NCBI GenBank assembly: GCA_907163375.1
Contig: CAJQUW010001859.1
Coordinates: forward strand, 620,001-684,000
DNA from: Prostheceraeus crozeri
Lineage: Eukaryota > Platyhelminthes > Polycladida > Euryleptidae
Direction of reading: 5' to 3'
DNA: 64,000 bases
Program-made: the position numbers and the translations under genes
Notes under the pieces: generated by a model
What the model was told of the DNA's origin: nothing
The model's database searches: none
Seen by the model: only the letters and a program-made list of their open reading frames with translations
Shown here: piece by piece, positions 1 to 64,000 of the stretch
How positions within the stretch are numbered: the stretch's first letter is position 1
Layout: each line of letters starts with the position of its first letter

Positions 1-3000
1 TATTACTTGAGAATCTGGCTGATTTTTTTAATTATTTTGCGCCGCTTGTGTTTCCTGTTTTTTCTATTTATATATAGCCTATATATATATGTATAATCCA
101 ATTGTGATTTTCAACTCAAGAGAGTGCTCAACTATGTAGGAGCAAAATAAGCCAAGTTGTTAAGAGAAAACTGCTTGAATTTCGGTACTTAAAGTTTCAT
201 GTATATTGCATACAATCATCAGCCGAATGTATATATATATATATATATATATATATCAAGATAATCAATATATTAATTATGTCATTATATGTGTCATATA
301 TTCAATAGATATCACTTTAAACACACTACTGGCAATCGCATATGTTAGGCGATTGCCACAAGTGTGTTTAAAGCAATATTTAATGAATGCCCGTCGAAAT
401 TTCACTAACTTGCTAATTGCAAGTCTATCAAGATAACTCATCAGAAGCATTCAATCTTCTTTGCTGAAATTCGAATAATGATGGATGTACAAACTTTGAT
501 CTATAGCCTACTAATACAATGTGTGCCGAGACTATACTTTACCACAGAATATCGTGATCTTGAAACGTCAGGAGTAATAATCAACAGGAGCGATTATTCT
601 GATAAATTTCCACATTTTTCAATTGCATTATCATAATATGCGGATATTTAGTCGTTATTACCTTAAGAAATGGTACTTGAAACTTGTTCTGCCGGTTTGA
701 TAGGCCATTGATTTGTTATATGACTTTGAACAATGAAACAATTGTCATGTGAAAATTGTACGCTGCTTTATTGACAACTCAGGAATGATCAGTTAAAAAA
801 TATTGTAGCATCAACTAGTACCGCAAAAACATCAATTTATAAAGCTCATCTTTCAAATAAACGCGAAAGGTTTTAACCTATCAAAGAAGGTTGCTAATGA
901 AATGACCCTTTATTGACTCCTCTTCAGTCAGAATAAGGTGTTTCGTATGGCTTGATTGTACAAAAAAGACAGAGAAGTCTATGAACACCCAAACATGTTG
1001 GACTTCTTCTATTCTGAGCTCTCAGAAAAGTAGAAATGCATTTTACTTTTGCTGATAGGCGTTTGTAGCTGATAGTCTAGCTCTCAGGGGGTGGTTACAC
1101 AATACAGAAGTTACTTAGAAGTTTCTTTAACGTGTCACATCAGGGCGCTCATCGAAGTTACTATAATGACCCAGTCACACTATCTCTCAGCTAACACATT
1201 ATTTGCCACGCCCGAAATTCTTCGTCACCCCGCACCGAAGACCATTCAAGTTGCTAGTTGCTCTCAGGGTAGGTCACACTTGACAGTTGTACTCGTTATA
1301 ATAACTTGATTGACGTTTGAAGTCGGCAACGAAAACCTCAATGTAGGCATTTAATTCGCCAATTGCTCAACTATCGACCATCAGCTCTCATGTGTGAACA
1401 TACCTTAACTTCCATTGTAGAGAGGTTTTATTGTTGACAGTTTCTATGGCCGTGAAAAATGGAACTTTCCACATGGTGCGGTGCGGGAATAGATTTTTAT
1501 CTAAAGGGAATTCCCATATATGGGATAGCTGTGAAATAAAGGTTCGAATGTATCAGAAGCGCGTTATTATAGCCACAAGAAGACTTTAAATGCAATCCTT
1601 GGCTAAGTTACAGCATGGCATCAACTATGAAATATACAGCTTGATGCGTCATGTGACACTGTTAATGAAGCATCCTCGCGATATCTTAAAGGCATTTTGG
1701 CCTAACAATGGTCATGTAATAATTTGTATATTTTTCAGTGTACGAGTATTATTGCCGGTGCGCATGTCTTACAGACACCAGTTGCGGATGGATTTGGGCG
1801 CTGCAGGCCGAGGTACAACGACTCCACAGCCGCTCATGACATTATGGAATTCAAACTTGCAGACCACAGCCTCACACAGCAGGCTTCGATTCAACTCAAC
1901 CTATTGTCAACTGCAAAAGCCGTTTCGTGGTCGTATCTCATGCTGCAAAATATTAGAGACTTGCATTTAGCCATTCGCATTCCATAATCAACATTTAGCG
2001 TTGCGACGTATGGTCAAAACGACGACTTGAGTCTGCCATTTCTTAAATGTTGCTTTTACTGACCTCAGAACTTGAAACATTTTCTTCAGATATTCCTTCT
2101 TACAATCAAATCGCACAGAATATCAGAATGTTAATAATGAATAAGTTGTTCGACTCTAAAAATCTACATTTGGTTTCAATTTCAGCAAATTACAAAGTTC
2201 GAATAGTGACTTATATCACACAATCTTTCATCTCCCCTGCCTAGAGCTTTCATCGTTGCTCACCGCTGGTATTGACGGTGAGGATCCTAAAAGGAACAGG
2301 AAGAATTTGCACCCTTCGAACAGCGAATTAAAAGCTAGAGTTGATGTTGCAAACCAGATAACGAAGAACTGCACTACAAAATTTCGAGTATCGCGATTGC
2401 TATTAGGCCTACTACATTTTCAAAAAGTCTTAGTTGCCGTGGCTATACAAATTTACAGTTTTACGCATCCTGACTGGTTTAGTAACTGGTCTAGAAAAGT
2501 TTCTAAGATATCGTTAGCGTGATGGACTTATCAGTAAAAGTTTTCACCCTGCAGTCAAGGAAATGGCCCATTCTTTCATAGACCATCATCTGAATTTACC
2601 AGACTTTCAGCGACCATTGATTCGACAAATCACGGAATTCATTGGTCGTTTTAACCATTGGTTGGCTTTTAAGATCGTTGTAGATATCTGCCTGTTAAGC
2701 GTTAACTATTAACACATAGTAGGCCTACTTGCATTCATTAATTACTTCCAATATATATCATACATATGACTCCATCTGAAATATGAGTAAAAATCTGTGT
2801 CATAATTGGTAGGCTATTATAAATTCCAGTAGAATATTGCACTGTGTGATCAACAAGAAAAGTGTTTCCATTTCGCTACTGGCATCAGACACTCACAGAA
2901 ACGTAGTCAACATCATGACGTTCCAAAGACGTCACCATTCATCTGAGACGTCCATGACCAAAACGGGAAGTTTTAATGACCTTCTGCAAAAGACGTCAAA

Positions 3001-3499
3001 ACGACAGCCATTACATGACGTCAGTGTGTTTATCCTGGTAAGCGAGCGACATGATCAATCAGTCACAAATGTTCAATTACCATGATACGAGTAAGCAATT
3101 GAAATATGTCGAAGCTGATTTCTGTTTGTTTTCTTTAATCTCGCTTTCTATTTTCTCAATTCTTCTTTTCCCTCATTCTCCTCGCTTCTTATTTTCCTTA
3201 TATTCTCTATATTATTTATGATGTTCATCACCTATCCATGATCTAAGAACTTTATGCTATACTTATATGAATGGATGATCGGAAGGTATGGAACATCCTC
3301 AATTTAATATGAAATAACATTTCTGTCTACCAATTAGTTTGTAGAGGAAAAACGAGCATAGTAGCATTTCTAAGGCCTTTCGGCTGGTCTTTTCAGAAAA
3401 ACATCCAGCAACATACAGAACAAAATGTGAAGCGATAGATACATAGTCAAAAAGGTAGAACGGTTAAATCAATTCGAAAGTGAATTCCTTTTGTTTACG
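1..3499. other. Host sequence, no gene recognised
   Basis: AT-rich, stop-dense sequence. The open frames here are short, lack recognisable motifs and overlap each other on both strands. One stretch (about 1730-1985) is open in two frames after a possible acceptor (tttttcag), but nothing in it is recognisable. TAGGCCTA occurs at 2404 and 2720. Confidence 0.5.
230..256. repeat. (AT)n microsatellite
   Basis: About thirteen uninterrupted AT dinucleotides, read directly. The short open frame crossing it (Tyr-Ile repeats) is an artefact. Confidence 0.95.
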
Positions 3500-3524
3500 T
3501 AGCGGTGGATCGAGCTTCTTAATT

Positions 3525-4112
3525 TCAATAGCCTCGATTCGCAGCAGGCGGTCTGTCCTTCCAAATGCAATGACAGAGAAGCGTTCTCTCGCATGCGACG
3601 TCACTGCAAGTACATTGCAAAAGATGTGAAGTGACAGCAGTGCGTTGACGACCAGTGCACCCTTTCAAAAGCCATAGCGGTACATGTTCTTTAATGCGAT
3701 CTGCCAGACATCTCCTTGTCAATCTGATATAGACGCAATTACTCGAACAATTGCAGGAATATTTGTAGATTACTGATGAAAAGGAGGTGACTGACAGCCG
3801 ATCTTTGACACGGGACACATCAATGCTCTTTGAACTGAAAATGACACTAGGTCTAGCAGAGAAGAAATTGGCTTCAACAAGTCTGCGAACAGAACGTCTA
3901 ACATTCAACGCTTGTTGATCGCCGTAAAACGGTAAACGAATATATACAGGTTTCTTCTCAACGATGGGAAACTAATCTTTTACAATTTCTGTACGCTTCA
4001 TGATATTGTCGATAAAATTTACAGGATACGAATTACCTAATAAAAGTCGACGGACAAGTGCAAGTTCATCATCAACAAAATCTTCAGAGCAAATACGCCT
4101 AGCACGAAACAT
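3525..4112 (-). pseudogene. Penelope-like element fragment: RT 3' part plus GIY-YIG endonuclease
   Basis: On the minus strand from 4112 the frame reads a reverse-transcriptase thumb-like stretch (FRARRICSEDF...DEL, then NSYPVNFI). An in-frame TAG follows, then the linker KKPVYIRLPFYGDQQ, then a GIY-YIG-like block (VIYKYSC...VYIRLTRRCLADRIKEH). This order matches the C-terminal half of Penelope-like retroelement proteins, in which the GIY-YIG domain is the endonuclease. The usual 'VYIG.T' is VYIRLT here, so a conserved glycine is lost. With the in-frame stop and the missing 5' end, this is a dead copy. No partner end was found nearby. Confidence 0.75.
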
Positions 4113-4319
4113 AGAGAGTCATCCTTAATTTAATAATTAAGCAAAATCAAAATTAAGCCAGGCTTTCGAAGAACTCTTTAAATTTTAAAAACGTAGCTCC
4201 GACTCATGAATTCTCAAATTGACAGGACTCTGACAGAACATCTGATTTGATTGGTGTCCCTGTTTTGATAAGGTTTTCATTTAAAATGTCATAATTTCCG
4301 CCATACTTGATTAAACTAG

Positions 4320-4875
4320 CTGAAATCCCACTAAAGTGGGATCGACGATTGCATATATACGTCGGTCCGACATGATGCGACCATTTGCGTTGATGGTGTG
4401 GTGACTGTCCATTTTGGCAGCTGTCTCGAAAGTGGCGAGTTCGATTCTTCCCAAATTCTCTTCAATGCTATTCTCTTGGTGGTTAAATATTAATTGTGAT
4501 AAAAGATATAACTTAAGCTTTTAATTTCAAAGCAATGATGATTAACTTCAGTTTGGTTGATGCGAAGTTTAAACAAAAGTTCTATAACTGCCAATACATT
4601 TACTCCCTGAATAAAATAACCCTAACATGTTTTTTCTTAGATTTCGTACTAATTCCTCATATGATCGTTTGACAATATAATACTCGAAATTAATCTCGGC
4701 TGGTAGGACTGGAACCTGCGACTCCAGGTTATCTAGACCAGTCTTTCTAGCACTTTGACAGCTTGTGTCTGCTACCGAGCCTTCACCACACACATCAATT
4801 GTCATAGAAATTATGAATAAATATTTCGTCATAATTGTTACTACCGATATTAAGACCAGGGGTGGGATCGATTCT
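4320..4875. repeat. Pair of tRNA-SINE-like copies in inverted orientation
   Basis: At 4393-4450 (+) and 4690-4800 (-) there are related stretches. Both share a TTGATG-TGTGGTGA core and a tRNA B-box-like motif (GAGTTCGATTC on +; GGTTCCAGTCC on -). Sequences containing GGGATCGA or its complement lie at the outer edges (about 4339 and 4862). I read this as two decayed tRNA-derived SINE copies facing opposite ways, or one fold-back unit. No intact tRNA cloverleaf is visible. Confidence 0.35.
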
Positions 4876-4913
4876 AAGTCGAGCCTTGAAGTTATATTGT
4901 AAAAGAAAGCCAC

Positions 4914-6659
4914 AAATTATACGAGCGTCCAGCATACAATATTTTTGATTATACATAGCAGCTGAAATCACATTATAAACAGTTTTGTTGTTAAAGTATA
5001 CTTTGAAAATATGTCAGTGTGTGACCCGCGGCAAAAACAGTGACCTGTCGACCCGGTGACCTGCGGATACGTTTTCAGTCTTGAGTGATGTATGCGCAAG
5101 CTTCTCTTTTACAAAAATCATTTTCAAAAATCAGGGCATCAATTCTAAATGAATGAACTCCTACTTTGGGATATCTAATATACCTAAAATACATGTATAA
5201 TAGGGGCATATTAATAATGTTGCAATGGCAGTTATCAATTAATTGCAGACAATGAACATTACAGCAAGGCTCATTCAAAGATGGTTTCCTTTCTTGAATG
5301 AAAGATGAAAAACCCGCGCGCATTTTGGAAAATACTCCCCACCCCTTGCACGCAACTGCACGCTTTTTGCCTATAGCACTACCGTCTCTCTGACTGAGCA
5401 CGTATATGGATGGCCCCTTAAGGTTATTGTGCAAAATAGTGCATTCATGGTACCGTTTATATGAGAATTTTCACAGGATTCCCATAGAGATCTACTGTGA
5501 TGTGGGGAGAATCGCTTCACACGACAATTCTGGTCTTTTCCTAGCCATATACGATCTCAAGCACGAGCAGCTGCACATGGGTGAGTCTGCGCAGATGTCA
5601 AAAATTTGAATGCAATTATCTCAACCATTGAAAGAGTTATCTCCATGTGTTCTGCATGGCGGAAAATTAGCAAATTGTTAAAATTGGCATGGATTGTGTT
5701 TGCTAACCAAATAATTCTGGATGAAAAATCAATCCTATCTTGCGGACTTCTGTCATTTGACAGGTCTCTGACACTGTGACTCAGAAACCCTGAATACCAA
5801 ACTTGCATTTTTGAAAACAGACCGTATTTCACGCTCATTATTTTGTTTTAGTGTGCATTTTTGGTGAACACAACTTCCATGTTCAAAAACTGACATTTAT
5901 TTTGTATAAAAATACGCATCAATACGAAAATATATTAAAATTTTTGGCATCAATACACAATACTAATTCGGTACAGAAATATCTCATCAGTGAAATTCGA
6001 AATAATTAAACAAGCATCTTTACATCGACACATTTCTGATAATTATGCAATTTACACATATCTTAATGTCACATGTACCATCACACAATATCAAATTCTA
6101 GCACATTCAAAATATAAAACATTCTGCAGGATATTACGAAAATACAAAATATAATCACAAGTATACTACTATTCACAGGTAAAATACTGATATTTACACA
6201 TTTATATAGAAGCAGACAGCACTTATCGAAATATGTAAGAAGCCCCGAAGTCACTATCGAATGGAGTAAAACGTTTTTCAGTGGCATTGATCTGATCAAG
6301 CGTTTTGATCAATGAATTCCTTTCATCGAAGGCGGAGAACAAAGCGGGGAAAATCTTCAACCAACGGCTATCAATGTGACGTAGGAGAACAAGGGAATGC
6401 TATAAAAGAGAGAGCGGAAACTTAATTTTTTCAAATCTGTGGCAGAGGTGATTTGAAAAAAATCTTTATACACGCATATATCAAAACATAATCATACACT
6501 TAAAAGCAATCAATCATAGAACATCAAAAACAAATGTAAATTTCTAGACTACGAGGTGAATGTACCATCCTGGTAGATTTGCTTTTTAAAACTGCAGTTG
6601 CTTTATTTTACGAATGTAATGTATGTCCTGCATGTATATTCATTCTTTAATATTTAAGT
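4914..6659. other. Host sequence, no gene recognised
   Basis: Short unrelated open frames only. At about 5015-5070 there is a GTGACC/GACCCGG-rich stretch that resembles the ends of the hAT-type MITE at 6726-7232, probably a remnant of the same family. Confidence 0.4.
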
Positions 6660-7335
6660 CAAGGATGTTGTAATCTTAGTGGTACAGCGGCTAAACACTT
6701 GACCGAGCGTTCCTTTGGTCCAGAGCAGCGATGGAACCGGGTAACGGTTGCGTGACCCGGTGAACCGCTGACTCGAAAGGACACTGACCTGGTGACCCGA
6801 ACTTCTTGTTTCTATTTATTTGAGATACATATTGATTTCGGGGAAAAAGAAGGCAGTACATAGTTTACTGAACTTAATAAGCTTAATCTTATAATAATCT
6901 TAGTAGCAATGAGTAGGCTGATAGCTACATTTCAGGGGCTACACTTCTCCCCAAGGATTTGCGGAAGCCAAAATTGGGGCGTGTATTGCACTGATCCAAT
7001 TGCCATGTGGTTGTGCTTCATGGCTTACAATGAAGTTCTTGGTGTGTTGAACCTTAACGCTTGACGCTGTCATCCTGTAACAAGCATGATAAAATAAATA
7101 GCAACCGTTACTATACAAATTAATTAAAACAGCGAAAATAGAAAAGCGGGTCACCATATTTGAGCATTGAGCACCCAGTGAACCGGCGCAAAATAGTTAC
7201 CCAATTGACCTAGTGAACTGGTTCTATCGCTGGTCCAGAGGTTGTGTCCCGAAAGTGTCATTGGGAGTCGGCTGGAACTTGGGTATTCCGACTAAAAGTA
7301 TTACTAAAAACTATCGATTGTAGAGCAATTAATTA
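6660..7335 (+). repeat. tRNA-derived SINE-like copy split by a MITE
   Basis: Two halves, 6670-6725 and 7233-7335, together align with the SINE-like copy at 14780-14985. Shared blocks are a tRNA-like head (CTAAACACTTGACC / TTAAGTGCTTGACA), a B-box-like zone next to CCAGAG, and the tail CCCGAAAGTGTCATTGG. The halves are separated by the insertion at 6726-7232 with a duplicated 8-mer. Confidence 0.5.
6726..7232. mobile_element. Non-autonomous hAT-type MITE
   Basis: The unit is 507 bp with terminal inverted repeats: CAGCGATGGAACCGG at the left and the complement of CAGCGATAGAACCAG at the right. It is flanked by a perfect 8-bp direct repeat, GTCCAGAG (6718-6725 and 7233-7240). An 8-bp duplication and a CAG terminus are hallmarks of the hAT superfamily. 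There is no transposase inside; the interior has repeated GTGACC/CCCGGTGAACC motifs near both ends. Confidence 0.75.
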
Positions 7336-9570
7336 CTTATCTGTCCGCAGTCAAATATAAAGGCTGGCATCGCTTCTTTAATGATGTAGGGCAGTCCATG
7401 AATCTACTTTTTATCGAGATAGTAGGCCTATATAAAAATGCCGATCTACGATCTAAACATAAAGACTGGAAAATATGAGTTTGAGCACAAAGCTATTTAT
7501 TTTCAATATTAAACTGAAGAACATAGTTGCACGTTCAGTTGTTATCATCAGAAATATCAATGCCATCACTGATTTGAAATTTCGTTCTAGATAAAACAGG
7601 CTGATCAATTATGCTCCATCATCTATGATTGACAGTCTCAGCTCAATACGTGAAGTATGACACTCAGTGAGAGCTTCAGTTGTAAATGCAAAGTTCAATT
7701 TATGCTATGGATAACCGGATAAAGTACCTTATGCGCATTGTGCATGACATGCTCGACACACCCCTGACTTGGTGTCATGATTCATGAATTGATAGGATCG
7801 GAAAGGGAAAGTGTCACATTTGGGGCTTGTGCACATAACTTAATACACATGCACGTAACTTACATGTGTACATGTGGAATAACTCTTCTATATGAACAAT
7901 GTATGCATAATTATGCAAAGCTTCGCACATATACTTCTATTATTTTTCGGAGCTCATATTATCAGAAACAAGATTAGCACTTACATGTCCAGCAATTTTG
8001 AAAATTCGGTGAATGCGTCGAAGACTTGGTGACAAATCGACAATTATTCGAATTGGCCAGTCTTCAGTCGGAGAGATTCTCTGAATAAGATATTCCTCAT
8101 AAACTGAAAGAAACATATTTACATAACTTAGTTTATATGAAGGTTATCTAATAGATAGAACAATGAAATGACCTTTGCATGTGGTGGTGAAGTTAATACA
8201 AGTAATTAGCAAACATTCACACTGGACAATACCAGTTACATTATCAGGCGAGTTGACATTCATCTCAAGGATCATGTAAGTTTAGTTACATAAATCCTTT
8301 AATTTGCTGAATATTTAAATCTGTCAGAATTCAGTAAAACTCTTAGGTCATCTCACAGTCAAGCAAATACAATATTCGAAAATTCAATAATATATTGAAA
8401 TACATTAAACCAAAATATATGTAGAGTATAGAAATCAAATAGAAGTGGTGTCTGAGGACAAAACACGTTAGGCATTTATGCTAATTTTTAACTACAATAA
8501 CCTCATCCTAACGAAACAAGCAATTTTCTTAGACGGATTACTAACTTGGTTGGGGATATGCTTATTCAGATCTATAGACCTCTTCCTTTTGTTAGAATTG
8601 CTGCAGTCTGTGTGTCAATGTATCCGAAAAATCAAAAAGGTACTCACGGTTGTAGTTAATTGAAGTTCAATCAGGCATTGGACTCCTTAGGTCCGCTAAT
8701 TTGCAACATAAATGACCAGTTACTCTAATTCCAACAAAACTGGAGAGCCTCTCATTGTTTCGAACAAAATGATTTTCCAATGATTAACTACAAATTTTAT
8801 TTCTTCAGTGTGAGAAGCAATTTTTTAGAGTTTAACTACTTGGTCATCGCAATTTTAATAACTAATCAGGAAATCGGCTCACTTCTGACTTAAAAGATAA
8901 AATACCAATGTAATTTTCGTATTCACGTGGTCTGCAGCGATCACTCAATGGTCGAAGTTTTTTGTTTAGTTCGTTTATATTACTAAGCTAGCGACACTCA
9001 CTCACTAAGTGAAGACATGCTGTCCAGAGAGACGCAGGATATGTAAGCATAAGCCGAACGCCACAAGCTGGATGCTTTGTTGGCTATTTGTATCAGAAAG
9101 CTTGTCGTCACTAACCATGCAGTGATCCTGAAGTCTTGACCAATCAGGGTGCCAACTCTAGAGACTGTTTCATAACGCATTTTAAATTGCTTGTCTACAT
9201 AATGCTTGTACTGAAATCATAAGTAGTGATAATCGCATTTTTGAAACAACACTAAAATCATTACATTGTGTTAAAATCTTTAATCAAAATAACTGTGCTC
9301 AAATTGGAATAGGCTTATAACTGCACTAACTGCCTAACATAGAGCAGTCGGAGAATTAATGGATGGTGATAACACGGATCCTGTTTGGATACAAGGTGAA
9401 TATGGCCATTGGAAGACCTGAAGCTAAAATTGACTTTTATTACACTTGCGAAGACGTCAAGTGTGAAGCGAGCTATTCTAATCATTGACTGTGGCTGCCA
9501 CAAAATGGTCCAAAGTTGAACCTATCAGAGGGTTAAACGTCATTTCTGAAAGCCACAATATTACGTCGTT
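7336..9570. other. Host sequence, no gene recognised
   Basis: No open frame with recognisable motifs on either strand. TAGGCCTA occurs at 7423. I see nothing else structured. Confidence 0.4.
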
Positions 9571-9575
9571 ATGAG

Positions 9576-10703
9576 ACCGGAGGCACACACGATAAGCCTT
9601 AAGCCATCAGTCGTGAACAGTATTCAAACATTTAAGGTTCAATGAGAGTTGGCATGCAGAATAAGCCACAAGCCATAAGCAATAAGTCATTAGTCACAAG
9701 CCGTCTATCATTACGGAGGCAAACACCATCAGTCATCAGCTATAAGTCACAAGCTGTCACACGGCTGAGAATCCTTGGACAATTATCTTCAATAGAACCG
9801 AAGTTGTGATATAATCTGTCATTCTTTATGCTGCTTATGCTTTATTAAGCTTTATGTTCTTACAAAAATTAGAAAAATCTCATATATTTTACTATGAAAA
9901 AGTTGCAGTATTTTTTTAATTTCACTATGAAAAATTATGGAGAAAAGATAACCCTATGCTTACACCATCGACCTGTCGGAGCATTTTGTTGTCAAAAAGA
10001 CAATGCCCTTCCGTTGCAAATCTGCATAATTATATATAAAGTATCTTTACTATATTTGGGTTTGTTGAGGGAGTTCTCTCTATAAACTAAATCAGCCGCT
10101 AAGCGAATAGTTTCATCGACTGGGATATTTGTAAAAAGTGAAACTACATCAAAACTTACGAAGATATTTTTATCATTGAACAAAGTTTTATGTTCATTTA
10201 TGTTGTCAATTAAGTGTTGTGTTGATTTTAGCATGTACGTGTAGTATCAATGTGTTTTTTTAATAATATTGTCCAAGTATTTGGCTAACTTATAACTAAC
10301 TGAACCAATGGTACTAATAATTGGTCGCATCGGCTTATCAGCTTTGTGTGTTTTCACTGTTCCGTACATTCCACCAGGTTCACTGCCAGAGGGCATAATG
10401 TATTTGCACGTTTGATTTGTACACATGATTAATCGTGCGTTCATGATTTCAAGTAATTGGATAATTTTTCATAGTGAAATTAAAAAAGATACTACGTACA
10501 ACTTTTTCACAGTAATGGTTATCCCGAGAACTTTGCTCTCAACTTGGTTAAACTCATATATTTTCTTCTTCTGCCTGCTTACATTACCTGTAATGAGAAA
10601 AAACATTGACAAAATGCCTTATGGCTTATTTCTTATTGCTTATGGAGGATCGTGACGCGATTTGCGAACGATAGGTTATGGATTATGCTGTGTGCCTCCG
10701 GTC
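9576..10703. mobile_element. Terminal-inverted-repeat unit enclosing Penelope RT remnant
   Basis: The left end reads ACCGGAGGCACACACGATAA. The complement of the right end (10674-10703) reads ACCGGAGGCACACAGCATAA. Inside both ends are copies of an ATAAGCCAYAAGC-type motif (9660-9760 direct, 10613-10650 inverted). It therefore looks like a roughly 1.1-kb inverted-repeat element. No clear target duplication was found, so the superfamily is not assigned. Confidence 0.5.
9992..10444 (-). pseudogene. Penelope-like reverse transcriptase fragment
   Basis: Two adjacent minus-strand open frames carry RT motifs in order: MYGTVKTHK..DKPMRPIIS (10444-10247), then FVSFDVVSLFTNIPVDETI (10234-9992). These match the N-terminal RT core of Penelope-like elements, including the first catalytic aspartate of motif A. 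A stop or frame change separates them, and the rest of the RT and the endonuclease are missing. It lies inside the inverted-repeat unit at 9576-10703, so one element was probably inserted into the other. Confidence 0.7.
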
Positions 10704-13700
10704 AGAGGAGGAAACTTTTTATCCCTGTACTTTGCGTCGCTCACTTTTGTTGCCAATGGCCGGACAGTTACGATGCATGTGCACAAATTATATTTGCGGC
10801 TTATTGCACGTCTGGCCTTATTTATCACCATATGTCTCCGTCTCATATAATTTTGTTGTCAAATTTTGGTCGTCAGGTTGCATAATTCCACGGAATTCTA
10901 ATCATGTTACACAAAAATGCGTTTTACTCTTCAATCCCAGCCTAAGCAATGGGCTTATCATTCTTAATGATAGTCTCAATATCGAGGGTGTTAGGGAATA
11001 TGTAATCATAGGAAGTGACTAATGAGCGACTGTTTATACTTCTTTTTGTTATATACGATTAACAGACGTTAGAAGAAATTAACTGAGAGAACAGAGACGC
11101 ATGAAGCAGGTGTCAAGGCATACGAGAATTTTCCTACAAATCAAATTATACAACAAAATATAGACAGACAGAAGAGAAAATCACACGCCTGCGGCCTATT
11201 GAACATTTTGCGATTGACTTGTTATTTCTATACTGATGGCTTCGGCCATGTTATTATAAATAGCAATCAAGCTTAAAGGAAAGCCTGTTTATTGTCAATG
11301 AACTTACTGTCTTCAGACCACTCAGCAATCTTAATCCCTTTAACACCGAAGTATTTGTTGATCAATGACGATGCCTAAAAAGTAAATGCACGTGCAGAAA
11401 GATCTCAATGCATATTTCAATTACATGAATTGGAATTAATGATATGAAAGTGCATTGAGTCCGCGCAAACTAGAGCATGACATAACTAGGACATCATATG
11501 ATCAAGTTAATTTCCTTAAATTTACATAAAATGATACTTTCAAAACTTCGTCTAAGTTAGTGTACTATTAACAATCAATGATTGCGGATCTCAAATTTAC
11601 TCTAAGTGTGACTGCATTTCAAACAGTGACTTGCGTTGATGCTAATGGATGTGACCAAATATTATTGATAATTCCAGATATTGGAAAGCTGCTCATGAAA
11701 GTTATTTACTGTCACTTTTTCAGACTATCTCAATGCAGCATACCTGGAGAATAACTCAATAAAGTTTTAGTATTTCATTATGCATAATGTGTTGCACTTT
11801 GTGAAAACCGGCACACTTAAATGTCTACATAGTCATGTGAAGTCACGTGACCTTGCATTTATTGACTTTGTGACAGATGAACGGATACTGAAATGAATTG
11901 CCATATTGAAAGCAGTCGAAAAGTTCAGTAATGACAATGTCACCGAGGATAAAATTTTCAAAGCCAGTTATCATATTTCACGAATGATAGCCGCCCCCGA
12001 AAAGTAGCTGCACCTCTACTAAGGAGTTTGTGATAGTATCCGCTTGCATATGTGCATGTGTAGGCACTTACTCTTTGAGTTTTGCACTATTAAAGCCATT
12101 AATGCTGCATACTAAGCAATGGCTTCATTCCATGTATGCCCCTGGGTAAGGCACAATCAAAAGTGAATTACCGGGTAGATTGAAATGTGCAGCCTTTTAA
12201 TATTTAGTATTGGAACCTTGCCTATGTATTGGATATTGGATAATATATTGGAATTATATTGGATATTGCCTTCCTTGATATTTTACTTTCAATTTTACCC
12301 GATGACGTGACTTGCAAGTGACAAGGCAACTAAATGTAAGTACACATTGTCACTTTTAGGCGGCTCAAACAGCATAAACAGCATCAATATTGTTGTGTCA
12401 GAAATATTTTCAATTGGAAGCTATCAGAACCCGTTCTCTACGCACCGCTTTTACATACATGCAATACGATTCGACAACAAGATGTTATATAGAACTAACT
12501 ATTCGACCTTGCTAAGTTACGCTAATTATTTCGCAAAAGTCTTGTCATCAATATCATCATATCGAAAAATACTGCATGCTCAAACATGAAGCATTGCAAA
12601 AATTGTAAAAATAATAATTTAATATGTTTTTATAAAAAAATAACATAATATCATTAGGACAGTTATCATTAAATAATTCACACAAAATTTCGCAATTTAC
12701 AAGCTATTATTTACCGTTTGAAAATGTGCTGTTAGCTATACTTCCGTTTATTCACGGCATATTCACATGTCTACCGCGCACTTGACTGATAATCCCTGGA
12801 AGCGTTCCGTCATCAACCATGTGCAATTGAAGAGACACGTGCTTGCTAGGTCAGATTTCATGTGAATTCTAAGTACATATATGTATTTTCATGACAGAAA
12901 TTAATGTATTTTTGCAAGGATCAGAACAGAATCATTGGAGAAACCAAAAAGTCAGCATCTTATAACATCTCTAAGCAAGTGAATAAAATAATTGAATTTT
13001 GAGCTGCATCCGCGATCGAAAATGGGGTAATTGCTAAGGTTTCATATACTCCCGAATCTCAAATACCCGGTTCTGATACACTTTGAAGAAACGCATGTGC
13101 AAGATTTCGTGGTAAATGTACCCAGACTGACATGCCCATAGAAATTAACCATACCAGAGAAAGTCTCACTTTTACGTCTATGGACATGCCCAATGTAATA
13201 TTACAGTTCGGATATCTGAACCGCAACAAGCTATAACGCATAATTTAGTGCAGAAGACACCACGAATAGACTTATCAATTACAAACAACAGCGAAACGTA
13301 ACAGCTAAGGGCTAAGTCAAAATTGCATGTGAATAGTCAATTAAGTCAAAAAAGTCAAAAGTTAAGAGAAAGAAAAAAAGAACAACAGAACTGACCAGCT
13401 ATTGAAATGCTGAAGGCATTTCCACGAATGATAGCTAGGCTGATTCGATCTGGGCCAATAATGTTCGCGCCAGTGACGTAAAACTTCCTACGAACAAGTT
13501 CGCGAATGAAAAGTCGTATCGATCTTCCAGACACGCCGGATGTTTTGATGGCAATCGGTTGGAAGAGGTGCTGACTTGATAATGCGGAATATTTCCATTC
13601 TTTAGCCGCTTCGGCATTGTTGGCTGAGGTTCCAGCTGTCAGTGCTGAATCGATGATGTTAGACTTCGCGTACGTATCTGTACAGGTGAAATCCCACACC

Positions 13701-13848
13701 AGCGATTTACTATTGTACACGATTTAATAGTACATGATTTTAGTGCAGATATCTGTGGTTTTCCAACAATCTCAGTGTATTGCATCGAAAAACATACAGA
13801 AATTTTCATATATTTTGAGATTATATTCTTTGTTGGTGCCAATTTGTA
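10704..13848. other. Host sequence, no gene recognised
   Basis: The overlapping open frames at 10652-11022 have no recognisable motif and lie beside a repeat end. A short TTGGATA-rich stretch lies at about 12228-12265. Nothing else is visible. Confidence 0.4.
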
Positions 13849-14583
13849 AATAACTTTAAAAAATGAAAGTGAACTATTCATAAAATTCTTTTTATTTTGC
13901 CGGCGTTTCGTCCGTTCTTGAGAGACAATACAACGGAACTGGAGAGTGACAAGAATTGCAAATACATCTCATGACAAAATTGATCTGGAAATGTTGCGAC
14001 GATTTCATGTGACACCCATCACGCTATCTGTACAATCACTACGTAGATATCGACAAAATTGAATTAATTGAAGTTAACAAGCAAGCTGATAAGATGACAT
14101 GACTGACAGTGAAAATAATGGAAAGTGCTTTAATGAAAACAGAAGAGATGCATAAGGAAAAAAAGGACATGAGAAAAAATAAAGTAAAAAAGAAATTGAA
14201 AATTAAGAAAAAAATCAAAAATGTCAAGCAAAAGTCACAAAATTGTTGAAGTTAAAATACGATCTTTCTGTACACACAAATCGAGGCGCATCCATTTGAT
14301 TGCTACACCCTCAGCAGTGAAAAGTCCGTAAGATGAGCTACACTTTTTGATCTTTGAGAAGTCCTCGATGCTTGCTGGCCGATGTCCGATGGCAGTGATT
14401 GTACAGATAGCGTGATGGGTGTCACATGAAATCGTCGCAACATTGTCAGATCAATTTTGTTATGAGATGAATTCCAATTCTTGTCACTCTCCAGTTCCGT
14501 TGTATTGTCTCTCAAGAACGGACGTAACGCCGGCAAAATAAAAAGAATTTTATGATTTTTTCTTTTTCATTTTTTAAAGTTAT
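13849..14583. repeat. Fold-back element with arms of about 190 bp
   Basis: Left arm 13849-14040 and right arm 14394-14583 are near-perfect inverted copies, for example CATAAAATTCTTTTTATTTT at 13879 and its complement ending at 14554. The outer part shares ATAACTTTAAAAAATGAAA and the inner part CATCACGCTATCTGTACAAT. The spacer (about 350 bp) is unrelated and A-rich. The arms contain CGGCGTTTCGTCCGTTCTTG, reminiscent of the ends of some Penelope-like elements. Open frames in the arms are shadows. Confidence 0.75.
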
Positions 14584-14612
14584 TGTATTTTTAGATGCCT
14601 AGATAGTACCAT

Positions 14613-14660
14613 CAGGGAACCCTAGTTATTTGCGCGACGCGTGATAACTAGGGTTCCCTG
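14613..14660. repeat. Perfect 17-bp inverted repeat with CpG-rich loop
   Basis: CAGGGAACCCTAGTTAT, a 14-nt loop (TTGCGCGACGCGTG), then the exact complement ATAACTAGGGTTCCCTG. It lies just outside the fold-back element. Confidence 0.85.
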
Positions 14661-14779
14661 GTCCTATGCATAATACATGATATCCATAGCCATCTTATCT
14701 CAGGCGGGGTTTGAGTGGAGTTGCATAGCCTTTAGATGGAAGCATGTTGACCAGCTTTATCTGGCTTTATAGATTTAGC

Positions 14780-14985
14780 ACATAGCATACGTTGCACAGT
14801 GATTAAGTGCTTGACATGCGATCTATTGGTTCAGAGGTCGACTCCCGAAAGTGTCATTGGAAGTCGTCAGGAAGGGCATCCGGAGTAAAAATATTACAAC
14901 GCTCCAGAAAAATCTGACAATGTCAGCACCGTTCAAACCCCCAGTATGGGAAGTAGTGACGTTAAAGCTTCATTTTTTCATCATA
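14780..14985 (+). repeat. tRNA-derived SINE-like copy
   Basis: The head GTGATTAAGTGCTTGACATGC resembles a tRNA A-box region. TTGGTTCAGAGGTCGACTCC resembles a B-box. It continues with CCCGAAAGTGTCATTGGAAG and a GGAAGGGCATCCGGAGTAAA body of the kind seen in many tRNA-derived SINEs. The first half aligns with the split copy at 6660-7335. Confidence 0.5.
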
Positions 14986-17547
14986 ATCATATCTGTTCTA
15001 TAGCAGAAACTCTACATTGTCCAACTTACATGCAGATTCGATGAATTCTTAATTCAGTCAATTCAACCGTGTAGAGGAATTCATAGGAAAGCCTATTCAT
15101 GGTTTATGAAGCCACATGCCGGTTGAACATTCATCTCCGGTTTGAATTTACATGTACTGCTGTCTATTACATGTGCGAGCTTAGGCTCGTATGAATCTGA
15201 AGAGATTCATCTTTCAGGGCCATGGTAGAATATTGACAGCATCTGAGTAGGCGCTCCCATGAGAAGCCTCTGATTCAGTTTTATGTTATAAATACGGCTT
15301 TGAAGCTTAATTCAGGCAAAACGCAATTCGGCACCGGAACCAGAATCGATGCTAATTCTCGGGGAATTTTACTCCCGATATTGAAACGTTACCGCAATTA
15401 AACCCTAGCAAAAAATGTGGCGGAATAGCGATTTCATTCAGCGTCAGGAAGCATCAACTGGTCTGATTCAAGTCACTCGACAATGACATCAACTTATATG
15501 CAGCCATACCAGAGTAAATTCTAGATTTGAAATTATCATAATATATTCATAATATGTCTTCGAGTGTCTTTAATGCGACATTATTTTGTCAACAAATTTG
15601 CATTTTTTAAGTTGGAATTCAAGGCGCTTCATTTTTCAACTTGAAAATGACTTATTGTAGCTATTAAAACGGTCAACAAAATCAAACATATCAAATTGCT
15701 TTATAAATATGGAATTCAAACTTCAATAAAATTACTAAACTGTCAGTCTTACCTGATCAACGGCAACTATCAACCGGTTATCCAGAGAGCTTCCTAGTGT
15801 TGACAGCACACAGTCTAAGCAAGTCATGACGTCTGAGGAGTCTCCACAGATCAATATCTTGAAACTTCCTGAAAAATGGAAATGCATGTCCATTCAATCT
15901 GATTATCATTGACGAAATGGTCTTGGAATCGTCAATCGGGGATCTTTGCTTATTTTGTATATTTTGTGCTTTCACAAGGTGACGTATAACCAGGTAATCG
16001 ATAGTTTCTAGACGATTATATGCGCTTGGGTGTATTTCTAAATGAACTTTGGATCGCTGCCAGGTTTTGAAGCACCGGTACAACTTTTCCTTATGTTCCG
16101 ATTGCAAAATAGTTGTGGATGTACAGTGTCATTTTACTTATAGCTTCTGAGATGGAATTTGATAATAGTTGAACGGGATAATGAGATATACAGCACACTG
16201 TAAATCTTAATCAATTTCTAAATGACATGTTTCGTGGCAAAATGATACAAGCATGGTCCAGATTGAAAACAGTTTTTGGTACTTTGAGTTTTTGTTAGTA
16301 ATTTGTAGAATCACAGCGAGATGAAGCATGCTCTAAAACTAACAATTGACTGTCATAAAATTGCACAATGTCAATGAATTTATCAGGAGATCTCGATGTA
16401 TTTTAACAAGTGCATCATTAGTTTGCTCAACTTCAATCAAGAAAGGAAGCAAACCATTTTCAGATTCTGCGTAACTTGCTACCTGTGCGCACAATGGCCG
16501 AGATAGAATTATGTCACTTCTAGACAACCATAAACAGAAACAAGGGAATCCAATCCAGCTCTGTGATCATACCAAGCAGTGGCTAGCGAAACTGGTTGAA
16601 CCCTTATTTATCACAGAATTCAACTCCAACGATCTATTGAGTGTCCAGACCCGAACTACGCAATTGACATTGTGGCAATCACTTTCGACGATCTCAGCTC
16701 TGCATATGAATATTGCCAAATTATTGTTCTCTCACTTGTACAATGATGAAATGCGGTGAATCCATCTGAAACATGTGTGGTTGTTTCCACAAGAGTCGGT
16801 TTTCTGCCATCAACAACTTTCTCCATTTCTCGTGATAATTTTTGTTTATGTTGTTATATATAATCGTGCTAGAAACTACGCTTGTGCAGTGTGAATCAAT
16901 GGCATCTAAACACATGTTTAAATTCTGTCCATCAAAAAGAATTCAACCTTAGAATGCCCATTATAACCGAACTTTCCCTGTGGCTCAATCCGGTCTTGTT
17001 TGGTTGTTATAATAACATGCCTGTTGTGATTGTAATAGAAAGTTTCAGAGAGGACGCAATTTTTGAAAAAATAAGCTGCACTGTTGTCATTATCCGATCG
17101 CATTCGAATCAAATCACTAAAGGTAATCAGCTTAAAATTTACACAAATTAATGTAATTCGACTGCGTCGGCTACCAACATTGACCTGTCAAAAAATTGTC
17201 ACAGATCTATTTTGCCTACTTGTCAAGGTGCTTGACTAGTGCGTTTAGAATAGCAGATATCAGATATCAGATGACAGCATTGTATTATGAGAAAACATAC
17301 AACACTGCAATTTTCCATGGAAAAGAAAACAAATGTAGCCAAATTATTTTAAAATAATGGGATCAATAAAAAATCATAAAGTTCCGTCAACATAGAGGGA
17401 GACAGCATACAGAAAGGTGACGACTCCACGAGGAAGTATTTCCTTTCTGTAACTGAATGTCCTTGCAGAAAATGAGACACACAAGTGCGTCCGTCAGTGC
17501 CCATCCTCTGTGTGGGGAATTTTTAGATGTATTATTTTTAGATGTAT
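14986..17547. other. Host sequence, no gene recognised
   Basis: Open frames of 60-109 codons occur on both strands (for example minus 15778-16107), but none has a motif or a partner exon that I recognise. Confidence 0.4.
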
Positions 17548-17612
17548 TCACAAAACTTCAAGGCCTTTGCACACTAATGGATAGTAAAAAATGATCATGA
17601 AATGGTATGACA
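17548..17612 (+). repeat. Dispersed repeat, copy 1
   Basis: About 60 bp here (CACAAAACTTCAAGGCC...GATAGTAAAAAATGATCAT) recur almost unchanged at 43606-43658 on the same strand. Family unknown. Confidence 0.7.
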
Positions 17613-19064
17613 ATGAGAAAAATGAGGTCATTCAGATAACCTTCGTGAACGCCACGTACTTGAAATCTTCAACTTTCAGAGAGCAGCACTTCAAATTAAG
17701 TAGGCTACGCCATTTTGAGCACACCGGAAATGGGCGGTTTTAAATGGCATAAACCTTGCGCACATCAACAGTGCATCAGAGTACTTCTGTTCAAAATTTT
17801 AATTGTGTGGGACAATGCCAATGCCCTTGATGATGCTGCCGTCCGCAACAGTCGCATTTTCCACCGGCACGAAATTTCATGCACAGAATTATGCATACCT
17901 TATGACTACTGCGATTCTGAGTTCTACGAGTGTAGTTTTTATCTCAGACAGGACCAAAGAAAATGCGATGTAAATCCAATGTGAGCAGATTGAAGTTTTC
18001 AAAAAAACATTCTCCTGTGTCGAACAGAATTGCTATCAACAGGAGGCCTTTCATTATGAAAACGAAAGCCAGCACTTGAGTCTTCACTACTTTTTCACTA
18101 CTATTTTCAACAGGTTTTTAGTAAAACTATGTACACACGCTCCCGACGTTTCGGGCGCTCGCCAGTCCTCAGGGGAATTAAAGATTTTCCTGTGTTCTCT
18201 CCGATTAAATGATAAGTACTAAGTCCAGCGGAGGCGGAACGAAAAATAAAGTGGGGGAGGGCTTTATCCAAGTCATCTTCTTCCAATTTGTAGTCGCTCT
18301 CCCTCCCCCTTCTCTCCTTTCACCATCTTTGTTTCAAATATATCGAACAATGGTCTAAATACCTAAAATATTCAAAATCAATATTCATGTCATAAATAAT
18401 TCAAATTAATTTTTGACTTAAGGAAGTAAAGCAATGTTTTACGTATTCGAGCTATTATTCATCTTACGTTTTGTAAGGCTGCTATTAACGTAGAACATTC
18501 ATATCAACTTATTAGAATGGCATTGACTTAGAAATAATTGATAAACCCAATACTAAGAATAAATAGACCGATTATTTAGAATGATAAATCAAATAAATGA
18601 AAGGCTTACAGAATTTTCCATGAACCATTATTATTGCTATCATTTCCAGGGATTGGCTATAGTATTAATAATGGTATATCATTAATAGCTATGGTAAGTC
18701 CCTGTGATTTATGAAAATATTCATAGGGTGAAGGTATTATGAAAAGATCATATTGATTTCAAAAAAGCGAATGTTTATTTCCATCAACGTTTGCCAAAGT
18801 GCGCCAGAAATGAATTGCTTCGCAATTTTTTCCATAAGACGGCAATTATTCAACCTCTTTTCAGTCATACTTGATCTCGGGAATGTTTTAATATGCCTCA
18901 ACAAAGAGAAGGATTTTCTGGTGTGCAAGTGGTAATTGGAATGGTCAAATACGATATATTGTTACCACCTTCGTGATTTCCGAAAAAATCCACCTGGCCC
19001 CAGGTGCTGTTTTTAAGATTTCAACAACGGTTTGCATGCTAGTGACATCTTAAATGTTCTTTCC
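17613..19064. other. Host sequence, no gene recognised
   Basis: At 18142-18180 there is CGACGTTTCGGGCGCTCGCC followed by AGTCCTCAGGGG, a motif of the type found at ends of Penelope-like elements, but no coding region is attached. A pyrimidine-rich tract lies at about 18290-18325. Nothing else is recognised. Confidence 0.35.
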
Positions 19065-19364
19065 TCACTTCATTGTACGTTTCCGTCGCACTATGAAGCA
19101 ATTTAAGCTCCGTAAGAAGCATGTTACCGTTGATATCTCTTTCGTATTTGAAGAAATCAAGGCAGATGATTGCTCGTGGGACGTCGACGCATACGTAGCA
19201 GAGGAAATAATGGCATTCTCAATTACTACCAATACTTCAAGGTTCTTTTCATCGAAACTTCGAGAGACAACGTTCATGCACAAGTCGATGACTTCCATGT
19301 ATTGGGACCTGAAGTACTGCTTGGGCGATTCCCAAGAATGGACAGTTTTAACTTTTCTCGGCAT
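19065..19364 (-). pseudogene. hAT-family transposase fragment (candidate)
   Basis: The 99-codon minus-strand frame reads SPKQYFRSQYMEVIDLC, then SRSFDEKNLEVLVVIENAI. This resembles the 'P..YYR..YFE.iD.....RF.......LE.LL' block in the middle of domesticated-type hAT transposases (ZMYM/ZBED-like). The flanking catalytic and dimerisation parts are not seen, so it would be an exon-sized fragment. The call rests on one motif block; the opposite strand is also open. Confidence 0.45.
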
Positions 19365-19671
19365 TGAATAACTGGAGGGGCTAATAAAGGATTAGTCCCC
19401 ATCATTTTAATAGTGTAGAAGCTTAAGCCCCTAAAACCCCACCTTCCGCCACTGCTGACTAAGTTAAGGGCCAAAATCTTTGGCTTAGAATGTCTTCAAT
19501 TCAGAAATAATGTGTTTCTGTACCTTTGTATCTACAGCTAAACACATCTAGATTTAGCAGGCATCTTAGAATCGGTAAAACAGCATTTTGGCCAATTTCT
19601 TCCATATTTAAACACATTTTCACATACATCACCGATAAGAGGTTGCTATTAGCAATCACACATGAAGATGA

Positions 19672-19677
19672 TAAGAA
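19672..19677. repeat. Left target-site duplication of element 1
   Basis: TAAGAA directly outside the left terminus; its partner TATGAA is at 42173-42178. One mismatch, so probably an aged duplication. Confidence 0.55.
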
Positions 19678-20657
19678 ATTAGTAAGGAATCCTCCTAACT
19701 GCGCACAGCGTCCCCCTCTGGAGCATGAGTTGGGTTCTTGTGGTTCTGGGTCGACCGGCCGGGTGTGCCGTGGTCGACCGTCGTGGTTGTTCTTGGGCGG
19801 CGGTCAATGTTTTTGGTGTGTAGGATTGTTTGTAGGGTTGTTTTGTATTTAGATTTGGTTTCCTGATGAAATTCTGCGTCGACATGTTGTGTTTCTTGGG
19901 TGTAGGTGTGGCTTAGGTGTGTTTTTGCGTGTTTTTGAGTGAGAAAGTGGCTGTAGCGGCAAAGCGAAGCCTCGTACGTGAAAATGGACGGCGGATTTGG
20001 ACTTTTTGGCCAATTTTGAGTCTAGGAGAGTTGTTTCCAACGTCATAGGGCTAAAAACGAAGAACTTCGACCCCCTCCCCTCGGCAGCGTTCTTCCAACT
20101 TTGGTTCTAGAGATCGTAGAAAGTCGTCCAATAGCTCGTTTGAAAGCTAAGAGTGCCACAGATTCATTGGAAAGCACAGTTCTCCCTATCTTTCATTGCT
20201 GAGGCTTGGGAGTGACATTAACACTTTTGGCCATGTTAGAGAGCCGTCAGAGGGTTTTTGAGTGAGAAAGTGGCTGTAGCGGCTAAACGAAGCCTCGTAC
20301 GTGAAAATGGACGGCGGATTTGGACTTTTTGGCCAATGTTGGGTCTAGGGAACGTGTTTCCAAAGTCGTACGCCAAACAACGAAGAACTTCGACCCCCCC
20401 CCTCGGCAGCGTTTCTTCCAACTTTGGTTCTAGAGATCGTAGAAAGTCGTGCAATAGCTCGTTTGAAAGCTAAGAGTGCCACAAATTCATTGGAAAGCAC
20501 AGTTTGGCCCTATCTTCCTTTGCTGAGGCTTGAGAGTGACATTGAGACTTTTGGTCATGTTAGAGAGCCGTCAGAGGTTGAGTTTTGTGTTTTGGGCTCC
20601 AGTGGGCGAACGAAGCATCGGACGAGAAAACTAAGATCAGATTTGGATTCAGCGTCA
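19678..20657. repeat. Left terminal inverted repeat of element 1
   Basis: Matches the complement of 41505-42172 from the terminus (AGTAAGG-ATCCTCCTAACTGCG) through to CAGATTTGGA. It is longer than the right arm because a unit of about 323 bp is duplicated in tandem (about 19936-20250 and 20251-20580). The open frames inside it on both strands are shadows of the repeat. Confidence 0.9.
20131..20476 (+). repeat. Two copies of the conserved subterminal motif
   Basis: ATAGCTCGTTTGAAAGCTAA occurs at 20131 and 20454, with TAGCT/AGCTA able to form a short hairpin. The motif recurs once in the right terminal repeat and four times in element 2. Conservation in ends that otherwise diverge suggests a functional site such as replication initiation or protein binding; that is inference. 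Confidence 0.6.
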
Positions 20658-20712
20658 AATTTTGGATAACCAATGTCTAACTCCTCCTCTTATCGATTGC
20701 ATATTCACAGGA

Positions 20713-20720
20713 TATATAAG
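20713..20720 (+). promoter_or_regulatory. TATA box of the left-arm gene
   Basis: TATATAAG just inside the left terminal repeat. About 45 bp downstream is a strong splice donor (CTACAG|GTAAGT, intron from 20767), so the first exon would be a short untranslated leader. Confidence 0.55.
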
Positions 20721-20766
20721 TACGAGTTCGGGAGAGGAATCTCACTAAGTTGAGAAACTGACTACA

Positions 20767-21383
20767 GGTAAGTCGTTTCTCTTGAGGTCCGATATCGGAC
20801 TTCTGACTTTTCATTGTTGATATCAGCTAAGAAGTCAGACTTATAGGTTAGTCAGTATAGCATGCCTGACCATTTGATGATAGTAGGACGAAATCTTCAA
20901 ACGGCTATAACTTTGCTTCTACAAGTCCTTTAGACTTGATTCAAAAAATGTTTGACAGCTCATGATGTGCTGTAGGTGACAGACTACTTATAAACGTTTT
21001 ATAAGTAGTACTAAGATACTGAAAAATTTAAATTCGTTTTTAATGATGATGATTAAAGTTTTTGAATAAAAAGCAGTCGTTTATGAGTCTCTGCGACTTG
21101 GGACGTTTCCTCTTGTAAATAACTCCACCGGTTTTCATGTCAAAATCGGGGCCCGGATACCAACACAGTGACATGACGCACGCTCTGTCCGCCCGAGGTT
21201 GGATTTGTGGGTCGAGGCCTTGGAGCTGGGATAACATCCCCTTTGAGTAATGCTTGTAACGGATTCAAGAGCCTAACGCCTAGACGACTGCTATCAAATG
21301 ATTTTGGACTTAGTCTCTCAATGCATATCAGCAAGTAGTATCTTATAAGCACTTGCTATCAAATTTTTACTCTATCTTCACAG
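20767..21383 (+). other. Predicted 5'-UTR intron of the left-arm gene
   Basis: GTAAGT donor at 20767; pyrimidine tract and TCTTCACAG acceptor ending at 21383; ATG follows at 21403. The interior has no coding signal; minus-strand frames around 21040-21350 are not recognised. Confidence 0.45.
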
Positions 21384-21402
21384 AATCGTCACTACGACTA
21401 AA

Positions 21403-22604
21403 ATGATCAATGCACGAATGCTCATCGGCAAGCGTAGCTGTAGCCGTATTGCCAGAGGCAGCGAGCTCAAAAAGCACATCAAAGAGGGGACGGTGGGCGA
21501 GCATGTGAGGAAAGTGTTGTTGAGGGTGTGTGTGCATCATAAGGTAGTATGTGAGGATGGGAGTGATGTAGAGTTCATTAGGAACCATAGCCAGTGCCCC
21601 AGTGGCAATATTAGTATGTAGGGGTTTAAGTCGTGGTTTGAGGGAGTTTTGTTAGATATGGAAGAGGTAAGAGTGGCAGTGGCGACGATTGAGGGTGCGG
21701 TGGGGAAGAAAGGTGTTACCAAGGCAACTGATGAGGGTTTGAGTGAGGAAGAAGTGGAGTTGAGAGGGGACATCAGGAAGCCTGATGTTGATGTTGATTT
21801 GGATGATGTGTTGGAGGAGTTGTTTGGGAACATTGGTGATCTTGAGGAGAAGGGGAAGGATGAGGGAAAGGAAGTGGATAAGCCGTTGGCGGCATCATCG
21901 CCTCGGAGGGAGGAAGGGAACACGAGGGATGAATATGTGAGGATGAAGGATCGATTGAAGGCGGTTAAGGAGAAGAATAAAGTGTTAGTGATGCGGAATG
22001 ACAAGTTGACTGCGAAGGCTGAAGGGTATAAGGTGACGAGAGAAGAGTTGGAAAGTATGAGGCAGCCGGAGAAAGAGTAGATGGTGGAAAGGAGTGAGCT
22101 GATGAAGAAAGCAAGTTTGGTGAGTAGTCTGCAGGCGAATTTGTTGAGAAAGGATGATGAGATAGATCGGATGCGAAGCGTGGTGAAGGAAACAGAGGAA
22201 GTGAAGGGTGTGAACAAAATGTTGGTGGCTGAAGTGGAGCGATTGCATGAGCGTGAGAAGTGTACAAAAAGAAGAGTTCATGAAGTCCATCTTCCCCTCT
22301 TCGACAATAATGTGTGCGACGCCCCAACGATCACTAGAGACCCCAATCAGACGCAGCAATGCTACGAGGGCGACGGAGTCCCATGTCTCCATATGAACAT
22401 GGACATCACCGGCGCGCTTGAGGACTCGTCGTCCGAAAAGTCCGGAAGAAAGTTCCCAGTAAGTTATTTCGACATGATCATTTCCTTACCGCATCTAATC
22501 TCCTATTCTTTTCCTTTCAGAGTTTTTACATCAGTCGTAGGATCGCTTTTGATCCCGAGAACGCCCCAAACGGCTCTTTTAAGAGCCACACGGAGCAAGA
22601 GTGA
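21403..22604 (+). pseudogene. Acidic coiled-coil protein of unknown function (left-arm accessory gene)
   Basis: One reading frame runs from ATG 21403 to a donor after 22458 (CCA|GTAAGT), with a 62-bp intron to 22520 and a last exon ending at TGA 22602. It is interrupted by two in-frame amber codons (21619-21621 and 22078-22080). The protein has an acidic middle (EEVELRGDIRKPDVDVDLDD) and a long heptad-rich part (MKDRLKAVKEKNKVLVMRND; ANLLRKDDEIDRMRSVVKET), suggesting a coiled coil. I recognise no family. The coding strand is strikingly G-rich from about 21480 to 22250, unlike neighbouring genes, which may mean a separate origin. Both breaks being TAG could be chance, a decayed gene, or suppressed stops; I favour decay. 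The last exon is inferred from splice signals. Confidence 0.5.
22572..22587 (+). promoter_or_regulatory. Histone-mRNA-like stem-loop 1
   Basis: GGCTCTTTTAAGAGCC: a 6-bp stem with UUUA loop, fitting the animal histone 3'-end consensus GGYYCU-UHUH-AGRRCC exactly. It is followed by a purine-rich stretch (GGAGCAAGAGTGAAAG), where a histone downstream element would sit. It overlaps the predicted last exon of the left-arm gene, so function is uncertain. Confidence 0.45.
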
Positions 22605-22686
22605 AAGTACCTCCTCGTGGTTTGCTCTGCACAGACTTCGGTCTGACTGAATCTATCACATAATTAGAAAAACTGAGTCATGTCTT

Positions 22687-22696
22687 TGTATCAGAG
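22687..22696 (+). promoter_or_regulatory. TATA box of the small left-arm gene
   Basis: GTATATAAAC located about 50 bp before ATG 22745; a pyrimidine-rich leader follows. Confidence 0.5.
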
Positions 22697-22744
22697 GGGT
22701 ATATAAACCATTGCCTCTCTTTCATTTTCATTCTATACTCCATC

Positions 22745-23011
22745 ATGAAAACACCTAAGACGACAGTCAGCTCTCCTGACAAGCCTCGGCTTAGACCGAG
22801 AAATTTATTAATTGAGTTTCTACAGATGGAGGAGCGAGAGCGAGTCTATAACAATCTTGCTCGAATTGGCTCATCAACAACTGACGATGATGCCAATTCA
22901 ACAGAGTGGGGGTATATACCGCCCTCTAACAGTCAGCTTATAGTAGAGGAGGTCGATGCCGCTGACATAGAAAGATTACAAGTCTCTCTCAGCGGAATCG
23001 GCCAAACCTAA
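22745..23011 (+). CDS. Small acidic protein, function unknown
   Basis: 88 codons with a TATA box upstream and a degenerate stem-loop 30 bp after the stop. The N-terminal 20 residues are basic and proline-rich (KTPKTTVSSPDKPRLRPR); the rest is acidic with no cysteines or membrane segment. I recognise no family. Its downstream sequence (23041-23135) is a diverged copy of the sequence after the left-arm coiled-coil gene (22572-22665), so the 3' regions are duplicated although the proteins differ. Confidence 0.5.
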   Translation: MKTPKTTVSSPDKPRLRPRNLLIEFLQMEERERVYNNLARIGSSTTDDDANSTEWGYIPPSNSQLIVEEVDAADIERLQVSLSGIGQT

Positions 23012-23040
23012 GTCTATTCATTTCCCGAGAGCGAACCAAC

Positions 23041-23056
23041 AGTCTTTTTAAGGACC
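23041..23056 (+). promoter_or_regulatory. Histone-mRNA-like stem-loop 2 (imperfect)
   Basis: AGTCTTTTTAAGGACC followed by ACCA. The right arm fits the histone consensus (AGGACC-ACCA), but the left arm has diverged and pairs only partly. It belongs to the module of about 95 nt that also contains stem-loop 1. Confidence 0.35.
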
Positions 23057-23704
23057 ACCATGGGGCAAAATATGATAGTACCTCCACGTGGTTTGCCCTG
23101 GACAGACTTCGGGCTGATGAATCTATCATACAAATTAAAAATAAAATCACAAAGTTGTATCTGCTATCAGTCAACTTAAACGTTGCATGTTAAGGGTGAT
23201 TTCGGTATAATTCTTCCTGTTGGTGGGCGATCTCTCTTGAGACAGCGGATGATATCGTTGTGAAAAGTGTGGCAAGGGAGTGTGCCATATTTTAGACCGA
23301 AACCTATGGGGCAACTCATGTTGGGCATTTGACACAGTTATCAACGTAGCACTTTGAACGCCAATCGGTTGAGTCTTAGATATCTGCCACAGGTTACTTT
23401 TTAAATTCTCCATTGCCAACGTTATCTGAAAATGAGCCATGAGTTCTTTTAAGAACTGCCTCCATCATTGAGGCTAAATGATGAAGGGATGAAATGGGAG
23501 GTCATTCTTACGCCACACGTATACAAAATCACTTTCTATCTTCTCTAATGGTGCGATCTCTTTTGATAGAAAAGTAGACCGATAATAAATGTGTTAACTA
23601 ACCTCATATCTAAATTCCTCCATTTATTTCCATTTCTAGATAAATGCATTGCAAAACAAAGACATGTAGTATGTAGGTTTATTTACAATTGAAGCACATA
23701 TACT
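23057..23704. other. Left-arm stretch without a convincing gene; third stem-loop
   Basis: A minus-strand frame of 89 codons (23171-23440) has no recognisable motif and no clear promoter. At 23442-23457 (+) AGTTCTTTTAAGAACT forms a perfect 6-bp stem with the same UUUA loop as stem-loop 1, with the outer pair changed from G-C to A-U. Confidence 0.4.
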
Positions 23705-23956
23705 TTATAGTGAGGAAAAGTCAAGTGGAAGAACCTTTAAGTCATTGTAGACTTTGTAGCACCTTGGTCGTTTTGGGGCATCGGGTGCTCTTCTCACGTG
23801 CGTTGTTTTTGGTGTAAAATCACCATTACTCCACACAACTTGCACAATCTTGCCTTCATCGCAGGTCTCCTTCTGATCACAGTCTTCATCCCACTCGTCG
23901 ACCACTTCAAAGATTTTGTTAAAGATCTCTAAGGCGGGAGATGTACCTTCCATCAT
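23705..23956 (-). CDS. Small acidic/cysteine protein, copy 1 of an inverted duplicate
   Basis: 83 codons. The C-terminal half (KTTHVRRAPDAPKRPRCYKV, then YNDLKVLPLDFSSL) is almost identical to that of the gene at 24120-24359 on the other strand; the N-terminal thirds differ, apart from a shared CDQKETC-G-K block. A TATA-like CATATAAAAG lies about 50 bp upstream of the ATG on the minus strand. The two genes are head to head over a spacer of about 160 bp, a bidirectional promoter layout. No family recognised. Confidence 0.6.
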   Translation of the reverse strand: MMEGTSPALEIFNKIFEVVDEWDEDCDQKETCDEGKIVQVVWSNGDFTPKTTHVRRAPDAPKRPRCYKVYNDLKVLPLDFSSL

Positions 23957-24119
23957 GAGATAGATGAGAATGAGAAGTGCTTCAATTTTCTGACTTTTAT
24001 ATGTTTGTCAACAATGAATTCCTCAACAACCAATCAGAATGATTCTAATTTAGATGAAGACTACATAAGTCGGAAGATTGTAGCACTTTTATTCACATTA
24101 TGCGAACTAGCACACCAAG
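23957..24119. promoter_or_regulatory. Bidirectional promoter between the inverted small genes
   Basis: A 163-bp spacer separating divergent starts at 23956 and 24120. It has TATAAAAG-like sequence on the minus side (about 23997-24006) and CTACATAAGTC on the plus side (about 24060). Confidence 0.4.
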
Positions 24120-24359
24120 ATGACAAACTCAGAAACACCATGTAATTTTGTGATCGTTAATGAGTGGTGTGATGAAGACAAGTGTGATCAGAAGGAGACT
24201 TGCGAAAAAGGCAAGACTGTAAGAATTGTCTGGATAGATGAAGAGTGGACACCGAAAACAACGCGCGCGAGAAGAGCGCCCGATGCCCCTAAACGTCCAA
24301 GGTGCTGCAAAGTCTACAATGACTTAAAGGTTCTTCCACTTGACTTTTCCTCGCTATAA
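24120..24359 (+). CDS. Small acidic/cysteine protein, copy 2 of an inverted duplicate
   Basis: 79 codons, paralogous to the minus-strand gene at 23705-23956. The last 40 or so residues are nearly identical, including RRAPDAPKRPRC and the terminal PLDFSSL. The shared block CDQKETC suggests possible metal binding or disulphides, but no known fold is evident. A polyadenylation-like AATAAA lies about 20 bp after the stop. Confidence 0.6.
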   Translation: MTNSETPCNFVIVNEWCDEDKCDQKETCEKGKTVRIVWIDEEWTPKTTRARRAPDAPKRPRCCKVYNDLKVLPLDFSSL

Positions 24360-24617
24360 AGTATATGTGCTTCAATTGTAAATAAATCTAAAGAAATACA
24401 TGTCTCTGCTTTTGATATTCAATCCCTTTATCATGTATCCTCAGTGATAGAGGTAGTATTTAGGAAAAAATGATTGTATCTATCATCAACTGGTATGATT
24501 TATACTGAGCTGTCAAATGATCAGATTTTCACTATGATGTTAATGATTATGTATGCTACATCACCCAGAAAAAAGTGAAAACAGACAGATGAAGCAAATA
24601 AACATTTATTAAGAAAT

Positions 24618-25026
24618 TTACAAATAATTCAAAAGTTCCTCGTAAGTCACATTGTCCCATAAATTCTCACAACCACTGCGGTTGCACTCCAACTGCCTTA
24701 ATCGTTCCTCTGCCGCGACCAACACACCATAGATGTAATTCCATTCCACTTCATTCCGGGGTTGGGATAATGGACTGTACCATCTCCGTATATCATGGAG
24801 AAGGTTAATGTCAGTTTACCTCTTCCTGATTGTAAAGCATGTTTTTCCACCGCACATAAATCATTTCTAACTCTTCTTGCTCCTTTAGATCTGGTAATTC
24901 CAACTTTGGCATATCATCCAGCCTTCTCTGCTTCTCCACGTTTGCCTTTTTCGGAGCGGGAGGGCAAGTTGGTATGCTCGATGCAGGCACTGGTGATTCT
25001 TGCGAGAGAAGTGATGGTGAATCCAT
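24618..25026 (-). pseudogene. Left-arm accessory gene, function unknown, frameshifted
   Basis: ATG 25026 opens a frame (Ser/Pro-rich start, then LPDLKEQEELEMIYVRWKNM) that stops at 24811. A second frame offset by one base carries on from about 24810 to a TAA at 24618 with a coherent sequence (NEVEWNYIYGVLVAAEERLR; YEELLNYL) and an AATAAA just downstream. The simplest reading is one gene of about 135 codons with a single-base frameshift near 24812. It is divergent from the polymerase gene. No family recognised. Confidence 0.5.
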
Positions 25027-25300
25027 GACTTTGAAATGTATGCCATAAACTTGATTTCTTAGTCCTTAAGTATAGGCAAGCAACCAATCAAAATGAATAG
25101 CCAATGAATGTTGAGTATGGGAGAATAAAAAAGGGAAAAATAGACTAGATTTCATTCGATATTTGAGATGTATTGACACTAAGTGAGCTTCTCTCTCCAC
25201 CCAAATATAATCTAACGTTCCTGACGTATCCTATTTTGGTTTGAGTTTATTACTACATTCTGACTATCAAAGTATCAGATTTTGACTTAATTTCGTTGAA

Positions 25301-28300
25301 ATGGTAAGTTAAGGATTTCATCACTCATCTCCTTTAAACGTTAGGCTAATAGCATCTTTCTCGATTTCAGCCATCTACGTCATCATCAAAGCGCTCCCTT
25401 CTCGAGGAAGCTTCACAACTGTTGAGTGAAGGTAGGTTGTAAAACTAAACTATGACTTCAATGGAGATGACAGAATGATTTCTCCTCCAGATGATGACAG
25501 TTCCAACTCAAGTGCGCAGTCACGGGAAGCATCCAAAACATGTGCTGATTGTGGACATATCTTTACGAGGAAGCGCGATCTCACCCGACACATCAGACAA
25601 CGTGTGTGTCAACCCAAGCCATCATCAATCTCCCGAGGTGAGGATAATTCTATTCAACATGTCTCCTTTACTTGTGACTTTTGTTTCCAATCTTTTGAAA
25701 CAGGTTTTGAGTTATCTTCACATAGACTTCACCACACACACACAAATGATAGTTATAGCAGCAGCACCTCCTCTATTCGACTAACTGAAGTATCGCTCAA
25801 TAATGTAGTGAGAAATTGCCAGATGGAATCTTCAGAAACTATTGCTGATTTTCCGGAGTGGTTCCATCAAAATTCAGCATTGATGGATTCGCTCTTTCAT
25901 AATTTAGAGCAGTTCAGAATAAAAGCGCTCATCTACCTTAAAATAAAATATGTTAAAGTTGATTATCATACTGGTGAAATAGTACAGAGGTTGGTGTTTT
26001 ACATGCCCTCCTCTCCTGCTACAGAGGTAGTCGATAAAGAAACTTGGTTAAATTTTCACATCCGAGGACTAAAATCAAATATTGATAAATTTAACGAGCG
26101 CGATAGTGGTCTAATTTTTGATGGCATAGAATCTGCGAAGTTTAAAACTACTCTATTAGAAAATTACCGTGGTCGAGTCTCCTTCAATCTTCCAAAAACG
26201 TTAAGAGCTAAGAATGCAGCCATTTCTGTTGATTTGTGAATCAGAGTGCTTTAAGTATGCGGTATTGTCTATTCTCCACTATCATGATGTACAGAACAAC
26301 CGTTTCCGTAGAAGCAAATATCATGAATGGGAGAATGAATTGAAGTTTGATGACTGCAATCGCGAAGACATGAAGTTTAAAGATATAGAGAAATTTGAAA
26401 AATTAAATGAAATTAAAATAGTTGTTCACATCTGGCAAGAGAGGCTTAAGGGTGTGCGCTACAACAAACGTTCATCAACTTATGATTGGGTAGTCAATCT
26501 CCTGCTAGTATATCAAAATGATAGTGAAACTTGGCATTCATGTGGTATTCCTAAAATGACTCGACTATATTCCCACTTAACATCTAGAAGAGGAGAGTAT
26601 TTCATATGTGACCGTTGTATGCGTCCCTTCTGGTCAAAAGATAAATTTGAAACCCATTATGAATGGTGTAAGCGAATTAAACTGCAAATAGAATGCATGC
26701 CCAAAGATAATGAGTTTTCATATAGAGAGAAAGGTGATGAATTAAGTCCTCTTCGTGTCATCTATGCTGACATCGAATGCCATATTCATGATAATACCCA
26801 TAAAGCGGCAGCCATATCATGTTATGAGGTATGGAATGATTACTTCAAAAATAAAAATAATAAAATGCACGTCTGGCAAGGTGAGGATTGTATACATAAA
26901 TTCTTACAATTCCTCGAAAGCGCTGTCAAATTTCAGCAAAAATATGATAGTGAACTCCAACGCAGATCATTGAATATGTCAGCAGATGATCAAGTAAAAT
27001 TTGAAAGTTGTAAAGTCTGCCCAAAATGTAATAAAACGTTTGATGAAGATAAAATCAAGAAAGTGCGCGACCATGATCACATCACTGGTAAATTTAGAAA
27101 CGTGCTATGTACAAGATGTAATTTTTCACTGATACTGAAACGGCGTACTCTACCCGTTATTTTTCATAACTTCAAAGGTTATGACAGCCATATGATAATA
27201 AAAGGGGGTTAGGAAAAGTGAAAGAGTGGAAGTTAAGTGTAATAGCTCAAACGAGAGAAAAGTTCATGGCCATGACAGTAAAAGTAGCAGTTGACAAAAC
27301 TAAAGAAAATAAGACAGTCTATTTTGATATAAAATTTTTAGATTCCCATCAATTCATGGCTTCATCACTAGCATCTCTCGTTCAAAATCTTAAGTCTCTT
27401 CCACTAACTCAAAATTTGAAGAAACAATATCCTAACTTGACGGATGAAGTCATCACACGCAAAGGAGTGTTTCCATATGCATATTTTGATGCAATTAGTA
27501 AACTCGGCGAGACTTCTCTTCCATCGATAGACAAATTTAGAAATGATTTGACTGGTGTAGAATGCAAGGTAGAAGATTACAATCATGCTCAAGTTGCATG
27601 GACAAAATTTGACTGTCAAACGTTTGGCGATTATATGATCGCCTGTCTAAAATAAGATGTATTTTTGCTGGCTGATGTATTTCAGGAGTTTCGACGAGTG
27701 GCATTAGAAGAAGATAAATTAGATCCTCTTCACTTTGTCAGTCTTCCAGCTATGTCATTCCAGTCTGCTTTTGAAATGACTGGAGAGACCATCCATCTTT
27801 TGCAAGATCCAGAGATGTATAATTTATTTGAACGAGGAATTCGCGGTTGTCTCACATTTGTAAATAGGCATCAAACAAAATCAAAAATAGTGGATGATGA
27901 TCAGATTCATCTTAAGTACTATGACTAGAATAATTTATATGGTAGTTCACTGTCCAAACCTCTACCTCACTCTGAGTTTAGCTGGTTGGCTGATAATGAA
28001 ATTCAGCATTTCTCCAACCCTTCAAACATACTAGCTATTCCAGATGATGGTGATTTGTGATATTATTTTGAGACAGATCTTATCCATCCAAATATTATTA
28101 AAAGTAAAACTGTGGATTTTCCACTTACACCCGAATCAGGCGAAGCGACTGAAGATGTGTTTTTGGACTTTATGAAACAATTTCATAAAGATTTAGAAGA
28201 GAGCGGACAGCCCAAGTATAAGCCTTGCCGTAAACTTTTGCTTACTCAATTTGATAAAGAAAATTATTTAGTCCACTTCTCTATCTTAAAATTTTATTCA

Positions 28301-29258
28301 GAAATGGGGATGATTTTAAAAACAGTTCACCGCATTATCAAATTTAGACAGAAAGCCTTTCTGAAACCTTGTATTGATAGTAACAGTCAGAAACGTGCAC
28401 TAGCCCAAAATAGTTTTGTAAAGGATTTCTATAAATATAAGAATAATAGTTTTTTGGTAAGACGATGGATGATGTTAGAAAGCGTATTAACTATAAACTT
28501 GTGAATCATAATGATAAATCTCAGAAGTTAGCGACATCACCTCTCTTTATTGATAGAGATATTATAGATGATGAGTTGGTTGGTGTTAAAATGATAAAAT
28601 CAGAAGTAGTTGTGCAAGCCCATCTACATTGGACAAGCTGTGTTAGATTATTCCAAGCTTGAAATGTATCAACTCTTCTACAGAATATTAAAACCATGCC
28701 CTCTAATTAAAGACGTGCTTTTGCTGGGCGGTGATACCGAGTTTCTTTTTAAGTATCGGCGCTCAGAAAAAGTTAAATTTCAATGAAGTAGGAAAATCTT
28801 TAGAAAAATATTTTGATACATCAAATTATCCTACAGATCACCCACTATACTCTACTAAAAATAAAGAAAAATTAGGATGGTTTAAAGATGAAATAGCAGG
28901 AAAGGAAATTAAGGAAATAATTCTTCGTCCTAAAATGTATTCTATGAAACCAAAAGACTCCAGTGACAGTATTAAGCGCGCAAAAGGCATGTCTAAATCG
29001 ATTGTTGTAGATATGAAACATGGGGTCTATAAGATAGCCTACATAAATAAGATTATAACGTTTGTCAACATGACCATCCTAAAATCAAAAACACATGAGG
29101 TAAAAACTCATACATTTAGGAAGCGAGCACCTTCAGCGTGGGAGGATAAGAGGTGTTGGATAGGACATAACACATCTCTTCCACATGAACATCCTGGCAC
29201 AAACATATCACCACCCAAAAGAATTAAACTCACACTACCAAATTCAGGAGATGTGTAA
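25301..29258 (+). pseudogene. Protein-primed DNA polymerase B (Polinton PolB), disrupted
   Basis: Predicted exons: ATG alone at 25301-25303, a 67-bp intron (GTAAGT...TTTCAG), exon 25371-25431, a 59-bp intron, then exon 3 from 25491. The N-terminus carries zinc fingers (CADCGHIFTRKRDLTRH; CDFCFQSFETGFELSSH) and a domain with the FNERDSGLIFDGI signature. Later come a third finger (CDRCMRPFW), exonuclease motif I (YADIEC), an HNH-like CPKCNKTF...VRDHDHITGKF block, exonuclease II (IFHNFKGYDSHM), exonuclease III, motif A (YYD...NNLYG), motif B and a C-terminal FDTSNYPTDHPLY block. Breaks: frame changes near 26215, 27205, 28454 and 28735; in-frame stops at 27653, 27926 (inside motif A), about 28058 and 28660. 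The motif C region near 28730 is altered. It normally replicates the element from protein-primed ends; this copy cannot. Confidence 0.92.
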
Positions 29259-29473
29259 ATAGATTCATTCTTAAATCAGTATTTTGATGATGTTTCTTGT
29301 TGATATTCATTGTTGCTTTATGTATCGCTTTAGATTGCACTTTCTTGTGAATATATGCCTACGGTCAGTTCATTCCCATTATATCTGTGAAAAGACTTTC
29401 CCACTTTGTCAACATTTCTTCAAAACACTTTTTCATACAAATCTTTTTATTTCAATAAAACTTTACAATATCT
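29259..29473. terminator. Convergent 3' region between PolB and penton B
   Basis: T-rich spacer between converging genes, with AATAAA (about 29453) serving the plus strand. No coding signal. Confidence 0.4.
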
Positions 29474-31020
29474 TTAGTTTGTTTTCCGAAACACTAAAGT
29501 TATAAGGGATTTAGTATCTTTCACATGGATGCACTCATGTAAATCATTTGTCATTTTGAGAGAAATAGACGGGATGGTTTGTTTGATAACAGGATGATAG
29601 AAAATAGGTTTAAACATCTTTTCAACGATTCCATAGGAAGCGTCTTTATCATTAATGAAATTGCGTAAAATGTATTCTTTTTTCTCACCAACAGAAATAG
29701 GTGAAATCAGATCACTTTGAATGTAGAGATGTTGTTCATGTTTATCAAGTGTCATTGGTATTCCTACACCAATCGTGTATGAAGTAGTAAACTTATCCCG
29801 TAGCAATGAAAAGCCAAAGAGTTTTTTCAAGTTGTTACTCAATTGACATTGAATGTGATCACCCAGCTTCAGAACAGCACTTTGATTTTTAATTAAAAAC
29901 GAAATGTGATGTGCCTTTGCATCGTGTCTGCTTTTCAACACTTGCTTCAACTTATGTTGTATATGTGGATTTATGACACGAATAAAGTTTTCAACTGTAT
30001 GATATAGACCCGGCATTATATTGATAGCAACTTTATATTCTTGATAAGATTGGTAAATTTTCTTGATGCGATCACCATAGATGTCCACCCACCATTCATC
30101 ATTAACTGAATCAGTTTTAGTGTGATATTCATGAGAAGCATAAACCACACCGTTTCCATTAATAGGCGATGCATGTCTTACAAAATGACGCAAGGTTGGA
30201 GAGAAATAAACTGTAGGTTGCTCATTATATTTCTGAATAACCAACTTATCTTCGTCCGCCATAATTTTCTCTCCATACTTCTTACCCACAGTCTCATTCC
30301 ATCGCTTTACTAACTCAATAAGTGTCAAAGGCTTGACACCACGCTTTTTCAAAATGATGCGTTCTTCGCATTCTACAACATCCTCATCAAGTATTATAAA
30401 TTATAATGAAATTTGTTTATCCGTTTTGAATAGATTTTTTCAACATTTGCAATAGCCATTGATGTCAGATGCAGACTGTGTCCAAAACCGAGATGTTGAT
30501 AGAATTCATTATCCAACCTCAATGTAAGACCTTTAAAAGAGTGAAAACGATAGAAGTGTCTCCCGTGCCATTCATAGGTGGCAAACTCATAAACTTTCTG
30601 ACCCTTATTTTTCATAATAGAAGCATTGCCACTATTGAACACCTTAATGATTTTATCTTCATCTGATGATCCATAATAATCTGATTTTAACTGATTCCAT
30701 TCATAATTCCACTTTCCATCTGATGTTAAATTGCATGGAGACTTGAATGCTTTATTCATCGTCATTCCATCATGGGTGCGAGGAGTCAATACCATTTCTT
30801 CCAATTCATTCACATTCTGAATATTACTATCATAACAAATGCTGGAAACACCTACTTCCCACTCACCTTCTAGAAGTAATGGACGATTTAATTCTACTCG
30901 ATAGTCTGATGGTTTATTTTTGGGAAATTTATTCATAGAAGCATTACTGGGCAAGTAGATTAGAAACGAGTCCTTATTTTCACTTTCCATATTATTCACA
31001 TTGGAAACATATATTTCCAC
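29474..31020 (-). pseudogene. Penton-like minor capsid protein, copy B
   Basis: Two frames form one gene. 31020-30394 carries the typical N-terminus (SFLIYLPSNASMNKFPKNK... LEGEWEVGVSSICYD). 30352-29474, open further upstream to about 30390, carries the C-terminal part (LYIQSDLISPISVGEKKEYI, ending in LITLVFRK). This matches the Polinton minor capsid protein, the single-jelly-roll penton homologue that closes capsid vertices. The frame changes near 30394, so the copy is frameshifted there, unless the two halves are translated separately. It lies directly behind a second, related gene (copy A). Confidence 0.75.
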
Positions 31021-31029
31021 ACTTTTGCA

Positions 31030-32433
31030 TTAACTCTTTATTGGAAAATGGAGTGTGATACTTGTTGCAGCATCTTTATGAAAAGGAATCAGCGCACCAG
31101 CATCGTCATAAATTGCAATATCAATTTGTGGTACATAGTTTGATTTCAAGTTTGTATAATGCACTTTCTGAAAAGTATGCTCAGATAGAGTGCTATTGCT
31201 TTTTGGTTGGTAGGGTATCATTGCTAGAAGTGGAGCTACAACATCTCCCACACGTACATCTTCACCAATATTGGAAAATATCTGAAAATAGTTAATACAA
31301 CGCGATAACGATGTGCTCGCGCTAGCTTTTGTTACAGTAACACTTTTAAAAGTATTTTGATCAAATCTCAAAATGTCCATTAGGGTATTGTCCATAATCA
31401 GCTCAATATTTTTCCCACTTACGCTAAGAGACAGAACACCTTCTTTTTCAGAAAAAGAAATATGCTGTTCATTAATCACTTCATTCAAATAATTAATAGT
31501 CAATTTCACTTAAGTGATAATGCGAGGTGCAAACACTCTTGTTTTATGTAAGATACCACCTAAAGGATCTATACACTTTCTGTATAAAGATACGGACCAT
31601 TCTGTATCAAATTGATTTGAACTATTATGTCCCAGATAGCGCATATTAAATTTTCCATGAACAGCTGCAGAACGATGTCGGAAGAACTGATGAAAATCTT
31701 CGGAACAAACCAATACTAGATCATCATCATTTAATTTCTTGATTACGATATTATTAGGCCTTTTGTTGTAAGTTAATGTTGCCACTTATTCACCATCTAC
31801 TCGAAGGAGATAATTAAATTTCTTCAATGATGCTTCAGGAGTCATGTTCGTCTTTCTTGCCTTAATCACAGTCTTCTTCACCAACGTCTTTCATTTTTCG
31901 GAATGAGATCCACATCATAGGCTTTCTCTTTGTAAATTAAATTTTTGCAACCTCTCGGATAGTAATTAGCTTTATAATTATCATAGCTTGTCAAGGCGCT
32001 CGCAAAGCAACCTAAATCATTTTTTAAACTAGTACTCTAAGCAACAATCCAATCTTTATCAACTGCATGATGCATGTGATCATATTCACCATTGTGGGGA
32101 GTAAACTCGACAATGTGTCTACATGCTTTATTCAGGAAATCAAATGCGAATTTTTTTACATGTTGAGAAATCTTTCTTCGGCCATTTCGGAATGTAAACT
32201 TGACATCCCTCTTCACACTGATAGGCATCTGTACGTCTCATATTAATAGTCATCACTTCATGATCAAAAGTATAGACATAGTTACTGTGAACAACTTGGG
32301 TGACGCCTACTTCCCACTTCCCATTCAGCTGTAGTGTATTATCAATGGGAGTAGAAAATATAGCAGCTCGACTGCCAACAAATCTATTTGTTGCCACATT
32401 GCTAAGCAAAACATGATAGAATGACATTTTCAT
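31030..32433 (-). pseudogene. Penton-like minor capsid protein, copy A
   Basis: The start at 32433 (FYHVLLSNVATNRFVGSR, then LNGKWEVGVTQVVH) and the end at 31030 (EDVRVGDVVAPLLAM; LIPFHKDAATSITLHF) are the two conserved parts of Polinton penton-like proteins. In between, the frame shifts near 32150, stops at 32037, and is interrupted by an in-frame TAA at 31510-31512 between two otherwise continuous stretches. It is paralogous to copy B, from which it is separated by about 10 bp, so this element carries tandem minor capsid genes. Confidence 0.75.
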
Positions 32434-32467
32434 TTCGGTAATCTATACATTACCAATTTGCATAACA

Positions 32468-32777
32468 TCATGAAGACTTGGAATTTGGGACTTTCTACAA
32501 TATATTAAAGTTGATCGCGATGGAAACGTTCAATTCAAGAATTCTTATGGAAATACATCGAAAGGAATTACATTAACATGGTGACAATTTTTCAATCTTA
32601 ATGATATCATGAGGGATTTGGAATATCTCAAAAAGTTGAAATTCATCTACTTGGGTAATCAAGTTTGGCTTCAACATCACAGAAATGAAATTCAAATCTA
32701 TCATTCTCATCTCTCCATCTATTTCTCATTTCGCAAATGTAATTGGGAAAAATATAAAAGATGTGTAAATCGCTCCA
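32468..32777 (+). pseudogene. PC4/p15-like remnant, copy A
   Basis: The frame reads DFLQYIKVDRDGNVQFKNSY, then SKGITLTW, a TGA, then QFFNLNDIMRDLEYLKKL. Order and spacing resemble the single-stranded-DNA-binding domain of transcription coactivator PC4 (strand, 'GKKGISLT', 'EQW..L'). It is the upstream copy of a tandem duplication that also includes the TATA box at 32753. Family assignment is by eye and tentative. Confidence 0.4.
32753..32760 (+). promoter_or_regulatory. TATA box, duplicated promoter 1
   Basis: TATAAAAG in the context GGGAAAAATATAAAAG. It is a duplicate of the promoter at 33138, with ATG 32780 shortly after. Confidence 0.5.
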
Positions 32778-32779
32778 TT

Positions 32780-33170
32780 ATGTCATTCATTCGACGCGAG
32801 TTCATCGCATTGCTTCAACACTTCGACACCATCTTCAACACAATGTCACACTCCATCATGAAGACGGAAATTGGATTTCCTACAATATGTTGAGATTGAT
32901 CATGACCGAAACGTATGTTTCAAAGATTATACTGGAAATGTAGGAAGAGTATTTGCTTTATCATATCGACATTTTCCGTCTCTAAATCATTTTATGAAGG
33001 ACTTACAATACTTCTATATGAAAAAACATTCACGCATAGGAAATCGCATACGGTTGCGACTCAACAAACAGCGAATTCAAATCTATCATTCACAACTATC
33101 TACCTACTTCCCATTTCATCAAGGCAGTTGGGAAAAGTATAAAAGGAAGATACATCGCTCTATTTACTAA
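32780..33170 (+). pseudogene. PC4/p15-like protein, copy B, frameshifted
   Basis: It opens at ATG 32780 (MSFIRREFIALLQHFDTIF) and shifts frame near 32880 into FLQYVEIDHDRNVCFKDYTG, then NHFMKDLQYFYM. It is clearly related to copy A, but the 'KGITLT' strand has diverged. The last 30 codons overlap the DNA that forms the TATA region of the next gene, so the true stop may be earlier. Its position next to a TBP-like gene fits a transcription role; that is inference. Confidence 0.4.
33138..33145 (+). promoter_or_regulatory. TATA box of the TBP-like gene
   Basis: TATAAAAG, 43 bp before ATG 33181, within GGGAAAAGTATAAAAGG, matching the duplicated promoter at 32753. Confidence 0.6.
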
Positions 33171-33180
33171 TTTCTTCATC

Positions 33181-33726
33181 ATGAAACGTCATCGCTACAC
33201 CATCGTCAACATTCTCCGACGCATCAGACTCTACACGAAAATCGATCTCGCAACATTACATCAACAAATTCCAAACAGAAAGTATTATCCGGGTCGACCG
33301 CAAATGTTAGTGGTGAAGATGAGCAATTTACGGAATCTTCAACTCTTCCCAAATGGAACTGTTCAGATTCTCGGCGCCCTTTCTCATTTATCAGCGCGGT
33401 TAATGCGCCTAGAGCTGCAGAAACTACTACGTCGGATATGGAAGAGGGAGAAGTGTGTGATGTCGAATCTGACTGTGGACAATATGGTGATCTCTACTCA
33501 ACTGAGTGAAGATGTATCGTTTTTAAAGATTCATACCAGCAGTCTCAATTTGTGTTATGAACCAGAAGTTTTTCCCGCGGCTCTTATTAGTTGTTGGTTA
33601 CCTGTGCATGTGGCAATCTTTCATAATAGTTAAGTTATCATTACTGGACTGAAATCTGAAATGCAAGCAGATACGATCCTAGACTATCTAATCGAGTATG
33701 TACATCACCAACGGATTGTAAAATAG
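33181..33726 (+). pseudogene. TATA-binding-protein-like protein, one nonsense codon
   Basis: 181 codons with one in-frame TAA (33631-33633); element 2 has a lysine codon there. The protein shows the two direct repeats of the TBP saddle. Repeat 1 is TIVNILRRIRLYTKIDLATL, then YYPGRPQMLVVKM, then FPNGTVQILGALS. Repeat 2 is VMSNLTVDNMVISTQLS, then LCYEPEVFPAALIS, then VHVAIFHN, then VIITGLKS. The YEPE-FP motif and the 'F.NG..xx.TGxxS' strand-helix junctions are diagnostic of TBP. Length fits the conserved TBP core (about 180 residues) with no extra N-terminal domain. It reads toward the protease gene, 29 bp away. In cells TBP nucleates transcription on TATA boxes; here it may direct transcription of the element's own TATA promoters (inference). 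Confidence 0.8.
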
Positions 33727-33755
33727 AAACAATTTTTATTCCAACATGATGCTTT

Positions 33756-34228
33756 TTATTTCAAATCATTATAGAACATACAAATCATCTTTTCATTAGA
33801 AGATGGATTACATGAAAACTTTTGAATAACAGATTTAAATTGGTGTACATGTAAACGTTTTAAGATGAAGTACAGTACAAAAGCACCACATGTTGATGCA
33901 GTATGCAGTATGCAGGATGTTGCAGTATGCGCTCATTTCGTTGATATTGACGATTATGCTTTCTCAACCACTGCTGTGTTGGTATATTCGGAGGTTAAGC
34001 AAGAGAGTCAAATAGTTCACCACGTCGGTTTTCTCCAATAAAGATCGCTTTCCAATGCTCACCGCCTAAATTCTGCGAATGAGTGTTTAGCACAATAAAG
34101 ATGGGATAGTGATTTACTGCAGGTGGTAAGGTATCCAGCGAATAGACATTATCGAAAGCTTTCAACGTCGCTTCATCTGCATTACGCTACACTTTAGTCT
34201 TAATATCATCAGCATTCAACCAACTCAT
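33756..34228 (-). pseudogene. Adenain-like maturation cysteine protease, disrupted
   Basis: Homologous to the intact gene in element 2 (63362-63823). The start overlaps the capsid stop (TAATG). A TAG replaces a glutamine codon early in the gene (about 34187-34189), a second stop follows the FDSLA motif, and a GCAGTAT-type repeat (33897-33930) is inserted just before the catalytic-cysteine region and shifts the frame. The family cuts virion precursor proteins. This copy is dead. Confidence 0.85.
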
Positions 34229-35515
34229 TAGCGATTATAGTGAAGAATTACGTCACGATACTTAGTTATTTCAATATTTGAATCAAAGACTGCATAAATT
34301 AATACATTGATCGTCTCAGGTAGTTTTCTTTTGAACGTCAAATCCAAACGAATATTATGAGGAACGTTAGCTTGACGATAAGGTGCACTAATATTGCTGT
34401 CGGCAGTCAAATCAAATGCATAAATAGTATATCCATTTTTAAACTCTTTCATTGTAAGTCCGTTGGTATCGTCTGTGTTGTAAAAGCCAAAGACATTCAT
34501 ATAATCAATATAACTGCGCAGAAAAAATTGATAAACAGTAAAATTTGTTTTATAGGGTGGACCAGGATGACTAACACCATTTACACGCAAAGCAATTTCA
34601 CTTAAATTGTTGTGTTTGAAGTTGAAAGGATTCTTCTTGACATTACCATTGAATGTATCATTTACAACCATTGTTACCATGAGGTGCTTTGGCGCTTCCG
34701 ATGGAAAAAGACCATCTTTCATAAACCTTTTTTGATCTTTAGGAATAGTAAATGTGAGAAGCTTTGTATATTAAAGGGATAAATGGCATTGTTGCGGTTA
34801 AGACTCTCAGCATGTCCTCCAATTACACTTGGATTAGCCACCACTCGACGAATGTATACTGTAATATCTTCCACATGATTTTTAAATTTCACAGCTGAAG
34901 CAAATGCATTCAACAAAAATTCAGGCTTTTTCAATGTAAGTTTGAGTCGCATACTGGCATTTCAGAGTAAAAATTTTGATTGTCTGAAGAAGTCTAAATT
35001 AAGTGGACCATATAGCTGACATACTTTACTATCTTTAATCAAAGCAGATAGCTTTACAAAACCAGTGTTTGTCTCACTATCAAATAGTGCTGCTTGATCT
35101 CTATACCATCCCATCGCTTCCATATTTATTCCATTGTTGTTTTGAGCTGCTGGATCAAACTGTGATAGAGCATTCAAATATGCTTTATAGGGATAATCGC
35201 TTTGACCACCTTCCACCTGTTGCTCTCCAATGGTTAGAGAAACATCGCGAAATAATGTAGCCAGCGGTAAATTGTTCAGACCAACTTTATGCGCATCTCA
35301 ATTTTAGTTCTATCTTCTTGTTGAATTCTAAACCTCACATCAACCATCGCGTAACTCAAATCAATGTAATCATCGCTAGCGTCAGGAATAACAAATTCAA
35401 TAAGAGCAGTATTCTCAGCTGTACGAGGATGATAATCTACAATACTTGAACTAAGAATATCTGTCTGTATTGCTTGTTGATCAAACAAACAAAAGCCTGA
35501 AGTTTTACACTCCAT
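34228..35515 (-). pseudogene. Major capsid protein (double jelly-roll), disrupted
   Basis: Four minus-strand pieces (35515-35276, 35216-34962, 34952-34719, 34722-34228) together correspond to the intact 425-residue protein in element 2, with the same start (MECKTSGFCLFDQQAIQTDI). Breaks lie near 35277, 34960 and 34720-34780. It would form the hexon-like capsid shell. Gene order (protease, capsid, small basic protein, integrase) is the same as in element 2. Confidence 0.9.
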
Positions 35516-35517
35516 GA

Positions 35518-35982
35518 TTAGAAGTTATGACAGCGTCGTCGTTTAGCACTTGATGAAAGTTTACAGCGCGCGCGACGTTTGCGTGAATGCTTTTTCTTAG
35601 CTTTGCTTGATGTTCGCTTCTTACCACCTCCGCCCTGGTTTCCTTTTCTTCTAAGATTCATTCGTTTAGGTGCTTTCTTTTGTTGAGTAGAATTAAAAGT
35701 TTGCTGTAATGTTCTTAAACCGCGCTCCTTCCCACGATTTAGTAAAGTACTCTTTACATTTTTACCACTGGTAATATCATTAACAACATCACCAGCAAAG
35801 CCAACAGCATTATTGAAAAAAGTTCGTTTTAAAGATCTTCCGACAGTAGATAAGAAAGGTGCTACAACAGATTTCAGCGCACCAAATATGCTACCTCCAC
35901 GTTGACGGCGGTAGCCGCTGTAAATTGCACCCACACCACTTAGATAGGAAGGGCGTGAATGAAACGATGCAGTCGGATTCAT
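35518..35982 (-). CDS. Small basic virion-type protein (GG-rich, arginine-rich tail)
   Basis: 154 residues, open throughout. The N-terminus is SGVGAIYSGYRRQRGGSIFG, then an amphipathic/hydrophobic part (LKSVVAPFLSTVGRSLKR; NAVGFAGDVVNDITSGKN), then a lysine/arginine-rich tail. A 'YxGxxxQRGGG' start followed by a hydrophobic helix and basic tail is common to small capsid-associated proteins of Polintons and adintovirus-like elements, probably core or membrane-active. It is intact although its neighbours are broken. Confidence 0.65.
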   Translation of the reverse strand: MNPTASFHSRPSYLSGVGAIYSGYRRQRGGSIFGALKSVVAPFLSTVGRSLKRTFFNNAVGFAGDVVNDITSGKNVKSTLLNRGKERGLRTLQQTFNSTQQKKAPKRMNLRRKGNQGGGGKKRTSSKAKKKHSRKRRARCKLSSSAKRRRCHNF

Positions 35983-36022
35983 AGCTTAGACCTTGACACT
36001 ACAAGTTATTTCTTTGCATAAA

Positions 36023-37111
36023 TCACTGACGATCGCGTAGATGAAAGATGTCTGCACGACGCATCCAAGAGTTCATGCTTGAAGGATAACCGACCCATTT
36101 AACAAGACACCATTCTTCACCTTGTCGTTTTTTACTTCGAATGATTTTCTCTACTAAATATGTTTCACTTTGAGTGACCAACTCAATATCATCACGATAA
36201 AAGCTACCATCAATTTCTTCATTATCGTAATCTTTCAACTTGTAAGTTGTTGGGGAGTCTTCTTTATTGATACTTGAAACTGTGAAAATTTCTTCTGTCC
36301 AATTCGGGAGATAACCTTTGGCAAAAACACTCTTAACTTTTGATATGCGAACTTCATCACCTATTTTCGCATCAGTTTTTGCATTATTACGCTTGCGTTG
36401 GAATGTTTCACGCACTCTATCTACGTTGTCAGCATTCACATCCGCTGGTCTGAGTCCAATAGAACGATGAATAGAGTGATTGTAGGCATAAAGCGTATCT
36501 TGTAGAACCTTTGCCCAATTTTGTGTTAAGTTGGCAGTAAAATGTCGCCACAAGCGATTTTTTGATGTGCCATTAAAACGTTCAACTAGTGCAGCCTTAT
36601 AAGCACTCTTTACACTAAACAGCTCAATGTCATATCTCGAAAATAATCTTCCCACATGCTGATTTTCAAACTCTTTTCCTTGATCACTCTGAATTCTCTT
36701 TGGAACACGACCCTCTCGGAAAATTGACTGGAATGCCTTTGCTACTCGTTTGCCTTCTTTAGTTTATAAAGGTTGAGCCCACGCATAACGCGAGAGAATA
36801 TCAATTACGATTAAGATAAAATTGTGTCCCGAGTTATGTTTTGAAATAGCGGCAACGTCACACAAATCTGCTTGCCACTGTTCATCAATGTCATGAGCAA
36901 TATAATGACGGGTCCGGTACTTCTTTTTCGCTTGTTTGTGGAGTGTATATGTAGCTTCACCCTTTAACCATTGTTTAACTTGTGAGTGTGGAAGACCGCT
37001 CGCTTTTGACAATGTCTTTATAGATGCAAATCCTGCAGGATGTTTTACATCATAATATATTGACTTTAAAAGTTCATCCGATGACGACTGACTCTTTCTC
37101 CTTCTTCTCAT
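36023..37111 (-). pseudogene. Retroviral-type integrase with chromodomain, one nonsense codon
   Basis: The frame is continuous from 37111 to 36023 except for a TAA at 36764-36766, where element 2 has lysine. It carries QADLCDV (first catalytic Asp), SDQGKEF (second), AALVERFN (catalytic Glu), then a C-terminal chromodomain-like YLVEKIIRSKKRQGEEWCLV...SMNSWMRR. It inserts the element into chromosomes. Only one lesion is visible, so decay is recent or weak. Confidence 0.92.
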
Positions 37112-37277
37112 GTTTTTTCTTTCTTACCTTTTTGCATTTACAGCAATCACAGGATTTATGGGATTTACGTTTACATTGCTTAGGAGTCTCATTGTGAGAG
37201 CTGGCACAGCAAGTACAAGCTACAGTTACAATTACTTCCGGCGGCTCATTACATGGTAGGCAACACAACTGCTTCAC
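37074..37277 (-). CDS. Cysteine-rich small protein upstream of integrase
   Basis: 67 residues with paired cysteines (CCLPCNEPPE; CTCCASSHNET; CDCCKCKKVRKKK) and a basic/acidic tail. It overlaps the integrase start by 38 bp in another frame. Also open in element 2 with the same Cys pattern. Possibly zinc-binding; family not recognised. Confidence 0.55.
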   Translation of the reverse strand: MKQLCCLPCNEPPEVIVTVACTCCASSHNETPKQCKRKSHKSCDCCKCKKVRKKKHEKKEKESVVIG

Positions 37278-37278
37278 A

Positions 37279-37938
37279 TTAATAGTCTGAGAACATGTAT
37301 TTCTTTGGTGGAGTTCTTCTACGTCGTTCTCTTCCCCTTGTTTGCTTGATGGGTGTGGGAGGGGATTTAGAAGGTGATCTCTTAAACCAATTCCTTGGCA
37401 TTTTCATTTTACTATTAACCGGTGAAGTAGATGAAGTAGCATTAACTGCTGAAATAGAATCAAGTTCTTTCAATGTTTCATTATTCAAAGCAAATTTTGG
37501 ACTATTGTGCTTTTTCAGTAGTTTAAGAAAGTAAGACCAACCAGATGGGACATAGCCTTGACGGTGCTTTCTGCGTGTTGCATACTGAATCAAGTCTTCA
37601 TGACGTGAAGCGTTAATAATTTCATTTTCATCTGAAATGATTTCACCTCTATCATTCACAGTGAGATATGGCTCAATGCTGTTGAAAAGGGACATCGCAT
37701 GTGCGCGAGATGCTAAAGGTGTAGCAGTCGAAACAGAGTCACGCATCTTCTTCTTTAAACTTTTTAATTCTTCGACAGTTTCCGACTGTAATAATACAGC
37801 ACGATGTGGATCCTTGATATGCGCATTTTGCTGATAATTTAATTCATACTTATAAATTTGATTTGCGAGAGGTTGCATGGCAGTCAATTGCACATATTGA
37901 TCCTGAGGAATGACAACCATGCGAGAATAAGAACTCAT
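37279..37938 (-). CDS. Uncharacterised Polinton protein between ATPase and integrase
   Basis: 219 residues, intact. It starts MSSYSRMVVIPQDQYVQL, overlapping the ATPase stop by four bases. It has a conserved middle (LFNSIEPYL; LIQYATRRKHRQGYVPSGWS) and a basic proline-rich tail. Also intact in element 2 (230 residues). A 'P.GW..FLKLLKKHN.P' block recurs in Polinton proteins of this position as I remember them, but the function is unknown. Confidence 0.6.
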   Translation of the reverse strand: MSSYSRMVVIPQDQYVQLTAMQPLANQIYKYELNYQQNAHIKDPHRAVLLQSETVEELKSLKKKMRDSVSTATPLASRAHAMSLFNSIEPYLTVNDRGEIISDENEIINASRHEDLIQYATRRKHRQGYVPSGWSYFLKLLKKHNSPKFALNNETLKELDSISAVNATSSTSPVNSKMKMPRNWFKRSPSKSPPTPIKQTRGRERRRRTPPKKYMFSDY

Positions 37939-38563
37939 AGTCTGTAGATAATCATAGGCTCTTTCAAAATATCACTTCGAAATCTAAATTCTTCCGGACA
38001 CTCCTGTGTAAAATCAATAAATAAGTAACCGTGTGGTTTTTTAGTTGCTGCTTGACAAATTTCAATCAAGGCTTTTGAACCTCGTGGCGCAGCTTGTCGC
38101 GCTAAAATTTGAAATTGACTTCTATTTCGTGGATTCTTAAAAATAGCGTAATAGTGTGTATTCAGGTTTCGTGTGCGTGCTTCTTTCCCATCAGGAAACA
38201 AATTTTGCGTGATTTACTTTTGAAGTAGATTATAAAGCATCTTTTGTGATGTGCTGCGCGAGTGAACATATCTGTAACATCTTTAGAATTCTTGCTTTCT
38301 TTTAATAGTTCATCCAATGCAACGACATCATTGGACTGAATCTTATCCACTGGAATGTTTCCTTTATTTCGAATAAAGTTACGACGTTGCAATTCCTGAA
38401 AGAGTGATGGTTGGTAAATACTATAACACCAAGTCACTCGATTGATAAGTTCCTTAAACAACTCCCTTCTTTTATCCAATAAATTCAGCGTGAAAACAGT
38501 TTTACCTGCATGAGATGGACCTGATACAGTCAGAACTTTATCACATTGAAGTCTGAAATCCAT
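37935..38563 (-). pseudogene. FtsK/A32-type packaging ATPase, frameshifted
   Basis: ATG 38563 (MDFRLQCDKVLTVSGPSHAG with the Walker A GPSHAGKT). The frame breaks near 38205, just after the Walker B region and before the conserved Gln/Asn sensor; the C-terminal third continues in another frame to 37935. Element 2 has the intact version. The enzyme would pump DNA into the capsid. Confidence 0.9.
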
Positions 38564-38594
38564 TTTATTACTTTGAGATTCAACATTTGCATAA

Positions 38595-38946
38595 TTAACG
38601 CTTAGGATTAAAGATCCTACCCAATAGGTCACCTACTACAGGAGCTAACAGCAGAAGTAACACTGAAAGGAAACCGCCCTTTTCTGTTAGAGTTTTCCTC
38701 TGTCTTTGAAGGGCAACTTTAGGATTGGAGATGAATCGCAATTTCGTAGTATGTCGCTTAAGTAACTTTCGTTGTTGTGGTGATAATTTCTTTGTCCTCA
38801 ACCTTCTCACATGAGAAACATTTTCTCGAATAAATTTATCATTAGCATGTCGTATAGCATTATATCGCTGAAATTCCTTTCATTCGTTGAAGAGCTCGAA
38901 TGGCCTCAGAAAATTTTGAAGACTTTCGACTTTTGCGTTTTGCCAT
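38595..38946 (-). pseudogene. Basic protein with hydrophobic C-terminal helix, frameshifted
   Basis: It starts at 38946 (a lysine/arginine-rich MAKRK beginning) and shifts near 38880. The rest reads LRTKKLSPQQRKLLKRHTTK, then NPKVALQRQRKTLTEKGGFL, then a hydrophobic stretch to 38595. Same architecture as the intact 118-residue protein in element 2. Confidence 0.6.
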
Positions 38947-38996
38947 TTTTCTCTTAACCATTGTTACAACTTGATTTTTCCACATTTGCATAGGTG

Positions 38997-39320
38997 CTAA
39001 CGTTTATGACAGAAGTGACACTCAAAATGAGTTATATCACAGTGACTGCATTGACAAAGTTGAATACAGTATCGTTTGAAACAGCGCTGGCAGAAAGTAT
39101 GCTTACATCTCTTAAAGAGGCGTTTTTCACTTCCATCCCTTCGCTTACGTACATCGCACATATTTTCACTCTTGCTAACAACTTCTAAAGCAAGTCTTTT
39201 TGAATACATGAACTTGCTAGCCTTTTCTAAATAATAGACACATGTGCAGAAGGAATATACTTCGAGAGTAAGCAGACACAACTCGAAAACCAATTGTGCT
39301 ACGATCAAGTACCATTGCAT
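38997..39320 (-). CDS. Membrane-anchored RING-like zinc protein
   Basis: 107 residues from the conserved ATG at 39320. A long hydrophobic segment at residues 3-30 (WYLIVAQLVFELCLLTLEVY) looks like a signal anchor. The second half is a RING-like array: CDVRK, a 10-residue spacer, CKHTFCQRC, then C..LCQCSHC and CHFC. Also open in element 2, where the first pair is CDVC; here the second cysteine of that pair reads R, so zinc binding may be weakened. Confidence 0.6.
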   Translation of the reverse strand: MQWYLIVAQLVFELCLLTLEVYSFCTCVYYLEKASKFMYSKRLALEVVSKSENMCDVRKRRDGSEKRLFKRCKHTFCQRCFKRYCIQLCQCSHCDITHFECHFCHKR

Positions 39321-39322
39321 CT

Positions 39323-39733
39323 TTAAGTTTCTTTTATACAAAGTTGAATGTGAATATGTGAAATCGCTTCAATCACTAAACTGCTACCATGATGGTTAAA
39401 TGCATCAAGACGTTGAGCAATTTTTCCCATATGTCTTTCAAAAAATTCGTCGGTATTATCTACAACTTCCATCGAATAAGAAGCAAAGTGGAAGAAGCGA
39501 TCTTCTACCTCTTCTTTCCCAAAATGGCTGAAATGAATTTTTGCAACTAATCTCGCTATTACAATTCTATTAGAAAACGTATCCATTAACTTCAAAAATA
39601 GAGTGCTAGTATCACCAATAACTGATTTGATGTTGATCTCATCTTTATGAAAAGTTATCACATAATCTCGAATAGTTCCCTATAAGCTTTGTCTATGAAA
39701 ACTTAATGTTCCACAATCATTTGAGAAAGACAT
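39323..39733 (-). pseudogene. Stand-alone PolB-N-domain-like protein, one nonsense codon
   Basis: ATG 39733; a TAG at codon 18 (39680-39682) replaces a lysine codon of element 2; the rest is open to 39323. It carries ARLVAKIHFSHFG and DAFNHHGSSLVIEAISHIHI, the latter matching the FNERDSG-LIFDGIE signature in this element's own polymerase. A downstream ATG could still give about 112 residues. Confidence 0.6.
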
Positions 39734-39819
39734 TATCATCCTTCATCTGTCCCACCCGTTGCATGAAAATAATAAATCTCTTCATAAAGCATTTATTAAA
39801 CGACTTTAACAAGCATGCA

Positions 39820-40368
39820 TTACAAATTTTGGGTTTGAAACAGATAAAATAGATACAGTTGGTATCTATCATATAAAGAGCAATGATGACCAAACATTAC
39901 TTTAGCAGTGTTGAGATATGGAGGAAAAAAGCATTGATTATGAATATAGCGACTACAAAGAACATTTAAAATAGGAACACTCAATTCCTTAAAACGTTTA
40001 GTGACTTCATGATAGTGTTGATTAACTCTACTATCCCAAGGTGGAAGTAGAATATCATTGATGATTAGATTTGGAAATAGCTTCTTCTCCGTAGCAGGAT
40101 CATTGCAAAAGATACATACAACATTAAAAGCTGCTAACCATTTTTTAAAGTCAATAAGAAGAACACATTCATTAGAAAAGCCATAGTCTTGCAAGTATTG
40201 CTGATTAAGTCTATGGATGTGTTTTCTCGCCAAGCTATCAGCGCTGGGATCACACTTGGCATGTTGATGGTAGACACTAACAATTTGATACGACCAATTG
40301 TCCATAGCAATAGCACTGAGCTCCTGTACAGGTTCACCCTCACAATCCATAAAAATGATGATAGACGA
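39820..40368 (-). CDS. DEDDh exonuclease-like protein
   Basis: Open frame of 176 codons from ATG 40350. Six further in-frame codons lead back to a TTTCCTTTTTAG acceptor at 40369, where a spliced start is possible. The motif DCEG near the start fits exonuclease motif I (DxE), and HCSLYDRYQLYLFY near the end fits motif III (HxxxxD) of DEDDh 3'-5' exonucleases. The middle (LLIDFKKWLAAFNVVCIFCN) would hold motif II. Strongly conserved with element 2 and intact in both. Confidence 0.55.
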   Translation of the reverse strand, partial: SSIIIFMDCEGEPVQELSAIAMDNWSYQIVSVYHQHAKCDPSADSLARKHIHRLNQQYLQDYGFSNECVLLIDFKKWLAAFNVVCIFCNDPATEKKLFPNLIINDILLPPWDSRVNQHYHEVTKRFKELSVPILNVLCSRYIHNQCFFPPYLNTAKVMFGHHCSLYDRYQLYLFYLFQTQNL

Positions 40369-40411
40369 CTAAAAAGGAAATTACAAATTTTGACTCATCT
40401 GATGAAGAGTC

Positions 40412-40711
40412 CTATAACATATTACAAAATGATGAAGTACATCGATGCTGTTCACGACAAAATACACAAATAACATGATGGCAGCGAAGAAGTAAAATGT
40501 ATCTGACAAGTCCACGTCTACGACACTGAAAGCACATGAGCGAATTGTCATAAGGTAGAGATAGGTAAGGACTACTGATTCTCCTTCTTTGGCTTGCGTT
40601 TAGGGGTAGCATTCTTCTCCGACTTGCGCCTTGTACCGCTCTCGTTGAGGATTTGATCAATAATGTCATGAACGTCTGGTTGCTTTGGTATATATAGGAT
40701 GGATTGAGCAT
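40412..40711 (-). CDS. Small RING-like zinc protein
   Basis: The conserved part (from about 40620) has the pattern CFQC, a 12-residue spacer, CHHVICVFC, then CTSSFC. This is a compact RING-like set of metal ligands. The start is uncertain: the frame overlaps the 3' end of the terminal gene in another register, and only residues from the SASRRRM-like segment are conserved in element 2. Open in both elements. Confidence 0.5.
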   Translation of the reverse strand: MLNPSYIYQSNQTFMTLLIKSSTRAVQGASRRRMLPLNASQRRRISSPYLSLPYDNSLMCFQCRRRGLVRYILLLRCHHVICVFCREQHRCTSSFCNML

Positions 40712-41346
40712 GGATCGAGATAGAGCCTAATTTGTTGTTCTGGTGATAGCCATAATATATTCCACTGATAAAAAAACCAGTATTCCAAGTGCCTTCTGCG
40801 AGGTCTTCACATCAGATGGGTGTCACTTCATCTCCTTTCTTTTTATAGTATGAGCATCAATGCGATAGTGGTAAAGAAAGCTTTTTACCATCCCATATCT
40901 TTCTATATGGAGTATCACTGTCGTCCCCCGCCTTCCATTCCTTTCTAAGGGGAGTAGGGATGTCCATATTTAATGTTGCAAACTCTTCAATAACATCGAG
41001 TTGGCGACGAATGTATGGATTCACAGGAATGACTACGTAGTCCCCATACTGATTGTTCAATATCTTCACTTCAGTGGAAGGAATCATTCCCGTTTGCAAT
41101 ACTATACTATGATCGTAATAACATATGGATTGTCTAAATTTACGCTGTAGTGGGGTAGGACTATGTACCTTTGTTGTCTCTTCTACTGGCCTCAACATAA
41201 GACGATCTGATTGTAGAGATCCTTGTAACGTCTGAACACTATCTTGTCCTGTAAATGTAGTAGATGTAGTAGATGCCTGAAAATAAAAGAGATGCTATTA
41301 AGTTAACACTCAAGGAAGGAGAGGAAGGAATGTTCCGACTTACCAT
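40577..41346 (-). pseudogene. Right-terminal gene, function unknown, two nonsense codons
   Basis: Exon 1 ends exactly at the ATG (41346-41344), followed by a 67-bp intron (GTAAGT...TTTTCAG, 41343-41277) and exon 2 from 41276. The frame is open to a TGA at 40857 (tryptophan in element 2); a second TGA follows about 45 bp later. The tail is lysine-rich. Conserved parts include VVLQTGM-like and GDYVVIPVNPYIRRQLDVIE segments. No family recognised. A TATA box (TATAAAT, about 41450-41444) lies 100 bp upstream. Confidence 0.65.
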
Positions 41347-41504
41347 TTCATATGGATGATATAATAGGAATGTAGAGGGAGAACGTGCGTCCGACACCTG
41401 TGCGACTCAAAGATAGATTGATTGCCACTCTGAAAACCTCATTATTTATAGAGAAATGCTGGATTCCCATTGGATGTGCTCCTCTTTGGCCAATGACATC
41501 AAGG

Positions 41505-42172
41505 TGATTCCAAATCTGGTCTCAGTTTTCTCGTCCGATGCTTCGTTCGCCCACTGGAGCCCAAAACACAAAACTCAACCTCTGACGGCTCTCTAACATG
41601 ACCAAAAGTCTCAATGTCACTCTCAAGCCTCAGCAAAGGAAGATAGGGCCAAACTGTGCTTTCCAATGAATTTGTGGCACTCTTAGCTTTCAAACGAGCT
41701 ATTGCACGACTTTCTACGATCTCTAGAACCAAAGTTGGAAGAAACGCTGCCGAGGGGGGGGGTCGAAGTTCTTCGTTGTTTGGCCTGCGACTTTGGAAAC
41801 AAGTTCCCTAGACCCAAAATTGGCCAAAAAGTCCAAATCCGCCGTCCATTTTCACGTACGAGGCTTCGTATAGCCGCTAGAGCCACTTTCTCACTCAAAA
41901 ACACGCAAAAACACACCTAAGTCACACCTACACCTAAGTCACACCTACACCCAAGAAACACAACATGTCGACGCAGAATTTCATCAGGAAACCAAATCTA
42001 AATACAAAACAACCCTACAAACAATCCTACACACCAAAAACATTGACCGCCGCCCAAGAACAACCACGACGGTCGACCACGGCACACCCGGCCGGTCGAC
42101 CCAGAACCACAAGAACCCAACTCGTGCTCCAGAGGGGGACGCTGTGCGCAGTTAGGAGGATACCTTACTACT
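41505..42172. repeat. Right terminal inverted repeat of element 1
   Basis: Complement of the left arm, but with a single copy of the 323-bp unit that is doubled on the left. It contains one subterminal motif (41680-41702) and a local duplication of ACCTAAGTCACACCTAC near 41918-41952. Confidence 0.9.
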
Positions 42173-44500
42173 TATGAAATTATCTGAAGATATTTCACGC
42201 CAAAAAAATTTTGGTTCTAGAGTAGGCACTTTTTACTTAATCAGATAAAAAATCACCTGTTTGCTTTCCATTGAATTTCAATGTGCCTTCTCTGAACAGT
42301 TCTGACAAGAAAGAGTAAAGGGTAGAACTGTGTGGACGCGGAAATGTGTAATAGCCATTTAGCAGGGGTGCGCAACCTTTTACATTTTTCGGCCGCCATT
42401 TTGAAGGTCGGAAGAATCACGGTCGCACTTAATATGTGGGCAAACAGACTAGGTCAATAGCCAATCCTCTTTATATTCCACCACTCAAATAGCTTTCCCT
42501 GATGAATGACGCAGTAGAAATCGCATAAAGGCCTACTTCGTAAAGAATGAGTTAGCAAGTTAGCCCATACGACTGACGGTCATTTTTGACCCGAAGAGAT
42601 TTTAAGCCAAAGGTGTTATTAGCACTTGAAAAGTTGAAAGCATGTTTTTGTAAGGGCAATTGAAGGAGAAAACACTTTACTAAGTTACTGTAATAATTCA
42701 TAAAGGAATCGCGAGCCATACAAAATTCATTCATTCATCACAAAGCCGGTGTATTCTAGGCATTCACTCGTATATAGGCCTGCCTACCTTGCGGTATTAT
42801 AAAAGTCATAAAGTATCTTATTATTACTAATCATAGAGTTCTTTCGCAACCCAAAACGAGAGCTTTAAATTTAATGATAAATGTGAAATAAAGGCACAAC
42901 TGAAATTTTAACATATTTCATTTATAAAAATGCATAAAATATGAATAGGTAGAAAAAAATTACAATATCTTTCGATTCAATCCGTTGTTTTACACAATCA
43001 CACAACACTACCGCGGCAGAGACTAATCTAGCAGGCATCCTTATTCAGGTAATGGACTTGAAGCTAACGCGCCCGAACAATTCGAGCAAACTACAATTGT
43101 CCCTTTCGTTTCTTTTAGCTGATGACTCTAGCCATGAATGTAACTTCCCTAAAATATTCTATTCTATGAGTTATCGAACTGCTTAAACGTCTTCATCGCG
43201 CCTGCGGGCGCGCATTTTTCCAAGCAGCATGGGCATAAAGGTGTTCGACAGTTACAAGGTGACCAGTATGCTACTATAGTGACGATTGTTTTTCGATTGC
43301 CTTGAACTCCAGAAATATTTGCAATATACATGTACAATATTCATTTTCATTTACTTCTCAATGTCACAGCCGCACTCTTGTCAAGTTCCGCTCCCCTGCC
43401 ATAGAGTATACAAATTCTGTGAAAGTCTCACTTTTGCCTTCGCTCCCTGCACAAACTGGCGCTGGCAGCAAGAATATTCATTCATTTATCTGAATGTCAA
43501 ATGGTGCCAAAAATAGGAGTACACAATTCAGGCAATGGCATCTTCCAATATGCAGTGTATTAACTATGAAAGAATGGCGAAATTTATTATAAAAGACATG
43601 TCCTTTCACAAAACTTCAAGGCCGTTGCACACTAATGGATAGTAAAAAATGATCATAAAACAGTGCAGTACGTAGCAGTCATTCATATAAAGAGAGAATC
43701 TCTAGCAGCGATTTTGAAGAGAATTAGTGCTACTTGAGAGGTAACGGAAGACGGGAGGATCTTCCACGCTTGTGAGGCTTTTACAGAAAAGAGTTTATTG
43801 GCGACCGTTTTTAGACGTGTTCTCTGCACAACTAGTGAATTCGTAAAAGCAGATCTGAGGCGAGAGTGACGTGCAAGTGAGCCGACAGGATCAAATTGCC
43901 AAGTAAAAGAAGTACTTCAAAATACATATGATTGAAAGAAGGGTACCGGGTAGACCTCGACGGATGTGCAGTTTTGTGGCAGCCATATGATGCACAACAT
44001 TCTGTGAAAGTCTCATTTTCGGTCTGGTATTGGCGGCCCGACTATACACGTATGTCGAAGGGTCTTGGGTCGCAAGCGTGGTAGAGATTCGGAGTCGGAG
44101 CCGGAGTTGTGGTATCTGGACCACGGCTCCGAAGTCTTGTTAGCTATCCATGACAGTAAACACTAAGCTATGAAACACCCTACCGCTCACCTAAGTATGC
44201 TATTTGATGTGGTGCGTGATCTGCCTTGCCATCGACATGGTCGGGACAGGAGCTTCATTTTCTACCGTATTTATCCGAAGATTGAAATCCACGTTTAACA
44301 GGTGATTTACTGATTGCACAGGACTCGCAATCTCGGGAAGCAGTGTTTTTCCTTCACTACAAAATCGACGTGATCTCTTGAATCCTCTGTTAGTTCTGTG
44401 CTATCAGCGAGTGCTTCAATTTGAAGCTGAGGATCTCTGCTAACAAGCAATTAACAGCACCTTTTTGTCAGTCAAATTGTCGTTGAATTACCAATGCATA
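42173..44500. other. Host sequence, no gene recognised
   Basis: Short open frames without motifs. It holds the second copy of the dispersed repeat (43606-43658). The target-duplication partner TATGAA is at 42173-42178. Confidence 0.4.
43606..43658 (+). repeat. Dispersed repeat, copy 2
   Basis: CACAAAACTTCAAGGCC...GATAGTAAAAAATGATCAT, nearly identical to 17548-17612 with one or two changes. Confidence 0.7.
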
Positions 44501-44501
44501 T

Positions 44502-44777
44502 AGTAATTCAAAAGGATGGGAATGCCAAGCTAACTCACATTAATTTTAGCTTTATGACAAATTAAAGCTAATTAATTTCTGCTTTAATCACGAAGCTATC
44601 TTTTGGGAACATAAAATATCCATGTTTAACTGAAATAATTGAACATTACTGATAATTAGACACACATGTTCATGTTCCTTGTTGATAGCTTCGTGAAGAA
44701 GGCAGAAATTAATTGGAATAACAGTAGGTCTGCTATAAAATTGACATAGCTTGGCATTCCCTTTATTTTGAATCATT
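44502..44777. repeat. Fold-back (MITE-like) element with arms of about 95 bp
   Basis: The left arm (GGGAATGCCAAGCTA, then TTAATTTCTGC, then CACGAAGCTATC) is repeated in inverted order in the right arm (44680-44776). About 80 bp separate the arms. No coding. Confidence 0.65.
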
Positions 44778-47700
44778 TATCATGAGCCAGGTCACTGTTC
44801 ACAATTACGAGCAGTCAGCAACGCATTTTTACATTTTCTATTAAAAATAAGGAATGCTAATTTCCACAATGCCTTTAAAATTATTGAAAATTTTAAATGT
44901 TTGATTCTAATATTCTTGGAATGTTTACCGTCAAGAAATATACCTGGTAGCTAAATAATATGAGCGCTATCATCAACATGAATAATTAAGTACCATCTCG
45001 GGAAACCAAAATAGATGGCGGCAAATGTTTAATGCTCTTCTTTTCATTCTGAAATAATGCACTGAAAAGACATAAATATGTTAAGATGCATGTATTTGCA
45101 TCAAAAAACTACTTTGATAAATATCAAATTTACTTTTATCATAAATAATATTCGAAGAATGCTTTGAAATCCCTTTACGTAAAAGATGAAAATTATCTCA
45201 AAACATAGGAATGAAAATGAATTGTTGATGAAGATTCCTACTCACTAAACGATGTTGATTTATTGAAGATGCTGCAATTGCGCTACACTATAAGGCATTA
45301 ATAAAAAGGAAAAATGACTGATAATAGAGATTGAAAAACTATATTGAATAAACAGAGAAAATATAGCAAAGATGACAAGAGACAACCAAACATAAAAGTA
45401 CAAAATGTTTGCACAAAAATCAGATGAAAAGATGGACAAAAAGCCGGAAGCTATGAAGGCATTTGTTATTAAAGGAAAACTGATAAAAAATATATAATGT
45501 ATATATATAATATAAAGTATAGATGAAATTGGGAGAAAAAGTTAATACGGACTCCTTGGATCAAAGACTTATGGGTCATCACGTCAAAAATACATTTTTC
45601 TCGAAAATAGAGCATTCGGGTGCATAACGCCTCAAAAAGCTTTCATTTCCTCTGTGATCCAGATACCGTTGTGCATATTATAGGGATGCAAGCATTCAGT
45701 CCAAATGATTTCAAGACCAAAACCCAAGGCTCTGGAGATAATGGAAGAACATTTTTCAGTATATACAAAGTTTGCGGCATAACTTGGTTACATGGTTTTG
45801 TTTTTTAACTCTATGAAAGTATTTCTTTTCTTGACGCATTATGCAATGCCAGTATCATGATGTTCTTCTTTCCCCCAATCTAATTTGCTGACCGGAAAAA
45901 TAGATATTAGAAAGCTATTTTAAATTATTTTCCCCTGCGGTAAAAGAGAAGCACACAAAGTCCTCCAGAAGCCACAATCCTCGATATTTTAGCTCTGCAT
46001 CTTCAGTTTGAATCTTAGTAGGAATGCAGGGCAAAGTATACTGGGGGGGGGGAGGGGAAGAAAGAGAAGGTCATTCAATATCAACACTATAGGCTTGGTC
46101 TATTTTTTGAGGAGCAATTGCAATCAACCTCAGTGTACTCTCCCTTCTCCCGGGAAAACACTAGGTGGGAAAACGCATCGTTCAACACCTGTTTATTGAA
46201 GCCATTGCTATGCTAATGTTTATAGACTTGCCATGCGTGCAGAGTAGAATGAAATCAATGTAAATGTTGGTAGGCCTACGTCGTGGAGTCTACACACCAC
46301 ACATGCAGACTAAACTTGAATTATGAATTTTTTATTTAAAAGAAAACTAAAAATTTAATCTTTTTAAATTTCTTTAAAAAAAGATAATGTCAGTAAAAAG
46401 TACTCAATAACCTTACCTGTGTGACATTCTACAATTAATTGTCAATTACTTGCGACCACTACATTTAGCTCATTGCTGAAGTTACGTCACCAATACAAAT
46501 TAAGTAATTGGCAATGTTTAAATTAACTTCTGTTTTCTCAATCAATCATTTCCTATCACTGTTCTAAGTATTAAAATGGATTTGATGAAGTCATTAAAAA
46601 GCAGATATGTTGAACTTACCATCTTCATGGATTTGACAAAACTGCACAATTTCCATTGCGCATTCGAAGGCCAAATCGCTCATTCTGGGTTTTGGTCGGC
46701 AAAGGAATTTCACTAATGCAAACTGCTGTGTTCACAGTGTCGCAGTTAACAAACGTTTACGAGTCGAAGGAGAGATATAAGCGTGGCTCTTCAATCTTAT
46801 CTATCCCACGTGACTTGTATCAACTCGCTTGGTTCGGTGTGTGTTGGTTCCTCGACGTACTTTTCGTCGTCTGATCAGCTGAGTGACCGAAAATTCAGAT
46901 TGATAAACACGTCATGAGAATGGAAAGGGCACCTTTGAAAACCAAAGTGCTACAAATGTGAAAAAGGGGTTATTCTCGCTGACTGTGAGAGCTCTTATAT
47001 CAATGTGCATACTGCACATTCCATTTTCTCCTGCTATAACAAATCACTGAATCAATAAAATACATGGGTTATCGCGCAGCGTAAATGTTGAGTCAATCTG
47101 TATGAGAGATAACACATTTTGTTTGACGAGTGCTTTAGAAACCAACCAGTACCATGCAATTTCTGACAATTAATGATGAGAACAGGCATTCTTTTCAAAC
47201 AGTACGTGTGCTTCGTTAGAAACCTTTCTAATGCCCTGGGATCTCTCTCTGGGATCACCAGAAGCTAATGGCACCAAAATTTCAAAATGACCTGCATATG
47301 TATGGCAACAATTCTCGACAGGGGCATCGTGGAGGACTCTAAAAATACCTCATAGACAACTTGAATATATTAAGAAGTAAACTGAAGATATTCCATGTTA
47401 AAAATTACTCAGTTAAATGTAAGGGTTTTTGTAAGGGTTTAGCACCAAAATAGGCTCTTCATTTTGCGTTGGAAGGTTCTTGAATTTTTGAAGGGCCTTA
47501 GTGAAATCATGGCATTTTCATAGGAGAAAAGCATAGAGTAGGGATACGTGGAGTGTCGACTCAAAAAAGCATCTGTATTAACAGTGAACATCTTTTAGGA
47601 AAATATTCAGTTTTTTGCGGAGATTACGTTGCTGCATTCCAAAAAATCATTTGAGCAGTTTTAAAAAAGTGAAAAATTTGCCAATTTGTATAATACCGAG

Positions 47701-48688
47701 ATGGCGCCCCATATAAGTAGTATGAAAAATGTTGGATATCAAAGGAATGAATATTTGCTATAGGCATTCTAACTAAACGGAAATTAAGCTGATTATCAAG
47801 GGAATTTCATGAACCGCATTATAATGGAAGTCTTCATGAAAAAGTCGCGATGATATTCATGCTTTTTTGGCTGAAATTTCAGGTCTTTTATTCAATTTTC
47901 TCCGGCATGATTTTATGATTCACTAAATTCATGTTTCATTTCTTGAATCTGAATAGTGATGTGGAACCATTTACATCTTTCAAAGTTAATTGAGATCATT
48001 GTCTTTGATTATGTGATTTTGCTCTGCCAGTGGCAGAGTGCCTGTGACATGATCACGCTTAAGAAAATACTCTTGAGGTTGAGTAATAGGAACATATCGA
48101 ATTGCCAATTTAACAAACATTAAATCTCCAAGGCTGTCATGACACTGAGAATCTGTAAAATACCATCGTTCTTTCTGCATTACAATCATAATCATTCAAT
48201 TCCGTGGTAGCATCTTCAGAACTACAAAAAATTTGCATGTCTCACACTTGGTGACAATACCACCTGTATCCCCCAGGAGTTCATTTAATAAATTCGAAGG
48301 TGCATGCACATTGGGGATTTGATAAATGCGGAGCTGCCACTCTACCTAATATACTTACTCTATGGAGAAAGGGTTCTTAGACCTTTAGTTAAGGGTTGTT
48401 GGAATATGAAGAGGTCTTTGATGACTAATCAAGGATTCTTGATGTCATGTCAGATTCATCGACGACATGTCAAATTTCTCGATGTGACAAAGAAATATTG
48501 AAGATCAATTTCATGCGCCATGTAATTCTGCAGCTAATTTTGAATAGGCCTATGCCGGTATTTTTGCCATATATGGAACACAAACGATGGTGAAGAGTAT
48601 TCACAGGTCAGTGGCATTTCACAGAAGAAACAAAAATCGTGCTACGCGTGAGTCGAAAACAGCGGCGATAATTATCAGCATTCCAAAA
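44778..48688. other. Host sequence, no gene recognised
   Basis: A short poly-G run at about 46043. Open frames lack motifs. 47600-47830 is one copy of a dispersed repeat whose inverted partner is at 53085-53310. TAGGCCTA occurs at 46271 and 48545. Confidence 0.4.
47600..47830 (+). repeat. Dispersed repeat, family unknown, copy 1
   Basis: Shares with the complement of 53085-53310 the blocks GGAGATTACGTT, CAAAAAATCATTTGAGCAGT (ATT for ATC in the partner), AATGAATATTTGCT and CGGAAATTAAGCTGAT in the same order. Confidence 0.6.
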
Positions 48689-48690
48689 TA

Positions 48691-50128
48691 CAGATTGTTT
48701 CATAAAAAATGGATCACCCTTAAACATCGCCTTAACTTCAACTTTGTCTAACTCCGCCAAACTTGAACGAATTTCTCTGAAATTTGGAAGATATGTCAGT
48801 TGTGCTTACTAATATCATTGTTGGAAATTTCAAGCATGAATATTGAGTTGTTTTCCTGTTATAGATAAAAAAGTAGTAGATAATTTGATCTTCATTTAGC
48901 AATGTTACACAAAATCATACCTCACTCTTATAAAGAAATCTATCTCTTACCGGTTGAAAACATTACAAAGCACAAATGAACAATAACGAGATCGCATTCA
49001 CAAAAGGCAAAGTGTCAGCCTTGCTAGAACTGGGGTTTTCTTTGCGAGCTACAAGCAAGCGACTAAATGTCCCTTACACAAATGTGCATCGATGGCATAA
49101 TGATGATTTTCGACTCTGTCGTAAAGAGGGCTCCGGCCGTCCACGCAAAACATACAAACGTATAGACCGCCTAATTTTGAGATTTGTTAAAGTTGATCCA
49201 ATTCTCTCGTTAACTGAGATGTCTGCACTAGACTCGTCTATTTCTAAGTCCACTATTCGTAGAAGACTTATTGAGTCGAATTTCAAGAGCTGTAGGAGGC
49301 CCTCTCAGATCGAATTATCAGATCAGCATACAAAAAAACGTCTCAGATGGGCAATGAGTCATTGTCACTGGCGAAATCAATGGGATCGGGTTGTCTGGTC
49401 TGATGAGGCATCAGTCCGTTTGAAGGATAGTGATGGTCGATTGAGATTATGGATAAAATCTGATCAGGAAATTCCGAGACATTTACATCGTCCCCGGGTA
49501 CAGGGTGGTGCGACTCTGCTGATTTGGGCTGGCATTTGGACCAATGGCCGCTCTGAACTTCACATACAGCAAGGAACCATGAATTCTGAACGCTATGTGA
49601 ATGTTTTACGAATGAACATTGGCCAAATGACAGATCAACTTGGTGATCCATCGACTTGGTTATTTATGGATGATAATGCTACGTGTCACAGAAGTAGTAG
49701 AGTCAACTTATGCAAGTCTCAATTAGGACTTAGGACATTATCTTGGCCAGCTCGTTCTCCTGATCTGAATCCCATAGAAAATGTATGGAGTATTCTAAAA
49801 CGTAACGTTCGTCGCTCACTGCTACCTACAGATGGCGTATCACAACTTACGTCACTGTTAAAAAGAGAGTGGAGAAAGTTAGATCAGTCAAAAATCAACG
49901 ATATCATCGAATCAATGCCTAGACGAATTGGTAATGTCATTGACAATAAGGGTAGGGCCACAAAATATTAGCTTCTTAAGAACCGTTACTGTATCATAGC
50001 CTATCAGATTATATAAGGACATTTAAATATATTAGGGACATGAAATAACATGAAAAATGCTTTCTGTATCATACTTATGTTTTATTTAGTCAAATTTTAG
50101 GATGATCCACTTTTTATGAAACGTACTG
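48691..50128 (+). mobile_element. Tc1/mariner transposon
   Basis: 1438 bp, flanked by TA on both sides (48689-48690 and 50129-50130). The ends are imperfect inverted repeats: CAGATTGTTTCATAAAAAAT at the left and the complement of CAGTACGTTTCATAAAAAGT at the right, both continuing GGATCA-CC. It contains one intact transposase gene. Confidence 0.9.
48976..49971 (+). CDS. Tc1-like DDE transposase, intact
   Basis: 331 residues, uninterrupted. The N-terminal helix-turn-helix DNA-binding region has LSLRAT-like content, then GSGRPRKT, the GRPR-type linker between the two halves. The catalytic triad is visible: VVWSDEAS (first Asp), LFMDDNATCHRS (second), SPDLNPIENVW (Glu), with 34 residues between second Asp and Glu, so DD34E as in Tc1. 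It cuts and pastes the element at TA sites. The terminal repeats have about seven mismatches over 35 bp, so the gene is open but the ends have diverged. Confidence 0.95.
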   Translation: MNNNEIAFTKGKVSALLELGFSLRATSKRLNVPYTNVHRWHNDDFRLCRKEGSGRPRKTYKRIDRLILRFVKVDPILSLTEMSALDSSISKSTIRRRLIESNFKSCRRPSQIELSDQHTKKRLRWAMSHCHWRNQWDRVVWSDEASVRLKDSDGRLRLWIKSDQEIPRHLHRPRVQGGATLLIWAGIWTNGRSELHIQQGTMNSERYVNVLRMNIGQMTDQLGDPSTWLFMDDNATCHRSSRVNLCKSQLGLRTLSWPARSPDLNPIENVWSILKRNVRRSLLPTDGVSQLTSLLKREWRKLDQSKINDIIESMPRRIGNVIDNKGRATKY

Positions 50129-52004
50129 TACATACAAAAATGCACTTTTCTGAATAGAAGAGACTTTGCGATGAAAAATCCTCTCTGCTGTGTGGTTCTA
50201 AAATTAAATTCACTGCAAATTAGAATCCTACAAAAATGGTGCATGTACCTATGTCTAGTGCTTTGACACGTTCATAATTATGTCTGTAAGAGAGAGCTCA
50301 ATGATAGAAAACTTGTTGTAATGAATTCAATTGTTCTCCATTTCTTTCATTGTCTGGCATTTAATTCCACTTGCTTCAATCAAAGAAAATTTTTAACTCA
50401 ATTGACTTTTAGATCAGGATTTAGGCTTCCGGGAAATCTAATGAGCAGTACGATTTCTTTGGTGTGAGAGATAGAGGCGGAAGCAATCAAAAAATCAAAT
50501 AATCAATATATAGAAATAGATTGTTTATCTGACGTTGACTAGAATGGACATTGACACGAAGTCGGGGCACAGCCCAGGGAACAAAGTTGGGTAACAAAAG
50601 ATCAATGTTTACCTGGACTGTGCCATGATATCAAACGTCAAATTGATGCCATTGAACATGATCATCCTACTTAACCTTTGAATATGCCCCGTTCCAAGTT
50701 GTTGTTCTCATCTTCAATTTTACATGTTTGAAGTGTGAAAATAATTTCACTATAAACGACGTCACAGAATTAAATGAATAAAAGAATGTTCATATCATAT
50801 TTCTTAATGGTTAGAAAGATCAGAAAATTATCTTTTGCCTTATTACAAAATCATTCAGATCTCATTGGCAACTCATGAACAACATGTCATTGAAATAAGT
50901 CCGGCATTTTAGATTTTAAGCACCACTGCTCTCAGAAGTCAAAAAGTTTGAAACTCAATCTCGAACAGGTAATCGCCGGTCATTAACCAAAACATGTCAA
51001 AATTTGGTAACAAAACTCGAGCAAGGGAGTGGCATATAACACCATTATGGAGCAAGAATTGCGTAAGTGTGCATGACATGCTGTTTACACAAACTTACTT
51101 AAAAACTTCCTAGATATCCCCGAAATTGTTCAAGGTCATCCATGCTCGGTATGTAGCCTTTTGAGTCCAATAAACTAAAAATATAATTTTCCTACCATGC
51201 AAATAATACAAAGGTGGTCAGATCCAGATTCAAGTTTATCTGGATACTTTTTCACACGCGGAACTAGCAGAATCAGTAACAAGTCACGCTTGTGGTCAGT
51301 GATACCAAATTCATAACTTCATTTACGCAATCGCAATTGCATAAGCCTTCTTATCAATCCAATTTCAGACAGAATATTTAGTTTCTACGTAATACAGCCC
51401 GAACTTAATAAGTTACCGTTACTTGACATCCATCCTGTCAATATCCTCAATTTATCAATCCATAAAAGCACATGATTTTTTGTGGAGAGAAGGAGAGATC
51501 GCTCAACTTTTCACTTCGTGGATCAGTAAATCCATCGCGCAATTTCACACAACTGACGGGCTGGTGCGTTCTGGTGACGATCACATTAATGGTGTCATAA
51601 CAACTCGGTCAAATTGGAGTACATAAATTGCAATTCTAGGAGAAGATAGGTGCCGCAAAAAGGACAGATAAGGCAGATGTGTGTATCCCATTAGAAATTG
51701 AATCACTTTGCATTCTTCGCTTCAAATAAAAAGTGAAGGGCACGTTGACCTTTGCTATTGAGTGGTTAACTATTGACTCCTTGACTCAATCACACTTCAA
51801 CGATTTTTTTGCATTGCCAACGGCATTAAAAATTCTATTCAACTGCATATTTATTGTTATGTTTGAATTTTTTTAGAAATATTTTTAGTTAACAAATGTG
51901 ATATTTGTTGTCTTCGTGATCTATGCAGTAGTCATGGAAATCCGACACTCTATCATAAAATGGACTAGAGCGCACATGACATGTACTTCTAAAACAGTAT
52001 CACG

Positions 52005-52022
52005 CCGTTGTCATGACAACGG
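52005..52022. repeat. 18-bp perfect palindrome
   Basis: CCGTTGTCATGACAACGG, self-complementary with no loop. No associated gene. Confidence 0.8.
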
Positions 52023-53084
52023 TATCTGAACGACTTCCAGTATCTGACAGTGGTCAGGAAATGGCAACTTGTCAGTGCACTTTGCAAAGATTCAAGATTT
52101 CCCTTTAAACAAAAATACATTTTGTCAAGGCAACTTTCAATCTACTGCTTTAGTACAAGAATTTTGCAGCTATGACATGTTTCATTTATTTTTATTCTTC
52201 CTAAGATCTAGCAACATGGATTTAGATCGGTGCCCGACCTAGAAGGGGAAATGACCACCAACAAACAGCTGTTGTCCATTCAAGTCCCACAAGCACAAGC
52301 AAAGTGAAACATCCGGATTCACATGGCAGTTATTAAACACTGTTTTAAATCATATAGTCGGATTTCAGACGGGAATAAAAGAAGTGAGTATAACCAAGTG
52401 AAACCTGTCAAAAAGTGAGAGCTATCAAGTCAATATATTTAAGCTGCAAGAAAATATCATGCAAAAATAATTCAGAATCAATACCATAAACCATAGAGTA
52501 TAGCATAGAGTAAGTATATTAGGCAGAGTAGTAACTCAGCATTTATTAAATCCCCAATGTGTATACAGTTTCGATTTCATTAAATGAACATGAGTCGAGA
52601 CCCAGTACCACAATGTGAGATGTGCAAATGTTCACACTTTTGGAGAAATGTACACGAATTTGACTGATCATGATAGCAATAAAGAAGAAAGAATAGTATT
52701 CCACAAATTCTCCATGTCATGACAACTGGGAGAGGTAATGGTTTATTACATTAGCAATTCAATGGGATACCATTACTAAAAGCTCAGCTATATTACAAAA
52801 AGTTTTACATCTAATTCGATGCGGGTGTCATGATAGCTCAGCTTTGTTATAATAAGATTATTTTCTTTAGCGTGATCATATCACAAACTGCCACTGAAAG
52901 AGAAAAACATCGCAATCAGAGAAACTGATCACAATGAACTCCAGAAGATATAAATGGGTACACGTAACATGACGCTTTGTGAATCATGAAATCATGCCGC
53001 TGGAAATTGAATGAAAAACATGACATCTCAGCCAAGAAGTTCTCAATAAGATCTCAACTTTTCCTTGAAGACTTGCAGGGACTT

Positions 53085-53310
53085 GCATTATAATGCAGTT
53101 CCCCCCTATAATGCATTTCCTTAGTCATCAGCTTAATTTCCGCTTAATTAAAATGCTTGTCAGCAAATATTCATTCCCTTTGATGCCCAACTTGTTTCCC
53201 ATTACTTTCAAAGTGGTTTCATGTCGGAAATATATAAATTTGCAAAAATTGAGCTTTTCAAAAACTGCTCAAATAATTTTTTGGACCACATTAACGTAAT
53301 CTCCATAAAA
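53085..53310 (-). repeat. Dispersed repeat, family unknown, copy 2
   Basis: Inverted partner of 47600-47830. Apparent coding frames across it are shadows. Confidence 0.6.
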
Positions 53311-54185
53311 TACATTCAGTGTTGCACATTGAATTTCATTCATTCAGTTCTATCAGAGGCATTTTACATAAAATGAAATTTTTCACTCTAAAAATTCGAT
53401 TGTATCCTATTCCGAGTGCAATGACAGTTAGCGGGCGGCAGATTGTAATGAAAAGTATAGCTACCGACATACTGTAGCTTCTATTAACTGTTTATTGATT
53501 TATCGGCAAATCATAGAGGAATTTTGAAATAAGATCTCAAGAATATTGTCTAATTGTAAATGAGGATATGAGAAGAACACGTTGAGTGTGCATGTCCGTA
53601 GCGACTGCGGTTGCGCGAGTGTTGAAGATCTTACGACTAACGCCTTGGAGCGCAATCATGAAATTGCACTGTGAGAAGCAAGGTTGATTAACACTCGATT
53701 TCCAACGATGAATCAACGTCACGAATTGCCGACTGGCGGTGTTTTTAGTTGCGCCATAGAGCGGTTTTCATCATTTTGTATGGGGCGTGTTTAATCTCAT
53801 GTGTAGATTCTTTTCTGCGTTGATAAAGGAGCGGACCCAAAACGTCCACTAATAAACAATTTTTTGCTTCTGGCATTGAAGAAGAGGGATAGTTAATTTC
53901 TGAAGATGTTTACCATTCATCCCATTTCGAACGTCAGACTATGCAGTTTTACTTTTTTAAATCACCATATCAAAATGCTCTCAAAGTGCCGGTAGTTCTA
54001 ATGTGAAACTCAAATGATTTTGAGCCAAGCAAGTGTTGTCTGATATCGTATATTGAATGACGATAATTGTCTATTATGGTAAAATGAAATGGTTTTGTTA
54101 ATGACATCGCGACAATTTATATACAAATTCAAAAATTATATTTTCTAGACATATTTCTATGATTGTTGATTATATGTCGCTGATG

Positions 54186-56070
54186 AGTAGTAAGGAAGTG
54201 ACAAACACCAGATAGCGCAAGATGGCCGCCATCGCTGACTCCCCCCCTCCCCCTCCCCCTCCCCCTCCCCTCCCCCTCCCCCCCCTCTGGAACGGCAGAG
54301 TGTCGTGGTCGGCCGCCGTGGTGCTTTGGGTCTGAGTGTCGTGGTGGACTTGGGCGACCGCCAGGATTAGTGTTGAGGCTATAGTGTGTGATGTTTTTCG
54401 TGCTGAATGTTGGGTTGTAAAATGGGTTGTTTCGAGTGGAAGGAGTGGTCGGATGAGAAAATGGAGGTTGGATTCGTGTTCAGCGTGAAATTCTGCATCG
54501 GTAGGGTGAGTTTCAAGGCAATCGGTGAGTAAAAATTTTCAACATTTTTCGAAAAACGACAGAGTTAGAATTTGGGACGTTTTGGTGTGTAGCGTCCAAA
54601 CGAAGCATCGGATGAGAAAACGGAGGCCAGATTCGGAATCTACGTGAAATTTTGGGTTAGGAAGGATGTTTCCAGCGAAATCGGAGAGAAAAAATTTTCA
54701 CTGACGTCCCCCCCCTCTGGACAGCTTGCTTCGATTTTGGCTTCTAGTGGACGGATTTTGTCGTGCGATAGCTCGTTTGAAAGCTAAGAGTGAGACAAAT
54801 TCAGTGAAAGAATCGGCTTGTTCCTATCTGTCTTCGTTTAGATGTGAGACGCCATTTAAGATTTTGGGACATTGGCGAAAAACGACAGAGTTAGAATTTG
54901 GGACGTTTTGGGCTGTAGCTTCAAAACGAAGGCTCGGATTGGAAAACGGATTTCAGATTTGGAATCAGCGTGAAATTCTTTATCTGTATGGTGAGTTTCA
55001 AGTCAATCGGAGAGAAAAAATTTTCAACATTTTTCGAAAAAACGACAGAGTTAGAATTTGGGACGTTTTGGTGTGTAGCGCCCAAACGAAGCATCGGATG
55101 AGAAAACGGAGGCCAGATTCGGAATCTACGTGAAATTTTGGGTTAGGAAGGATGTTTCCAGCGAAATCGGAGAGAAAAAATTTTCACTGACGTCCCCCCC
55201 CCTCTGGACAGCTTGCTTCGATTTTGGCTTCCAGTGGATGGATTTTGTCGTGCGATAGCTCGTTTGAAAGCTAAGAGTGAGACAAATTCAGTGAAAGAAT
55301 CGGCTTGTTCCTATCTGTCTTCGTTCAAAAGTTAGAGCGGTTACAAGATTTTAGGTCGGAGCTCGCTTACCTGAAAAAATCCTAAGTGTCAGAGTGACTT
55401 TGTATGGGTAAAATTTTGAAAATTTTCCAAAGTGTGGAATTTCGACCTGGGACCGTCACCAAAACATTTTTCATCAAATTCTGAAATTTCACTGACCTCC
55501 CCCCCCCTCTGGACAGCTTGCTTCGATTTTGGCTTCCAGTGGATGGATTTTGTCGTGCGATAGCTCGTTTGAAAGCTAAGAGTGAGACAAGTTCAGTGAA
55601 AGAATCGGCTTGTTCCTATCTGTCTTCGTTCAAAAGTTAGAGCGGTTACAAGATTTTAGGTCGGAGCTCGCTTACCTGAAAAAATCCTAAGTGTCAGAGT
55701 GACTTTGTATGGGTAAAATTTTGAAAATTTTCCAAAGTGTGGAATTTCGACCTGGGACCGTCACCAAAACATTTTTCATCAAATTCTGAAATTTCACTGA
55801 CCTCCCCCCCCCCTCTGGACAGCTTGCTTCGATTTTGGCTTCCAGTGGATGGATTTTGTCGTGCGATAGCTCGTTTGAAAGCTAAGAGTGAGACAAATTC
55901 AGTGAAAGAATCGGCTTGTTCCTATCTGTCTTCATTTAGATGTGAGACGCCATTTAAGATTTTGGGACATTGGCGAAAAACGACAGAGTTAGAATTTGGG
56001 ACGTTTTGGGCTGTAGCTTCAAAACGAAGGCTCGGATGGGTAAACGGAGGCCAGATTTGGAATCAGCTTG
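54186..56070. repeat. Terminal repeat region of element 2 with tandem subterminal arrays
   Basis: The first 55 bp are followed by a CCCCCT array (54241-54286) and then CTCTGGAACGGCAGAGTGTC, comparable to the CCCCCTCTGGAGCA zone of element 1. A block beginning CCCCCCCTCTGGACAGCTTG occurs four times (about 54709, 55195, 55500 and 55806). The subterminal motif GATAGCTCGTTTGAAAGCTA occurs four times (54768, 55255, 55560, 55866; spacing about 487, 305 and 306 bp). Open frames of 116-135 codons here are repeat shadows. The opposite terminal repeat is outside the window, so its inverted partner could not be checked. Confidence 0.8.
54241..54290 (+). repeat. CCCCCT low-complexity tract
   Basis: Runs of C5-7 T within the terminal region; read directly. 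Its length may be unreliable in assemblies. Confidence 0.9.
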
Positions 56071-56120
56071 ATGTTATTGTCCAATGAGGATCATCATCCA
56101 ATGAGAATCAAGCATTTCTG

Positions 56121-56128
56121 TATAAATA
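56121..56128 (+). promoter_or_regulatory. TATA box of the right-terminal gene
   Basis: TATAAATA in CTGTATAAATAGCG, about 108 bp before the ATG-bearing exon. Element 1 has the same box in the same place (41450). Confidence 0.6.
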
Positions 56129-56228
56129 GCGAGCCTTCCACAGTGAGAATCATTCCATCGTTGAATCATACGAGTGACGGACGCACATTTTCTCTCTCTC
56201 TAGTTCCCTGTTCTATTATCCAACTAAA

Positions 56229-57004
56229 ATGGTAAGTCGCTACTTCCCTCCCTCTCCTCCCTTGAACGTAAACTTAATACAATCTTTTTTCATTTTCAGG
56301 CATCTACTCCATCTGCTGCACTAGTAGGACAAAATGGCGGTCAAACGATACAAGGTTCGCTACGGTCAGATCATCTACAACTGAGGCCAGTGGAAGAAAC
56401 ATCCAAGGTACATAATCCTACACCGCTTCAGCGTAAATTTAAACAAGCCTTGCGTTATGATGATCATAGCGTAGTACTCCAAACGGGAATGCTCCCTTCC
56501 ACGGATGTCAAGATAATGCACAATCAGTATGGGGACTACATACTGATCCCCGTGAGTCCGTACATTCGCCACCAACTTGATATTATTGAGGAGTACGTGA
56601 CATTAAATATGGACATTCCTACTCCTCTTGCTCAAGAGTGGAAGGCAAGAGATGACAAGGATACTCCCTATAGAAAGATTTGGGATGGTAATCACATTTG
56701 CCTACCGGTATCACATTGGTGTACTTACTATAAGAAGGATGGAGATCAGTCAATACCCATCAGATGCGATGAGCTCGGAGAAGGTACTTGGGATATCCTT
56801 TTCAAAGTGAATGGGCTATATTATGGTCGACACAAAGATAATAAAATAGCCTCTCTCTCCATGCATATGGAATCCATCCTATATATTCCGAAACCACCCA
56901 ACGTGGACGACATAATTGATCAAATCCTTAACAGCAGTGGTACGAAGCGCAAGTCGGAGAAGAATGCTACATCAAAACGCAAATCAAAGAAGGAGAATTG
57001 CTAG
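56229..57004 (+). CDS. Right-terminal gene, function unknown (spliced)
   Basis: Predicted exons 56229-56231 (the ATG alone) and 56300-57004, with a 68-bp intron (GTAAGT donor, CATTTTCAG acceptor). The phase is exact, and the same structure is present in element 1. The product is about 235 residues. The N-terminus is M-ASTPSAALVGQNGG; conserved segments are VVLQTGMLPSTDVK and GDYILIPVSPYIRHQLDIIE; the middle has tryptophans and histidines (SHWCTYYKKDG). The tail KRKSEKNATSKRKSKK resembles a nuclear localisation signal. I recognise no family. As the outermost gene with its own TATA box, it may be expressed early (inference). Confidence 0.7.
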
Positions 57005-57164
57005 TCCTTTCCTAACTCTACCCTATGACAATTCGCTTATGTGCTTTGAGTGTCGTAGACGTGGTCTTATTAGATACATTTTACTTCTTCGTTGCCATCA
57101 TATCATTTGTGTATTTTGTCGTGAAAAGCATCGATGTAATTCTTCATTTTGTAATATGTTATAG
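56916..57164 (+). CDS. Small RING-like zinc protein
   Basis: Ligand pattern CFEC, 12 residues, CHHIICVFC, then CNSSFC near the end. It overlaps the previous gene in another frame; the first ATG-type start is uncertain (the frame opens with TTG at 56916, and an internal ATG lies in the SRRRM segment). The matching frame in element 1 is open too. It may be reached by splicing. Confidence 0.5.
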   Translation: MIKSLTAVVRSASRRRMLHQNANQRRRIASPFLTLPYDNSLMCFECRRRGLIRYILLLRCHHIICVFCREKHRCNSSFCNML

Positions 57165-57198
57165 AACGTTTCCTTAGATGTGTAAATTTCCGTTTTAG

Positions 57199-57747
57199 GC
57201 TTCTATCATCATTTTTATGGATTGTGAGGGTGAACCTGTACAGGAGCTCAGTGCTATTGCTATGAACAATTGGACATATCAGATTGTTAGTGTCTATCAT
57301 CATCATGCCAACTGCGATCCCAATGTTGATCAATGGGCGAGAAAACACATTCATGGACTTAATCTGAAATATTTGCAAGACTATGGCTTTTCTTGTGAAA
57401 GTGCTCTTCTTATTGACTTTAAACGATGGTTAGCTGCTTTCAATGTTATACGCATCTTTTGTAATAATCCTGGTAAGGAGAGGAAAGTATTTCCAAATCT
57501 AATCATTGATGATATTTTGCTCCCGCCTTGGGATAGTAGAGTGAATCAACATTATCATGAAGTTACGAAACGTTTTAAGGATTTGTGTGTTCCTATTTTG
57601 TCTGTTCGTTGTAGTAGCTACGTTCATAACCAATGCTTCTTTCCTCCTTACCTCAACACTGCCAAAGTCCTGTATGGTTATCATTGCTCGCTATATGATA
57701 GTTATCAGCTGTATCTATTTTATCTCTTTCAAACCATTGATTTATAA
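57199..57747 (+). CDS. DEDDh exonuclease-like protein
   Basis: 176 codons from ATG 57217. Six further in-frame codons run back to an acceptor-like TTCCGTTTTAG at 57188-57198, so an mRNA spliced from the ATG leader exon would begin in phase as M-A-S. Motif I DCEG (residues 2-5) and motif III HCSLYD (156-161) fit DEDDh exonucleases; motif II is not certain. Conserved and open in element 1. It could proofread, trim ends or process DNA (inference). Confidence 0.55.
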   Translation, partial: ASIIIFMDCEGEPVQELSAIAMNNWTYQIVSVYHHHANCDPNVDQWARKHIHGLNLKYLQDYGFSCESALLIDFKRWLAAFNVIRIFCNNPGKERKVFPNLIIDDILLPPWDSRVNQHYHEVTKRFKDLCVPILSVRCSSYVHNQCFFPPYLNTAKVLYGYHCSLYDSYQLYLFYLFQTIDL

Positions 57748-57834
57748 TGCATGCTTGTTACCGTTATTCAATAAATGTTACTATGAGAAGAGTTGTTGTT
57801 TTCATGCAATGGATGGGTTAGTTAAAGGGCGATC

Positions 57835-58245
57835 ATGTCTTTCTCAAACGACTGCGGAACATTACGTTTTCATAGGCAAAGTTTAAAAGGAGCTGTTCAA
57901 GATTATGTGATAAATTTTCATAAAGATGAGACCGACATCGAAGCAGTGGTCGATGATGCTAGCACTCTATTTCTAGAGTTAATGAATACATTCTCTGATA
58001 GCATTGTCATGGCGCGATTAGTTGCGAAAATTAAGTTTAGTCATTTTGGAAAGGAAGAGGTGGAAAGTCGCTCTTTCCATTTTGCTTCTTATTCAATGGA
58101 AGTGGTAGATCACCCCGAAGAATTTTTTAAAAGACATATGATAAAAATTGCTGAACGTCTTAACGCATTTAACCATCATGGTAGCAGTCTAGTGATTGAA
58201 GCGATTTCAGATATTCACATTCAACTTTCCATAAAGAAAAATTGA
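57835..58245 (+). CDS. Stand-alone PolB-N-domain-like protein
   Basis: 136 residues. The last third reads IKIAERLNAFNHHGSSLVIE followed by AISDIHIQLS. This aligns with the N-terminal domain of the element's own polymerase (SNIDKFNERDSGLIFDGIES), both showing 'K..F...GS.L....I......L'. The preceding ARLVAKIKFSHFGKEE also fits that domain's first strand. It lacks any polymerase or exonuclease motif, so it is a separate copy of that domain. Clean ATG start. Confidence 0.65.
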   Translation: MSFSNDCGTLRFHRQSLKGAVQDYVINFHKDETDIEAVVDDASTLFLELMNTFSDSIVMARLVAKIKFSHFGKEEVESRSFHFASYSMEVVDHPEEFFKRHMIKIAERLNAFNHHGSSLVIEAISDIHIQLSIKKN

Positions 58246-58247
58246 AA

Positions 58248-58571
58248 ATGCAGTGGTACTTGATTGTAGCACAACTGGTTTTCGAGCTATGTCTGCTCAC
58301 TCTCGAAGTATATTCCTTCTGTACATGCGTCTATTATTTAGAAAAGGCTAGCAAATTCATATCTTCAAAAAGACTTGCTATAGACATCAGTAACGGTGAA
58401 ACTATGTGTTGCGATGTATGTAAGCGAAAGGATGGAAATGAAAAGCGCATCTTCAAGAGATGTAAGCATGCTTTTTGTCAACGCTGTTTCATACGTAATT
58501 GCATTCAACTTTGCCAATGTAACCACTGTGACATTGCTCATTTCGAGTGTCACTTATGTCGCAATAGTTAG
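58248..58571 (+). CDS. Membrane-anchored RING-like zinc protein
   Basis: The ATG at 58248 is conserved in element 1. A hydrophobic helix at residues 2-30 precedes a RING-like pattern: CDVC, 11 residues, CKHAFCQRC, then CIQLCQCNHC and CHLC. It may act as a membrane-bound E3-like factor or a structural zinc protein. The start lies just downstream of the previous stop. Confidence 0.6.
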   Translation: MQWYLIVAQLVFELCLLTLEVYSFCTCVYYLEKASKFISSKRLAIDISNGETMCCDVCKRKDGNEKRIFKRCKHAFCQRCFIRNCIQLCQCNHCDIAHFECHLCRNS

Positions 58572-58622
58572 TACCTATGCAAATGTGGTAAAGATAGGTT
58601 TTAGCAAAAACTAACACGGAAA

Positions 58623-58979
58623 ATGGCGAAACGTAAAATGACGAAACGTAAAAGTCAAAAGTTTTCTTCAGCCATTCAAGCTCTCCGACGAATGAAAGCA
58701 AATCAGCGATACAATGCTATACGACATGCTAACGATAAATTCATTTGTGAAATTATTTCTCATGTGAGGAAGTTGAGGACGAAGAAATTAGCACCAAAAC
58801 AACGAAAGTTACTTAAACGATATGCTACGAAATTGCGTTTCATCTCCAATCCTAAAGTCGCCCTTCAAAGAAAGAGGAAAACTCTAACACAAAAGGGCGG
58901 TTTCCTTTCAGCAATACTTCCAATGATAGCTCCTGCCGTGGGCAACCTATTGGGAAATATCTTTGGCTCTAAGCGTTAA
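58623..58979 (+). CDS. Basic protein with hydrophobic, possibly membrane-active, C-terminus
   Basis: 118 residues. Lysine/arginine-rich N-terminus (MAKRKMTKRKSQKF); central LRTKKLAPKQRKLLKRYATK; then NPKVALQRKRKTLTQKGGFL and a hydrophobic GGFLSAILPMIAPAVGNLLG end. A basic body, 'GGFL' and a hydrophobic helix are typical of small virion proteins of adintovirus/Polinton elements proposed to disrupt membranes. Function inferred. Confidence 0.6.
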   Translation: MAKRKMTKRKSQKFSSAIQALRRMKANQRYNAIRHANDKFICEIISHVRKLRTKKLAPKQRKLLKRYATKLRFISNPKVALQRKRKTLTQKGGFLSAILPMIAPAVGNLLGNIFGSKR

Positions 58980-59010
58980 TTATGCAAATGTTGAGTCTCA
59001 AAGTAATAAA

Positions 59011-59628
59011 ATGGATTTCAGACTTCAATGTGATAAAGTTCTGACTGTATCAGGTCCATCTCATGCAGGTAAAACTGTTTTCACGCTGAATTTATTGGAT
59101 AAAAGAAGGGAGTTGTTTAAGGAACCTATCAATCGAGTGATTTGGTGTTATGGTATTTATCAACCGTCGCTGTTTCAGGAATTGCAAAGTCGCAACTTTA
59201 TTCGACATGAAGGAATTATTCCAGTGGATAAACTTCAGTCTAATGATGTTGTTGTATTGGATGATTTATTAAAAGAAAGTAAGAATTCAAAAGATGTTAC
59301 AGATATGTTCACTCGCGCAGCACACCATAAAAGGTGTTTTATCATCTATATTACACAAAATTTGTTTCCTGATGGAAAAGAAGCTCGTACACGAAACCTG
59401 AATACACACTATTATGCTATTTTCAAGAATCCGCGAGATAAAAGTCAATTTGAAATTTTAGCGCGACAAGTTGCACCCAGAGGATCAAAAGCCTTAATTG
59501 AAATTTTTCAAGCAGCTACTGAAAAACCATACGGTTACTTATTCATTGACTTTACGCAAGAGTGTCCGGAAGAATTTAGATTTCGAAGTGATATTTTGAA
59601 AACTCCCATGATTATCTACAAACTATGA
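59011..59628 (+). CDS. Packaging ATPase (FtsK/A32 type)
   Basis: 205 residues from ATG 59011; an upstream TTG in frame is less likely. Walker A GPSHAGKT at 15-22, Walker B VVVLDD around 80-85, sensor TQN at 115-117, and a C-terminal DFTQECPEEFRFRSDI. This is the core genome-packaging ATPase shared by Polintons and related dsDNA viruses. Its last four bases overlap the next ATG (ATGA). Confidence 0.95.
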   Translation: MDFRLQCDKVLTVSGPSHAGKTVFTLNLLDKRRELFKEPINRVIWCYGIYQPSLFQELQSRNFIRHEGIIPVDKLQSNDVVVLDDLLKESKNSKDVTDMFTRAAHHKRCFIIYITQNLFPDGKEARTRNLNTHYYAIFKNPRDKSQFEILARQVAPRGSKALIEIFQAATEKPYGYLFIDFTQECPEEFRFRSDILKTPMIIYKL

Positions 59629-60317
59629 GTTCTTATTCTCGCATGATTGTTATTCCTCAGGATGAATATGTACAATTGACTGCCATGCAGCAAGTAAAGC
59701 AACCTCTTGCAAATCAAATGTATAGGAAAGAAATAGATTATCAGCAAAATGTTCACATCAAAGATCCACATCGTGCTGTATTATTACAATCGGAAACTGT
59801 TGAGCAATTGAAAAACTTGAAGAATAAGATGCGTGACTCTGTATCGACTGCTACACCTTTAGCATCTCGCGCACATGCCATATCTCTTTTCAACAGTATT
59901 GAACCCCATCTCAATGTAAATGATAGAGGAGAAATCATTACAGATGAAAATAAAGTGATTGATGCTTCACGTTATGAAGACTTGATTCAGTATGCAACAC
60001 GTAGAAAGCGCCGTCAGGGCTATGTTCCACCTGGTTGGTCATACTTTCTTAAACTATTGAAAAAGCATAATGTGCCAAAATTTGCTTTAAATAATGAGAC
60101 ATTGAAAGAACTTGATTCAACAGTGGCTACTACTCCAATGCTTCAGGCGATGAAAATGCCAACAAATTGGTTTAAGACGTCACCTGCTACATCCCCTCCC
60201 ACACTCACTAAGCAAACAAGAGGAAGAACTCGACGTAGATCTACATCATCACTAAAACTGGTAAAAGGAAAACGTAAAACAGCTCCTCCTAGGAAATACA
60301 TGTTCTCAGACTATTAA
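59625..60317 (+). CDS. Uncharacterised Polinton protein between ATPase and integrase
   Basis: 230 residues, intact. It begins MSSYSRMIVIPQDEYVQLTA. Conserved centre ISLFNSIEPHL, IDASRYEDLIQYATRRKRRQ and PPGWSYFLKLLKKHNVPK; basic Ser/Thr/Pro-rich tail ending PPRKYMFSDY. Element 1 keeps the same ends. Probably a virion or assembly protein by position; not assigned. Confidence 0.6.
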   Translation: MSSYSRMIVIPQDEYVQLTAMQQVKQPLANQMYRKEIDYQQNVHIKDPHRAVLLQSETVEQLKNLKNKMRDSVSTATPLASRAHAISLFNSIEPHLNVNDRGEIITDENKVIDASRYEDLIQYATRRKRRQGYVPPGWSYFLKLLKKHNVPKFALNNETLKELDSTVATTPMLQAMKMPTNWFKTSPATSPPTLTKQTRGRTRRRSTSSLKLVKGKRKTAPPRKYMFSDY

Positions 60318-60318
60318 T

Positions 60319-60534
60319 ATGAAGCAGATGTGTTGCTTGCCATGTAATGAGCCGCCAGAGGTGAATGTCGTTGTCACTTGCACTTGCTGCGCCAGCTCTC
60401 ATAATGAAACCCCTAAGCAATGTGAACACGATCGCAAAACCGCTAAAGCTAAATGCTGCAGTTGTTGTAAATGTAGAAAGGCAAGAAAACAAAAAGATGA
60501 GAAGGAGGAAAAAGAGTCAGCCGTCATCGACTGA
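60319..60534 (+). CDS. Cysteine-rich small protein upstream of integrase
   Basis: 71 residues with 13 cysteines (CCLPCNEP; CTCCASSHNET; CCSCCKCRKARK) and a charged tail. It overlaps the integrase start (60497) by 38 bp in another frame, as in element 1. Possibly a zinc-binding partner of the integrase, or a separate N-terminal piece of it. Confidence 0.55.
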   Translation: MKQMCCLPCNEPPEVNVVVTCTCCASSHNETPKQCEHDRKTAKAKCCSCCKCRKARKQKDEKEEKESAVID

Positions 60535-61585
60535 ACGTTTGAAGTCAATCTATTATGATGTAAAACATCCGGCAGGATTTGCATCTATCAAGAAATTATC
60601 AAAAGCGAGTGGTCTTCCACAATCACAAGTGAAACGATGGTTAAAGGGTCAGGCTACCTATACACTCCACAAACAAGCGAAAAAGAAGTACCGCACCCGC
60701 CATTATATTGTTCATGACATCGATGAACAGTGGCAAGCAGATTTGTGCGATGTTGCCTCCATTTCAAAACATAACTCGGGCAATAATTTTATTTTAACCG
60801 TCATTGATATTTTCTCGCGTTATGCGTGGGCTCAACCTTTAAAAACTAAAGAAGGGAAAGGAGTAGCAAAAGCATTCCAAACAATTTTTCGAGAAGGTCG
60901 CATTCCAAAAAGAATTCAGAGTGATCAAGGAAAAGAGTTTGAAAATCAGCATGTGACAAGATTATTTGAGAGGCATGACATTGAGTTGTTTAGTGTAAAG
61001 AGCGCTTATAAAGCTGCACTCGTTGAACGTTTTAATCGCACATTAAAAAATCGCTTGTGGCGACATTTTACTGCCAACTTGACACAAAATTGGACAAAGG
61101 TTCTACAAGATACACTCCATGCCTACAATCACTCTATCCATCGTTCTATTGGACTCAGACCAGTAGATGTAAATGCTGACAATGTAGATAAAGTGCGCGA
61201 ATCATTTCAACGTAAACGCACTCATGTGAAAAGTGATGTGAAAATTGGCGATAAAGTTCGTATCTCAAAAGTGAAAAGTGTTTTTGCTAAAGGGTACCTT
61301 CCGAATTGGACAGAGGAGGTATTTACAGTATCAAGGATTAATCAAAAAGACTCTCCGACCACCTACAAGTTGAAAGATTACGATAATGAAGAAATTGAGG
61401 GTAGCTTTTACCGCGATGAGATTGAGGTAGTCACTGAAAGTGAAACATATTTGGTAGAGAAAATCATTCGATGTAAAAAACGGCAAGGTGAAGAATGGTG
61501 TCTTGTTAAATGGACTGGTTATCCTTCAAGTATGAACTCTTGGATGCGTCGTGCCGACATCTTTCATCTAAGTGATCGACAGTGA
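60497..61585 (+). CDS. Integrase (DDE, retroviral type) with C-terminal chromodomain
   Basis: 362 residues from ATG 60497, the start shared with element 1; the frame is also open further upstream to 60365, but that part coincides with the Cys-rich gene. Helix-turn-helix-like SGLPQSQVKRWLKG near residue 40; catalytic D82 (ADLCDV), D143 (QSDQGKEF) and E177 (ALVERFN), with 33 residues between the last two as usual for Polinton integrases. The chromodomain-like part from about 313 contains YLVEKIIRCKKRQGEEWCLV and WMRRADIF. Chromodomains can steer insertion to marked chromatin. Confidence 0.95.
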   Translation: MRRRKKSQPSSTERLKSIYYDVKHPAGFASIKKLSKASGLPQSQVKRWLKGQATYTLHKQAKKKYRTRHYIVHDIDEQWQADLCDVASISKHNSGNNFILTVIDIFSRYAWAQPLKTKEGKGVAKAFQTIFREGRIPKRIQSDQGKEFENQHVTRLFERHDIELFSVKSAYKAALVERFNRTLKNRLWRHFTANLTQNWTKVLQDTLHAYNHSIHRSIGLRPVDVNADNVDKVRESFQRKRTHVKSDVKIGDKVRISKVKSVFAKGYLPNWTEEVFTVSRINQKDSPTTYKLKDYDNEEIEGSFYRDEIEVVTESETYLVEKIIRCKKRQGEEWCLVKWTGYPSSMNSWMRRADIFHLSDRQ

Positions 61586-61626
61586 TTCATGCAAAGTTGT
61601 AACTAACAATGTTTAGGGTTTGAGCT

Positions 61627-62082
61627 ATGAATCCAACTGCCTCATTTTATTCACGACCCTCCTATGTAAGTGGCGGAGGACAAATTTACATCGGTGCTCG
61701 CCGCCAACGTGGAGGTAGCATACTTGGTGCACTGAAATCTGTTGTAGCACCTCTCATATCCAATGTCGGTAGATCTTTAAAACGAAATGTTTTAAGTAAT
61801 GCCGTTGGCTTTGCTGGTGATGTTGCTAGTGATCTTTCCAGAGGTAGAAGTTTTAAGAGCAGTTTGTTGAATCGTGGGAAGGAACGCGGTTTAAAAACAT
61901 TGAAGCAGACCATTGCTGGTGTTACTCAAGGAAAGAAATCACCTAAACGAATGAATAAAGGAAGGAGGAAACATCGCGGAGCTGGTAAGGTGCGATCTTC
62001 AGTCAAAAGGCATTCACGCAAACGTCGCAGAGGCTCTAATCATTCATCAGGCGCTAAACGACGACGCTGCTATAACTTCTAA
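61627..62082 (+). CDS. Small basic virion-type protein
   Basis: 151 residues. MNPTASFYSRPSYVSGGGQI, then YIGARRQRGGSILGALKSVV, a hydrophobic LSNAVGFAGDVASDL part, and a very basic tail ending KRRRCYNF. Intact in both elements, and placed just before the capsid gene. Likely a capsid-internal or DNA-condensing protein. Confidence 0.65.
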   Translation: MNPTASFYSRPSYVSGGGQIYIGARRQRGGSILGALKSVVAPLISNVGRSLKRNVLSNAVGFAGDVASDLSRGRSFKSSLLNRGKERGLKTLKQTIAGVTQGKKSPKRMNKGRRKHRGAGKVRSSVKRHSRKRRRGSNHSSGAKRRRCYNF

Positions 62083-62084
62083 TC

Positions 62085-63362
62085 ATGGAGTGTAAAACTT
62101 CCGGTTTTTGTTTGTTCGATCAACAAGCCATACAGACAGATATTCTTAGTTCAAGTATTGTAGATTATCATCCTCGAACAGCTGAGAATGCTGGCCCCAT
62201 TGAATTTGTTATTCCTGGTGGTAGTGATGACTACATAGATTTGAGTTATGCGATGCTTGATTTGAGGTTTAGAATTCAGCAAGCAGATGGAACTGCTATT
62301 GACGATGCACATAAAGTTGGACTGAACAATTTACCATTGACTACATTACTTCGTGATGTTTCTCTAACGATTGGAGAGCAGCAGGTGGAAGGTGGTCAAA
62401 GCGATTATCCCTATAAATCATATTTCAATCATGTATCACAGTTTCATCCAGCAGCACAAAAAAGTCATATGGAAGCCATGGGATGGTACAGAGATGAAGC
62501 AGGAAAATTTGATGTTGAAACAAACAGTGGCTTTGTAAAGCGATCTGCTATGATTAAAGATAGTAGAGTATGTCAGCTATATGGTCCGCTGAATTTAGAC
62601 TTCTTTAGACAGTCAAAGTTTTTACTGTGTAATACCAGCATGCGACTCAAGCTGACATTGAATAAGCCTGAATTTGCGCTGAATGCATTTGCTAAAGTTG
62701 ACAATTTTAGAATTCATGTGGAAGATATTGCACTTTACATTCGTCGAGTAGTACCGAATCCAAGTGTCATTAGAGGGCATGCTGAAGGTCTTAACCGCCA
62801 AAATGCCATTTACCCCGTTCAGCATACAAAGCTTCTCACCTTTACAATTCCGAAAGATCAAAAGAGTTTCATGAAAGATGGCCTCTTTCCATCGGAAGCG
62901 CCGAAGCTCCTCATGGTGGCAATGGTTGAAAATGATGCATTTAATGGTAATATAAAGAAGAATCCTTTCAATTTTAAACACAATCAGTTAAGTGAAATTG
63001 CTTTACGTGTTAATGGTGTGAGTCATCCTGGTCCACCCTACAAACCAGATTTTGCTTCGGATCAATTTATGCGCAGTTATGTTGATTTTATGGATGTTTT
63101 TGGCTTCTACAATACGGATGATACCAACGGACTGACTATGAAAGAGTTTAAGAGTGGATATACTATTTATGCATTTGATTTGACTGCTGACAGCGATATT
63201 AGTGCACCCTATCGTCAAGCGAACGTGCCTCATAATATTCGTTTGGATTTGACGTTCAAAAGAACACTACCTGAGACGATCAATGTATTAATTTATGCAG
63301 TCTTCGATTCAAATATTGAAATTACAAAGTATCGTGACGTGATTCTTCAGTATAATCGTTAA
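62085..63362 (+). CDS. Major capsid protein (double jelly-roll)
   Basis: 425 residues, intact. It starts MECKTSGFCLFDQQAIQTDI, a hallmark of the Polinton capsid proteins annotated in animal genomes as 'F54H12.2-like'. Other recognisable parts are PIEFVIPGGSDDYIDLSYAM, LRDVSLTIGEQQVEGGQSDY and the C-terminal LPETINVLIYAVFDSNIEIT. The fold (two jelly rolls, adenovirus hexon-like) is family knowledge. The start is 2 bp after the previous stop; the TAA overlaps the protease ATG. Confidence 0.93.
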   Translation: MECKTSGFCLFDQQAIQTDILSSSIVDYHPRTAENAGPIEFVIPGGSDDYIDLSYAMLDLRFRIQQADGTAIDDAHKVGLNNLPLTTLLRDVSLTIGEQQVEGGQSDYPYKSYFNHVSQFHPAAQKSHMEAMGWYRDEAGKFDVETNSGFVKRSAMIKDSRVCQLYGPLNLDFFRQSKFLLCNTSMRLKLTLNKPEFALNAFAKVDNFRIHVEDIALYIRRVVPNPSVIRGHAEGLNRQNAIYPVQHTKLLTFTIPKDQKSFMKDGLFPSEAPKLLMVAMVENDAFNGNIKKNPFNFKHNQLSEIALRVNGVSHPGPPYKPDFASDQFMRSYVDFMDVFGFYNTDDTNGLTMKEFKSGYTIYAFDLTADSDISAPYRQANVPHNIRLDLTFKRTLPETINVLIYAVFDSNIEITKYRDVILQYNR

Positions 63363-63823
63363 TGAGTTGGTTGACTGCTGACGATATTAAGACTAAAGTG
63401 CAGCGTAATGCAGACGAAGCGACGTTGAAAGCTTTCGATAATGTCTATTCACTCGATACCTTACCACCTGCAGTAAATCACTATCCCATCTTTATTGTGC
63501 TAAACACTCATTCACAGAATTTAGGCGGTGAGCATTGGAAAGCGATCTTTATTGGAGAAGACCGACGTGGTGAACTATTTGACTCTCTTGCTCAACCTCC
63601 AAATATACCAACACAGCAGTGGTTGAGAAAACATACGCGTCAATATCAGCGAAATGAACGCATACTACAACATCCACTTTCATCAACGTGTGGTGCTTTT
63701 GTACTGTACTTCATCTTAAAACGTTTACATGTATCTCGATTTGCATCTGTTATTCAAAACTTTTCATGTAATCCATCCTCTAATGAAAAAATGATTTGTA
63801 AGTTTTATCATGATTTGAAATAA
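63362..63823 (+). CDS. Adenain-like maturation cysteine protease
   Basis: 153 residues, intact. The catalytic residues of the adenovirus-protease/Ulp1 clan are in order: H58 (GGEHWKAIFI), D74 (ELFDSL), Q103 and C110 (SSTCGAF). It would process capsid precursors. It is convergent with the TBP-like gene, whose stop lies 26 bp away on the other strand. Confidence 0.93.
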   Translation: MSWLTADDIKTKVQRNADEATLKAFDNVYSLDTLPPAVNHYPIFIVLNTHSQNLGGEHWKAIFIGEDRRGELFDSLAQPPNIPTQQWLRKHTRQYQRNERILQHPLSSTCGAFVLYFILKRLHVSRFASVIQNFSCNPSSNEKMICKFYHDLK

Positions 63824-63849
63824 AAACATCATGTTGGAAAAATTGTTTT

Positions 63850-64000
63850 TTATTTTACAATCCGCTGGGTACGTACATACTCAATGAGATAGTCTAGGAT
63901 CATATTTGCTTGTTCATGAGATTTTAGTCCAGTAATGATCACTTTACTATTATGAAAGATTGCCACATGCACAGGCAACCAACAACTAATGAGAGCTGCA
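63850..64000 (-). CDS. TATA-binding-protein-like protein (C-terminal part, cut by the window)
   Basis: Fifty codons of the minus-strand gene before the TAA at 63850-63852: ALISCWLPVHVAIFHNSKVI, then ITGLKS, then ILDYLIEYV. It matches the C-terminal half of repeat 2 of the TBP-like gene in element 1, but the lysine codon in HNSKVI replaces the stop found there, so this copy is open as far as visible. Most substitutions between the copies are silent or conservative, which suggests selection on the protein. Confidence 0.75.
   Translation of the reverse strand, partial: AALISCWLPVHVAIFHNSKVIITGLKSHEQANMILDYLIEYVRTQRIVK

Follow-up and report, generated by a model that had tools for sequence, protein, structure and literature searches.

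A TATA-binding protein homologue in Polinton-type elements of a polyclad flatworm, and a recurrent upstream box that it may read

Few promoter-recognition proteins of eukaryotes and archaea are as conserved as the TATA-binding protein (TBP), and its presence among the genes of a transposable element raises the question of what such an element does with a promoter factor of its own. This question is posed by a 64,000-nt stretch of Prostheceraeus crozeri DNA (hereafter the window), in which a preliminary description had noted two related elements, each carrying a frame read as a TBP homologue with both repeats. The features of the window are listed in Table 1.

Table 1. Features of the window that bear on the element-borne TBP and its putative promoters.
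Feature	Position	Strand	Evidence or remark
Element 1, decayed copy, 22.5 kb between terminal inverted repeats	19681..42169		inverted repeat 19677-20651 / 41505-42173, 98% over 398 nt
ATGCAAA box upstream of ORF starting at 30990 (-)	31024..31030	-	
TATGCAAA box upstream of element 1 'MSFYH' ORF	32457..32464	-	element 2 copy: ATGCAAA at L009:1604
N-terminal part of orphan ORF PA, immediately 5' of TBP	32862..33167	+	dN/dS 0.22 here; 0.81 where TBP is overlapped
TATAAAAG box, 43 nt upstream of element 1 TBP ATG	33138..33145	+	
TBP homologue, element 1, truncated copy	33181..33633	+	PF00352 E 3.8e-13; PDB TBPs from E 3.2e-7
TBP C-terminus remnant 3' of element 1 stop	33637..33726	+	dN 0.154, dS 0.282 versus element 2, 29 codons
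Element 2, opposite orientation, exits the window, left end approximate	54440..64000		83.6% inverted match 33577-41762 / 55805-63999
TATGCAAA box upstream of basic small-protein ORF at 58623	58576..58583	+	
TATGCAAA box preceding the selected ATPase start (59011)	58981..58988	+	
Packaging ATPase candidate, A32-like	59011..59628	+	PF04665 E 0.022 (sub-threshold); family B homologue 66% identical
Integrase with chromodomain	60365..61585	+	rve PF00665 E 1.3e-10; Chromo PF00385 E 6.4e-7
ATGCAAA box upstream of ORF 61627	61589..61595	+	
Major capsid protein candidate	62085..63362	+	position and reading; family B homologue 54% identical
Putative cysteine protease (Ulp1/adenain-like), facing the TBP gene convergently	63362..63823	+	PF02902 E 0.0012, 19.2 bits (cut-off 20.7); PF00770 E 0.043
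TBP gene 3' part, element 2, open frame, on to 64395 past the window	63853..64000	-	PF00352 E 3.5e-21 (whole natural frame)

That the frame starting at 33181 encodes a TBP homologue is practically certain. A PF00352 search had been named in the preliminary description as the check on this reading, and a missing match as the outcome that would speak against it; in fact both copies gave significant matches, each in two stretches (49.5 bits, cut-off 22.9, for element 1, and 75.3 bits for the 181-aa protein of element 2). The signatures FPNGTVQILGA and IFHN, on which the two-repeat reading had been based, were recovered as well, YEPE-FP corresponding to YEPEVFP in element 1. The element 1 protein reaches solved TBPs by sequence alone, and the family profile aligned over columns 1-177 (E 1.3e-23) with PDB entry 2z8u, which we take to be the archaeal TBP of Methanocaldococcus. 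A two-lobed saddle fold is predicted for the element protein from this homology. A chance match is excluded, because 45 of the 59 candidate proteins for the 150-aa query (one of them the element 2 fragment) and 336 of the 3177 for the profile were matched at E ≤ 1e-3.

The element 1 frame comprises 150 codons followed by an in-frame TAA (33631), and this copy is therefore truncated; beyond the stop the frame reaches 33726, and the pieces on either side of it were compared separately. Element 2 lacks this stop, as had been stated: its gene (L009:354-896, minus strand) is a single uninterrupted frame of 181 codons without introns. However, only about its last 49 codons are visible in the window, the other 395 bases lying outside it on the same contig. 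The further claim that TBP is present in both elements was confirmed, with the qualification that the element 1 copy is truncated, and in element 2 the gene is convergent with the protease ORF.

The carriers are called Polintons because of their integrase, protease, terminal inverted repeats (TIRs) and size. They have the chromodomain integrase, the TIRs and the size (15–25 kb) in common with the Polinton/Maverick/adintovirus set, together with a putative Ulp1/adenain-like protease, whose PF02902 score in element 2 falls slightly below the curated cut-off. The two elements are 83.6% identical across 8.3 kb. The ends of element 1 were placed by eye at AGTAAGG, with TIRs of about 0.7–1 kb, and no matching 6-bp target duplication was seen in the flanks of this one decayed copy with ends so set. 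The DNA polymerase (PolB) and the capsid protein of the TBP-bearing elements are candidates, assigned by reading. For the capsid candidate we obtained no Pfam and no PDB sequence match, and only a marginal and implausible PHROG match; the polymerase pieces of element 1, which are broken and were assigned to PolB by eye, gave no PolB match among those scanned. PF03175 occurs elsewhere in the genome, unlinked to TBP-bearing elements. The start of the ATPase candidate was taken at 59011, not at the listed TTG 58963, and element 2 also encodes a small protein weakly resembling adenovirus mu.

Several other features of the two elements were recorded. The first piece of the polymerase region of element 1 (26214-27209, plus strand) contains an Endonuclease_7 (Endonuclease VII) domain (PF02945, E 1.7e-8), and the polymerase pieces are preceded by a C2H2 zinc-finger ORF (25475-26236, plus strand; zf-C2H2 E 9.8e-6). 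Both elements also have two short ORFs that are rich in Cys/His and RING-like, at 39000-39368 (-)/58200-58568 (+) and 40415-40726 (-)/56916-57161 (+); those at 58242-58568 and 56916-57161 gave no Pfam match. The terminal regions (54440-56139 and 19931-20665) contain tandem repeats of approximately 305–325 nt, which are roughly 70% alike between the elements.

A search of the 2.05-Gb assembly (14165 contigs) revealed massive amplification of the TBP gene. An exact 29-mer of it occurred 2446 + 2328 = 4774 times, a count that may include duplicated haplotypes, and the backward control gave 0. With the open TBP as a query, 150 of 11900 candidates were scored, and none of these 150 contained a stop, was shorter than full length or fell below 98% identity; likewise, the 150 of 16370 candidates scored for the ATPase were all open and 100% identical. 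The pairwise divergence of TBP averaged 0.42% (maximum 1.8%) over those of the 30 best-scoring loci with a comparable stretch (26), and these values are biased low because the best-scoring copies were used. Among the matches listed, the ATPase and a convergent TBP were found by eye 3.7–4.5 kb apart on 12 contigs, in 10 of which the spacing was 4229–4232 bases (4231 in element 2). The TBP-bearing element has thus undergone a recent and very large expansion. If the copies are mostly complete, at about 20 kb per element they could amount to several percent of the genome.

Comparison of 26 loci (25 places, since L005 = L061) distinguished three families: A, which is the type found in the window (9 loci), B (4) and C (13). 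The TBP of family A is approximately 43% identical to those of B and of C, and B is approximately 50% identical to C. Between A and B the protease is about 41% identical, a lower value than that of the capsid candidate (Table 1). Wherever a locus extends far enough, families A and B display the same gene order, i.e. integrase, small ORF, capsid candidate, protease, TBP (reversed) and the 'MSFYH' ORF. The expectation that TBP would stand beside the protease in other elements thus held for families A and B but failed for family C, in which the gene mostly follows other ORFs and converges on the polymerase pieces. This placement on the polymerase side was noted at L006, L008, L043, L044, L049-L051, L053, L054, L058-L060 and L062. 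It follows that in family C the gene has moved or the element has been rearranged, and the different placement, together with identities of 43–50%, indicates that TBP was kept through the rearrangement.

Over the 150 codons compared between elements 1 and 2, dN was 0.063 and dS 0.274 (dN/dS 0.23), in spite of the decay of element 1, in which the stretch of 29 codons past the stop gave a dN/dS of 0.54. The gene has thus been under purifying selection between the two window elements, and the element TBP is very probably functional.

In the host genome, a TBP gene was identified on contig C9306 (123.7 bits) and a TRF2/TBPL1-like gene on contig C3829, and the other TBP matches examined, including L004-L008, are element genes. 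TRF2 is a bilaterian trait, which agrees with an animal host. For the TFIIB family the whole genome yielded 7 candidates, with 4 matches confined to two contigs, compared with thousands of element copies; a gene carried by the element would be expected to give many more.

Of the 336 relatives detected with the profile, at least 120 carry PF00352 (all of the matches listed), and we assumed that the database relatives reside in Polintons. Searches of IMG/VR with the element TBP, its profile, the host TBP, the ATPase or the capsid candidate confirmed no relative. A 68-row tree set a selection of 62 family rows apart from 6 cellular TBPs, with a single branch of support 100/100 between them. The branches leading to the element and cellular TBPs (approximately 2.8 + 1.1 changes per column) are too long for the origin to be placed within the cellular TBPs.

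These results make it hardly credible that the gene is a recently captured copy of the host TBP or functionless cargo, a reading that was already disfavoured. The stop in the element 1 copy is what would be expected of cargo, but a dN/dS of 0.23, the single intron-free frame, the wide divergence of family A from B and C, the deep split from host TBP in the tree and residue changes common to 120 relatives (see below) are not. On the evidence of these comparisons, TBP has long belonged to a clade of Polinton-type elements and has been maintained there by selection.

Which surfaces of the protein have been conserved was assessed in 120 relatives, 9 of the 129 listed database proteins having been left out as shorter than 130 aa. 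Positions were mapped through the host TBP, and the yeast numbering and residue roles (intercalating Phe, central Asn, TFIIB-contact Glu) were presumed to apply to the element protein. Three of the four intercalating Phe are kept (F116 in 120/120 relatives, F190 in 119/120 and F207 in 120/120), whereas the fourth, F99, is replaced by Pro in 113 of the 114 relatives without a gap at this position. The central Asn are likewise retained (N159 in 118/120; N69 in all 99 ungapped sequences), as are P191 (120/120) and T215 (119/120). Of the residues that contact TFIIB, E186 is present in 117 relatives, E188 in all 120 and L189 in 106, the other 14 having I or V. Changes are concentrated elsewhere: L114 has become Q in 109/120, V122 has become Q in 120/120, and T124 is L, M, F or I in 120/120, while on the opposite lobe L205 is A, T or S in 119/120. 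The C-lobe face of TBP reads the 5' half of the box and the N-lobe face the 3' half. Judged from these counts, the C-lobe face of the element protein is nearly canonical except at L205, and its N-lobe face has been rewritten.

The element protein therefore resembles cellular TBPs, both eukaryotic and archaeal, in its two repeats, bare-core length, three of the four Phe, both Asn and the TFIIB-contact Glu pair, and differs from them by F99P, L114Q, V122Q, the replacement of T124 by L, M, F or I, and the lack of a long N-terminal tail. With TRF2/TBPL1 it has in common that it is a TBP relative with an altered DNA face; however, three of the Phe sites are occupied by W, H and Y in the host TRF2/TBPL1-like fragment (G000:C3829:151570-151938), and the element TBP retains those three Phe.

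The TBP gene itself is preceded by a box of the ordinary kind. TATAAAAG was found upstream of it in 5/5 family A copies, in 3/3 family B rows (two of which represent one place) and in 6 of the 8 family C copies printed, at a distance from the ATG of 43 nt in both window elements and 46 nt in B. Among 24 database relatives with a frame extending at least 20 residues upstream, 11 have Ile-Lys 13–14 codons before the Met, i.e. at the ATA AAA place; the remaining upstream frames are mostly unrelated extensions. Such boxes are not enriched across the window (7 occurrences of TATAAAAG versus 4.35 expected, and 22 of TATAWAAR versus 19.8).

Upstream of other element genes a different box was observed. 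In the 60 nt before the gene starts, the best 7-mer of family A was ATGCAAA (6/19 genes, P 9.3e-8), located 31–48 nt before the ATG in the sense orientation. The best 6-mer of family B was AAGCAA (7/13 genes, P 1.6e-7), followed by TATTCT (6/13 genes, P 2.6e-6). None of 2000 random sets of windows drawn from the elements reached the best value for A with k = 7 and 6 or for B with k = 6, and 1/2000 did so for B with k = 5. The gene starts used in these tests were chosen by hand, and that of the ATPase had been moved to 59011 after its box was seen; with the ATPase excluded, ATGCAAA was found before 5/18 genes (P 2.3e-6, 0/2000 random sets) and ATGCAA before 6/18 (P 4.6e-6, 1/2000 random sets). 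ATGCAAA is absent before 13 of the 19 family A genes, including those of the capsid candidate, the protease and the integrase. The sites of family B that best fit a matrix included TTAAGCAAAG (-38), TTAGGCAAAT (-38), TGAAGCAAAT (-36), TTAAGCAATA (-39) and CTAAGCAAGG (-35). A matrix derived from family A separated the upstream regions of B weakly (Mann-Whitney p 0.012), and the 7 AAGCAA genes of B overlap only in part with the genes that have a box at -35 to -39. A joint degenerate pattern of the TTAWGCAAA type, drawn after both families had been seen, covers 7/19 genes of A and 7/13 of B. The de novo search comprised families A and B, and in family C the TBP promoter alone was considered. Several element genes other than TBP thus have a TTAWGCAAA-like box where a TATA box would stand, and the box is common to two families. 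TBP boxes do not usually have a GC step at their centre, which speaks against a TBP as its reader.

These boxes may be read in more than one way. If the element protein were an ordinary TBP, it would bind TATA boxes, including its own, and add to or replace host TBP, while the GCAAA-type boxes would serve another factor, e.g. a host POU/octamer protein in family A. We regard this as rather unlikely. ATGCAAAT is the octamer sequence, the TBP gene has retained its TATAAAAG box, and N69, N159 and the three intercalating Phe are kept, all of which agrees with such a role; nevertheless, TTAAGCAAAG, TTAGGCAAAT and CTAAGCAAGG of family B are not octamers and yet lie at -35 to -38, and the N-lobe DNA face is altered alike in nearly all 120 relatives. 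It is quite improbable that the protein is a decoy or inhibitor that occupies host TFIIB or promoters and so damps host transcription. Retention of the TFIIB-contact Glu alongside an altered N-lobe, as well as the very high copy number, would suit a decoy, but the face that binds DNA has been strongly conserved, not lost, and the elements have enriched upstream words of their own.

The best explanation as a whole, which we consider fairly likely on sequence grounds, is that the element TBP routes host TFIIB and Pol II to promoters of the element. The preliminary description had suggested that the element would supply its own promoter recognition; with backing from the promoter motif, we infer that the protein is likely to act as an element-specific promoter factor; that it reads the TTAWGCAAA box directly is a tentative proposal, somewhat on the doubtful side. 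Host TBP would transcribe the element TBP gene from its TATA box. The product would bind the minor groove and bend the DNA by means of F116, F190, F207, N69 and N159, its conserved C-lobe keeping the 5' T of the box and its changed N-lobe (F99P, L114Q, V122Q, T124L) accepting the GC-containing remainder. The 5' T and the A/T steps of TTAWGCAAA do match the kept C-lobe, and the GC remainder coincides with the changed N-lobe, which is a correlation. A proline that favours the first T of the box, a role assigned in PMC12529657, is kept in 120/120 relatives. The retained Glu residues would recruit host TFIIB and hence host Pol II, and part of the packaging and structural genes would then be turned on by a self-made, late-type switch, which by analogy would resemble the use of an altered TATA box by herpesvirus late factors.

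More guardedly still, the rewired transposon TBP and its private box TTAWGCAAA may form a self-contained promoter code that uses host TFIIB and Pol II, has diversified together with the box across families (TTATGCAAA in A, TTAAGCAAA in B) and is present in thousands of copies in one animal genome. A small element whose own TBP is changed systematically on the lobe that reads the 3' half offers a natural experiment, in which TBP specificity can shift while TFIIB docking stays. The proposal also suggests, in testable form, how an animal Polinton might schedule some of its genes and how thousands of near-identical copies might be expressed or silenced jointly.

Divergent two-lobe TBPs in virus-type elements have precedents among large double-stranded DNA viruses. 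Published work describes TBPs in 59% of mirusvirus genomes (PMC10132985; also PMC12768974), the nimavirus TBP wsv303 (PMC10871703), and TBP-like proteins in a phycodnavirus together with divergent ones in poxviruses (PMC7221094), and TBPs are mentioned for mirusvirus-like elements of Cymbomonas. According to PMC7221094, a TFIIB-like protein accompanies the TBP-like one in almost all such viruses, the exception being poxviruses, for which none was reported, and approximately 40% of viral TBPs retain the C.L3.2 Glu. By comparison, the Glu pair is kept here in 117 and 120 of 120 relatives, and the carrier is an element of approximately 20 kb. An orthogonal viral TBP-TFIIB pair does not fit the present case, in which the whole genome has 4 TFIIB-family matches against thousands of element copies. 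A further comparison is with ORF24 of KSHV and other late TBP mimics of beta- and gammaherpesviruses, for which PMC12529657 reports that the Phe are needed and that the altered motif at the TATA position is TATTWAA. The mimics resemble the element protein in the TBP-like domain, the Phe, the polar DNA face and the altered TATA-position motif; by contrast, ORF24 is described there as being without the TFIIB-contact Glu, possessing further domains and acting with five other viral proteins, whereas the element TBP keeps its Glu and is a bare core of 181 aa.

Literature searches combining Polinton or Maverick with TBP returned no title on a Polinton TBP. A word search (TATA and TBP; TATA alone in some cases) of main texts on Polintons, PLVs, adintoviruses and giant transposons found no element TBP; subscription papers, the main adintovirus paper and Repbase were outside its scope, and priority is therefore not established.

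Two orphan ORFs accompany the TBP gene on its upstream side. A PC4/Sub1-like coactivator was considered for PA and PB and rejected, since nothing came near the Pfam cut-off and the best PDB profile match (E 0.039) was to an unrelated protein. The 5 relatives found have no Pfam domain, and one of them is identical. In element 2 (L009:571-1230, minus strand) the PA frame is open across the first ~108 TBP codons, but this overlap is unsupported as coding because of its high dN/dS compared with the part outside (Table 1). The window copy of PA spans 32862-33506 (plus strand), and PB is a tandem paralogue of PA at L009:1244-1618, also upstream of TBP. Finally, the DNA flanking the elements contains two pairs of inverted repeats, 13849-14040 / 14394-14584 (94%) and 47610-48364 / 52504-53313 (about 70%), which possibly represent other mobile elements.
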